A stretch of 42,473 nt of DNA, from contig NZ_KB898684.1 in the NCBI RefSeq assembly GCF_000377765.1, positions 1 through 42,473 on the forward strand, read 5' to 3'. Positions 1 through 42,473 of the stretch are shown here, in pieces. Below the pieces are notes generated by a model. It had not been told where the DNA came from. It made no database searches and worked only from the letters and a program-made list of their open reading frames with translations. This DNA comes from Gracilibacillus lacisalsi DSM 19029 (GTDB lineage: Bacteria > Bacillota > Bacilli > Bacillales > Amphibacillaceae). How positions within the stretch are numbered: position 1 is the stretch's first letter; every line of letters starts with the position of its first letter. The position numbers and the translations under genes are program-made.

Positions 1-294
1 TTTGTCGGGAAGTATCAAGACCGCCCAAGTCCGTCACGATTACGCATTAATAGCGTTGAGGTTTTTGCATTGCAAACAGTCACAGAAGATCAGACACCAT
101 ATATCGCTCAACCTGGAGATATTATAACATTTGACCATACTAACAACGGGCAAGTTTATATAAATGGAGAAGTGTATGAGGATAATATGTTAGGAGTGGA
201 TTACTTCACTCTAAAAAAAGGTGAAAACCAGCTTGTGGTGCTTCCGAGTGATAGTCTCAAGATTAGTGGAAGGTACCGTGAACGATACTCATAA
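1..294 (+). CDS. Phage distal tail protein (Dit family), C-terminal part
   Basis: The reading frame is open from base 1 and ends with TAA at 292-294, so only the last 97 codons are present. The fragment looks like the C-terminal beta-rich domain of siphovirus distal tail proteins: a 'GDIITFDHTNNGQVYINGE' stretch, then a conserved ending in which a short loop precedes 'GRYRERYS'. Dit forms the hub that joins the tail tube to the baseplate. Position directly before a large tail endopeptidase/fibre gene is the usual order in phages of Bacillota. The family call rests on this short fragment plus context. Confidence 0.7.
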   Translation, partial: FVGKYQDRPSPSRLRINSVEVFALQTVTEDQTPYIAQPGDIITFDHTNNGQVYINGEVYEDNMLGVDYFTLKKGENQLVVLPSDSLKISGRYRERYS

Positions 295-325
295 GCCATG
301 TCAAAGCAAGAAATGAGGTGAAAGG

Positions 326-3300
326 ATGTCGCAAGTATTTGTAGCGGATGGTAATAATTATGAAGCATTATCACATATAAGGTATCGAAACGTCATCTCC
401 AATAGCCATAAAAAAAGTTTAAAGGATGGTAGTGAAACGTTTGATTTTACCACACATGCTGATAAGCCTTATTCACCATATATAGAAGGAAATAACCGAA
501 TCATCATCCCTGGAGAGGATGGTGATTTTTTAGAATTTATTATTTATGAAATACAGGAAGATCGTATTGAAAGAGAATTGGAAGTATATAGCTATGCCAG
601 CTATGCGGAACTAAGAACAGCAAAAGTCATACCTGAACACACAACATCATCACTAACAGTTGGACAACATGCAGGAATCGCACTAGATGGCACAGAATGG
701 CGAATAGGAATTGTTGAAAGTGATGCAGTACGGACAATCACATTCGAGAGTCGTACACACCCTTATGGTTATTTAAAACGACTTGCATCTGTGTTTGATT
801 TAGAGTTACATTTCCGGATAGAACATGACAACGGGAAAATAACAGGAAGATATGTTGACTTGTTAGAGCGTGTTGGTGAATGGCGCGGTAGACGTGTAGA
901 GTTTGGCAAAGACTTATTAGGACTAAGACGTGTGGAAAATACAGAAGAAATTGTAACAGCGTTAAATGTCATTGGTCCTGAAGATGAAAATGGTGATCGG
1001 CTAGAAGTTGTAGTCGAGGATGAAGAAGCTTTTCAGCGCTGGGCACGTAACGGTAAGCATATTATTAAAGATTATGAACCACAGTTTGAGATGGATGAGA
1101 ATGCTACTGAAGAGCGATTAATCGAACTTGGAGAGCAAGAACTTGCCAAACGTGTTAAAGCGATTGTTACCTATGAAGGTACCATTGCTGATTTGGAAAA
1201 GGTACCGGGACTAGAACATAAAAAATTCCGTTTTGGCGATACCATTCAGATTAAAGACACCAGTTATGAGCCTGCACTTTATTTGGATGCACGAATCTTT
1301 TTCCAAGATCGAGATATAAAAGATCAAGCGGAGAAACAGGTTCGATTAGGTGACTTTACAGAGTATACCCAAGAAGAAGTGGACGCTATCTGGAAGAGCC
1401 TAGAACAACAAATTAAAAACAAAATCAGCATGACTGATCTTACGGAAGTTACCTATACCAAGCCAGAAATAGAAGAACGAGACAAACCTGGTAATGACGC
1501 AGCCGACAAGATTGAAACTGATGTGGGTTGGGATGAAGTAATTGAAACAGAACAAGGCTCACAGGAAAAAGCAGACCAGGCAGAGGAAAACGCTAATAAT
1601 CATACTGACCAAATAAAAGAAGAAATTGACCAAGAGTTACTGGATAAAGCTGATCTGGAATATGTAGATGGTCAATTACAATTTAAGGCTGATAGTGATC
1701 TTGTCAATACCATTAATGATACAGTGGATGACTTACAATTAACAACTGATGATCTTCTTATTGACGTTGCTAATCATGCTGACGAGTTACAGGCGCAAGG
1801 GGGTCGTATTACAACTGTTGAGTATGATCTAGACGAAGTTGAGGGTCAGCTATCATTAGCAATTACCGATTTAGAATTGTTAGAAAATGAAGTAAGTACA
1901 CAAGGTACACAGATTAGTGCTAATGCTGAAGCGATTGGATTTAAAGCTGATGCAACTGTAGTTGAAGGATTACAGGAAGAGTTTGACGCATTGAGTTATG
2001 AGAATAGGAACTTGTTAAGAAATAGTGCAGTACAAAATGGCACTTTGGACAATTGGACTGGATCAGGAATTTCGGTTATTGAAGAAGGAGTTTTCTCAGA
2101 TTATGCAATTAGATTTGAAGGATCACCTAGTGGTTCAAGAGAATTTAAAAATACAACGCAAATACCTGCTGGTGAGTATATTATGCAAATATGGTATAAA
2201 CACATAGTAGGAGATACTCCATATCTTTTCTTGAATGGGTCTAATCCTACAGATGGATCAGTCTCAGATGATCGGGATTTATTTGATCCTAATATAGAAG
2301 GGTGGCAAGTTGCGAAGGTTGAATTTACTGCAAATAGCGAGACAAGAATGCCATATATAAGATACGCTTCATCTTCACCTTCAGATCATACCTATGGCAC
2401 TTGTATAATTGGTGCTATTAAAATTGAAAAAGGAAATAAAGCGACTGACTGGTCACCTGCACCAGAAGACTTTGAAGCTGACATTTCAGCAGTCGGAACA
2501 AGAGTAGAAAATTTATCAGCTGATTTAGAAATCATGGCTGGTCAAATTGAAGCTAAAGCAGAGAAAAGTGCAGTTGAAAACCTTGAAGGTGACTTTTCAA
2601 CCTTAAGTAATGAAGTAAGCAGTCTTTCTGTTGCTTATGATGGTATTAGTGCTGATGTAAGTAGTTTGCAATCAACAACAGATGATCATACATCAGAAAT
2701 TAGTGATTTAAATGCAGAATTAGAGATTCAAGCAGGGGAGATAAGTAGTAAGGTTGATGCTATTTATGTAGAGAATGCTGTTAGCGATACAGGAAGATGG
2801 ACAAAAAGTTACCGTGTGAGAACTGCTAACCCCGAAAACTTAACCGAAAAAGATGGAAGTGCTCTTAGTAACCTTTACACCTATGAAGTAACAGGGAAAG
2901 TAACAGGAACGGGCAGTAACACAACGGCAGTAGCCATTTTTAGATCTAATTCTACTAGTGGTAGTTCAGACAGTAACGGTTGGAGTTTAGAAATTATCTA
3001 TGAGCAAGGGGGCAAATCGTCCAACCAACCAGAGTTTTTCATAGATGATGACGGAAAACCTTCTATAAGGCTATATGGTCATACTTCATACTATACTGTA
3101 GAAGTAACACACGAGAAGACAATTGGCAGAGAAAGCTCTATGTCAGTCGCCTCTTCTGAAATCACACAACTAGCAGGAGAAATCACATCAAAAGTAAGTA
3201 CAACGGAATTTGATAATCTAGAGGATAGAGTAGATACTGCAGAATCTACTATCTCACAACACGCTAACCAAATTCAGCAAAAAGTAGAAGAAAACGACGT

Positions 3301-3952
3301 ACGCTCGATCTTTACGCAAGAAGCGGATTCATTCACTTTTGATGCAGATCAAATCAACTTTGACGGTCATGTATTCGGTGGGGATGCCACGTTCACTGGT
3401 AAGATTGAAGGGGCTATTATTGAAGGTTCTAGTTTTGTTTCAAGCTATGGTAATAGTGGATATTTAGAAATAGAAAATGGTGCTCTAGCATTTTTTAGTG
3501 GAAACGATTCTCTTGTTTTAGGAGTATATTCCGACGAGGGCTTTGTGATGAATAAGGGAAACAATCATATGCAATTGAGTTCGAGCTCTTTAACATTTAA
3601 CGGGAACCCTGCTGAAGTCATAGAAAGCCAGGGCTCAAATGCAGGTGGTCGTTGGATACGATATGCTAGCGGTATTCAAATATGTTGGGCTCAACCGTTT
3701 AATCAGGCTACAACTAATACGTATTCATCTGGTGTTTCCTATTCGGATACTGACTATTGGGATTTTCCAGTTTCATTTGATGATAGTTACCCAATATCAG
3801 TTAGCGCTGTGTGTGCTTCACTGGGTAGAGTTTGTGGCACAACAGGGCCTCCAAGTGCTAGCAGTGTGCCAATACGGACGTACTCACTTAGTGGAAATAC
3901 TTCATCTACCGCATACAGTGTATACACATATGCAGTTGGTAGATGGAAATAA
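326..3952 (+). CDS. Phage tail endopeptidase / tail fibre (tip) protein
   Basis: A 1208-residue tail-tip protein that probably binds the host surface and opens the wall. Residues 1 to about 360 resemble the prophage endopeptidase tail (minor structural protein) domain. Residues about 390-550, 720-830 and 960-1010 are rich in repeated 'ADLEIMAGQIEAKAE'-type heptads and look like trimeric coiled coil. Residues about 560-715 ('NLLRNSAVQNGTLDNWTGSG', 'ATDWSPAPEDF') look like a carbohydrate-binding jelly roll. Residues about 1105-1208, from 'GGRWIRYASGIQICW', match gp53-like receptor-binding ends of tail fibres. ATG 326 follows GGTGAAAGG. The gene appears intact. Domain calls are from pattern recognition. 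Confidence 0.85.
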   Translation: MSQVFVADGNNYEALSHIRYRNVISNSHKKSLKDGSETFDFTTHADKPYSPYIEGNNRIIIPGEDGDFLEFIIYEIQEDRIERELEVYSYASYAELRTAKVIPEHTTSSLTVGQHAGIALDGTEWRIGIVESDAVRTITFESRTHPYGYLKRLASVFDLELHFRIEHDNGKITGRYVDLLERVGEWRGRRVEFGKDLLGLRRVENTEEIVTALNVIGPEDENGDRLEVVVEDEEAFQRWARNGKHIIKDYEPQFEMDENATEERLIELGEQELAKRVKAIVTYEGTIADLEKVPGLEHKKFRFGDTIQIKDTSYEPALYLDARIFFQDRDIKDQAEKQVRLGDFTEYTQEEVDAIWKSLEQQIKNKISMTDLTEVTYTKPEIEERDKPGNDAADKIETDVGWDEVIETEQGSQEKADQAEENANNHTDQIKEEIDQELLDKADLEYVDGQLQFKADSDLVNTINDTVDDLQLTTDDLLIDVANHADELQAQGGRITTVEYDLDEVEGQLSLAITDLELLENEVSTQGTQISANAEAIGFKADATVVEGLQEEFDALSYENRNLLRNSAVQNGTLDNWTGSGISVIEEGVFSDYAIRFEGSPSGSREFKNTTQIPAGEYIMQIWYKHIVGDTPYLFLNGSNPTDGSVSDDRDLFDPNIEGWQVAKVEFTANSETRMPYIRYASSSPSDHTYGTCIIGAIKIEKGNKATDWSPAPEDFEADISAVGTRVENLSADLEIMAGQIEAKAEKSAVENLEGDFSTLSNEVSSLSVAYDGISADVSSLQSTTDDHTSEISDLNAELEIQAGEISSKVDAIYVENAVSDTGRWTKSYRVRTANPENLTEKDGSALSNLYTYEVTGKVTGTGSNTTAVAIFRSNSTSGSSDSNGWSLEIIYEQGGKSSNQPEFFIDDDGKPSIRLYGHTSYYTVEVTHEKTIGRESSMSVASSEITQLAGEITSKVSTTEFDNLEDRVDTAESTISQHANQIQQKVEENDVRSIFTQEADSFTFDADQINFDGHVFGGDATFTGKIEGAIIEGSSFVSSYGNSGYLEIENGALAFFSGNDSLVLGVYSDEGFVMNKGNNHMQLSSSSLTFNGNPAEVIESQGSNAGGRWIRYASGIQICWAQPFNQATTNTYSSGVSYSDTDYWDFPVSFDDSYPISVSAVCASLGRVCGTTGPPSASSVPIRTYSLSGNTSSTAYSVYTYAVGRWK

Positions 3953-3969
3953 AAACAGGAGGAATTTAC

Positions 3970-4389
3970 ATGCAAGTAAAAATTGAAAACAGAATGCTAA
4001 AACCGTCAATTGAACTACTTCTGGACTTCCCACTGAAAGGGAAGAAGTCACGTCATAGAACCAAGTTTATTAAGCAACTACAGGATCGCTTAAAAGAAGT
4101 CGATCAGAACAGAGCGCAGCTTGCAAAAGAACATGCCAAAAGTGATGAAGATGGAGAACCAATTGTAATTGATGATGGTAAGCGATATGACATCGAAGAT
4201 CAAGAGGCATTCCAAGCAGATTTAAAAGAATTATATGATGAAGCGTTAGTCATTGACGGGGGTGATAATGAAGGGATGCTTAAGACGGTTAAAACGGTAT
4301 TATTAAATTCGGATAAAGAGTGGAGCGGTCAGCAGGCTTTTGTCTATGATTATCTATGCGAACAATTTGAAAAAGGAGATGAAGCATAA
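3970..4389 (+). CDS. Phage protein, DUF1617-like
   Basis: A 139-residue, charged, mostly helical protein beginning 'MQVKIENRMLKPSIELLLDF'. It resembles the DUF1617 family, found just after tail-fibre genes in prophages of Bacillota; its role is not known. The ATG at 3970 is preceded by AGGAGGAATTTAC, which decides the start. An in-frame ATG at 3943 lies inside the end of the tail gene and has no ribosome-binding site. The stop TAA overlaps the next ATG by one base, so the two small genes are probably translationally coupled. Confidence 0.7.
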   Translation: MQVKIENRMLKPSIELLLDFPLKGKKSRHRTKFIKQLQDRLKEVDQNRAQLAKEHAKSDEDGEPIVIDDGKRYDIEDQEAFQADLKELYDEALVIDGGDNEGMLKTVKTVLLNSDKEWSGQQAFVYDYLCEQFEKGDEA

Positions 4390-4601
4390 TGAACTTTGAA
4401 ATCAGATCCGTACAAACTAAATATAATGATGGTGAAGCTACAAGTGTGAGAATATCCTACTCAGCTAAAAATAATGATCGAAGCGTAAGCGTGAGTGGTG
4501 TGTATGACTTAACTGCTGAGGAATTTAACCAAGATGGATCCTTTGATACATTAGAAGCTAAAGCACAAGAGCATTTATTGAATGAAATCAACGCCACGTA
4601 A
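4389..4601 (+). CDS. Small conserved phage protein of unknown function
   Basis: A 70-residue protein coupled to the previous gene through a TAATG overlap, with AAAAAGGAG about 9 bases upstream. It has alternating hydrophobic/polar residues ('SVSVSGVYDLTAEEF') that suggest a small beta sheet followed by a helix. Similar small proteins occur between tail and lysis genes in Bacillus prophages, but I cannot name a family with confidence. A weak hairpin terminator follows directly. Confidence 0.65.
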   Translation: MNFEIRSVQTKYNDGEATSVRISYSAKNNDRSVSVSGVYDLTAEEFNQDGSFDTLEAKAQEHLLNEINAT

Positions 4602-4613
4602 GGCGTATTTTTT
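4591..4613 (+). terminator. Weak rho-independent terminator after small tail genes
   Basis: ACGCC (4591-4595) pairs with GGCGT (4602-4606) over a 6-base loop and is followed by ATTTTTT. The stem is only 5 bp, so it probably lowers rather than stops read-through to the next phage gene. Confidence 0.45.
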
Positions 4614-4667
4614 ATGCAGGAATTTCCTCCTTTATGTCGAATTATGATAAGGAGGAGGTTGTTTAAA

Positions 4668-5102
4668 ATGATAACTATAAAAGAACTTGAAAAAAAGCAT
4701 ATAGTTTTAGAAGAGAAGCTAATCGAAAACAATTCTTTATACGAGCAACAAAAGGATTCACTTTTTAAACTTATGGAGCAGTATCAAGAAATTGCAAGGT
4801 GGTATTTATCTAAAGGATTTACGAATAGCCTTGAATACAGGAGAGAAATAGGAGATGTATTAGTCCTAGCTGAGCATGACCAAGATGTTTACTATTGGGA
4901 TCCGGAAGAGCTAAAAATAAATAAATTTAACCTTAGAGATTATAAAAATATGAATGGCGTCAACTCTTTAATTTTTGTAAAAAAAGGACTATATAATTCG
5001 GCAAGAGATACCATTTTATCACTTGATTCTATGTTAAATCAGCATGTGGAAAGTATTGAAAAAGAAAACCGACAACTAAAAAATGATTTAGGAGAAGATT
5101 AG
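4668..5102 (+). CDS. Hypothetical phage protein with coiled-coil ends
   Basis: A 144-residue protein that I do not recognise. Residues 1-45 and 120-144 ('LEKKHIVLEEKLIENNSLYE', 'ESIEKENRQLKNDLGED') are strongly helical and coiled-coil-like; the middle is rich in Tyr, Trp and Asp and looks globular. The ATG at 4668 has the strong site AAGGAGGAGG about 10 bases upstream, which excludes the in-frame ATG at 4614. The gene sits between two terminators, so it may be a separately expressed accessory gene within the late region. Confidence 0.6.
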   Translation: MITIKELEKKHIVLEEKLIENNSLYEQQKDSLFKLMEQYQEIARWYLSKGFTNSLEYRREIGDVLVLAEHDQDVYYWDPEELKINKFNLRDYKNMNGVNSLIFVKKGLYNSARDTILSLDSMLNQHVESIEKENRQLKNDLGED

Positions 5103-5126
5103 AGACCTTAAAATGGTCTCTTTTTT
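5102..5126 (+). terminator. Rho-independent terminator
   Basis: GAGACC (5102-5107) pairs with GGTCTC (5115-5120), followed by six T. It closes the preceding gene, whose stop codon touches the left arm. Confidence 0.7.
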
Positions 5127-5158
5127 ATACCCAAAAACAGATAGAAGGGGGATTAAGC

Positions 5159-5461
5159 ATGACGATCGAAATAGGCATTTTACTATCTATTGCATCAATT
5201 GTAATAGCTTATCTAGGTTACCAGTTGAACAAACAAAAGCAACAGACACAGTACCAGGAAAACATTAAAAATGATGCAACTAGAGAAGCCGTTATTGAGA
5301 CTAAGCTTGATAACATCGGCAATGGTGTCGAAAACATAAGAATTGATTTGCGAGCCAACGCGAGAGAAATTGGTGCACTTGGTGAACGAGTAACTAGGGT
5401 AGAAGAATCAAGTAAACAAGCACATAAGAGAATTGATGCAATCAGTCCAGATAAGGGCTGA
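5159..5461 (+). CDS. XhlA-like membrane-anchored coiled-coil protein of the lysis cassette
   Basis: A 100-residue protein with one N-terminal membrane segment (residues about 5-22, 'IGILLSIASIVIAYLGYQL') and a charged helical tail with heptads ('NIRIDLRANAREIGALGERV'). This layout is like XhlA-type proteins that work with a holin and endolysin in host lysis. It lies immediately upstream of the holin and amidase. AGAAGGGGG precedes the ATG by about 8 bases. The family name is inferred from topology and position. Confidence 0.6.
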   Translation: MTIEIGILLSIASIVIAYLGYQLNKQKQQTQYQENIKNDATREAVIETKLDNIGNGVENIRIDLRANAREIGALGERVTRVEESSKQAHKRIDAISPDKG

Positions 5462-5492
5462 TTTTTTATTGTATTTGAAGGAGGTGAGTAAG

Positions 5493-5744
5493 TTGAAAGA
5501 ACAATTAAAAAAGATCGACAACAAGTGGGTTAGGTTAATCGCCTTTACTATTGCATCAATCAATACTGGTTTTACGATTGCTGGTAATCCGTTGCTACCT
5601 TTTGGCAGTGAGCAAATTGTAGAAGGTGTTTCGATTGTCGCTAATACTGCAGCTGGTATTTGGGTTTATTGGAAAAACAACAGCTTTACGTTTGCGGCTA
5701 AAGTTGCGGATGATCATTTAAAACAATTGAAGGAGGGAAAATAA
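5493..5744 (+). CDS. Phage holin, SPP1 family
   Basis: An 83-residue holin. It has two hydrophobic segments (about residues 14-30, 'LIAFTIASINTGFTIAG', and 40-58, 'VEGVSIVANTAAGIWVYW') and a charged C-terminal tail, as in SPP1-type holins, which form membrane lesions that release endolysin. The start is TTG at 5493, set by AAGGAGG at 5478-5484; the in-frame GTG at 5484 lies within that site. It sits between the XhlA-like gene and the amidase, one base ahead of the latter, forming a normal lysis cassette. Confidence 0.85.
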   Translation: MKEQLKKIDNKWVRLIAFTIASINTGFTIAGNPLLPFGSEQIVEGVSIVANTAAGIWVYWKNNSFTFAAKVADDHLKQLKEGK

Positions 5745-5745
5745 G

Positions 5746-6855
5746 ATGGCCGGAAATCTATCACACTTACCAAAATTTAAGGATGTGCGTAACAAGTTAA
5801 AAAAGCATCCGTCTAAGAAGTTCCCTGTCCTATCTATGGCAGGGAAAACAACTATTGCCTTACACCACAGTTTAACAAAACAAGGTCTTGGAGGTTCAAA
5901 TGCGGAGGGGTACGCAGAGTTCCATGTAGATACTCACGATTGGCCTGGCATTGGTTATCATTATGTAATTGAACCAAATGGAACAATTAAGTGGTGTAAT
6001 GATCTTGAATTAAGAACGTACCATGTTGGTGACCATAACAATTATTGTGTAGGTATTTGCTTAACCGGTGATTTCAGATATGAAGAACCTACCAAAGAAC
6101 AGGAAGATAGCTTACGTCGTTTAGTGTATGCTCTTAAAAAAGAATATTCTGTCTTAAAGTATGTGAAAGGGCACCATGAATTCAGTGGTTATGAGTGGAA
6201 GCAGTGTCAGGAGTATGACTATAAAAAGATTCTAAATGAAAAAGGATCTATTCCTGGTAAAACTGATTTGCCAAACACTTATAAAATTCAAGAAGGTGAC
6301 ACTTTCTGGTCTATTGCTAAAGGGATGAAAGATTTATCTGTTGATGATCTGAAAAAGGCTAATCCAGGAGTGGATCCTAAGAAATTAAAAATAGGACAAA
6401 AAATCAACCTTGGTAAAGCTAAGAAATCAAGTGGAACCACTAATAAAAAATCAAGTAGTAAAAAAGCTACTGGAGTAGTTGCAGATATCCAAGACACAGT
6501 AAATGATCGATACGGTTATAACATTGCAGTAGACAACATTCCCGGTCCTGAAACGTATAAAGCATTATTGAAGGCTTATCAAACTGAATTAAATAAACAA
6601 TTCGGAGCTGGTCTAAAAGTAGATGGTATATGGGGGCCTAAAACTGCAGCTGCATCTGTAACTGTTCGTAAGGGAGCTAAAGGTAACCTTACTTGGATAC
6701 TTCAAGCTATGCTTTATTGTAAAGATCATAAGATTGCAGTAGATGGAATTTTTGGAAGTGAAACTGAAAAAGCAGTTAAAGCGTTCCAGCGATCTTTTGG
6801 AATTACAGTGGATGGAGTACCTGGACCTGTTACTTTCAGTAAGTTATTTAAGTAG
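5746..6855 (+). CDS. Phage endolysin: N-acetylmuramoyl-L-alanine amidase with LysM and peptidoglycan-binding domains
   Basis: A 369-residue endolysin that cuts the amide bond between MurNAc and L-alanine. Residues about 30-165 form an Amidase_2 domain with likely zinc ligands H40/H41 ('IALHHSLT'), H143/H144 ('GHHEF') and C154. Residues about 178-223 are a LysM domain ('YKIQEGDTFWSIAKG'), then a Ser/Lys linker ('KKSSGTTNKKSSSKK'), and residues about 245-369 hold peptidoglycan-binding repeats ending 'AVKAFQRSFGITVDGVPGP'. AGGAGGG lies about 8 bases before the ATG. No signal peptide is seen, in keeping with holin-dependent release. A strong terminator follows. Confidence 0.92.
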   Translation: MAGNLSHLPKFKDVRNKLKKHPSKKFPVLSMAGKTTIALHHSLTKQGLGGSNAEGYAEFHVDTHDWPGIGYHYVIEPNGTIKWCNDLELRTYHVGDHNNYCVGICLTGDFRYEEPTKEQEDSLRRLVYALKKEYSVLKYVKGHHEFSGYEWKQCQEYDYKKILNEKGSIPGKTDLPNTYKIQEGDTFWSIAKGMKDLSVDDLKKANPGVDPKKLKIGQKINLGKAKKSSGTTNKKSSSKKATGVVADIQDTVNDRYGYNIAVDNIPGPETYKALLKAYQTELNKQFGAGLKVDGIWGPKTAAASVTVRKGAKGNLTWILQAMLYCKDHKIAVDGIFGSETEKAVKAFQRSFGITVDGVPGPVTFSKLFK

Positions 6856-6869
6856 AGTATTGAAAAGGA

Positions 6870-6896
6870 GGGCGTTTTTTCTGAACGCCCTTTTTT
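6870..6896 (+). terminator. Strong terminator closing the phage late operon
   Basis: GGGCGTT (6870-6876) pairs with AACGCCC (6884-6890), followed by six T. It lies 15 bases after the endolysin stop and separates late genes from the accessory block. Confidence 0.85.
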
Positions 6897-6947
6897 GTGG
6901 ATAAGTTTAATGAATCCTTTGTTTAATTAAATTATAGTTGTGGATAA
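6896..6947 (+). promoter_or_regulatory. Two consensus DnaA boxes
   Basis: TGTGGATAA occurs at 6896-6904 and again at 6939-6947, same strand, 43 bases apart start to start. It is the exact reverse complement of the consensus DnaA box TTATCCACA. The second copy overlaps the -35 element of the promoter of the following gene. Binding is not shown; two perfect matches this close are unlikely in ordinary sequence. Confidence 0.5.
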
Positions 6948-6966
6948 CTGTCTCCTGTGATAGAAT
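6938..6966 (+). promoter_or_regulatory. Sigma-A-like promoter of the DUF3800 gene pair
   Basis: TTGTGG (6938-6943), a 17-base spacer, then TAGAAT (6961-6966). It lies about 40 bases before the ATG at 7006 and after the late-operon terminator, so the gene pair probably has its own transcript, possibly active in the lysogen. Confidence 0.5.
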
Positions 6967-7005
6967 AATAGAAAATTGCTTTGTATTAATTTAGAGGATG
7001 GTTTT

Positions 7006-7722
7006 ATGATATATGTATATTGTGATGAGAGCTGTCATCTAGAGAATGATTTATCTAACGTGATGGTTCTTGGTGGATTAGCTGTTCCTGAAAGCAAAAA
7101 GAAAGAAATATTTAATGATATAAGAAGAATTAAAGAACAACATAATTTAAGCTCTTGGTTTGAAATAAAGTGGACTAAAGTTTCCAATTCAAAAATAGAT
7201 TTTTATCTTGATTTAATTAAATATTTTTTTAATAATGATTTTTTAAGATTCAGAGGAATTGTTATGAGAGGTAAAAAAAATCTTGATCATAAGACTTTTG
7301 GTAATACTCATGACGATTGGTATTATAGAATGTATTTTTATCTCCTAGACCCAATGATATTTCCTGAAGAAAATTATAGAGTCTTCTTAGATATTAAGGA
7401 TACTAATGGAGGTAAGAAAGTAAGGAAGCTTCATGAGGTTCTATGCAATAGTAATTATGATTTTAATCAAGATGTGCTTAAAGATATAACACAGATTCAT
7501 TCTCATGAATCAGAGATAATGCAGCTTTGTGATTTATTAATTGGAGCGTTATCATACTTTAATCGTGGACTATACTTTAATGGTAACCAAGGGAAACAGA
7601 AGGTTATAAGCCAAATAATTAGTATTTCTCAAAAAAATTTAAATAGGAGTACATCTTTACAAGAAAACAAATTTAACTTATTTATATGGGATCCACAAGG
7701 AGTTAGTAATAATGTATGGTAA
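7006..7722 (+). CDS. DUF3800 family protein (RNase H-like fold)
   Basis: A 238-residue protein that opens with 'YVYCDES' (D7, E8, S9), the hallmark of DUF3800 proteins, followed by a 'MVLGGLAVPE' strand. It has a later acidic 'LDIKDTNGG' strand and a C-terminal 'MQLCDLLIGAL' helix with a conserved Asp. This arrangement of acidic residues is compatible with a retroviral-integrase/RNase H fold nuclease; the biochemical role of the family is not settled. ATG 7006 has AGAGG upstream and is preferred over the ATG at 6976. Its end overlaps the next gene by 11 bases. Its low GC and own promoter suggest an accessory ('moron') gene. Confidence 0.75.
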   Translation: MIYVYCDESCHLENDLSNVMVLGGLAVPESKKKEIFNDIRRIKEQHNLSSWFEIKWTKVSNSKIDFYLDLIKYFFNNDFLRFRGIVMRGKKNLDHKTFGNTHDDWYYRMYFYLLDPMIFPEENYRVFLDIKDTNGGKKVRKLHEVLCNSNYDFNQDVLKDITQIHSHESEIMQLCDLLIGALSYFNRGLYFNGNQGKQKVISQIISISQKNLNRSTSLQENKFNLFIWDPQGVSNNVW

Positions 7723-8353
7723 ATTATCAAGTCCGAGGCTGATTACTGGTAATACATTGATGGAAGTAGTAACAAATATAGAGAGCAATTTCTATAATGT
7801 GTTTATGAATAAAAGTGCTCGCAGTAATTATAACAATAAGTTCATCTTTTTTAACATTAATAAGGAGTATAAAGGAGAAAAACTTAGATTCCCTGAAAGG
7901 TTTCTACATATATGCTCTATAGAAGATAAAAATCACTACACTATATTTCCTTGTAATAATGACGCAACATATTATCAATGTAATGCAAAATGTGATATTA
8001 CTAGGTCCCATTTAGAATTTAGAAAGTTAGGAAGATCTCAATGTTTATATCGGATGACCAGAATTCATTGGATTCCTGAAATAATAAATCTAGCGAACAA
8101 AAATGATGAAGGAATTACTGTGTGGACTAAACCAGAAAAGGATAGAAACAGAAATGACGTATTTAAACACTATATAAGATATGAATCTCAATTAGTTGAT
8201 TATGTTGTTATTCTAAAAGAAGATATTCGGGGCGGTTCAGTTTATAAATACGAATTCATAAGTGCTTTTCCTGTCTTCACCAAAAGAAACAAGGAGCAAT
8301 TTGAAAAAGATTTCAACCACTATTCACCTTCATTTGCACAAAACAAAAATTAA
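7712..8353 (+). CDS. Unknown prophage accessory protein, possibly BECR-fold RNase
   Basis: A 213-residue protein overlapping the DUF3800 gene by 11 bases, so the two are probably co-translated. I do not firmly recognise it. The C-terminal half (residues about 110-200) has the order 'RIHWIPEII', 'ITVWTKPEK', 'HYIRYES', 'DYVVILKE' and 'YEFISAFPVF'. That resembles phage-borne Barnase-EndoU-ColicinE5/D-RelE (PBECR-type) domains, where Arg/His and a terminal aromatic/Ser-Ala strand form the active site. The Cys-containing middle ('IFPCNNDATYYQCNAKC') could bind metal. The nuclease assignment is inference only. Confidence 0.6.
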   Translation: MYGKLSSPRLITGNTLMEVVTNIESNFYNVFMNKSARSNYNNKFIFFNINKEYKGEKLRFPERFLHICSIEDKNHYTIFPCNNDATYYQCNAKCDITRSHLEFRKLGRSQCLYRMTRIHWIPEIINLANKNDEGITVWTKPEKDRNRNDVFKHYIRYESQLVDYVVILKEDIRGGSVYKYEFISAFPVFTKRNKEQFEKDFNHYSPSFAQNKN

Positions 8354-8384
8354 AAAAGCTGGTTATCGCATTGCGAAATCCAGC
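8354..8384 (-). terminator. Minus-strand terminator hairpin, possible small-RNA 3' end
   Basis: On the minus strand, GCTGG (from 8380) and CCAGC (to 8354) close an imperfect 13-bp stem whose inner part is TTTCGCA/TGCGATA, followed by a T run (TTTTTTAATTTTT). No annotated gene ends here: the nearest minus-strand gene ends at 8549 with its own hairpin. A perfect TTGACA lies upstream on the minus strand (8443-8448). Confidence 0.4.
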
Positions 8385-8477
8385 GGTCTCCTTCTACAAC
8401 TTGGTAGATGAGCTACTTATAAGTTAGCATTGTTTTAATAACATGTCAATGCTGATTCGTTAATAATATACCCAAAA

Positions 8478-8526
8478 ATGTATTTAATAAACACGGCATT
8501 TGATGTCGTGTTTATTAAATACATTC
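8478..8526. terminator. 19-bp perfect palindrome between converging genes
   Basis: The left arm at 8478-8496 and the right arm at 8508-8526 are perfectly complementary over 19 bp. The 11-base loop can extend the stem by four pairs, one of them G-U. On the minus strand it is followed by five T, so it probably ends the 125-residue gene transcribed from 8926. Its length and AT-richness are unusual for a simple terminator. The stretch 8354-8548 holds no gene. Confidence 0.6.
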
Positions 8527-8548
8527 TTATATTAATTCAGGCGTTTGA

Positions 8549-8926
8549 TTAGTGAATTATTTTTGTCTTATTTACCGACTCAAACAACTCCTCAAGAATA
8601 AGCAATACCTTCTTCCTTATCGCCGGATTAAAATAATTCCGTTTTTCCTCTTTCCGTTTAGAATAGAAAGTATACTCCGTAAACATGTCATCTTTACCTG
8701 TCTGTAATACCTTTAGATTTTTCATATGCATTTGTTGCTTCAACTCACGTCTTTCCTCAATAGCTTTTTTCTCAATAGATTCCAGGAGACGTATATAAGG
8801 CTCGTTAATTTTAAAGATGCTATTGTTACGTAATGTATCTAAATCCTTCTGGATCACTTCAATAGCCATGGACAAGAACAAATAACGGCTTGCTACTTTG
8901 AATTCCTCATCTGTTATATATCGCAT
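8549..8926 (-). CDS. Hypothetical protein co-transcribed with the YolD-like gene
   Basis: A 125-residue, highly charged, mainly helical protein ('IRLLESIEKKAIEERRELKQ'). I do not recognise a family. Its start overlaps the end of the YolD-like gene by 13 bases, which indicates one operon and coupled translation. In many Bacillus elements a Y-family DNA polymerase gene (UvrX-like) follows yolD; this product has none of its motifs and is far too short. By position it may act with the YolD-like protein. Confidence 0.6.
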   Translation of the reverse strand: MRYITDEEFKVASRYLFLSMAIEVIQKDLDTLRNNSIFKINEPYIRLLESIEKKAIEERRELKQQMHMKNLKVLQTGKDDMFTEYTFYSKRKEEKRNYFNPAIRKKVLLILEELFESVNKTKIIH

Positions 8927-9237
8927 AATGACAACTCCACAACATTGTTAATGTCTAATAAATCAATGCCGTCTACAGTATCGATAGTGAGATTTGTTCC
9001 TTTGATTTTTTCGATAAAACCTTCAATAGTATGAAGCCTATGATTGTTCCAGTAGACTATATCTAATTTCTTTTTAAATTGCATAGCTTCATTTATGGTG
9101 ATCTGCATTTCATGATACTGATCTTCAGATAAAATTGGCTTATCAATCTTTTGTTCTTCTTCAAAAATTTCATGCAGCATCTCCAGATGTTCAGGCATCA
9201 TCATTGCAGTCCATTTCTTATTTCCCCGATCGATCAT
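8914..9237 (-). CDS. YolD-like family protein (SOS-associated)
   Basis: A 107-residue protein with the YolD pattern: 'MIDRGNKKWTAMMMPEHLEML' at the start, a central helical region, then a Sm-like 'GFIEKIKGTNLTI' sheet near the end. YolD-like proteins usually accompany UvrX-type Y-family polymerases in Bacillus phages and integrative elements and are SOS-induced. The ATG at 9237 is chosen because GAGGTGAT lies 6-8 bases upstream; a longer in-frame version from 9300 would run through the promoter. A LexA-like box and a -10 TATAAT lie just upstream. No polymerase gene is adjacent, which is unusual. Confidence 0.75.
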   Translation of the reverse strand: MIDRGNKKWTAMMMPEHLEMLHEIFEEEQKIDKPILSEDQYHEMQITINEAMQFKKKLDIVYWNNHRLHTIEGFIEKIKGTNLTIDTVDGIDLLDINNVVELSLCDI

Positions 9238-9255
9238 AAATATCACCTCACAACA

Positions 9256-9269
9256 GGAACGTTTGTTCT
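9256..9269 (-). promoter_or_regulatory. LexA (SOS) box in front of the YolD-like gene
   Basis: On the minus strand the site reads AGAACAAACGTTCC. It matches the B. subtilis LexA consensus CGAACRNRYGTTYG at 12 of 14 positions, including the whole GAAC-N4-GTTC core. It sits just downstream of the -10 TATAAT, where LexA binding would block transcription. Confidence 0.65.
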
Positions 9270-9270
9270 T

Positions 9271-9300
9271 ATTATATATCCAAATATTGAATTTATGCAA
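9271..9300 (-). promoter_or_regulatory. Sigma-A promoter of the YolD-like operon
   Basis: On the minus strand, TTGCAT (9300-9295), an 18-base spacer and TATAAT (9276-9271). The LexA-like box begins two bases downstream of the -10. Confidence 0.6.
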
Positions 9301-9321
9301 ATTGTATTTTCTGGAAGGAAT

Positions 9322-9350
9322 TTAACAGTTAGTGTCGAAAGTAATAGTAT
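9322..9350 (+). promoter_or_regulatory. Sigma-A promoter of the divergent small gene
   Basis: TTAACA (9322-9327), a 17-base spacer and TAGTAT (9345-9350), about 28 bases before the ATG at 9378. It is divergent from the YolD promoter. Confidence 0.5.
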
Positions 9351-9377
9351 ATATGTCAGTTGGAGAGGAGGGGTAGT

Positions 9378-9626
9378 ATGGAAGAATATCATATAATGCC
9401 TTCGATTAGATTTAATATACAAACAACTAGACATTATGATAATGGACAGCTAGCTATTTTGGTTTATGATAAAGAGATAGAACAACATTTTCTGTATTAT
9501 GAGAATGAAGTGAAGAGTATACCAAGTGAGCTGAATGAATTAAAGAGATGCATCGATCATGAATGGTTTAACATAAAAAATGGATACTATCGAGTAAAAG
9601 AATTTAGCTATGATTCGGCTATATAA
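9378..9626 (+). CDS. Small hypothetical prophage protein
   Basis: An 82-residue protein of unknown function. It is rich in Tyr, His and Glu, with probable beta strands ('AILVYDKEIEQHFLYYENEV') followed by a helix ('SIPSELNELKRCIDHEWF'). ATG 9378 has the strong site GAGGAGGGG 5-8 bases upstream and a promoter at 9322-9350. It is a single-gene unit with its own terminator, divergent from the SOS-controlled YolD-like gene. Confidence 0.6.
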   Translation: MEEYHIMPSIRFNIQTTRHYDNGQLAILVYDKEIEQHFLYYENEVKSIPSELNELKRCIDHEWFNIKNGYYRVKEFSYDSAI

Positions 9627-9631
9627 TTTGT

Positions 9632-9666
9632 TAGCACCTACTTATGGGGTAGGTGCTATTTTTTTT
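9632..9666 (+). terminator. Terminator of the 82-residue gene
   Basis: TAGCACCTAC (9632-9641) pairs with GTAGGTGCTA (9649-9658), followed by a T8 run. The 9-bp core AGCACCTAC is the same as in the terminator at 12,921-12,949. The converging XRE gene ends inside the right arm. Confidence 0.85.
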
Positions 9667-9877
9667 GGGGAAAGAAATCACTAACTTTTTTATTAAAAAT
9701 GTTAGCAAATTTATACAACATATAACTATCTAAATTATATAAGCCTTGTTCATAATCGGATATTGTATTATGTTTTACTCCAAGCTTTTCACCTAATTCT
9801 TTTTGAGTTATTTTCCTTTTTATTCTGAATTCTCTTATTTTTATTCCTACGTGTTTTCTTAATTCATGTTCGTCCAT
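9656..9877 (-). CDS. XRE-family transcriptional regulator (phage repressor-like)
   Basis: A 73-residue single-domain helix-turn-helix protein. Residues about 11-62 form the HTH_3 fold, with 'ITQKELGEKLGVKHNTISDY' spanning the recognition helices. It is as short as small phage or plasmid regulators. The ATG at 9877 places the usual short lead before the domain and has a weak AGGA upstream; an in-frame ATG at 9910 would extend it by 11 residues and overlap the upstream regulator gene. It is probably co-transcribed with the gene starting at 10,094. The targets are unknown. Confidence 0.8.
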   Translation of the reverse strand: MDEHELRKHVGIKIREFRIKRKITQKELGEKLGVKHNTISDYEQGLYNLDSYMLYKFANIFNKKVSDFFPQKK

Positions 9878-9890
9878 TTTAAACATCATC

Positions 9891-10094
9891 CTAACAACTG
9901 TTTCTTTCATATAAGTCGTCTACTTTGCAATCCAATAAATCTGCTAATTTAAAAGCATTTTCTAAAGATGGTTTACTATGTCCGTTTATCCATCTTGATA
10001 GTACTGTTTGACTAACCCTCATTCGATTAGCTACCTCTTTTTTAGACAGTCCTTTTTTTGCAATACATACATTTATATTACTTTTTAATGTCAT
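9891..10094 (-). CDS. XRE/Cro-family transcriptional regulator
   Basis: A 67-residue Cro/CI-type helix-turn-helix protein. The HTH covers residues about 8-60 ('LSKKEVANRMRVSQTVLSRW', then 'KPSLENAFKLADLLDCKVDD'). The ATG at 10,094 has AGGG 8 bases upstream; GTG 10,103 and ATG 10,100 are too close to that site. It lies ahead of the second XRE gene on the minus strand and is divergent from the ftsK-like gene. By position the pair could control the FtsK/replication module or the lysogeny switch. Confidence 0.78.
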   Translation of the reverse strand: MTLKSNINVCIAKKGLSKKEVANRMRVSQTVLSRWINGHSKPSLENAFKLADLLDCKVDDLYERNSC

Positions 10095-10401
10095 CTTCAT
10101 CACCCTATTTATACATATTCTTCAAAGCAATAAGAAAATCCTTCATCATATTCGTTAAAAAAATTGTATTTTTAGTTCAACAAACAAGCCCACCATGCAT
10201 ATCATTTATCAAAAGCTTATCACTCAAAAGCTTCAGCAAAATTCGCTTTCGCTTTTTCGTTCATATGAACAAGAAATTATTGCATGTCTATAGTACTTTA
10301 ATAGTTGTTATGGCAACATCGGAATATTCCAAACATAATTCCAGTGCGGAATAGTAAAAGGAAGAGCGAACGGAATACCAAATGGAAGGGAGGAGAGAAT
10401 A
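10095..10401. promoter_or_regulatory. Divergent control region with GGAAT/ATTCC motifs
   Basis: No convincing gene is seen here. It contains a 12-bp palindrome GTTCATATGAAC (10,259-10,270), a direct repeat TCAAAAGCTT (10,209 and 10,224), and five GGAAT/ATTCC motifs in 56 bases. The five are GGAATATTCC (10,321-10,330), ATTCC-AGTGC-GGAAT (10,338-10,352) and GGAAT (10,372-10,376). These could be operators for the XRE proteins or sites for the replication module downstream. An open frame at 10,058-10,354 has low-complexity composition and no ribosome-binding site. Confidence 0.4.
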
Positions 10402-11541
10402 GTGTTATTAGAAGCAGGGTTATGCATAGGTGGATATGTATTCTTGCACATGCTCTTTAGAGAAAAGTCAGAAAAAGAGAAGATCAACCTGGTATTTAAA
10501 AATATAGGATATGGATTTAAAGAGCAGCTACCATATCATATTAGGACCATAAAAGCGGATCGATATACAATGTATATTTATCATTTGCCGTATGGTCTTA
10601 TTGACGATCCGAAACTAGAAACTATACTGCAGAAAACATTGAATAAGTCAGTGGAGATCGTCATGAAAAACAAATTGTATATTACCGTGTACCAGGAAGA
10701 TCTGAAAAGTAAATATAACTATGCATTTACGAAAATTGATGGTTGGCAATTGCCTATTGGTTATGCTGTTGGTGCCAAAGTTATTTATCACGATTTTGAC
10801 AAGATACCGCATGCAACTGTGGCAGGGATGACAAGGCAAGGAAAAACGGTACTGCTAAAATTAATCCTGGCACATCTTATTTACAATCATCCTGAAGATG
10901 TGGAGTTTTACGTTATTGATCTTAAAGGAGGCTTAGAGTTTTCACGATACCAAAAATTAAAGCAAGTCAAACAGGTAGCAAGTAATGTGGACGATGCTTA
11001 TCAATTACTGCAGCAAATAAATAAAAAAATAAAATCGGATATGCAGCACTTTAAAAACAAAGGTTATTCAAATGTATTAGATACGAATATAAATAAACGC
11101 ACTTTTATTATTACTGATGAAGCAGCGGAACTTACACCAGCTGCACATCATGATAGAGAAACTAAAAATAAATTTAGATATTGTCAGCAAGTTTTATCTG
11201 AAATTTGTAGAGTAGCTGGAGCACTTGGGTACCGTAATATTTTTTGCACACAATACCCAACTGCAGATACATTACCACGTCAAATCAAACAGAACAGTGA
11301 TGTAAAGATTAGCTTCCGATTACCAACAGAAGTAGCAAGTCGTGTTGCTATTGATGAAAAGGGAGCAGAGGAATTAAATGTACCAGGTAGGGCCATCTAT
11401 AGAACACATGAGAAGCAAATAATTCAGGTACCGTTTATAAGTGACAAAACGATATTGGATGAATTAAGGAGGTATGAGGTCAATGATTCAACAAATAGAA
11501 AAACAGAAGAGAGAGGAGCGGATTTTATTACGTTTGGATGA
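10402..11541 (+). CDS. FtsK/SpoIIIE-domain ATPase of the prophage
   Basis: A 379-residue DNA-pumping ATPase. An N-terminal hydrophobic stretch (residues about 1-18) suggests a membrane anchor. Walker A is G142-T149 ('GMTRQGKT') and Walker B is 'FIITDE' near residues 235-240. The fold then follows FtsK/SpoIIIE proteins ('GYRNIFCTQYPTADTLPRQI', 'RVAIDEKGAEELNVPGRAIY'). Start GTG 10,402 follows GGGAGGAGAG. It overlaps the next gene. Such pairs of FtsK-like ATPase and replication-relaxation protein occur in Bacillus prophages and small mobile elements, often beside the lysis genes. Role inferred: DNA segregation, transfer or replication of the excised phage. Confidence 0.85.
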   Translation: MLLEAGLCIGGYVFLHMLFREKSEKEKINLVFKNIGYGFKEQLPYHIRTIKADRYTMYIYHLPYGLIDDPKLETILQKTLNKSVEIVMKNKLYITVYQEDLKSKYNYAFTKIDGWQLPIGYAVGAKVIYHDFDKIPHATVAGMTRQGKTVLLKLILAHLIYNHPEDVEFYVIDLKGGLEFSRYQKLKQVKQVASNVDDAYQLLQQINKKIKSDMQHFKNKGYSNVLDTNINKRTFIITDEAAELTPAAHHDRETKNKFRYCQQVLSEICRVAGALGYRNIFCTQYPTADTLPRQIKQNSDVKISFRLPTEVASRVAIDEKGAEELNVPGRAIYRTHEKQIIQVPFISDKTILDELRRYEVNDSTNRKTEERGADFITFG

Positions 11542-12070
11542 TCTTAATTTTGCAACCAGAGAACAGTTGCAGGTCATTGAAAGTTTAGGGGGTGATCGAA
11601 ACGCTAGAAGAATATTACACCAAATGGAAAAGGATAAATTACTCTTGTCTGTACGATATGAAAAGAAGATCTACTATCTAAGTAATCGAGGGAAAGAACG
11701 CGTGGGATCCAATCAAAGCAAGTTAAAACGTGACAAGATTCAGCACACATTAATGCGTAATGATATGTACATCAAGCTAGGTATGCCTAATGACTGGAAG
11801 AAGGAAGTACCAATAAACTTTGGTACCGAAACACTGATACCAGATGCAATGTTTAAACTGAATGGGATATATCACTTTGTTGAAATCGACAACGTGCAAA
11901 CAATGAAAACTAACTATGAAAAGATTAAGAAGTATAAAGAACTATCCAACATGATTGCTAAGCAATATAAGCATGTTCCTACATTAATATGGTACTCATT
12001 ATCTGAAACACGTAAGCGGAAGTTAGAAGATGCATGTGTAAAAAGTAATTTAAAATATCAAATTTATTAG
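11483..12070 (+). CDS. Replication-relaxation family protein
   Basis: A 195-residue protein of the Replic_Relax family. The N-terminal winged-helix part ('LNFATREQLQVIESLGGDRN', 'ARRILHQMEKDKLLL', 'IYYLSNRGKERVG') precedes a C-terminal nuclease-like domain ('LIPDAMFKLNGIYHFVEID', then 'MKTNYEKIKKYKEL') whose Asp, Glu and Lys resemble restriction-endonuclease folds. The family is found with FtsK-like genes on mobile elements. ATG 11,483 has AAGGAGG 10 bases upstream; the ATG at 11,474 directly abuts that site. The first 59 bases overlap the ftsK-like gene in another frame. Confidence 0.8.
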   Translation: MIQQIEKQKREERILLRLDDLNFATREQLQVIESLGGDRNARRILHQMEKDKLLLSVRYEKKIYYLSNRGKERVGSNQSKLKRDKIQHTLMRNDMYIKLGMPNDWKKEVPINFGTETLIPDAMFKLNGIYHFVEIDNVQTMKTNYEKIKKYKELSNMIAKQYKHVPTLIWYSLSETRKRKLEDACVKSNLKYQIY

Positions 12071-12081
12071 GAGGGATTAAA

Positions 12082-12249
12082 ATGTTTAAGAACGCTGAAA
12101 AGATAAGCAAGGCCATGGATATGTTAATAAAGGTTACGGAAGAATTAGAGAACCAGGAGCGGAAGGATGAAATGGTTAATGTGATTCATGATCTTTCCAA
12201 GGTACATCAAAACGTGCTTGGTGATTTGACTAGAAAGACAGTCGATTAA
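12082..12249 (+). CDS. Small hypothetical protein after the replication-relaxation gene
   Basis: A 55-codon ORF (ATG 12,082, TAA 12,247-12,249) with a strong TAGGAGGG site 8 bases upstream, 11 bases after the replication-relaxation gene. The product is a charged, helical peptide ('KISKAMDMLIKVTEELENQE'). It resembles no family I know. Operon position and the ribosome-binding site support it being real. A small accessory subunit or regulator of the preceding pair is possible. Confidence 0.6.
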   Translation: MFKNAEKISKAMDMLIKVTEELENQERKDEMVNVIHDLSKVHQNVLGDLTRKTVD

Positions 12250-12260
12250 TGGCTGTCTTT
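12234..12260 (+). terminator. Hairpin overlapping the stop of the 55-codon ORF
   Basis: AAAGACAG (12,234-12,241) pairs with CTGTCTTT (12,253-12,260) over an 11-base loop that contains the stop codon. The T tract is short, so termination may be partial. Confidence 0.45.
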
Positions 12261-12315
12261 ACATAGGTAAAAAGTAATTGTATTATTATGGTATAGAGAG
12301 AGGAGAGATTGGAAT

Positions 12316-12936
12316 ATGTGGGAAGTTATGGAGTTATTGGGAATCGTATGTTTCATAATAGGTATAATACTATTAATCGTTATGTTAGTGATAAAACAAT
12401 CACCTATTATTCCTGTCATTGTTATTTGTTCTAGTGTATTGATTTGGTTTATTGGATGGGGAAATCAGCCTGTTGTCGATCCAGACGAACCAGTTACAGC
12501 TAATAACGTAAAGGAAGACGAAGAGGAAGCTTTAACAGAAGAAGATAGCGAGGTTACACAAGAGGAATTAGATGAACAATTAAAAGACGAAGCAGTTGAA
12601 GCTGATTTTGTGGAATTGAATAGTGGTGAAGCAGAATCAGATCAACGTGTGTTTATTGAAGGCAAAGTATTGGATGAACCAGAAGAAAAACTACAAGAAT
12701 TTATGGTGTCCACATATGAGGGAGACGGTTACGGCATATATATAGTCAAAGATTTTGATCCAGGAGCTGAATTCAAAGAAGGAGATATTATAAGAGCGTA
12801 TGGCATTTATAATGGCAAACATGAAGAATTAGGAGGGCCTTTGATCACAGCTACACTTATCGAAAATGTAGACTTTGATGAAAATAATGAAGCCCATGTG
12901 AAGTTAGTGGAAGATGAAGAAGCACCTACCGAATAA
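12316..12936 (+). CDS. Prophage membrane protein with acidic linker and OB-like domain
   Basis: A 206-residue protein. Two membrane segments lie at residues about 8-28 ('GIVCFIIGIILLIVMLVI') and 32-50 ('IPVIVICSSVLIWFIGW'). A very acidic linker follows at about 60-105. The soluble domain at about 110-200 has a 'VFIEGKVLDEPEEKLQEFMV', 'GYGIYIVKDF', 'EGDIIRAYGIYNG' pattern like an OB-fold (tRNA_anti-like) barrel. GAGGAGAG precedes the ATG by about 10 bases. It is the last gene of the prophage, transcribed toward the attachment junction, a usual place for lysogenic-conversion genes. I infer no specific function. Confidence 0.7.
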   Translation: MWEVMELLGIVCFIIGIILLIVMLVIKQSPIIPVIVICSSVLIWFIGWGNQPVVDPDEPVTANNVKEDEEEALTEEDSEVTQEELDEQLKDEAVEADFVELNSGEAESDQRVFIEGKVLDEPEEKLQEFMVSTYEGDGYGIYIVKDFDPGAEFKEGDIIRAYGIYNGKHEELGGPLITATLIENVDFDENNEAHVKLVEDEEAPTE

Positions 12937-13338
12937 GTAGGTGCTTTTTGTGTCTTTAAAAACAATAGGATCTCCTTTCGCTTGGATATATGTTGCTGTC
13001 CATGGTGACCCAGCTGCATTTTGATAATATAATGCATGGTCATGGTTAACAAAGTGTTCACCTAATCCTGCAGCCACTAATTGCTCTGTAGTAGCGTCCT
13101 TTGTTAATTTATAGATCATAGTAGCTATCATTTCCAGATGTGCAAACTCTTCTGTACCAATATCATTTAATAAGCCAACAACTTTGTCTGGTATGGTATA
13201 ACGTTGATTTAAGTAGCGTAAAGCAGCTGACAATTCTCCGTCGGCTCCTCCATATTGTTCAATTAAATATTTGGCTAACGTCGGATTGCACCTACTTACC
13301 TTAACCGGATATTGCAATTTTTTTTCGTAATACCACAT
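12904..13338 (-). CDS. cotJC: CotJC spore coat protein, 5' part, interrupted by prophage
   Basis: CotJC is a manganese-catalase-like inner spore-coat protein made in the mother cell, normally about 189 residues. Residues 1-125 here match closely ('MWYYEKKLQYPVKVSRCNPT', 'QYGGADGELSAALRYLNQRY', 'DIGTEEFAHLEMIATMIYKL', including the E/H metal-ligand helices). After I125 the frame enters phage DNA and stops 19 codons later, so about 64 residues are lost. cotJB and cotJA upstream are intact. The remaining 3' part is expected beyond the phage's left end. Excision would restore the gene; permanent inactivation is the alternative. Confidence 0.85.
   Translation of the reverse strand: MWYYEKKLQYPVKVSRCNPTLAKYLIEQYGGADGELSAALRYLNQRYTIPDKVVGLLNDIGTEEFAHLEMIATMIYKLTKDATTEQLVAAGLGEHFVNHDHALYYQNAAGSPWTATYIQAKGDPIVFKDTKSTYLFGRCFFIFH
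12921..12949 (+). terminator. Terminator of the last prophage gene
   Basis: AGCACCTAC (12,921-12,929) pairs with GTAGGTGCT (12,937-12,945), followed by four T. It overlaps the end of the membrane-protein gene and stands about 15 bases from the cotJC junction, insulating cotJC from phage transcription. Confidence 0.75.
12960..12980. mobile_element. Prophage right junction (attachment site) inside cotJC
   Basis: Reading cotJC on the minus strand, family-like codons continue through '...QAKGDPI' (I125 at 12,964-12,966). The next codons ('VFKDTKSTYLF...') no longer resemble CotJC and come from phage DNA. The crossover is therefore at or near 12,964-12,976, around AATAGGATCTCC. The exact core cannot be set without the left junction, which is outside the window. 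Everything to the left of this point in the window looks phage-derived. Confidence 0.75.
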
Positions 13339-13356
13339 TTCAGATATTCCTCCTTT

Positions 13357-13626
13357 TTACACTTGCCAAGGCCATGGTGCTTCTTTCCAATTCCATGGAT
13401 AACTGGAATAACTGTGACCATATTGCATGAGAGGGCCGAATCGTTCTTCAAACTGGTTTTTTAACTGTTTACTTTCGTAAGCAGCTTGATTAAATTGTTT
13501 AATGGCATCTAAATCTTGGGGGTGGGTATCAAGATATAATGTTAGCTCTACTAAGACAAAATCTACAGCTTGAATTTGTTCCATTAACTGATAATAACTT
13601 TCTGGTAGTGACTTTTCCTTTGTCAT
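13357..13626 (-). CDS. cotJB: Spore coat protein CotJB
   Basis: An 89-residue CotJB with the typical helical N-terminal part ('YYQLMEQIQAVDFVLVELTL', 'YLDTHPQDLDAIKQF') and an aromatic Pro/Trp-rich end ('YPWNWKEAPWPWQV'). CotJB is required with CotJA and CotJC for assembly of the CotJ coat components. The start overlaps the end of cotJA by 4 bases (ATGA), and cotJC begins 18 bases after its stop, so the three form one operon. Confidence 0.92.
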   Translation of the reverse strand: MTKEKSLPESYYQLMEQIQAVDFVLVELTLYLDTHPQDLDAIKQFNQAAYESKQLKNQFEERFGPLMQYGHSYSSYPWNWKEAPWPWQV

Positions 13627-13847
13627 TCGTTTGATTCACTCCTTTTCGAGTAGTAGGGATCGTACAAACATGGCCATAACGTTCCTGCAAAAAGTGCTTC
13701 TCTAGCAGTGTGGAATTGTTCTGTATTGTTTGGCTGAAAACCTATATATAAATTAGGCGGTGTAGAATAGCACTTGGTTAAGACAGGCTTACATGGATCA
13801 AATTTGCTCACGAACGGGGAGTAACATTTAGTTAGTGTAAAAGACAT
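13623..13847 (-). CDS. cotJA: Spore coat associated protein CotJA
   Basis: A 74-residue CotJA, Cys- and Pro-rich ('KFDPCKPVLTKCYSTPPNLY'), with the family's 'REALFAGTLWPCLYDPY' near the end. It is the first gene of the cotJABC operon. AAAGGAG lies 7 bases before the ATG. CotJA is a mother-cell protein of the inner coat. A sigma-E -10-like CATACAAT lies upstream at 13,955-13,948. Confidence 0.92.
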   Translation of the reverse strand: MSFTLTKCYSPFVSKFDPCKPVLTKCYSTPPNLYIGFQPNNTEQFHTAREALFAGTLWPCLYDPYYSKRSESNE

Positions 13848-13947
13848 GATATTCTCCTTTCTTTCGAATAAAGTGAGGCTTCCTTTGAAGTTTTTTTATC
13901 CTATCATCCTCAAAATTTATAGTATAAAAACCATTCACTTCCATTTC

Positions 13948-13955
13948 ATTGTATG
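13948..13955 (-). promoter_or_regulatory. cotJA: Possible sigma-E -10 element for cotJABC
   Basis: CATACAAT on the minus strand fits the sigma-E -10 consensus CATACANT exactly, about 100 bases upstream of cotJA. The matching -35 region is poor, so this is a candidate only. It agrees with the known sigma-E control of cotJ in B. subtilis. Confidence 0.3.
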
Positions 13956-13966
13956 GAGGTTGCATC

Positions 13967-14116
13967 ATGTCCTATTACAATTCTGTCTTAACCCATTTGA
14001 AAATTAATCATTTGGAAACAGTCTATAAATTTATCAGTGTAATCAATCAAACGATCAAACAAGTTTGCTATGTTTCTGAAAATAAACATGTTAATATATA
14101 TATGGTTCGTTATTAA
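13967..14116 (+). CDS. Possible 49-codon ORF divergent from cotJ
   Basis: ATG 13,967 has GGAGG (13,956-13,960) 6 bases upstream, and the frame ends at TAA 14,114-14,116. The peptide ('YYNSVLTHLKINHLETVYKF', then 'VSENKHVNIYMVRY') has no hydrophobic run and no recognised family. It lies between the divergent cotJ operon and ypdA. The good ribosome-binding site argues for it; short length and lack of a known family argue against. Confidence 0.4.
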   Translation: MSYYNSVLTHLKINHLETVYKFISVINQTIKQVCYVSENKHVNIYMVRY

Positions 14117-14210
14117 ATGGTTTGAAAAAATCAGGACGAAGCTGCGCATTTCAGAAGCAGATATTAGAACATACATAAATATGTCAAGTGTTGAAGGAGT
14201 GTAACGTTTT

Positions 14211-15191
14211 ATGCAACAAGAAAAAGTGATTGTGATTGGGGCAGGGCCATGTGGTATGTCCGCAGCAATTGAATTACAGAATATAGGAATAGATCCATTG
14301 ATCATTGAAAAAGGAAATATTGTTGACTCAATTTATCAATATCCAACCCACCAAACCTTTTTCAGTTCTAGTGATAAGTTGGAGATTGGTGATGTTGCGT
14401 TTGTTACGGAAAAAAATAAACCCGTTCGAAACCAAGCATTAGCTTATTACCGAACGGTCGCAATTCGTCAAAACTTACGAATTAATAGCTTTGAAGAGGT
14501 ATATAAAATAGAAAAAACAGATAATGGCTTTCAATTAGAAACAAAAAATCAACATAATGAAAAAAGAAAGTATCACACAACATATTGTATTATTGCAACA
14601 GGCTATTACGGTCAACCCAATTATATGGGAATAAAAGGGGAGGAATTGGATAAAGTCTCTCACTATTTTAAAGAAGCGCATCCTTTTTACCAACAAAATG
14701 TTGCAGTAATAGGTGGAAAAAACTCTGCTGTAGATGCTACAATCGAATTACATAAAGCTGGTGCTAATGTCACAGTGCTATATCGAGGCAGTGAGTACTC
14801 TTCAAGTGTGAAGCCATGGATATTACCAGAATTTGCTTCACTTGTAAAGCATGGTAAAGTAAAAATGGAATTTAACGCAACGATTGAGGAAATAACAAAG
14901 GACGAGGTTACTTATTTAGTAAATGGTGAGAAGAAATCGATTAAGAATGATTATGTGTTTGCGATGACAGGATACCAACCGAACCAAGGTTTCCTTAAAC
15001 AGGTAGGGATTACGATAGACCAAGAAACAGGTAGACCTACTTTTGACTTAGATACAATGGAAACAAATATAGAAAATATTTATATTGCTGGAGTTATTGC
15101 TGCCGGATACGATAATAACGAAATATTTATTGAAAATGGTCGTTTCCACGGTGGATTAATTGCAACATCTATCAGTAACAAAGAAAAATGA
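14211..15191 (+). CDS. ypdA: YpdA family bacillithiol disulfide reductase
   Basis: A 326-residue FAD- and NADPH-dependent oxidoreductase. The FAD-binding motif is G10-A-G-P-C14-G15, where Cys14 is the conserved redox residue of YpdA. A second dinucleotide motif 'GGKNSAVDA' starts near residue 168, and the C-terminal 'NIYIAGVIAAGYDNNEIFIE' fits the family. It reduces bacillithiol disulfide to keep the cytosolic thiol pool reduced. GAAGGAG lies about 10 bases before the ATG. As in B. subtilis, it is near ansA/prsW/sleB. Confidence 0.93.
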   Translation: MQQEKVIVIGAGPCGMSAAIELQNIGIDPLIIEKGNIVDSIYQYPTHQTFFSSSDKLEIGDVAFVTEKNKPVRNQALAYYRTVAIRQNLRINSFEEVYKIEKTDNGFQLETKNQHNEKRKYHTTYCIIATGYYGQPNYMGIKGEELDKVSHYFKEAHPFYQQNVAVIGGKNSAVDATIELHKAGANVTVLYRGSEYSSSVKPWILPEFASLVKHGKVKMEFNATIEEITKDEVTYLVNGEKKSIKNDYVFAMTGYQPNQGFLKQVGITIDQETGRPTFDLDTMETNIENIYIAGVIAAGYDNNEIFIENGRFHGGLIATSISNKEK

Positions 15192-15202
15192 TAATAATCA
15201 AA

Positions 15203-15226
15203 CCCTCCACATTGATATGTGGAGGG
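15203..15226. terminator. Hairpin between converging ypdA and ansA
   Basis: CCCTCCACAT (15,203-15,212) pairs perfectly with ATGTGGAGGG (15,217-15,226) over a 4-base loop. T tracts are short on either strand, so it is probably a weak two-way terminator. Confidence 0.6.
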
Positions 15227-15238
15227 AAAATGAATATA

Positions 15239-16201
15239 TTAATCTCTGAAAGCTTTCATCAGTTCATGATGAGATGCACCTTTCTCCAATAACAGCATGA
15301 GCTTCAAACGAGCTTTCGGACCATTTAAATGATTAGCAAAGATGACACCGTCCTCCAGTAAAGTTCGTCCACCGCCTTCGTATTGATAAGTAGGTTGTAC
15401 AATTCCTTTATAGCAGCGAGATACAAATAATACCGTTATATCATGTTTAATAAAGTTTTTTATGGCTGGGACGATTGCAGGAGGAACATTTCCTTGCCCT
15501 AACGCCTCAATAATAAGTCCATCGATGTGTGAAGGTTGGATATAATCTAATAGGTCATTTGACATACCAGCATATGCTTTCAAGAGAAGTACGTTTTTCG
15601 TTAAATCTTGAATATGAATAGTTTCATGGTGATAAGTTTTTTGATAGAAATAAACATCTTGTTTCGTCACCATACCGACAGGTCCAAATTGCGGACTTTG
15701 AAAGGTTGCCACATTACTAGTAGACGTTTTGGTGACATATTGTGCGGTATGCACTTCATCATTCATTACAACTAATACACCTCGGTCACATGACTTAGGG
15801 TTAGACGCTACACGGATGGCACATATCAAGTTATATAAACCATCTGAACCAATTTCATTACTTGATCGCATTGCACCCGTAAATACGATAGGAATACTTG
15901 TTTTTACACATAGATCTACAAAATAAGAGGTTTCTTCTAACGTATCTGTACCATGTGTAACTACAATTCCATTATAATTATCTGAATCTATATTTTCCTT
16001 AATAAACTCTGCTAATTGAAGCATATGTTTCGGTGTAATATGTGGTGATGGTAAGTGAAATAAATTTACTTCTTCTATAGGAAAAGAATGTAATAATTCC
16101 ATTTTGGATAAGGGATGTGTATCTGTTTCTACGACACTCCCATCTAGATTCTCTTTCATCGATATTGTACCACCAGTATGAATAATTAATGTTTTTTTCA
16201 T
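15239..16201 (-). CDS. ansA: L-asparaginase, type I
   Basis: A 320-residue cytosolic asparaginase that hydrolyses L-asparagine to aspartate and ammonia. Both signature motifs are present: 'HTGGTIS' with the nucleophile T12 and 'VVTHGTDTLEET' with T85-D86. The absence of a signal peptide and the length point to the type I enzyme. It is a single minus-strand gene convergent with ypdA and divergent from prsW. No ansB (aspartase) follows it, unlike the B. subtilis ansAB operon. Confidence 0.93.
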   Translation of the reverse strand: MKKTLIIHTGGTISMKENLDGSVVETDTHPLSKMELLHSFPIEEVNLFHLPSPHITPKHMLQLAEFIKENIDSDNYNGIVVTHGTDTLEETSYFVDLCVKTSIPIVFTGAMRSSNEIGSDGLYNLICAIRVASNPKSCDRGVLVVMNDEVHTAQYVTKTSTSNVATFQSPQFGPVGMVTKQDVYFYQKTYHHETIHIQDLTKNVLLLKAYAGMSNDLLDYIQPSHIDGLIIEALGQGNVPPAIVPAIKNFIKHDITVLFVSRCYKGIVQPTYQYEGGGRTLLEDGVIFANHLNGPKARLKLMLLLEKGASHHELMKAFRD

Positions 16202-16299
16202 TATACTCCCAACTTTCTTTAATTAAACGTATATATGTTAAATGAATTCTTTTGATATTATGCCATAATTATTGGGAGATAGAAAGTAGGTGATATCAG

Positions 16300-16956
16300 T
16301 TGTTTGCTCTTATATCAGTCTCCATTGCTCCGGCATTTGCATTGTTATCATTTTTTTATTTAAAAGATGAATATGAATTAGAGCCGATCTATGCGATTTT
16401 TCGCACATTTATATATGGAGCATTACTAGTATTTCCAATTATGTTTATTCAGTATGCATTTCAGGAAGAAGGTATTGCACAAACTCCTTTTTTACAATCA
16501 TATTTTATCTATGGACTTTTTGAAGAGTTTTTTAAATGGTTTATATTTATTTTCACCACTTATAAGTATTCAAAGTTTAATACAGTTTATGACGGTATTG
16601 TATATGGGGTTTCTATTAGCTTAGGGTTTGCAACTGTTGAAAATATTCTTTATTTATTTGCGCATGGAATTGAATTTGCCTTTAGCCGGGCGATTTTCCC
16701 TGTATCATCTCATGCATTGTTCGGAGTAATAATGGGTTATTATTTGGGAAGGGCCAAATTTTCGCCTAACAATGGAATACTCTCGTTATTATTAGCATTA
16801 TTATTACCTACTTTCTTACACGGGACGTATGACTTTATATTAGAAGCAATTGAGAATCAATGGTTATACGGACTCATCCCATTTATGGTGATACTATGGA
16901 TGCTTAGTCTACGAAAAGTAAAAGTAGCCAACGAAATCAGTCACCAGCAAGTATAA
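16300..16956 (+). CDS. prsW: PrsW family intramembrane metalloprotease
   Basis: A 218-residue multi-pass membrane protease. The glutamate-zincin motif E75-E76-x-x-K79 ('YGLFEEFFKWF') lies in a membrane segment, and later conserved helices contain 'SHALFGVIMGYYLG' and 'FLHGTYDFILE' with the other metal-binding residues. In B. subtilis PrsW makes the site-1 cut in the anti-sigma factor RsiW, which starts release of sigma-W. Start TTG 16,300 follows GTAGGTGAT. The position upstream of sleB is conserved, though repeats now separate them. Confidence 0.88.
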   Translation: MFALISVSIAPAFALLSFFYLKDEYELEPIYAIFRTFIYGALLVFPIMFIQYAFQEEGIAQTPFLQSYFIYGLFEEFFKWFIFIFTTYKYSKFNTVYDGIVYGVSISLGFATVENILYLFAHGIEFAFSRAIFPVSSHALFGVIMGYYLGRAKFSPNNGILSLLLALLLPTFLHGTYDFILEAIENQWLYGLIPFMVILWMLSLRKVKVANEISHQQV

Positions 16957-17045
16957 ACAACGCACAGTAGATATACTAATACTGTTTGTTCTAAACTAAA
17001 TGTACATTCATTTATGAAGTAAGTTTGACTAATATCGTGATCATA

Positions 17046-17180
17046 ACCGCCACTCCGGCTGCCCACTTCCCTTTCCGTGGGGTTTGCCCTTCAGCTAACT
17101 TTTTCGAGCCAAAACCGCTCGAAAAAGTGGATCTTCAGGTCAAACAGGTCCCACAGGAGTGGAAGTGGGCGGCCTTCGTT
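17046..17180 (+). repeat. Structured repeat, copy A (divergent member)
   Basis: An imperfect palindrome of about 135 bases. The outer arms at 17,057-17,070 and 17,161-17,174 pair over 14 bp with one G-U. A central 12-bp perfect hairpin (17,098-17,109 with 17,117-17,128, loop CAAAACC) lies inside. Conserved boxes CTTTCCGTGGG, AGCTAACTT, AAGTGGATCTTC and CCCACAGGAGT are shared with copies B and C, but the paired arms have different sequences. No ORF, so probably a non-autonomous or RNA-like element. Confidence 0.8.
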
Positions 17181-17318
17181 AAGCTATGCTCCACAACACT
17201 AATCAGAAATCAACCAGTCGATTTCTCCACCATATGTAGCGTAGGGTACGACTATGCTAAAAGGTTTTCACAGCCCGATAAGTACTGTAATTAAACAGAA
17301 AAGTTTAGTTCCATGAGT

Positions 17319-17550
17319 TCATTTCTTTCTGTAATCAGAGAACAAAAATAGCGGAGGCAGAATACGGAGACTCCTGTGGGAACTCACACGAGCCGAAGAT
17401 CCACTTGGTAAAGTGCTTTTCTTTACCAAGTTAGCTGAGGACGTGCCCACGGAAAGCGCAGTATTCTGCCGGAGCGGTTTACATGCACTCTCTAAATCAA
17501 GAATGATTGTAGAGAGCAATTCCTTGTCCTCGTTACTGCGCAGTTTATGA
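17319..17550 (-). repeat. Structured repeat, copy B (inverted, long form)
   Basis: On the minus strand it matches copy C (42,250-42,473) over about 225 bases, from 'CATAAACTGCGCAGTAACGA' to 'GAAAGAAAT'. The outer arms GGCAGAATAC (17,356-17,365) and GTATTCTGCC (17,461-17,470) are perfect. A central 11-bp hairpin (17,403-17,413 with 17,421-17,431) is also perfect. A side hairpin formed by TGCACTCTCTA and TAGAGAGCA lies at 17,485-17,519. It is oriented opposite to copy A 140 bases away. Confidence 0.85.
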
Positions 17551-17597
17551 TATTCTGAAACATTTTATATTTTTATAAATAAACATTTCATGAATGG

Positions 17598-17644
17598 ATA
17601 CCCGTTTCCTTTTTTTAATTGAAGAGGGAAATGGGTATTTTTTT
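17598..17644 (+). terminator. Terminator far downstream of prsW
   Basis: ATACCCGTTTCC (17,598-17,609) pairs with GGAAATGGGTAT (17,627-17,638, one G-T pair), followed by seven T. No gene ends nearby on the plus strand except prsW, 640 bases upstream, so repeat insertion may have separated the two. Confidence 0.75.
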
Positions 17645-17775
17645 GAGCACTTTTTGAGTGGTCTAGCGTTCAATAGATATAAAAGTTGTCAGTTTTTAAA
17701 TGAATAAATTTCATTTTTTATTAAAAGCTATCCATAACAAAATGTTACTTAGATATTAATTTGGAGGTAGCTTTA

Positions 17776-18669
17776 ATGAAAAAAAAGATAACGATTTGTC
17801 TTATCATTTTTGCCATAAGTTCTTTTTTCTTCATTGATGGAAAAAATGATCAGGTCCATGGTTTTTCAAATCAAGTGATTCAGCATGGTGCCACAGGTGA
17901 CGATGTCATTGAGCTTCAAGCGAGACTTCAGTATTTAGGTTTTTATAATGGCGATATTGATGGTGTATTCGGTTGGGGTACGTATTGGGCATTACGTAAT
18001 TTTCAGTATGAATTTGGTATGGAGATAGATGGTTTAGCAGGCCAGGCAGTAAAGCAAAAATTAGAAGATGCAAGTGAATTTGATAAAGCCTATGTGCACG
18101 AGCAAATTCAACAAGGAAAGAAATTCACCCATTATGGTGGAGTAGACAAAGAAAAACAAACGGAGCCATCTCCAACAAAACAAAAAGAGGGTGATGGAGG
18201 CCAACAGGGAAGTAATCAGCAACAAGAAAATCAACAAGCCCAACCAGAAAACAATCAGCCACAAGCAACAGAGGAAGACTTAGAACCAACAGCTGTCAAT
18301 ATACCACAAGGTTTTTCACAAAATGATATTCAAATCATGGCAAATGCTGTATATGGCGAAGCAAGAGGAGAGCCTTATGAAGGTCAGGTTGCAGTTGCAT
18401 CTGTAATTTTAAATCGTGTAGAAAGTTCCACTTTTCCTAACACAGTATCAGGTGTGATTTTTGAACCTCGTGCGTTTACAGCGGTTAGTGATGGACAAAT
18501 TTGGTTAACGCCAAACGAGCGAGCAAGAAATGCAGTATTAGATGCAATCAATGGCTGGGACCCGACTGGAGAAGCATTGTATTACTTTAACCCGGATACT
18601 GCTACTTCGGGCTGGATTTGGTCACGACCACAAATTAAGCGAATTGGTAAACATGTATTCTGTATGTAA
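17776..18669 (+). CDS. sleB: Spore cortex-lytic enzyme SleB
   Basis: A 297-residue lytic transglycosylase that degrades spore cortex during germination. An N-terminal signal sequence (residues about 1-24) is followed by a peptidoglycan-binding domain (about 34-100, 'GATGDDVIELQARLQYLGFY'), a Gln/Glu-rich linker (about 125-170) and the Hydrolase_2 catalytic domain (about 185-297) with 'YGEARGE' around catalytic E195. ATG 17,776 has TTGGAGG about 9 bases upstream; the TTG at 17,761 lies in that site. sleB-ypeB is the standard forespore operon; YpeB is needed for SleB stability. Confidence 0.95.
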   Translation: MKKKITICLIIFAISSFFFIDGKNDQVHGFSNQVIQHGATGDDVIELQARLQYLGFYNGDIDGVFGWGTYWALRNFQYEFGMEIDGLAGQAVKQKLEDASEFDKAYVHEQIQQGKKFTHYGGVDKEKQTEPSPTKQKEGDGGQQGSNQQQENQQAQPENNQPQATEEDLEPTAVNIPQGFSQNDIQIMANAVYGEARGEPYEGQVAVASVILNRVESSTFPNTVSGVIFEPRAFTAVSDGQIWLTPNERARNAVLDAINGWDPTGEALYYFNPDTATSGWIWSRPQIKRIGKHVFCM

Positions 18670-18687
18670 TTATTTGGAGGTGAAAAA

Positions 18688-20022
18688 ATGTTTCGTTGGT
18701 CGCTTATTACACTATTAAGCATTGCTGTTATTGGAGTTTCTGTATGGGGCTATCAAGAGCATCAAGAAAAAAATGCAATTCTCATTCAAGCTGAAAATAA
18801 TTATCAACGTTCTTTTCATGATTTAACCTATAACCTAGATCTGCTACACGATAAAATTGGATCTACTCTAGCAATGAATACGAGAGAACAATTGTCACCA
18901 CAATTGGCTGAGATATGGCGGTTAACTTCTATGGCTCATAATGATGTTGGGCAATTACCGCTAACATTACTGCCATTTAATAAGACAGAAGAGTTTTTAC
19001 AACAGATGGGTGATTTTAGTTATCGTACAGCAATAAGAGATTTAGATAAAGAGCCGCTTTCTGATGATGAATTGGAAGCCTTAGAATCTCTATATGAAGT
19101 GTCAGGAGACATTGAACAGGAATTACGTAAAGTACAAAATATGGTGTTAAATGATAATTTGAGATGGATGGATGTACAGCTAGCATTAGTTAATAACGAT
19201 GAACAAGCAGATAATACCATTATAGATGGCTTTGAAACAGTAGAAAAAACAGTTGAAGGTTATTCGGAAGGAAAACTGAATGCAAGCATGATGGGAACGT
19301 CAAGTAAGAAAGATGGCTTTGCGATACTTGGAGACGAAAAAGTTTCAGAGGAAGAAGCGAAGAAAAAAATGCGATCCCTGTTACGAATCGATGAAGAAAC
19401 TGATATTACGGTCGCCTCAACAGGTGAAGGGGCTAATGTTCCGTTATACAGCGGATCCTATAAAGCGGATGATACAACTGGATATATCGATATAACACAA
19501 AATGGTGGATATCCTCTTACGTTAATGATTAATCGAGAAGTAGAAGAAAGAAATAAAAGTCTACATGAGGCAATGCAAAATGCTAAAGATTACTTGTCCA
19601 AATTGGATTTCACTACAGATCTTGCTTTGGTCGAAAGTAATCAATATGACAATGTCGGGGTATTTCAGTTTGTACCGCAGTATGACGATGTCTGGATTTA
19701 TCCAGATGCGATACAAATTAAAGTTGCTTTAGATAATGGAGAAGTACTTGGTTTTGTGGCAAAAGATTACTTGGAAAATTATCATGAAAGAGAAATACCG
19801 GAAGTTAAATTATCAGAAGAAGAAGCACGTGATAAAGTAAATCCTAATTTGAAGATTCAAGAACACCACCTTGCTGTTATTGAAGATGACATGGGAGAAG
19901 AAGTATTAACCTATGTTTATTTAGGAACATTAAATCAAGACACATATAAAATTTTCATTAATGCATCTGATGGAAGTGAAGTGAGAGTAGATAAATTAAA
20001 ACAAGCAGAGATGAAATATTAA
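18688..20022 (+). CDS. ypeB: Germination protein YpeB
   Basis: A 444-residue partner of SleB. The N-terminal membrane anchor (residues about 5-20, 'LITLLSIAVIGVSVWGY') is followed by a helical domain (about 25-200) and C-terminal PepSY-like repeats (about 205-440, including 'SEEEAKKKMRSLLRI' and 'LSEEEARDKVNPNLKI'). YpeB is needed for SleB to accumulate in the spore. TTGGAGGTG lies 7 bases upstream and the gene starts 19 bases after sleB, so the two share a transcript. A strong terminator follows. Confidence 0.95.
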   Translation: MFRWSLITLLSIAVIGVSVWGYQEHQEKNAILIQAENNYQRSFHDLTYNLDLLHDKIGSTLAMNTREQLSPQLAEIWRLTSMAHNDVGQLPLTLLPFNKTEEFLQQMGDFSYRTAIRDLDKEPLSDDELEALESLYEVSGDIEQELRKVQNMVLNDNLRWMDVQLALVNNDEQADNTIIDGFETVEKTVEGYSEGKLNASMMGTSSKKDGFAILGDEKVSEEEAKKKMRSLLRIDEETDITVASTGEGANVPLYSGSYKADDTTGYIDITQNGGYPLTLMINREVEERNKSLHEAMQNAKDYLSKLDFTTDLALVESNQYDNVGVFQFVPQYDDVWIYPDAIQIKVALDNGEVLGFVAKDYLENYHEREIPEVKLSEEEARDKVNPNLKIQEHHLAVIEDDMGEEVLTYVYLGTLNQDTYKIFINASDGSEVRVDKLKQAEMKY

Positions 20023-20030
20023 AAAAGTGA

Positions 20031-20062
20031 GAAAGAAGGACTTTTCCTTCTTTCTTTTTTTT
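20031..20062 (+). terminator. Terminator of sleB-ypeB
   Basis: GAAAGAAGGA (20,031-20,040) pairs perfectly with TCCTTCTTTC (20,045-20,054), followed by eight T. Confidence 0.9.
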
Positions 20063-20135
20063 GCGATAATAAGTATTGAACTAGTTTCCATTTTTATCAT
20101 TCATACAAATACTTAGTAGAGAAAGAGGATGAACA

Positions 20136-20783
20136 TTGATTAAAATTGGCACATTTTTGCAACTCGAACAGATAAAAGAAGAGAGGAAAACTTATAAATG
20201 TAGGGTGATCGAAACAAAAAAGGATAAGTTATACATTGATTATCCTATTGAAGAGCAAACAAAACGCTCCGATATCTTACCGGTCGGCACACATTTTCAA
20301 GTTCACTTTATTGAAAACAATTCGGTATACAGTTTTCCAAGTGAAATCATCGGTAAGGCTAAAATTAAAAATATCCCAACATTAATTCTTTCTGTCGAAG
20401 TAAATAATCTAGAAAAAATTCAACGACGAGAGTTTGTGCGTGTTGAATCGTTATTGGACGTATCCGTGCAAAGTGTGGATCAAAAGTTTGATTCATTTAC
20501 GACTGTAACTCATGATATCAGTGGTGGGGGAATGGCCATTTTAGTGGATAAAAATTTCAATGTAAAACAAGGCGAGTTATTGGATATTATGTTAGTATTA
20601 CCTTTAGAACAAAGAATTGAATATCTACATATCATTGGGGAAGCAGTACGAATACAAGAGAGAAATGAAGATAAAAATATTTTATCTGTAAAATTTAATG
20701 AAATGGATATACAAGATCAGCAGTCCATTGTACAGTATTGCTTTACAAGACAATTAGAAGATCGGAGAAAAGGTCTTTCGTAG
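20136..20783 (+). CDS. ypfA: PilZ-domain c-di-GMP receptor (YpfA/DgrA/MotI)
   Basis: A 215-residue flagellar brake. Residues about 1-90 form the YcgR-N-like domain and about 95-205 the PilZ domain, with both c-di-GMP-binding motifs: R97-R98-x-x-x-R102 ('QRREFVRVE') and D127-x-S-G-G-G. In B. subtilis the c-di-GMP-bound protein acts on MotA to slow the flagellar motor. The start is TTG at 20,136 behind AGAGGATG. It sits upstream of cmk as in B. subtilis, though the small ypfB between them there is absent. Confidence 0.9.
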   Translation: MIKIGTFLQLEQIKEERKTYKCRVIETKKDKLYIDYPIEEQTKRSDILPVGTHFQVHFIENNSVYSFPSEIIGKAKIKNIPTLILSVEVNNLEKIQRREFVRVESLLDVSVQSVDQKFDSFTTVTHDISGGGMAILVDKNFNVKQGELLDIMLVLPLEQRIEYLHIIGEAVRIQERNEDKNILSVKFNEMDIQDQQSIVQYCFTRQLEDRRKGLS

Positions 20784-20802
20784 ATAGAAGGGTAGGATTA
20801 TA

Positions 20803-21474
20803 ATGAGCGAGAAACAAATAGCCATCGCGATTGATGGACCAGCAGCTGCAGGAAAAAGTACTGTAGCAAAAATTGTTGCGAAAAAATTAGGTTACATATA
20901 CATTGATACCGGTGCAATGTATAGATCATTAACTTATTCCGTGTTAACTAATCAAATTGATATAAACAATGCTAGCTTGGTTATCCAGCATCTCCATGAC
21001 ATTGCCATTGACATCAATGCTAATCAACAAGTATTGATTGATCAGAACGATGTAACAGAAGCTATCCGAACTGACGAAGTGTCAAAGAACGTTTCTGCTG
21101 TAGCTTCGATTCCAGAAGTTAGACAGGAAATGGTGAAAAGACAACAAAAACTCGCTGAAAGACGAGCGGTTGTAATGGATGGTAGAGATATTGGTACGCA
21201 TGTAATTCCTGATGCAGAAGTAAAAGTATTTTTGGTTGCAAGTGTCGAAGAACGAGCTGAACGGAGACATACAGAAAATTTACGAAAAGGATTTTCATCC
21301 GACTTGGATCAAATTAAACATGATATCGAAAAGCGAGATAAAATGGATTCAGAACGAAAAGTCTCTCCGCTAAAAAAAGCTGCTGATGCAACAGAAATTG
21401 ATACAACTTCTTTATCCATTGAGGAAGTTGCAGAAAAAATATTATCTTTAGCTAATAAAAAGATGAGGAGTTAG
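20803..21474 (+). CDS. cmk: Cytidylate kinase
   Basis: A 223-residue CMP/dCMP kinase. The P-loop is 'GPAAAGKST' (residues about 12-20), with '[13 protein letters not shown]' and '[19 protein letters not shown]' for CMP binding, and the LID region near '[11 protein letters not shown]'. It phosphorylates CMP and dCMP with ATP for nucleic acid and lipid precursor supply. AGAAGGGTAGG precedes the ATG. plsC starts 4 bases after its stop. Confidence 0.96.
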
Positions 21475-21478
21475 GAAT

Positions 21479-22057
21479 ATGAGTTTTTATCAATTTGCAA
21501 AAACAGTGGTAAAAATAGTTTTAAAGCCAAAGTATAAGGTAAAAGAAGAAGGTATAGAAAATATTCCAAAAGAGGGTCCTGTTATTATTTGTTCCAATCA
21601 TATTTCGAACTATGATCCTCCTATCGTTGGAATCACTTGTCCAAGGCCAATCCACTTTCTTGCTAAAGAAGAATTATTCAAAAATAAATTGTTTGCATTT
21701 ATTCTAAAACATGTAAATGCCTTTCCAATAAAACGGGGAATGAAAGATCGTAATGCGTTAAGAAAAGGTATAGAAGTATTAAAAGAAGGTAACGTTCTAG
21801 GTCTGTTTCCAGAAGGGACAAGAAGTAAAACTGGTGAGTTAAAAAGAGGATTGGCAGGAGCAGGTTTCTTTGCACTTAGATCTCAGGCTACCGTCATTCC
21901 ATGTGCAATTGTTGGTAGTTACAAGAGTAAAGAACCTCTAAGGGTTATATACGGTAAACCAGTTGATTTAGAGCCTTTACGTGAAAGCAAAGCTTCTGCC
22001 CAGGAGGTAACAGATGCAATAATGGACGAGATTAAAAAAATTAAAGAAAATCATTAA
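21479..22057 (+). CDS. plsC: 1-acylglycerol-3-phosphate O-acyltransferase
   Basis: A 192-residue membrane-associated acyltransferase that makes phosphatidic acid from lysophosphatidic acid. The catalytic H-x4-D motif is 'NHISNYD' (residues about 40-46), and the substrate-binding 'FPEGTRSKTG' is near residue 115. Length and motifs are typical of Bacillus PlsC. It is translationally close to cmk (4-base gap, GAGGAGT site), which suggests an operon. Confidence 0.94.
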   Translation: MSFYQFAKTVVKIVLKPKYKVKEEGIENIPKEGPVIICSNHISNYDPPIVGITCPRPIHFLAKEELFKNKLFAFILKHVNAFPIKRGMKDRNALRKGIEVLKEGNVLGLFPEGTRSKTGELKRGLAGAGFFALRSQATVIPCAIVGSYKSKEPLRVIYGKPVDLEPLRESKASAQEVTDAIMDEIKKIKENH

Positions 22058-22073
22058 GTTTTATATATATAAC

Positions 22074-22100
22074 TTGACAAATCACGCTAAATGTTAGAAG
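22074..22100 (+). promoter_or_regulatory. rpsA: Candidate promoter of rpsA
   Basis: TTGACA (22,074-22,079), a 15-base spacer, then TAGAAG (22,095-22,100) preceded by TG in an extended -10 position. The short spacer makes it a candidate only. Confidence 0.35.
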
Positions 22101-22155
22101 TTAGAAAAAAGCACATTTATGTTTTTTGTGTTGGAAATCGAAGGAGGTCTTTGTC

Positions 22156-23301
22156 ATGGATGAAATGAATCAAGAAATTTCTGAGATTAAGGAACTTTCA
22201 GTAGGTGATATTGTACAAGGTAAAGTAGTTAAAGTAGAAGAAAAACACGTCCTTGTCGATATCGGATATAAAGTGGAAGGGATTGTTCCGATTAGTGAGC
22301 TCTCTGCACTTCGCATTGAAACTGCAAGTGATGCAGTTAGTGAAGGTGACCAACTGGAATTACAAGTAAAAAAAGTTGAAGACGAGGAAATTGTCTTATC
22401 TAAAAAAGCTGTAATTGCGGAAAAAGCTTGGGAAGACTTACAAGAAAAGTTTGAAAATAACGAAATTATTGAAGCTACCGTCCGTGATGTGGTGAAAGGC
22501 GGCCTTGTAGTAGATGTAGGTGTCAGAGGATTTATTCCAGCTTCTTTAGTAGAAACACACTATGTTGAGGATTTTGCTGATTATCAAGATAAATCGTTAA
22601 CATTAAAAATTGTAGAATTAGATAAAGAGCAAAATAGAATTATTTTATCTCATCGAGCTGTTATTGAAGAGGAAGAACAAAAGAAAAAAGGCGATTTACT
22701 TGATTCACTTCAAGAAGGTCAAGAGATAGAAGGTACGGTTCAACGTATTACAGACTTTGGTGTATTTGTAGATATTGGTGGATTAGATGGTTTAGTACAT
22801 ATCTCACAACTTGCACATACGCATGTAGAGAAAGCTTCAGATGTCGTTTCTGAAGGTGAGACACTTAAAGTAAAAGTATTATCAGTAGATAAGGAAAATG
22901 AAAGAGTATCATTATCTCATAAAGCAACACAACCTGGACCATGGGACAATATTGAAGAGAAAATAGCCATTAATGATGTAGTAGAAGGTACGGTAAAACG
23001 CTTAGTTAACTTTGGTGCCTTTGTTGAAGTACTACCAGGTGTAGAAGGACTAGTTCATATTTCGCAAATTTCTACAGAGCATATTGGAACACCAGGTGAG
23101 GTTCTCGAGGTAGGACAAACAGTCAATGTAAAAGTACTTGATGTAAGTGAGAAGGATAAGCGTATTTCATTAAGTATTAGAGAAATTGAAGAAGAGAAGA
23201 ACCAACAAGAATTAAAACAGTATGAAAGTGATGACGATCAATCAGGATTCCAATTAGGTGATATGATCGGAGATAAATTAAATAAATATAAAGATGATTA
23301 A
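22156..23301 (+). CDS. rpsA: S1 RNA-binding protein RpsA (YpfD), four S1 domains
   Basis: A 381-residue protein with four S1/OB RNA-binding repeats, at residues about 14-85, 100-170, 185-255 and 270-340 (for example 'GTVQRITDFGVFVDIGGLDG' and 'GTVKRLVNFGAFVEVLPGVE'). It is shorter than the six-domain E. coli S1, as usual in Bacillota, where it is not essential for translation initiation. ATG 22,156 has AAGGAGG 9 bases upstream, ruling out the longer start at 22,126. A strong terminator follows. Confidence 0.94.
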   Translation: MDEMNQEISEIKELSVGDIVQGKVVKVEEKHVLVDIGYKVEGIVPISELSALRIETASDAVSEGDQLELQVKKVEDEEIVLSKKAVIAEKAWEDLQEKFENNEIIEATVRDVVKGGLVVDVGVRGFIPASLVETHYVEDFADYQDKSLTLKIVELDKEQNRIILSHRAVIEEEEQKKKGDLLDSLQEGQEIEGTVQRITDFGVFVDIGGLDGLVHISQLAHTHVEKASDVVSEGETLKVKVLSVDKENERVSLSHKATQPGPWDNIEEKIAINDVVEGTVKRLVNFGAFVEVLPGVEGLVHISQISTEHIGTPGEVLEVGQTVNVKVLDVSEKDKRISLSIREIEEEKNQQELKQYESDDDQSGFQLGDMIGDKLNKYKDD

Positions 23302-23310
23302 TTCCAAAAA

Positions 23311-23341
23311 AAACATGCTACAGTTTGTAGCATGTTTTTTT
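23311..23341 (+). terminator. Terminator of rpsA
   Basis: AACATGCTACA (23,312-23,322) pairs with TGTAGCATGTT (23,326-23,336) over a GTT loop, followed by a T run to 23,341. Confidence 0.9.
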
Positions 23342-23486
23342 GTTTCCAGTAAATTATAACTTTTTCGTTGTAGATATGTGTATAATTGCAAGGGCCATAA
23401 ACACACTCCTCATAAAGTCTTCTACTATGTACTTGAAAAAAGATTAAAAACAAGGAAATCCGTACATACTGTTAAAGGTGATGTCC

Positions 23487-24086
23487 ATGTATCAATATTT
23501 AACGATCTATCTATGCTGGGTGTTGTGGTGTTTTGTAACTTTTTTTATGTCGAAACAAGGAAAACGCAACACCTATTCGATTATGTTACTGTTATTTTTA
23601 ATATTTTTACCATATGAAATTATTATCATTGATTTGCCAATGAATGTTTCTTTCCTGTTTCTATTAATTTATAGTGTTTTTACTACTATTCAAAGCAAAT
23701 TGTCCTTTAAAAAGTATTTTTTAATTTTATTTTTCAGTTATTTATATGCTATTTATTTTATTTGGCGAATTACAAGTCCAATTCTGAATGACTTTGCTTT
23801 TATTACCATTGCAGTTATAAGTGGGTTTCTATTGTTGCAAATTTCATCGAAAAATATTCATCAACAAATAATCATTCTAATTGCAGGTGTCAGCTTTGGT
23901 CAATTTATGTACAGTATTATATGCCGAAGTTATTACTTGCAATATACGATTAATGAAACACATTTTTTCAGTATCTTATTATCTATCCTATTACTTATTG
24001 CTATCCAACATAGCTGGGAATATTTAATTACTAAAATAGAAAACATAGTAAGAATAGTGGAATTTAAAAAGAGGTGGAATTCGTGA
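23487..24086 (+). CDS. yphA: YphA family membrane protein
   Basis: A 199-residue hydrophobic protein with about six membrane segments, lying between rpsA and the YIEGIA gene exactly as yphA does in B. subtilis. The function is unknown. The ATG at 23,487 has AAAGGTG 6-7 bases upstream; GTG 23,478 and ATG 23,481 lie in or next to that site. Its stop overlaps the next gene's GTG (GTGA). Confidence 0.8.
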   Translation: MYQYLTIYLCWVLWCFVTFFMSKQGKRNTYSIMLLLFLIFLPYEIIIIDLPMNVSFLFLLIYSVFTTIQSKLSFKKYFLILFFSYLYAIYFIWRITSPILNDFAFITIAVISGFLLLQISSKNIHQQIIILIAGVSFGQFMYSIICRSYYLQYTINETHFFSILLSILLLIAIQHSWEYLITKIENIVRIVEFKKRWNS

Positions 24087-24967
24087 ATGAATATACATAT
24101 CCAATTTTATTCGGAATTACAATTGGTACAATTGCTCGATTTATTATGTTAAAAACTGATTACCGCCAATACCCCACCTATTTACATGGAAAGATAATTC
24201 ATTTGGCGCTTGGGTTTATAGCTGCAAGCCTTGGAGCAGTTGCTGTTCCAGCGTTAATGGAAAAAGAGTTTACCGCAGTTACGTTTTTAACCATTGCGGC
24301 ATCTCAGTTTAGAGAAGTCCGCAATATGGAAAGAGAGACGCTTACAGAAATGGACAGTTATGAGTTAGTTCCGAGAGGTAATACATATATTGAGGGAATA
24401 GCGATTGCGTTTGAAAGTAGAAATTACTTAGTGATTTTCACTTCATTATTGGGAACGCTAGCGTATTTAGTTTGGAATATATATGTCGCCATTGTAGTTT
24501 CTGTATTGTGCTACCTCATTATTCGTAAATATATGAGTGGGTCAACACTCGGAGAGATTGTGGACATAGAGCATGCTCCAGTAACATTTGATGGTGCAGG
24601 GTTATATGTGGATAATATTTACATCATGAATATCGGTTTACCAGAGCGCCAAGAAGAAATTTTAAAATATGGAATGGGTTTCGTGATAAAACCGAAAACC
24701 TTTGATGTTCGTTCTTCTATTGCAAATTTAGGTCAACGTCAGGCGATACTACATGATATTTCCGTTTCATTAGGAGTTTTTCGAGATTCTGGTACGCCTG
24801 CTTTAGTTCCACTTATCAAACGTGATTTAGATGATGGTCGTATTGGGGTATTTATATTGCCTCAAAACAAAGATTTAAATCAGGCTATAAAGGTGCTTCA
24901 ATCAGTTCCAGTTTTAGAAAATGCAGTTCGAATGCCATCTGAAGCGAATACGCAAAGTAAGGAGTGA
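24083..24967 (+). CDS. seaA: YIEGIA family protein (SeaA/YphB), spore envelope assembly
   Basis: A 294-residue integral membrane protein with the diagnostic 'YIEGIAIAFESRNYLVIF' near residue 108. Membrane segments lie at about 7-24, 42-60, 113-130 and 132-150, followed by a long soluble C-terminal part. B. subtilis SeaA (YphB) is linked to spore envelope assembly. The start is GTG 24,083 behind AGAGGTGG, overlapping yphA by 4 bases; GTG 24,074 lies inside the ribosome-binding site. The next gene is its usual small partner. Confidence 0.88.
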   Translation: MNEYTYPILFGITIGTIARFIMLKTDYRQYPTYLHGKIIHLALGFIAASLGAVAVPALMEKEFTAVTFLTIAASQFREVRNMERETLTEMDSYELVPRGNTYIEGIAIAFESRNYLVIFTSLLGTLAYLVWNIYVAIVVSVLCYLIIRKYMSGSTLGEIVDIEHAPVTFDGAGLYVDNIYIMNIGLPERQEEILKYGMGFVIKPKTFDVRSSIANLGQRQAILHDISVSLGVFRDSGTPALVPLIKRDLDDGRIGVFILPQNKDLNQAIKVLQSVPVLENAVRMPSEANTQSKE

Positions 24968-24973
24968 AAGTTG

Positions 24974-25159
24974 ATGGAATTAGAAAAAGCGATTCTAGCC
25001 ACAATCACTACTAATTCGAATAAGGTAACAGCAGGTGCATCGATCTTTATCTGCGAGAATAAGGAAGAAATGGACAAGGTAGCTGCCAATTTAGAAGCAA
25101 TTTTAGACGGGATTAGTCACGCACTTAGTGATGAATTATATATTATCGTGAAACATTGA
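24974..25159 (+). CDS. ypzH: Capping complex subunit for YIEGIA (YpzH)
   Basis: A 61-residue protein ('MELEKAILATITTNSNKVTA', then 'IFICENKEEMDKVAANLEAI') matching the small capping-complex subunit that accompanies YIEGIA proteins. ATG 24,974 is chosen over TTG 24,971; GGAGTG lies about 8 bases upstream. It is coupled to seaA (6-base gap) and is expected to work with it in the developing spore. Confidence 0.82.
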   Translation: MELEKAILATITTNSNKVTAGASIFICENKEEMDKVAANLEAILDGISHALSDELYIIVKH

Positions 25160-25291
25160 TAGGTATACGATAATTTTATTATGTTAACAAATATATATTA
25201 ACTTGTTTTATTTATATTAATTGTGGTAATTTAGTAAAGTGAAACGATAGAGGAACATTTTAGAAATCAATAAAAGGAAGGATGTGCCTTC

Positions 25292-26602
25292 ATGAGAAGT
25301 TCAGTTGTAGCAATAGTTGGAAGGCCAAATGTTGGAAAATCAACTATTTTTAATCGATTAGTAGGGGAAAGAATATCAATTGTGGAAGATGTTCCTGGAG
25401 TAACCCGAGATCGAATTTATGCAGAAGCAGAGTGGTTAAACACCACTTTTCGTTTAATAGACACTGGTGGTATTGAAATTGGCGATGAACCGTTATTAAT
25501 ACAAATGCGTGAACAAGCAGAAGTCGCTATCAGAGAGGCTGATGTTATTATATTTCTCGCAAATGGAAGAGAAGGGATTACAGCGGCTGATGAAGAGGTT
25601 GCTAAGATTCTGTACAAATCAAATAAGCCTGTCGTATTAGCGGTAAATAAGGTAGATAACCCAGATATGCGAGAACAGATCTACGAATTTTATGCTTTAG
25701 GATTTGGCGAGCCTCATCCCATTTCAGGGACACATGGGTTAGGATTAGGGGATTTATTGGACAGTGTTGTCGACCTATTTCCAGAGAGAGAAAATGAACC
25801 AGTAGATGAAGATGTTATTCATTTCAGCCTGATTGGCCGACCAAATGTAGGGAAATCCTCGTTAGTTAATGCCATTCTAAATGAAGAACGGGTTATAGTT
25901 AGTGAAATTGCTGGTACAACGCGTGATGCGATTGATACCAATTTCAGTAAAGACGAACGTGATTTTGTCATTATTGATACAGCCGGCATGAGAAAAAGAG
26001 GAAAAATCTATGAAACTACGGAAAAATACAGTATTTTAAGGGCGTTAAAAGCAATTGAACGATCGGATGTTGTTCTCACCTTAATTGATGCTGAAACAGG
26101 TATTATTGAACAAGATAAAAAAATTGCAGGCTATGCACATGAAGCAGGGAAAGCAGTTGTGATTGTTGTCAACAAATGGGATACGATAGAACAACATGAT
26201 CAAGCAATAAAAGAATTTGAGGATAACGTAAGAGCCCATTTTCCATTTTTAGATTATGCACCGATTGTGTACTTGTCAGCGAAAACGAAAAAAAGGATTC
26301 ACACGCTTTTACCAAATGTGGTACAAGCCAGCGAGAACCATACAAAACGTGTAGAAACAAATGTTTTAAATGATGTCATAATGGATGCACTAGCAATAAA
26401 TCCAACACCAACAAAACATGGGAAAAGGCTGAAAGTGTTGTATGCAACTCAAGTCGCTGTTAAGCCACCTACTTTTGTTGTGTTTGTTAATGAGCCGGAA
26501 CTCATGCACTTTTCATATGAACGATTCCTTGAAAATCAAATACGGGAAGCATTTGGTTTTGAGGGTACTCCGATAAAAATTTATGCTCGCAAGCGAAGTT
26601 AG
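25292..26602 (+). CDS. der: Ribosome biogenesis GTPase Der (EngA)
   Basis: A 436-residue tandem GTPase for 50S subunit maturation. The first G domain has 'GRPNVGKST' (residues about 10-18), 'DTGG' and 'NKVD'; the second has 'GRPNVGKSS' (near 183), 'DTAG' and 'NKWD'. The C-terminal KH-like domain spans about residues 350-436. GGAAGGATG lies about 10 bases before the ATG. Length and both G1-G4 sets are complete. It is followed closely by gpsA, as in B. subtilis. Confidence 0.97.
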
Positions 26603-26613
26603 AGGTGAATGAG

Positions 26614-27654
26614 ATGTCAAAAGTAGCTGTTCTAGGTGCAGGTAGTTGGGGTACAGCACTTGCAATGGTTTTATGTGATAACCATCATAATGTAAGGCTC
26701 TGGACACATAACCCAGATCAAAAAAAAGCGATGGAACTCGAAAGAAAAAACAAAAAATATTTACCTAATATTGAACTCCCAGCATCATTAGCAATTTATG
26801 ATGACCTCAGTCAAGCAATTGAACAAGTAGAAGCAATTGTATTAGTTGTGCCAACAAAAGCAATACGGGAAATCTGTCAAAAACTGAATCATGTCTTAGA
26901 TCATAAAGTAGTGATCATTCACGGCAGTAAAGGGATTGAACCTGATAGTCATTATCGGATTTCACAAATGATAAAAGAAGAGCTGTCTCAAAACTTATAC
27001 GATGATGTTGTGGCACTTTCAGGACCAAGTCATGCTGAAGAGGTGAGTGTGAAGCATCCTACGACATTGACAGCTGCTTCAGAGAATGGTGAATTGGCCG
27101 CATTTACGCAAGATTTATTTATCAATCAGTATTTTCGAGTGTACACAAGTAAAGATATTATTGGGGTAGAACTAGGTGGTGCACTAAAAAATATTATCGC
27201 TTTAGGTGCTGGAATTTCCGACGGACTAGGCTATGGTGACAATGCAAAAGCAGCGCTTATCACCAGAGGTTTAGCTGAAATTTCACGTTTAGCGACCATT
27301 AAGGGTGCGAATCCATTAACATTTATCGGTTTATCAGGGGTTGGTGACCTTATTGTTACTTGTACAAGTGCGCACAGTCGTAATTGGCGAGCGGGTAATA
27401 TGTTAGGTAAAGGAATTCCATTACATGATATTTTGAGTAAAATGGGCATGATCGTAGAGGGAATTCGTACGACCGAAGCAGTCTATCAGTTGGCAAAGAA
27501 AGAAAATATCGAAATGCCGATAACTACTGGTATATATGACGTAATTTATGAAATAAGATCACCAAAAGAAGTGGTCGACGATCTCATGACTAGAAACCGG
27601 ACAAATGAAGTAGATGATATTTCATCCTTACTGCTAAATAGGTATATGGATTAA
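26614..27654 (+). CDS. gpsA: Glycerol-3-phosphate dehydrogenase [NAD(P)+]
   Basis: A 346-residue enzyme that makes sn-glycerol 3-phosphate from dihydroxyacetone phosphate for phospholipids. The Rossmann motif 'GAGSWGTA' (residues about 8-15) and the catalytic-lysine region 'GVELGGALKNIIALGAGI' are present. ATG 26,614 has AGAGGTG 6 bases upstream; GTG 26,605 lies within that site. It starts 11 bases after der. No terminator follows; the spoVIF promoter overlaps its stop codon. Confidence 0.96.
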   Translation: MSKVAVLGAGSWGTALAMVLCDNHHNVRLWTHNPDQKKAMELERKNKKYLPNIELPASLAIYDDLSQAIEQVEAIVLVVPTKAIREICQKLNHVLDHKVVIIHGSKGIEPDSHYRISQMIKEELSQNLYDDVVALSGPSHAEEVSVKHPTTLTAASENGELAAFTQDLFINQYFRVYTSKDIIGVELGGALKNIIALGAGISDGLGYGDNAKAALITRGLAEISRLATIKGANPLTFIGLSGVGDLIVTCTSAHSRNWRAGNMLGKGIPLHDILSKMGMIVEGIRTTEAVYQLAKKENIEMPITTGIYDVIYEIRSPKEVVDDLMTRNRTNEVDDISSLLLNRYMD

Positions 27655-27681
27655 CTGTTTAACTCCTCCGTGCATACTATA
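27653..27681 (+). promoter_or_regulatory. spoVIF: Sigma-K promoter of spoVIF
   Basis: AAC (27,653-27,655), a 17-base spacer, then CATACTATA (27,673-27,681). This fits the sigma-K consensus (AC in the -35 region; -10 CATANNNTA) exactly. B. subtilis spoVIF is a late mother-cell, sigma-K-dependent gene, so the assignment agrees with known biology. The expected start of RNA is near 27,688. Confidence 0.6.
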
Positions 27682-27709
27682 AGAATGACTATAGTAGTTA
27701 GGAGGAGTT
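27661..27709 (+). promoter_or_regulatory. spoVIF: Hairpin that would hide the spoVIF ribosome-binding site
   Basis: AACTCCTCC (27,661-27,669) is perfectly complementary to GGAGGAGTT (27,701-27,709), which contains the Shine-Dalgarno site of spoVIF. Inner arms ACTATA (27,676-27,681) and TATAGT (27,690-27,695) strengthen it. RNA starting at the sigma-K promoter would lack the left arm, whereas read-through from gpsA would contain it. Confidence 0.55.
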
Positions 27710-27712
27710 AAT

Positions 27713-27973
27713 TTGAGTGACTTTAAACAAAACATGTTTGATCAGATTCAAAAAAATTCAAATGTCCAGCCTGATCAAATTATGAAAGTGGCACAATCTG
27801 TTCAAAATGCGGACTTTTCTGATGAAAAGACAGTAAGAAAATTAGTCAAGCAATTAGCCAAACTTTCTGGCAAACCTGTGTCAAAGCAAAAAGAAGATAA
27901 AATTGTGAAAGCAATTACAAGCAATAATATGCCTAAAGATATGAATTCGTTAAGTAAATTGTTTAAAAATTAA
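27713..27973 (+). CDS. spoVIF: Stage VI sporulation protein F
   Basis: An 86-residue protein beginning 'MSDFKQNMFDQIQKNSNVQP' with the SpoVIF pattern ('FSDEKTVRKLVKQLAKLSGK', then 'DMNSLSKLFKN'). SpoVIF acts in the mother cell late in sporulation and supports GerE-dependent coat gene expression and spore resistance in B. subtilis. The start is TTG 27,713 behind GGAGGAG. It has its own sigma-K promoter and terminator. It lies between gpsA and spoIVA rather than at the B. subtilis yjcC locus. Confidence 0.85.
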   Translation: MSDFKQNMFDQIQKNSNVQPDQIMKVAQSVQNADFSDEKTVRKLVKQLAKLSGKPVSKQKEDKIVKAITSNNMPKDMNSLSKLFKN

Positions 27974-28074
27974 CATTATAGGCACATGAGGATGCAAGGT
28001 CTTATTGCTTCGCATACAATAAATCGCACAAGCATTCACTTTCAGGGTGATGATGGGTATTTATTTAGTCACAG

Positions 28075-28112
28075 CCGGAGTAGATTTTGCCCCTACTACT
28101 TCGGTCTTTTTT
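28075..28112 (+). terminator. Terminator of spoVIF
   Basis: CCGGAGTAG (28,075-28,083) pairs with CTACTTCGG (28,096-28,104, one G-U), followed by TCTTTTTT. Confidence 0.65.
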
Positions 28113-28215
28113 GTATTTTAGGAAAATATAAAATGGTTTTCAGTGATTCCTTAGCCTCTGTTGTTTCTAAAATAACTGCGTTTCTATATGGGCTTTCCTT
28201 TTTTAAAAAAAATTA

Positions 28216-28224
28216 TGTTATAAT
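28216..28224 (+). promoter_or_regulatory. Extended -10 promoter of the DUF2768 gene
   Basis: TGTTATAAT matches an extended -10 (TGNTATAAT) perfectly. No good -35 element is present, which is common for extended -10 promoters. It lies about 50 bases before the TTG start at 28,277. Confidence 0.55.
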
Positions 28225-28276
28225 ATGTAACGATGTATGTATTTATGTAGAAATCGGAAGAAAGGATGAATGTCAG

Positions 28277-28474
28277 TTGTCAGATCCATTAATGAAAATG
28301 TGGATATCGTTTGGAGGCATGGGTGCACTTATATTATCCATGGTTTTAATTGTACTTAGCAGATATAAATTAAAAGGAATTTTATCAGGTATTGTGGCAT
28401 TTGTTGCCTATAGCTGTTTAATTATAGGTGGCATTATCATTACGTTAGTAGTTATTAGCGGGCCATCATCCTGA
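28277..28474 (+). CDS. DUF2768 family small membrane protein
   Basis: A 65-residue protein with two membrane segments ('MWISFGGMGALILSMVLIVL' at about 8-27 and 'GIVAFVAYSCLIIGGIIITL' at about 36-57) separated by 'SRYKLKG', matching the DUF2768 family found beside yphF and spoIVA in Bacillaceae. The start is TTG 28,277 with AAAGGATG 8 bases upstream. The function is unknown; the setting among sporulation genes suggests expression during sporulation, though the upstream promoter looks vegetative. Confidence 0.75.
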   Translation: MSDPLMKMWISFGGMGALILSMVLIVLSRYKLKGILSGIVAFVAYSCLIIGGIIITLVVISGPSS

Positions 28475-28496
28475 TAAGGAGGAAAGACAAATAACA

Positions 28497-29225
28497 ATGG
28501 TACATAAACTTATCGTATTTACCTTTAGTTTGATTTTGCTGACAGGTTGCATGTATCCATCAGAAAATCTCAGCCAAAATCAAATTTCAAATGATACTCA
28601 ACTACAATTAGTTCAAAATGCTATAGATCTGTACGCAGAACAAAATGATGGTATTCTACCGATTATAACAAAAGAAAGTGATACACCCTTATATCAAAAA
28701 TACCTTATCGATTTTAGTTTGTTAAAGCAGCAAGGACTTATTCAATCTATTCCTGGAACAGCTTTTGAAAATGGTGGGAGTTATCAATATGTTTTAGTTG
28801 ATGTGGAAGAAAATCCAACTGTTAAAGTAATTGATTTACATTTAACAGATGAGCTAAGAACCATCCAACAGCGTTTAACGATATATCGAGATGAGCATAC
28901 ATATCCTCCATTCGGAGACAAAGTGGAAGATGGTGTATACGAACTAGATTATGAAGAGCTTAATTTAGATGCGGCTCCAAGTGTAAACAGTCCGTATTCT
29001 GAAAATCGTTTACCAGTTTATATCAGTACAGACGGTAATCTATTAATTGATTATCGAATGGAGCTGTATCAAGCTTTACAAGAAAAAAATCACACTTATA
29101 AAAATGGGGATGATATCAGACCTATCCTTATTGAGGATCATCCCGTTGTTCCTGCATACAGTATTCCATTTACAGTAGAAGATAACGAGCCAGTATTTGC
29201 ACCAGAAATAGAAGAAGGATGGTAA
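28497..29225 (+). CDS. yphF: YphF family lipoprotein
   Basis: A 242-residue lipoprotein. The N-terminal signal sequence ends in the lipobox L-T-G-C (C18). The remainder is soluble and extracytoplasmic, with 'LVQNAIDLYAEQNDGILPII', repeated Tyr/Asp-rich strands and an acidic end. It occupies the place of yphF in B. subtilis, upstream of spoIVA. The function is not known. GGAGG lies about 14 bases before the ATG, a long spacing, but no better start is in frame. A terminator follows. Confidence 0.78.
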   Translation: MVHKLIVFTFSLILLTGCMYPSENLSQNQISNDTQLQLVQNAIDLYAEQNDGILPIITKESDTPLYQKYLIDFSLLKQQGLIQSIPGTAFENGGSYQYVLVDVEENPTVKVIDLHLTDELRTIQQRLTIYRDEHTYPPFGDKVEDGVYELDYEELNLDAAPSVNSPYSENRLPVYISTDGNLLIDYRMELYQALQEKNHTYKNGDDIRPILIEDHPVVPAYSIPFTVEDNEPVFAPEIEEGW

Positions 29226-29239
29226 ATTAGCATATATTA

Positions 29240-29271
29240 GAAAAAACTTATCCAGTTTGGGTAAGTTTTTT
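29240..29271 (+). terminator. Terminator of yphF
   Basis: AAAAAACTTATCC (29,241-29,253) pairs with GGGTAAGTTTTTT (29,259-29,271) with minor mismatch and ends in a T run. Confidence 0.75.
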
Positions 29272-29299
29272 CTATGCCTTAAAGAAAATGCTTAAACTG

Positions 29300-29520
29300 T
29301 GAAATAATGCGTCCAGTAAATCGGGGATTGATTGTGGACATTTGTTCCGTTATTTGCGATAAAAGTGGCCTTTTTTGGTTGTGTGTGGACATCTATTCCG
29401 TTATTCATCGTAAACAATAGCTGATTTTCACCAAAAGTAACTGAATAAGTGATTAAATGTCCGCTAACACCAAACACTTGTGTTATTCCCTCAAATAACG
29501 CATTAAATGTCCAGTCAACA
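29300..29520. repeat. Cluster of five GGACATTT...CGTTATT repeat units
   Basis: Unit consensus is roughly GGACATTTNNTNCGTTATT. Two direct units begin at 29,335 and 29,385 (50 bases apart). Two inverted units end at about 29,463 and 29,512 (49 bases apart). A degenerate inverted unit lies near 29,303-29,317. The direct pair faces the inverted pair, so the whole can fold into a long hairpin centred near 29,424. Confidence 0.7.
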
Positions 29521-29924
29521 AACCTTATCACCGAAACAAATTTTCACTAGTATACAGTAGTTATCTGACTTGATTTAGATAAGCTGTAAGCTGTTGTGTG
29601 GTTAATACTTGCTTTTTCTCTAAAAACGCAAATGAAGCCGTCTGTGACCAGAATTTTGCTTTTTTGTTGGGTCATTTAGCAGTTATGTCAAAATGGTGTT
29701 GTTTAAAAAGATTCTCTTCTATGAAAGCTTTTCTAATTTTTGTGAATAAACTAGTTCTTTACATCATATGTTGAAGTTAGAACTGGATAATCCATAGGCG
29801 CTATATCAGGAAAAGTTTATTTATTATGCGAATATTTAGCATAAATTAATAGGACAACATCATAGAATAGAATTGTCAAAGATTCGAAGGAATGATGAGG
29901 TCGAATAGATCGGGAGGGGATCAT

Positions 29925-31403
29925 TTGGAAAGGGTAGATATCTTCAAGGATATTTCAAAACGGACGAATGGTGATATTTATTTAGGAGTTGTTGGAGCAG
30001 TTCGGACCGGTAAGTCTACATTTATTAAGAAATTTATGGAAAAGACAGTCTTACCAAACATGCCGAATGAAAGTGATCGATTGAGAGCGCAAGATGAATT
30101 ACCACAAAGTGCAGCTGGAAAAACAATTATGACAACTGAACCGAAATTTGTTCCTAATCAGGCAGTGTCGTTAACAGTTGAGGAGGGATTAGATGTTAAT
30201 GTCCGATTAGTAGATTGTGTCGGATATACCGTTAATGGCGCACAAGGTTTTGAAGATGAAAATGGTCCACGCATGATTCATACACCTTGGTACGAAGAAC
30301 CTATACCTTTTCATGATGCAGCCGAAATCGGAACAAGGAAAGTAATTCAAGAACACTCTACAATGGGTATTGTCGTAACAACTGACGGTAGTATTGGTGA
30401 AATACCAAGAGAAGACTATGAAGACGCAGAATCACGTATTGTAGATGAATTAAAAGAAGTCGGTAAACCATTTATTATGATTATTAATTCCGTACAACCT
30501 TATAATCAAGAAACGGAATTGTTAAGGCAAGACCTCACAGAAAAATATGATATTCCAGTTCTATCCATGAGTGTGGAAAGCATGACTGAGCATGATGTTA
30601 ACAATGTATTAAGAGAAGTACTTTACGAGTTCCCAGTGCTTGAAGTCAATGTTAACTTACCTAGCTGGGTATTAGTTTTAGATGAGTCACATTGGTTAAG
30701 ACAAAATTATCAACTGGCTATCGAGGAAACGGTTAAAGATATAAGAAGGTTAAGAGATGTTGACCATGTAATCGGTCAATTTGATCAATTTGATTATATT
30801 CAGCAAGCTTCTTTAGCAGGAATTGAGATGGGGGAAGGAATAGCAGATATTGACCTTCATGCTCCAGATGAATTATACGATCAAGTATTAAAAGAAATCG
30901 TTGGTGAAGAGATTAGAGGGAAAGATCACTTACTACAATTGATGCAAGAATTTACCAATGCTAAAAAAGAGTATGATCAAATCGCTGAAGCATTAAAAAT
31001 GGTTAAACAAACTGGATATGGGGTAGCAGCACCGGCTTTAACGGATATGGCATTGGAAGAGCCTGAAATTATTAGGCAAGGTTCGAGATTTGGTGTTCGT
31101 TTGAAAGCTGTAGCACCGTCGATTCACATGATAAAAGTAGATGTGGAGTCAGAATTTGCGCCGATTATCGGTACCGAAAAACAAAGTGAAGAATTAGTCA
31201 GATATTTAATGCAAGATTTTGAAGAAGATCCATTATCTATTTGGCAATCCGATATTTTTGGAAGATCATTAAGTTCAATCGTTAGAGAAGGTATTCAAGC
31301 AAAGCTATCACTTATGCCTGAAAACGCTAGGTTTAAATTAAAAGAGACACTAGAACGAATCATCAATGAAGGTTCAGGCGGATTGATCGCTATTATTTTA
31401 TAA
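29925..31403 (+). CDS. spoIVA: Stage IV sporulation protein A (coat ATPase)
   Basis: A 492-residue mother-cell ATPase that polymerises on the forespore surface as the basement layer of the spore coat. Walker A is 'GAVRTGKST' (G24-T32, catalytic K30); 'LPQSAAGKTIMTTEPKFVPN' and the fully conserved ending 'INEGSGGLIAIIL' match B. subtilis SpoIVA, which has the same length. The start is TTG 29,925 behind GGGAGGGG, which aligns with the B. subtilis N-terminus (M-E-x-V-D-I-F-K-D-I); an upstream in-frame ATG at 29,892 would add 11 residues and is not preferred. A terminator follows. Confidence 0.97.
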   Translation: MERVDIFKDISKRTNGDIYLGVVGAVRTGKSTFIKKFMEKTVLPNMPNESDRLRAQDELPQSAAGKTIMTTEPKFVPNQAVSLTVEEGLDVNVRLVDCVGYTVNGAQGFEDENGPRMIHTPWYEEPIPFHDAAEIGTRKVIQEHSTMGIVVTTDGSIGEIPREDYEDAESRIVDELKEVGKPFIMIINSVQPYNQETELLRQDLTEKYDIPVLSMSVESMTEHDVNNVLREVLYEFPVLEVNVNLPSWVLVLDESHWLRQNYQLAIEETVKDIRRLRDVDHVIGQFDQFDYIQQASLAGIEMGEGIADIDLHAPDELYDQVLKEIVGEEIRGKDHLLQLMQEFTNAKKEYDQIAEALKMVKQTGYGVAAPALTDMALEEPEIIRQGSRFGVRLKAVAPSIHMIKVDVESEFAPIIGTEKQSEELVRYLMQDFEEDPLSIWQSDIFGRSLSSIVREGIQAKLSLMPENARFKLKETLERIINEGSGGLIAIIL

Positions 31404-31412
31404 AGAAGATTG

Positions 31413-31447
31413 AAAAAGCGTTAATGTATCAACATTACGCTTTTTTA
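31413..31447 (+). terminator. Terminator of spoIVA
   Basis: AAAAAGCGTTAATGT pairs with ACATTACGCTTTTTT with one bulged T, over an ATCA loop, and ends in a T run. Confidence 0.85.
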
Positions 31448-31638
31448 TTTTGTTTAAATTCAAATTTTATGGTAATAATAGGTAATGTGGATGAAACTTA
31501 CGTCCTAATTACTAAAAATATTATGATATCAACGTTTGAAAACACTTGCATCCCGAAAAAACATATGATAACATTCTTGATAACTTAGCAGGAAATGGAG
31601 AAAATAATAATTTTTTCTCTATGAAATGCGAATAATTG

Positions 31639-31667
31639 TTGAATTATCTTTCATTCTCAGTTATTAT
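31639..31667 (+). promoter_or_regulatory. hbs: Sigma-A promoter of hbs
   Basis: TTGAAT (31,639-31,644), a 17-base spacer, TATTAT (31,662-31,667). RNA would start near 31,674, giving a leader of about 83 bases. Confidence 0.6.
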
Positions 31668-31672
31668 AAGCC

Positions 31673-31733
31673 TTGTCATCATTTGATGGATGACAATTAG
31701 CTATAAGTAATTCTTTGAAAGAAGTTTATAGCT
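31673..31733 (+). promoter_or_regulatory. hbs: Structured 5' leader of hbs (two hairpins)
   Basis: Hairpin 1: TTGTCATC (31,673-31,680) with GATGACAA (31,689-31,696). Hairpin 2: AGCTATAA (31,699-31,706) with TTATAGCT (31,726-31,733), with an inner TTCTTT/AAGAA stem. The second ends 8 bases before the GGAGGAGG site. It may protect the mRNA or modulate HU synthesis; no known riboswitch class is recognised. Confidence 0.4.
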
Positions 31734-31756
31734 TTTATTGGGAGGAGGTGAATATC

Positions 31757-32029
31757 ATGAACAAGACAGATCTAATTAATGCAGTTGCAGAAAAAAGTGA
31801 ACTTTCTAAAAAAGATGCAACAAAAGCTGTAGATGCAGTTTTTGAATCTATCATGGATTCACTTAAAGATGGAGACAAAGTTCAATTAATTGGTTTTGGT
31901 AATTTTGAGGTACGCGAGCGTGCTGCACGTAAAGGGCGTAATCCACAAACTGGGGATGAAATCGAAATTCCAGCAAGCAAAGTGCCTGCTTTTAAACCAG
32001 GTAAAGCCCTTAAAGATATCGTAAAATAA
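31757..32029 (+). CDS. hbs: DNA-binding protein HU
   Basis: A 90-residue HU histone-like protein. It has the usual N-terminal helices ('[20 protein letters not shown]'), the '[20 protein letters not shown]' beta-arm signature and '[16 protein letters not shown]' at the end. It bends and compacts DNA. ATG 31,757 has GGGAGGAGG about 7 bases upstream, ruling out the in-frame 31,715 start. It has its own promoter and terminator. In B. subtilis folE (mtrA) and mtrB come next; neither is present here. Confidence 0.97.
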
Positions 32030-32054
32030 TATGGTATTACATATGGGCAAGAGA

Positions 32055-32077
32055 GGGTGCAGATTGCACCCTTTTTT
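32055..32077 (+). terminator. Terminator of hbs
   Basis: GGGTGCA (32,055-32,061) pairs with TGCACCC (32,065-32,071), followed by six T. Confidence 0.9.
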
Positions 32078-32213
32078 CATACCAACTATCCTAATTTTTC
32101 CTCTGAAAATTTTCCCTTTCATAAAACACAAGTTTTATCTATCCTGTAAGATGTAAACTTATGATATACTATGTTAATATAGAATAGGATTTTGAAGAAT
32201 TGTGGTGAATTTG

Positions 32214-32996
32214 ATGACATACATAAACACAATTAATTATTATACAAACTTAATAACGCAAACCATTAATCAAAGTTTCTTGAATAAACATTTAGATGAA
32301 CCAGAGATAGAAGTACATAAATTGATTACTCTTCATGAATTAGTCCAAGATAAACCAAACTACGAGGAATTAGTTCAGACAACGATGTTAGTTCAAATAG
32401 CGTTGAATACCCATGATAAAATCAGCGTTGATTTTGAAGAAGAAAATATAAGGGAACAGCAACTTACAGTTTTGGCAGGGGATTACTATTCAGGTATCTA
32501 TTATCATTTATTAGCAAACCATAATAATTTACCGTTCATTCGTTTGCTTGCAGATGGGATTAATGAAATGACCCAAGCTAAAATAGCTTTTTATTATACC
32601 TATTTTAATGATCTAGATAGTTTTCTTGCCGAATATAAAGAAATTGAGAGTAAACTGATAGAGAAAGTAGCTGATTTTGTTAATAAAACAGAACAGCTAC
32701 CGTATATAACTACTTGGCTTATGGCAAAACGTCTAGAATTTGAATTAATCCAATTACGAAACGATAAGCGAACCTTTTTCCATAAATTAATTATAGGAAA
32801 TGTACAAAGCATACAAAATAAGGATCAATTGGAGAAAAAAGTACGCCAACAATTAATGAAAATTAATCATGATTTAGATAAAATAATCGCTGATAACAAG
32901 AAGAGCTTAGCATTTCCAAAAGATTTAAATTTTTTTAATTATTATACGTTACAGAAAAAATGGAATATGGTGTTGGAAGAAGGATTATCACAATGA
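32214..32996 (+). CDS. hepS: Heptaprenyl diphosphate synthase component I (HepS)
   Basis: A 260-residue regulatory subunit that works with HepT to make the C35 side chain of menaquinone-7. It lacks DDxxD motifs, as component I should, and has the family's '[20 protein letters not shown]' near residue 85. ATG 32,214 follows GGTG at a 6-base distance; GTG 32,202 and TTG 32,211 are in-frame alternatives. It overlaps menG by 4 bases (ATGA). hepS-menG-hepT form the conserved operon. Confidence 0.88.
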
Positions 32997-33709
32997 CAAA
33001 ACAAACAAAAGAAGAGAAAGTACATCAAGTATTTGAAAAGATTTATAATAATTATGATTTTATGAATTCGATTATTTCATTCCAAAAACATAAAAAATGG
33101 CGAAACGATGTAATGAAAAGAATGCAAGTACAACCAGGAAATAAAGCTTTAGATGTATGTTGCGGGACAGGAGATTGGGCTTTTTCATTATCAGAAGCTG
33201 TAGGAGAAAATGGTGAAGTGATTGGTCTAGACTTTAGTCAAAACATGTTATCTGTTGCTAGAGAAAGGCAATCTGATCATTCACTTAACAATCTAACCTT
33301 TATACATGGTAACGCAATGGAACTACCGTTTGAAGATAATTATTTTGATTATGTAACTATCGGATTTGGTTTGCGAAATGTTCCAGATTACTTGCAAACT
33401 TTAAAGGAAATGCACCGTGTAGTTAAGCCAGGAGGTATTGTTGTATGCCTCGAAACTTCGCAACCAACTGGAATCGTCTTTCGGAAATTATATTATTTCT
33501 ATTTTAAAAATATTATGCCTTTATTCGGTAAGCTTTTTGCGAAGAGTTATCAAGAATATGTGTGGTTACACGAGTCTGCGAAAGACTTTCCAGGAAAGGA
33601 TGCGTTAAAGCGTTTATTTGAAGATGCTGGACTTGTAAATGTCCAATATAAAAGCTATACAGGTGGAGTAGCGGCGATGCATCTAGGTGAAAAACAAGTG
33701 AAGAAATAA
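32993..33709 (+). CDS. menG: Demethylmenaquinone methyltransferase
   Basis: A 238-residue SAM-dependent methyltransferase (UbiE/MenG family) for the last step of menaquinone synthesis. The SAM-binding motif is '[15 protein letters not shown]' (residues about 48-62), with '[20 protein letters not shown]' and '[17 protein letters not shown]' as UbiE signatures. The ATG overlaps the hepS stop (ATGA), which indicates coupling; a longer in-frame start at 32,960 would lie deep in hepS. hepT begins 12 bases after the stop. Confidence 0.95.
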
Positions 33710-33721
33710 AGGTGAAGTCAA

Positions 33722-34693
33722 ATGAAGCTTGCAAAAACATATGCTTTTTTAAAAAAAGATTTATCAATAATTGAAGATGCATTGGAAGAAACGGTGTATG
33801 CTGACCAACCAGTTTTGCATGAGGCGTCTACCCAGTTATTAAAGGCTGGAGGGAAAAGGCTAAGACCGGTTTTTGTATTATTAGCATCTAAATTTGGTAA
33901 TTATAACCTAAATAGAATCAAAAATGTCGCCAGTTCATTAGAGTTAATTCATATGGCATCACTTGTACATGATGATGTCATTGACAATTCTGATATAAGG
34001 CGTGGTAAACCAACAGTAAAAGCGAAATGGGACAATCAGGTAGCGATGCTCACAGGTGATTTTATATTCGCTAAGGCATTACAACAATTTACTGAGATAG
34101 ATAAACCTAGAGCACATCAAATATTGGCTAAAACGATGATGGAATTGACCGTTGGTGAAATTGAGCAAATTAAAGATAAATATAACCTAGATCAAAATTT
34201 CAGGACCTATTTAAGACGAATAAAAAGAAAGACAGCACTGTTAATATCCTCAAGCTGTCAGTTAGGTGCTATTGTAGCAAATACGGATAGTGAAACTGAG
34301 AAAGCTTTATTTCGTTATGGGTATTATATGGGAATGTCCTATCAAATTATCGATGATATATTAGATTTTACTGCTTCCGAGAAAGAATTAGGAAAACCAG
34401 CTGGCAGTGATTTGATTCAGGGAAATATTACACTACCTGTATTATATGCTATGGAAAATCCGTCTATTCGACGAGAGTTGCAAGATGCCTTTGCAGATAG
34501 CAGCAATATAAGCCCTAAACTATTGAGCCCTATAATCTCAAAAATATCAAAATCTGACGCCATCACAAGAGCTAGAGAAGTGAGTGACCAATATCTTAAG
34601 AAAGCATATGATTCTCTTAACTTATTACCAGATATTCAAGCAAAAGAAGCTTTAGCTAATATAGCTAACTACATAGGAAACAGAAAAATATAA
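33722..34693 (+). CDS. hepT: Heptaprenyl diphosphate synthase component II (HepT)
   Basis: A 323-residue trans-prenyltransferase catalytic subunit. Both aspartate-rich motifs are present: '[13 protein letters not shown]' (first DDxxD, near residue 84) and '[13 protein letters not shown]' (second, near 210). '[15 protein letters not shown]' binds the diphosphate. With HepS it extends farnesyl diphosphate to C35. AAAGGTGAAG precedes the ATG. Confidence 0.95.
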
Positions 34694-34706
34694 CGAGGTG
34701 AATATG

Positions 34707-35153
34707 ATGGAACAGACATTTTTAATGATCAAACCAGATGCTGTACAACGTAATTTAATTGGTGAAATTGTGACTAGATTTGAAAGAAAAGGATTCAAAT
34801 TAGTTGCTGCGAAGCTTATGACCATTTCGGAACCTCTAGCAAAAAAGCACTATGCTGAACATGACGGGAAACCTTTCTTCCATGATTTAGTTTCATTTAT
34901 TACATCCGGACCTGTGTTTGCTATGGTATGGGAAGGTGAAAATGTAATTGAATCTTCTAGAAAGATGATGGGGAAAACGAATCCTCAAGAAGCTGAAACA
35001 GGTACAATAAGAGGTGATTTCGGACTAGTGATGCACCGTAATATTATTCATGGTTCTGATTCACCAGAAAGTGCAACAAGAGAAATCAATCTCTTTTTTA
35101 GGAAAGAAGAAATACAGAGCTATGAAAAAAATGTTGACTACTGGATTTCATAG
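34707..35153 (+). CDS. ndk: Nucleoside diphosphate kinase
   Basis: A 148-residue kinase that balances NTP pools. The active-site histidine is H115 in '[12 protein letters not shown]', and the N-terminal '[20 protein letters not shown]' is typical. ATG 34,707 is 6 bases after GAGGTG; GTG 34,698 and ATG 34,704 are too close. It follows hepT by 13 bases and precedes cheR, as in B. subtilis. Confidence 0.97.
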
Positions 35154-35188
35154 TTGTATCTGAACAGCAATATTGAGGGAGAAGAGAC

Positions 35189-35959
35189 ATGACGGATTAT
35201 CAAACTTTTATAGGTCAGATATACAAGAAGACCGGCCTCGACTTATCTTTATACAAAGAGGTACAAATGAAAAGGCGTTTAACATCTTTACGAAATAAAC
35301 GAGGTTATCAATCTTTTAGTAGCTATTTTCAAGCAATCAACAAAGATCAGCAATTACTTCAGGAATTTTTAGATAAGGTTACCATCAATGTATCAGAATT
35401 TTATCGAAACCCAGCAAGATGGAGAGTACTGGAAAGCAAAATTGTTCCGACATTTAAAAAAACAAAGAAAAAAATAAAAATTTGGAGTGCAGCTTGTTCT
35501 ACAGGGGAGGAGCCATATACATTAGCGATTATTGCCAATCAATTCTGGAACCTAGCAGATATTGATATTCTGGCAACTGATATAGATCCTAATGTGTTAG
35601 CTAGAGCCAAGCAAGGTATTTATAATGAAAGAGCACTGCAAGAAGTACCTTCAGATATTAAAAAGAAATATTTTCATCAAGAAGGTGGTACATTTAAAGT
35701 AGATGATAAATTAAAACAGGCTATCACCTTTAAGGAACATAACCTACTAGCAGATCCATACCCAACTCAAGTAGATTTAATTGTTTGCCGCAATGTACTC
35801 ATTTATTTTACGGAAGAAGCCAAAAATACGATTTATCATAAGTTTAGTGATGCATTATCTGATGATGGTATTTTTTTTGTAGGAAGCACGGAACAAATAT
35901 TTTCACCCGATAAATACGGGTTCAAAGTTTTGGACACCTTTTTTTATGGAAAAAAATAA
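35189..35959 (+). CDS. cheR: Chemotaxis protein methyltransferase CheR
   Basis: A 256-residue SAM-dependent enzyme that methylates glutamates of chemoreceptors. The N-terminal helical domain (about 1-70) precedes the methyltransferase domain, with '[18 protein letters not shown]' as the SAM-binding signature, '[14 protein letters not shown]' and '[20 protein letters not shown]'. AGGGAGAAGAG lies 5-10 bases upstream. Its place beside ndk and aroC is as in B. subtilis, and with ypfA it implies a motile organism. Confidence 0.94.
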
Positions 35960-36005
35960 AATACATAAAAATCAGAATATTTCCACACACATTTTTCCTA
36001 TGCTG

Positions 36006-36014
36006 TGTTATAGT
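36006..36014 (+). promoter_or_regulatory. aroC: Extended -10 promoter upstream of aroC
   Basis: TGTTATAGT fits an extended -10 element (TGNTATAAT with one change), about 32 bases before the ATG at 36,046. It could drive the aromatic gene cluster; no attenuator, T-box or TRAP site is seen between it and aroC. Confidence 0.45.
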
Positions 36015-36045
36015 AGTACAAAAAATAATTTTGAGGGGGAGAACA

Positions 36046-37212
36046 ATGCGATATTTAACTGCAGGTGAATCGCATGGTAAACAACAAACAACGATTATCG
36101 AGGGTTTGCCAGCGAGAATGCCGATTACACAAGATGACATTAATGATTCGCTGCTGCGCCGGCAGAAAGGCCACGGCAGAGGGAAGAGAATGCAAATAGA
36201 GAAAGATTTAGTAGATATAGTTGGAGGCGTACGTCATGGTTACACTTTAGGATCTCCTATTGCTCTAGTTGTACATAATGATGATTTTAAACACTGGATT
36301 GATGTAATGGGAGAAGATCCTGTGCCACAAGACCAAAATATACGTCGTGTGGTAACTCGTCCACGTCCAGGTCATGCTGATTTAAATGGCGCACTGAAAT
36401 ATGGCCATCGAGATATGCGAAATATTTTAGAACGTTCGTCTGCCAGAGAAACAACTGCTCGAGTTGCAGCTGGTGCAGTTGCAAAAACGCTATTAAAGCA
36501 ATTAGACATCAAAATTATTGGTTATGTGAAAGAAATTGCAGGTATTAAAGCAGAAGAAAAACCAGAATTATCAATTGATGACAAGATACGTGTTTCAGAA
36601 GAATCACCTGTCCGCTGTTTAGATGAGACAGCTGGTAAACAAATGATGGATGCAATCGATCAAGCAAAAAAAGATGGGGATTCCATTGGTGGTGTTTGTG
36701 AAGTTGCTATTGAAGGATTACCCGCAGGAATTGGATCTTATGTACACTATGATCGGAAATTAGATGGTCGTATAGCTGGAGCAGTGCAAAGTATTAATGC
36801 CTTTAAAGGTGTTGAGTTTGGGATTGGGTTTGAAGCTGCTCGTAAAAATGGTAGTGAGGTACATGATGAAATTCTTTGGTCTGAAGAACAAGGCTATTAC
36901 CGAAGAACGAATCGTTTAGGTGGTTTTGAAGGTGGAATGACAACAGGTATGCCAGTGATCGTCAAAGGAGTTATGAAACCAATCCCTACACTATACAAAC
37001 CACTTCAAAGTGTGGATATTGAGACGAAAGAAGCTTTTAATGCAAGTATTGAAAGATCTGATTCCTGTGCTGTTCCGGCCGCGGCTGTGGTAATGGAGCA
37101 TGTCGTTGCATTTGAAATTGCAAAAGCGATATTGGAACAATTTCCAAACGATCAATTTCCAAAATTAAAAGAAGCAATTGACAACTACCGCGAGGAAATA
37201 AGGTGCTTTTAA
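36046..37212 (+). CDS. aroC: Chorismate synthase
   Basis: A 388-residue FMN-dependent enzyme that converts 5-enolpyruvylshikimate 3-phosphate to chorismate. The signatures '[16 protein letters not shown]', '[17 protein letters not shown]', '[15 protein letters not shown]' and '[20 protein letters not shown]' are all present. ATG 36,046 follows GAGGGGGAG. Its stop TAA overlaps the first base of the aroB ATG. It is the first gene of a six-gene aromatic/histidine cluster that ends with aroA. Confidence 0.97.
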
Positions 37213-38288
37213 TGCATAGGCAGACAATAACAACTAGTACCAGTCAATATGATGTTTTTGTCGGTAAAGACATTTTGGGAAATTTGAAAGAATATCTACC
37301 TAAACCGTATCGAAATATAATGATTATTACGGATTCGGTGGTAAACGAGCTTTACACGGAAAAAGTGGTAGCCAACCTGCCAAAAGATGCCAAGGTATCT
37401 GTTAGTGTAGTTCCAACTGGAGAAGCTTCCAAAAGTATGGAGAACTATTATCAATTGCTGACAGATGCGATTCACTATCAGTTAGATCGCAAATCGCTGA
37501 TTATCGCACTTGGTGGAGGGATGATTGGAGATTTGGCGGGATTTGTTGCAGCTACTTATATGAGAGGAATTGACTTTATACAAGTTCCTACTACCATCTT
37601 AGCTCATGATAGTAGTGTAGGTGGCAAAGTTGCGATTAATCACCCTGAGGGTAAGAATTTAATCGGGAGTTTTTATCCACCACAAGCAGTGCTTTATGAT
37701 ATTGATACCTTATATTCTTTACCAGCTAAAGAAAAACGATCAGGTTATGCAGAAGTAGTGAAACATGGATTTATAAGTAATCGTACTTATCTGGAAGATA
37801 TATGGAAAGTGGATCTAACGCAAGAGATTGCTTCACATGTGCTGACCGATCATCTGCAGAAAGGGATCGCTGTAAAAGCAAAGATCGTGGAACAAGATGA
37901 GAAGGAGTCTAATATTCGGAAGTTTCTGAATTTTGGACATACATTGGGTCATGCCATTGAATCGGAGCTAGGCTATGGGCAGATTACGCATGGTGAAGCA
38001 GTTGCAATTGGTATGTTATTTGCTATAAAAGTAAGTGAACAAAGATTAAACAGTACATTACCATATGAAACGTTATATAATTGGCTATCCGAAAATCATT
38101 ATCCGTTAGATTTGCCAGAGATATCAACTAAACAACTTGTTGAACGTATGAAAATAGATAAAAAATCAGAGAATGCCATTGTTCAAATGGTATTATTACA
38201 AGAAATAGGTGTGCCAGTTACAGAAGATATACCTGATTATGACCTAACCAATCTTCTTGAAAACTTTATGAGAGAGTTGGATTCTTAA
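37212..38288 (+). CDS. aroB: 3-dehydroquinate synthase
   Basis: A 358-residue NAD- and metal-dependent enzyme of the shikimate pathway. The signatures 'ALGGGMIGDLAGFVAATYMR' (near residue 98), 'PTTILAHDSSVGGKVAINHP' and 'NFGHTLGHAIE' with metal-binding histidines are present. ATG 37,212 is 6 bases after AAGGTG; GTG 37,203 lies within that site. It is coupled to both neighbours by TAATG overlaps. Confidence 0.96.
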   Translation: MHRQTITTSTSQYDVFVGKDILGNLKEYLPKPYRNIMIITDSVVNELYTEKVVANLPKDAKVSVSVVPTGEASKSMENYYQLLTDAIHYQLDRKSLIIALGGGMIGDLAGFVAATYMRGIDFIQVPTTILAHDSSVGGKVAINHPEGKNLIGSFYPPQAVLYDIDTLYSLPAKEKRSGYAEVVKHGFISNRTYLEDIWKVDLTQEIASHVLTDHLQKGIAVKAKIVEQDEKESNIRKFLNFGHTLGHAIESELGYGQITHGEAVAIGMLFAIKVSEQRLNSTLPYETLYNWLSENHYPLDLPEISTKQLVERMKIDKKSENAIVQMVLLQEIGVPVTEDIPDYDLTNLLENFMRELDS

Positions 38289-38656
38289 TGATAAGAGGAA
38301 TACGAGGAGCAACAACTGTCAAGAACAATGACGCTGATGAAATGGTTCAGGCAACAAAAGAGATGATTGAAGCGATGGCTAGAGTAAACGAAATAGACCC
38401 GGAAACTATTGCTTCGGTAATGATTTCAGTAACTTCTGATTTAAATGCCACTTTTCCAGCTAAAGCACTACGTCTTATTGATGGTTGGAAGTATGTACCG
38501 GTAATGTGTATGCCAGAAATTGATGTTCCTGGTAGTTTACCGAAATGTATTCGTGTAATGATGACGGTGAATACAACAAAATCTCAAAAAGAAATTGAGC
38601 ATATCTATCTAAACGATGCAGTAAAGCTAAGACCCGACTTACTAGAAGAACAGTAA
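38288..38656 (+). CDS. aroH: Chorismate mutase, AroH type
   Basis: A 122-residue monofunctional chorismate mutase that makes prephenate. 'MIRGIRGATTVKNNDADEMV' includes active-site R7, and 'PGSLPKCIRVMMTVNT' includes the catalytic Arg near residue 90. The length is as in B. subtilis AroH. In B. subtilis trpEDCFBA follows; here hisC follows after only 22 bases, so the tryptophan genes are absent from this locus. Confidence 0.96.
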   Translation: MIRGIRGATTVKNNDADEMVQATKEMIEAMARVNEIDPETIASVMISVTSDLNATFPAKALRLIDGWKYVPVMCMPEIDVPGSLPKCIRVMMTVNTTKSQKEIEHIYLNDAVKLRPDLLEEQ

Positions 38657-38678
38657 GTACATGAAAGGAGTTATGTCA

Positions 38679-39767
38679 TTGCAAGCAAAACAAGTATTTC
38701 AAAATATGTCGCCATATACACCTGGAAAACAAATAGAAGATGTCAAAAAGGAATATGGCTTAACGAGAATAGTTAAATTAGCTTCGAATGAAAATCCATT
38801 CGGCTATTCAGATAAAATAAAAGAAGCTATTCCAAATATGATTGATCACTTGGAGATTTACCCTGATGGGTATGCGACAGCATTAAGAGAAACATTAGCT
38901 AAGAAGTTAAGCGTAGGAGAGAAGCAGCTTATTTTTGGTTGTGGATCAGATGAAGTTGTTGATATCATTTGTCGCACTTATTTAGAAGAAGGAACAAATA
39001 CGGTAATGGCTACTCCAACGTTTCCTCAGTATAAACATAATGCTTTAATTCAAGGGGCAAATATCGTAGAAGTACCCTTAGTCGACGGTTATCATGATTT
39101 AGAAACAATGCTAGAGAAAATCAATAGCCAAACAAAAGTTGTGTGGCTTTGTTCGCCTAACAATCCTACTGGTTCATTGATCAGTCGAGATAAGTTAGCC
39201 TCCTTCTTAGATAGATGTTCTACAGATGTTATGGTTGTATTGGACGAAGCTTACTATGAATATATCGAAGCTAGTCAAAACCCGGATAGTCTTGGATTAT
39301 TAAAAAAATATCCGAATTTAGTCATTTTACGTACCTTTTCAAAAGCATATGGTATCGCTAATTTGCGTATAGGTTATGGTATTGCATCGGAAGAGGTTGC
39401 CACCTATTTAAATATTGCGCGTGGACCGTTTAATACAACATCGATTTCACAATTATCCGCTCTAACAGCGTTGGAAGATGAAGCATTCTTACAACGTACG
39501 TATGAAGAAAATCTCGAGAATAAAAAAGCGTTTATGAAAAGTTGTGATGAGATGAGGTTAAGCTATTATGATTCAGAAGCAAATTTCCTATTTGTGAAAT
39601 TACCGACTTCAGGTGACGCCTTATTTGATTATTTATTAAGGAGAGGTTTTATTGTTCGCTCTGGTGAGGCATTAGGTCATCCTAATGGCGTACGGATTAC
39701 CATTGGGTCTAAAGAACAAATGAGTGAATTAGTAACAAACATGAAAGAATATTTAGCATCAATATAA
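38679..39767 (+). CDS. hisC: Histidinol-phosphate / aromatic aminotransferase
   Basis: A 362-residue PLP-dependent class II aminotransferase used for histidine and, in Bacillus, for phenylalanine and tyrosine synthesis. The PLP lysine is K222 in 'TFSKAYGIANLRIGYG'; 'KLASNENPFG' and 'LCSPNNPTGSL' are typical. I choose TTG 38,679 because GGAG (38,667-38,670) is 8 bases upstream and the N-terminus then aligns with B. subtilis HisC; ATG 38,673 is only 2 bases from that site. Confidence 0.93.
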   Translation: MQAKQVFQNMSPYTPGKQIEDVKKEYGLTRIVKLASNENPFGYSDKIKEAIPNMIDHLEIYPDGYATALRETLAKKLSVGEKQLIFGCGSDEVVDIICRTYLEEGTNTVMATPTFPQYKHNALIQGANIVEVPLVDGYHDLETMLEKINSQTKVVWLCSPNNPTGSLISRDKLASFLDRCSTDVMVVLDEAYYEYIEASQNPDSLGLLKKYPNLVILRTFSKAYGIANLRIGYGIASEEVATYLNIARGPFNTTSISQLSALTALEDEAFLQRTYEENLENKKAFMKSCDEMRLSYYDSEANFLFVKLPTSGDALFDYLLRRGFIVRSGEALGHPNGVRITIGSKEQMSELVTNMKEYLASI

Positions 39768-39781
39768 AAGGAGAATAAATC

Positions 39782-40882
39782 GTGAAGCAAACGGTTTTGA
39801 TAGCGGGTCTCGGATTAATAGGAGGCTCGCTTGCTTTAAGTATACGTGAAACAAAGGAAGTACGATTGATAGGATATGATTCCAATTACAGTACACTGGA
39901 ATATGCTAAAATGAATAAAATCGTAGATGAAGTCTACAGTGATTTTACTGAAGCCTTGCTTCAGGCAGATATTTGTATATTAGCCGCTCCAGTTTCTGTA
40001 ACGATAGAGCTGATTAACCATTTGAGTACTATTTCCTTAAATAAATCGCTCATCGTGACAGATGTCGGATCTGTTAAAGGGCCAATTATGGATGCTGCAA
40101 GTAAAATTGATTCACCTCAGATCGCTTTTATTGGTGGTCACCCGATGGCAGGTTCACACAAGAAAGGAATTCAAGCGGCCAAGAAACATTTGTTTGAAAA
40201 TGCGATCTATGTTCTGTCCCCGACAGAAAGCAGCAGAAAAGAGGATGTAGAACGATTGCAAGCACTATTAACTCCTACAAATAGTAAATTTTTAATTTTA
40301 GAACCAGAAGAACATGATGAAATGACTAGTGTCATTTCCCATTTTCCGCATTTAATTGCTTCATCACTTGTTCATCAAGCGAGAAATTGGCAAAAAACGC
40401 ATCCATATATACATAAGCTCGCTGCAGGTGGTTTTCGAGATATTACAAGGATTGCTTCTAGTAACCCCTTAATGTGGAGAGATATATTTTTTCAGAACCG
40501 ATCCAAAATGAGTCGGTTATTAGCTGATTGGATAGAAGAGATGAAACAATTAAAAGAGTTGATTGACACGGGAGAAAAAACACAAATCCAGCAATATTTA
40601 GAGCAAGCACGCGAATATCGTGATGGATTGGATAGTAGAAAACAGGGAGCTATTCCATCCTATTATGATATATATGTTGATATTTTTGACCAACCAGGTG
40701 CTATATTGAAAGTAATTGAGTTACTAGCTAATCATGATATTAGTATTAATAATATTGAAATACTGGAGATTAGAGAAGGAATTACTGGTGTGTTACGCTT
40801 AAGCTTCCAAAATAAAAATGATCAAGAACTAAGTCAGGCTATTTTGAAGAAAAATCACTATGATACGGTGATTGAAGAATAG
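39782..40882 (+). CDS. tyrA: Prephenate dehydrogenase
   Basis: A 366-residue NAD-dependent enzyme for tyrosine synthesis. The Rossmann motif 'GLGLIGGSLALSI' is at residues about 9-21. 'GGHPMAGSHKKGIQAAKKHL' carries the active-site His, and a C-terminal ACT domain (about residues 297-366, 'VDIFDQPGAILKVIELLANH') suggests feedback control by aromatic amino acids. The start is GTG 39,782 behind AAAGGAG. It lies between hisC and aroA. Confidence 0.95.
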   Translation: MKQTVLIAGLGLIGGSLALSIRETKEVRLIGYDSNYSTLEYAKMNKIVDEVYSDFTEALLQADICILAAPVSVTIELINHLSTISLNKSLIVTDVGSVKGPIMDAASKIDSPQIAFIGGHPMAGSHKKGIQAAKKHLFENAIYVLSPTESSRKEDVERLQALLTPTNSKFLILEPEEHDEMTSVISHFPHLIASSLVHQARNWQKTHPYIHKLAAGGFRDITRIASSNPLMWRDIFFQNRSKMSRLLADWIEEMKQLKELIDTGEKTQIQQYLEQAREYRDGLDSRKQGAIPSYYDIYVDIFDQPGAILKVIELLANHDISINNIEILEIREGITGVLRLSFQNKNDQELSQAILKKNHYDTVIEE

Positions 40883-40894
40883 GAGAGGAATATC

Positions 40895-42187
40895 TTGTCA
40901 CAAAAAGTATTAGCATTTGAACAAAAGACGCTAACGGGTCACATTACGGTTCCTGGAGATAAATCTATTTCTCATCGAGCGGTTATGTTTGGTTCTCTTG
41001 CAGAAGGAACAACAAAGATAACGAACTTTTTAGCTGGTGAGGATTGCTTATCAACCATCGAAGCTTTTCAAGCAATGGGGGTTTCTATTAAGCGTGAAGA
41101 TAATACCGTATTGGTTGAATCAGAAGGGGTTAATGGATTGCAAGAACCGGTTCAGCCGATTAATCTTGGTAACTCGGGAACAACCGCTCGACTGTTAATG
41201 GGGATTTTAGCTGGATTACCTTTCCACTTCACCTTGTATGGTGATGACTCGCTATCGAAAAGACCGATGGACCGGATTGTCTATCCGTTACGCGAAATGG
41301 GAGCGAAAATTGATGGTCGTGAACAAGGGAGATTGCTTCCAATAGCAATACGAGGTGGACAATTGTCGCCGATTGATTTCAAACCACCTGTAAAAAGTGC
41401 ACAGGTTAAATCAGGTGTATTATTAGCTGGTCTTTTAACAAATGGTGTAACAACTGTTGAAGAAGTAACCAAAACACGTGATCACACGGAAAATATGTTA
41501 CAAGCGTTTGGTGCTGATATTAATGTGGAAGGTACAAAAGTAAAAATAACAGGTAATAAAAACTTAACAGGCTGTGATATCGAGGTACCTGGAGATATTT
41601 CATCTGCTGCATTTTTCTTGGTAGCGGCTGCTATTACAGAAGGAAGTCATGTGACTATAGAAAATGTTGGTCTGAATCCTACTAGAACAGGGATCATAGA
41701 TGTTTTGAACTTGATGGGTGTTTCCATCGATGTTGTGCAAAAAAGAACAATTGGTGGGGAGCCTATTGGTGATATTACGGTACGGGCTTCAAAACCAAAA
41801 GCTACTGTTATAGAAGGGGATATTATCCCTCGAATCATTGATGAAATTCCCATTATTGCATTATTGGCAACACAGGCAACTGGTCAAACCATTATAAAGG
41901 ATGCTGAAGAATTGCGTTTTAAAGAAACAGACCGGATTGAATCAGTGGTCCATACATTATCCAAGTTAGGTGCGACCATTACCGGAACGAAGGATGGAAT
42001 GATCATCGAGGGCAATACCAAGCTACATGGCGGGGTAACCGAATCATTTGGTGATCATCGGATTGGTATGATGATTGCAGTTGCCTCTCTTTTAACAGAT
42101 GAAAAAGTAGAATTACATGATGACGAATGTATCGCTATTTCTTATCCAACTTTTTTCGAAGACTTACACTCCTTATTATCCAACTAA
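40895..42187 (+). CDS. aroA: 3-phosphoshikimate 1-carboxyvinyltransferase (EPSP synthase)
   Basis: A 430-residue EPSP synthase joining shikimate 3-phosphate and PEP. 'PGDKSISHRAVMFGSLAEGT' (catalytic Lys and Arg), 'NLGNSGTTARLLMGILAG' and 'EELRFKETDRI' are present. The form 'LGNSGTTARLLMG' resembles class II, glyphosate-tolerant-type enzymes more than the class I 'GNAGTAMRPL' form. The start is TTG 40,895 behind GGAGAGG. It is the last gene of the cluster, with a strong terminator after it. Confidence 0.95.
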   Translation: MSQKVLAFEQKTLTGHITVPGDKSISHRAVMFGSLAEGTTKITNFLAGEDCLSTIEAFQAMGVSIKREDNTVLVESEGVNGLQEPVQPINLGNSGTTARLLMGILAGLPFHFTLYGDDSLSKRPMDRIVYPLREMGAKIDGREQGRLLPIAIRGGQLSPIDFKPPVKSAQVKSGVLLAGLLTNGVTTVEEVTKTRDHTENMLQAFGADINVEGTKVKITGNKNLTGCDIEVPGDISSAAFFLVAAAITEGSHVTIENVGLNPTRTGIIDVLNLMGVSIDVVQKRTIGGEPIGDITVRASKPKATVIEGDIIPRIIDEIPIIALLATQATGQTIIKDAEELRFKETDRIESVVHTLSKLGATITGTKDGMIIEGNTKLHGGVTESFGDHRIGMMIAVASLLTDEKVELHDDECIAISYPTFFEDLHSLLSN

Positions 42188-42190
42188 ACC

Positions 42191-42233
42191 AAAAGCTCCA
42201 AGTTTAGTATAATTCTGAACTTGGAGCTTTTTC
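42191..42233 (+). terminator. Terminator of the aromatic gene cluster
   Basis: AAAAGCTCCAAGTT (42,191-42,204) pairs perfectly with AACTTGGAGCTTTT (42,218-42,231), followed by more T. Confidence 0.9.
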
Positions 42234-42249
42234 TGCTTAGGCAAAATCC

Positions 42250-42473
42250 ATAAACTGCGCAGTAACGAGGAAAAGGAATTGCTCTCTGTCATTCTTCACT
42301 TAGAGAGTGCATGCAAACCGCTCCGGCAGAATACTGCGCTTTCCGTGGGCGGTTTTTAGCTAACTTTGCAAAGAAAACCACTTTACCAAGTGGATCTTCG
42401 GCACGCGTGAGTTCCCACAGGAGTCTCCGTATTCTGCCTACGCTATTTTTGTTCTCTGATTATAGAAAGAAAT
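42250..42473 (+). repeat. Structured repeat, copy C (runs to the window edge)
   Basis: It matches the reverse complement of copy B along its whole length and reaches the last base of the window. The outer arms GGCAGAATAC (42,325-42,334) and GTATTCTGCC (42,429-42,438) are perfect. The central hairpin is partly degenerate (the left arm ACTTTGCAAAG has two mismatches to CTTTACCAAGT), although CCACTT/AAGTGG (42,378-42,393) can pair instead. It sits just after the aroA terminator. Confidence 0.85.

Follow-up and report, generated by a model that had tools for sequence, protein, structure and literature searches.

A prophage interrupts the spore-coat gene cotJC of Gracilibacillus lacisalsi DSM 19029 (G000) within its coding frame and carries, next to the cut-off 3′ half of the gene, a large serine integrase of its own; the insertion in cotJC and the identity of the integrase are settled. 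As the best explanation of the data as a whole, to which we assign a probability of roughly 0.6, we propose that this is a phage residing in cotJC whose excision in the mother cell restores the gene, and mother-cell excision of this particular prophage is likely. The window, that is, the whole stretch of DNA analysed here (42,473 nucleotides), is the complete contig C23 of the G. lacisalsi genome; its left edge therefore marks where the contig stops, not where the prophage does. The features on which the argument rests, in window coordinates or, where so marked, on contig C28 of the same genome, are as follows.

1..12963, plus strand: right-hand (late) part of the prophage, the left part being C28:1-4437, off the window
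326..3952, plus strand: phage tail endopeptidase-like protein (Prophage_tail, 1e-21)
5746..6855, plus strand: phage lysin, an amidase with LysM and peptidoglycan-binding domains
10402..11541, plus strand: FtsK/SpoIIIE-type ATPase in the right arm of the prophage (9e-18)
11474..12070, plus strand: Replication-relaxation family protein (6.1e-15)
12316..12936, plus strand: last phage gene before the core, with no Pfam family at E 0.001
12920..12949, no strand: hairpin terminator of the last phage gene, read directly, its T-run ending at 12949
12964..13338, minus strand: cotJC 5′ part, codons 1-125 (Pfam Mn_catalase, 2.5e-50); the fused frame continues to 12904
12968..12978, minus strand: attachment core AAAGGAGATCC (cotJC strand, codons 121-124), also present at the start of the 3′ part on C28
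13357..13626, minus strand: cotJB (Pfam CotJB, 4.2e-29)
13623..13847, minus strand: cotJA (Pfam CotJA, 5.6e-9)
13948..13977, minus strand: promoter-like site of the cotJ operon, TAATAGGACAT N11 CATACAAT; many relatives have similar sites before cotJA
C28:1403-1564, minus strand: 53-residue candidate excision protein, 1.4 kb from the integrase
C28:2989-4419: large serine integrase of 476 residues with Resolvase, Recombinase and zinc-ribbon domains

An earlier note on this DNA, made from the letters of the window, had claimed that a prophage splits cotJC downstream of intact cotJA and cotJB genes, and the follow-up confirmed this reading, with the 5′ half of cotJC in the window, the 3′ half on contig C28 and both upstream genes intact by Pfam. 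As the note had described, CotJC codons 1-125 are followed by 19 phage-derived codons, together forming a 144-codon frame (12904-13338, minus strand). The Pfam Mn_catalase match to the 5′ part breaks off at position 141 of the 284-position profile, and 14 bases separate the end of the phage terminator's T-run from codon 125. The note had further expected the rest of the gene behind a matching core to the left of the contig, together with a large serine recombinase; the rest of the gene, the core and the recombinase beside it were all found, but on the separate contig C28. A search of the genome that used the C-terminal region of CotJC from a genus-mate located codons 119-189 at C28:4432-4644, where the 3′ part proper comprises codons 121-189 and starts 18 bases past the integrase stop codon. 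The 11-base core AAAGGAGATCC is common to both ends as a direct repeat and lies in phase, the longest off-phase run being 6 bases; joining the halves at this core gives an uninterrupted 189-codon CotJC, both halves being in one phase. A LysM-type gene follows cotJC on C28 and occupies the same place in 13 of 14 genus-mates, indicating that C23 and C28 flank one native locus.

CotJC of 189 codons is intact in all 14 genus-mates with a CotJC match (16 sampled). A second intact cotJC, which the earlier note had named as evidence against its reading, did not turn up in G. lacisalsi: a search of the genome for further CotJC returned only Mn-catalase-like proteins with 39-46% identity to CotJC, encoded by frames of 278 and 292 codons. 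Alignment with solved Mn-catalases showed that the break separates conserved residues: Glu35 and Glu64-His67 are in the 5′ half, Glu135/136 and His168 in the 3′ half. These residues are probably the metal ligands, and the truncated CotJC would then lack function.

Tail, lysis and right-arm genes of the prophage lie in the window. Its early genes are on C28:1-4437, together with those for the integrase, a repressor-like and an IrrE-like protein. Genes recognised by eye as head and packaging genes occur on contigs C32, C34 and C36, all three with the same module, and may belong to this prophage or to a related one. The window has a 92% match over 2 kb on contig C30, and C28 has one of 97.8% over 773 bases on C27. 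Six contigs of this genome (C27, C30, C32, C34, C36 and C37) belong to related prophages that share the same head and packaging module and differ at their ends, one of which encodes a tyrosine-type integrase as read by eye. Contigs break here because related prophages share modules in one genome. No near match to the window prophage DNA was found among phage records. A single-sequence scan with the integrase returned one relative, at 27% identity, among genome contigs and none among viral contigs, and against phage records none exceeded 31.7% among the 30 listed of 947, with all below 60%.

The conclusion that cotJC is recurrently interrupted is well supported by surveys of the order and the class. 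In the order, 334 of 397 genomes had a match; 272 of these reached the CotJC level (1e-50 or better; hand count) and 62 had only weaker, Mn-catalase-level matches (hand count; G048 holds a degenerate fragment). The gene was split in 11 of the 272, G. lacisalsi included. The class survey yielded matches in 233 of 398 genomes, about 229 of them at CotJC level, and 15 further split genes came from 19 class genomes that were followed up. Split genomes were selected by intermediate E-values, and 19 single-match class genomes at 1e-73 to 1e-88 were counted as divergent intact copies by assumption. Two candidates, G437 and G456, proved to be full-length, and G464 was not counted as split. The 26 sampled genomes with a split gene comprise 21 with the break near codon 76, three at codon 121 (G000, G192 and G685) and two near codon 62 (G495 and G715); of the 19 sampled genomes of family f63 that reach the CotJC level, 12 have a split gene (hand count).

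A large serine recombinase was present in every one of the 26 elements (domains checked for five). The codon-121 prophages outside the Gracilibacillus family occur in two other families and encode integrases 74% and 48% identical to that of G. lacisalsi; in the recombinase tree the three codon-121 integrases form one clade (support 1.0), and the codon-76 recombinases fall into at least two separate groups. In 25 of the 26 genomes the halves could be joined in phase to 188-191 codons through a shared run of at least 4 bases, a test limited by the fact that an in-phase join of two open halves gives an open frame by construction. The exception is G685, where the tblastn frames of the halves agree despite the absence of a shared run of 4 bases. 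In 11 of the 26 the in-phase run exceeded every off-phase run around it; in the others the core is too short to be distinguished from chance, and this weakness of the cores in many relatives counts against our explanation. The GA/TC centre of the core had seemed to be linked to the orientation of the element, an argument that was dropped as circular, the core being part of cotJC. Where the element lies on a single contig (21 cases), its span ranges from 2632 bases (G555) to 55033 bases (G525); the smallest, at 2.6 kb, retains the recombinase and the frame.

The surveys gave several side observations. Four IMG/VR loci, L110 (UViG_3300002855_000062, 10001-10156), L173, L174 and L175, contain cotJC pieces that begin or end at codons 62-67, like the breaks in G495 and G715. 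In three others (L176, L177 and L178) the match to a CotJC-like frame was limited to codons 1-31 or 1-33, perhaps pointing to a fourth insertion site near codon 31. An extra cotJC fragment in G651 (C23:264905-265081; codons 108-166, 83% identical, one stop) lies 6 kb from the intact copy and may be the scar of an old insertion.

The codon-76 elements provided a candidate for the gene that triggers excision. All 11 elements of one recombinase lineage have a gene of 48-59 residues (29 in G133) at the far end from the recombinase. Across the set the tblastn E-values span 1e-28 to 0.76: G555, G769 and G218 have clearly similar genes, and the weakly similar genes of the other elements were identified partly by position and motif. 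A promoter matrix trained on 19 host cotJA promoters only gave shuffle P values of 0.01 or lower for 7 of 10 small-gene upstream regions. Scanning of whole elements placed a site scoring at least 9 before the small gene in G555, G769, G218, G364, G168, G207 and G128; counting G300 (site of 9.5 by upstream-region scoring), a cotJ-type promoter precedes the small gene in 8 of 11 elements. Across the 33 stretches scanned, the matrix at score 9 returned 22 sites where 18.8 were expected, no clear excess, so that the evidence is the position of the top sites before the small gene. The GGACAA box in front of this gene resembles the SpoIIID box consensus. The recombinase promoters of the codon-76 elements look vegetative by eye, and scans upstream of the recombinases with sigma-E and sigma-K consensus sequences returned nothing convincing, only a few sites with one to three mismatches, as did shuffles.

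Relatives of the window phage were collected by searching IMG/VR with an alignment of the three codon-121 integrases and examining the best 80 of 414 matches; of the integrase searches, this alignment alone recovered the family. Among these best 80, 22 loci (L179-L200) matched the integrase over at least 466 residues at 40% identity or more. The integrase runs directly into a cotJC half in 4 of the 22, into the 5′ half in L182, L186 and L200 and into the 3′ half in L185; most of the other loci do not extend beyond the core. L180 equals the G192 contig in length, is 100% identical to it and is probably the same contig; L172 and L186 are one contig. In L188 and L193 the integrase is followed by the core and no cotJC half, and the core of L188 has an inverted repeat (by eye) around it, as in the attP of a free or circular phage.

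Sixteen of these 22 loci from the best 80 matches encode a relative of the 53-residue protein at a distance of about 1.1-1.3 kb from the integrase, and G192 and, weakly, G685 also carry one, so that it occurs in all three codon-121 genomes, with sizes of 52-60 residues. It was not found in the other six loci (L188, with 36 bases on that side, L192, L195, L196, L198 and L199). Among 299 genomes of the order only G. lacisalsi and G192 gave a match to it, and a search of the phage collection gave no match at E 0.01. An extra copy, 64% identical, is located at L171 7553-7678, which is C19:53552-53677 of the G. lacisalsi genome, among genes that appear host-like by eye; a copy among host genes counts against our explanation.

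Upstream of the 53-residue gene, 17 distinct regions were compared, leaving out L180, L172 and L183 (a near-duplicate of L182). Sixteen of them contain GTCC-N14-MATA or GGAC-N11-MATA (CATA in 14, AATA in 2), a pattern that had been found by eye and was counted on the same regions, and that 0.7% of shuffles also show. The CATA occupies the place of a putative −10 element, as described for sprB of SPbeta. To our knowledge, the upstream half of the box (GTCC/GGAC) matches no known sporulation consensus or −35 element, which makes a phage operator a fair rival, and the box lies in the early region, adjoining a Cro/C1-type gene, where an operator would be expected. The host cotJ matrix found no site scoring 15.6 or more on the codon-121 prophages; at 9 or more it gave three, one of them in the window part and the other two in G685, and none precedes a small gene. 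No sigma-E- or sigma-K-like site was detected upstream of the G. lacisalsi integrase. From these sequences, we propose that the 52-60-residue gene may encode the excision factor of the window phage family.

Comparison of split copies yielded a sign of selection on the interrupted gene. In G515 and G698, two genomes of one genus, the elements can be aligned at about 93% along almost the whole length of the shorter element. Between the two genomes the cut-off 3′ half of cotJC shows 20 synonymous and 0 nonsynonymous differences, and the 5′ half has 5 differing sites and an identical protein. The start-less half has thus been kept as protein-coding sequence while interrupted, which is a prediction of restoration by excision. 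In a second pair, the two species G128 and G300 (L071; L081/L082), the elements are 99.8% identical and the cotJC genes only 75-79%; near-identical elements in diverged genes indicate that such elements also move, here recently.

These observations can be arranged into a model whose observed basis is the two halves, the in-phase core, the integrase gene and the phage genes. A temperate tailed phage would integrate into cotJC by means of its own large serine integrase, which would recognise the stretch encoding Lys-Gly-Asp-Pro (codons 121-124). During growth, cotJC would stay cut, with motifs like metal ligands on both halves, and would yield no working CotJC. In the mother cell, the 53-residue phage protein, made from a promoter with CATA as its −10 element, would reverse the direction of the integrase; the prophage would then exit, and the restored cotJC would serve in making the coat; the prophage itself would be retained in the spore. 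The last three steps are drawn from relatives as well as from SPbeta and skin. Excision during sporulation gains indirect support from the repeated targeting of cotJC, from selection on split copies in relatives and from the candidate excision gene with its −10-like CATA. In G192, the integrase contig C45 stops exactly at the end of the core, with a 31-base overlap with the contig of the cotJC 3′ half. Such an end is the branch expected if integrated and circular forms coexist in the DNA; with the other junction unbroken, it is no more than suggestive.

It is possible, though in our view rather unlikely, that an ordinary temperate phage has simply used a dispensable coat gene: it would exit only on induction, its lysogens would lack CotJC and the CATA box would be an operator or early promoter. 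The tail and lysis genes, the repressor-like gene next to the integrase, and the small gene of the window prophage, which lacks a cotJ-type promoter, agree with such a phage, as does the mild effect of CotJC loss in Bacillus subtilis, where no apparent defect is described in the extract of PMC12122855. Against it stand the spans of 16 of the 19 one-contig codon-76 elements, which at less than 16 kb are small for a tailed phage, the selection on the split gene in one pair (G515/G698), and the box upstream of the 53-residue gene, which recurs in 16 of 17 regions although the phages have diverged.

We consider it improbable that the insertion is locked or decaying and cotJC a pseudogene in G. lacisalsi. 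The assembly holds no circular form and C23 and C28 run unbroken through both junctions, as such an insertion would predict; yet the integrase and both gene halves are open and highly similar to relatives, and the 3′ part of cotJC differs from that of the nearest genus-mate with dN 0.000 and dS 0.289. The insertion may be young, and because it may be recent the intact frames there say little. That an assembly artefact joined the phage to cotJC, as contig breaks at modules shared by related prophages might suggest, is already contradicted and extremely improbable, given two separate junctions with one core and native neighbours that recur in other genomes and in IMG/VR contigs.

Excision of the prophage from cotJC in the mother cell, the reading that we prefer, has precedents among the interrupted sporulation genes on record, which in the extracts of the papers drawn on here are sigK, spsM, spoVFB, spoVR, gerE and yabG. 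Known elements of this class include skin, SPbeta, vfbin, vrin, gin and yin. The earlier note had tentatively named cotJC as a target in a Geobacillus; this was not confirmed, the extract of PMC4191935 naming spoVR for Geobacillus thermoglucosidasius. Among the titles and abstract openings of the open literature, we recognised no paper on an interrupted cotJC, and an earlier mention elsewhere is possible.

SPbeta of B. subtilis is an active prophage in a mother-cell gene with a large serine recombinase and a small accessory gene, and the G. lacisalsi prophage with its integrase and candidate excision gene resembles it; SPbeta differs in its target, spsM, and in that precise excision and restoration of the gene are proven for SPbeta and proposed here. 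According to the extract of PMC4191935, sprA is made during growth and sprB from a mother-cell promoter whose sigma-E/K-type −10 closely precedes the gene and whose −35 is imperfect. The codon-76 elements match this pattern of a vegetative sprA and a mother-cell sprB, and likewise that of skin in Clostridioides difficile. The skin recombinase is described as not specific to sporulation, with the small RDF CD1234 under sigma-E and SpoIIID (extract of PMC5025042). The codon-76 small gene with its GGACAA box and CATA parallels CD1234 in layout, whereas the target of skin is sigK.

Other known elements share single traits, again as given in extracts of the sources. The gin element of Bacillus cereus parallels the small codon-76 elements in being non-phage, with serine recombinases and a sporulation gene as target, but that gene is gerE and gin has three recombinases in 28.6 kb (PMC5595907). 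The yin element of Clostridium botulinum is prophage-like, lies in a late mother-cell gene and has a predicted RDF with a putative SigK-type promoter, but its target is yabG, and its paper calls it unique (PMC10747680). The nearest published case found for cotJC is the temperate phage phi027 of C. difficile, which adjoins a cotJC homologue, lying upstream of the CotJC-like gene and not inside it (PMC11222575, PMC12122855).

Taken more broadly, the chances seem to us about even that cotJC is a major landing site in Bacilli, entered by independent recombinase lineages at at least three positions, with carriers ranging from a full phage to 2.6 kb, and that in at least one lineage the excision factors are expressed from a host cotJ-type promoter, so that the element would exit just when the gene is needed. 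If true, a frequent target would be added to the spore genes that are rebuilt by DNA excision. With a phage and a minimal cassette as extremes in one gene, the transition from phage to developmental switch would be open to study. The serine integrases of this family, for which an attachment site is mapped and an excision factor proposed, may also be useful for tests and as a genome tool.
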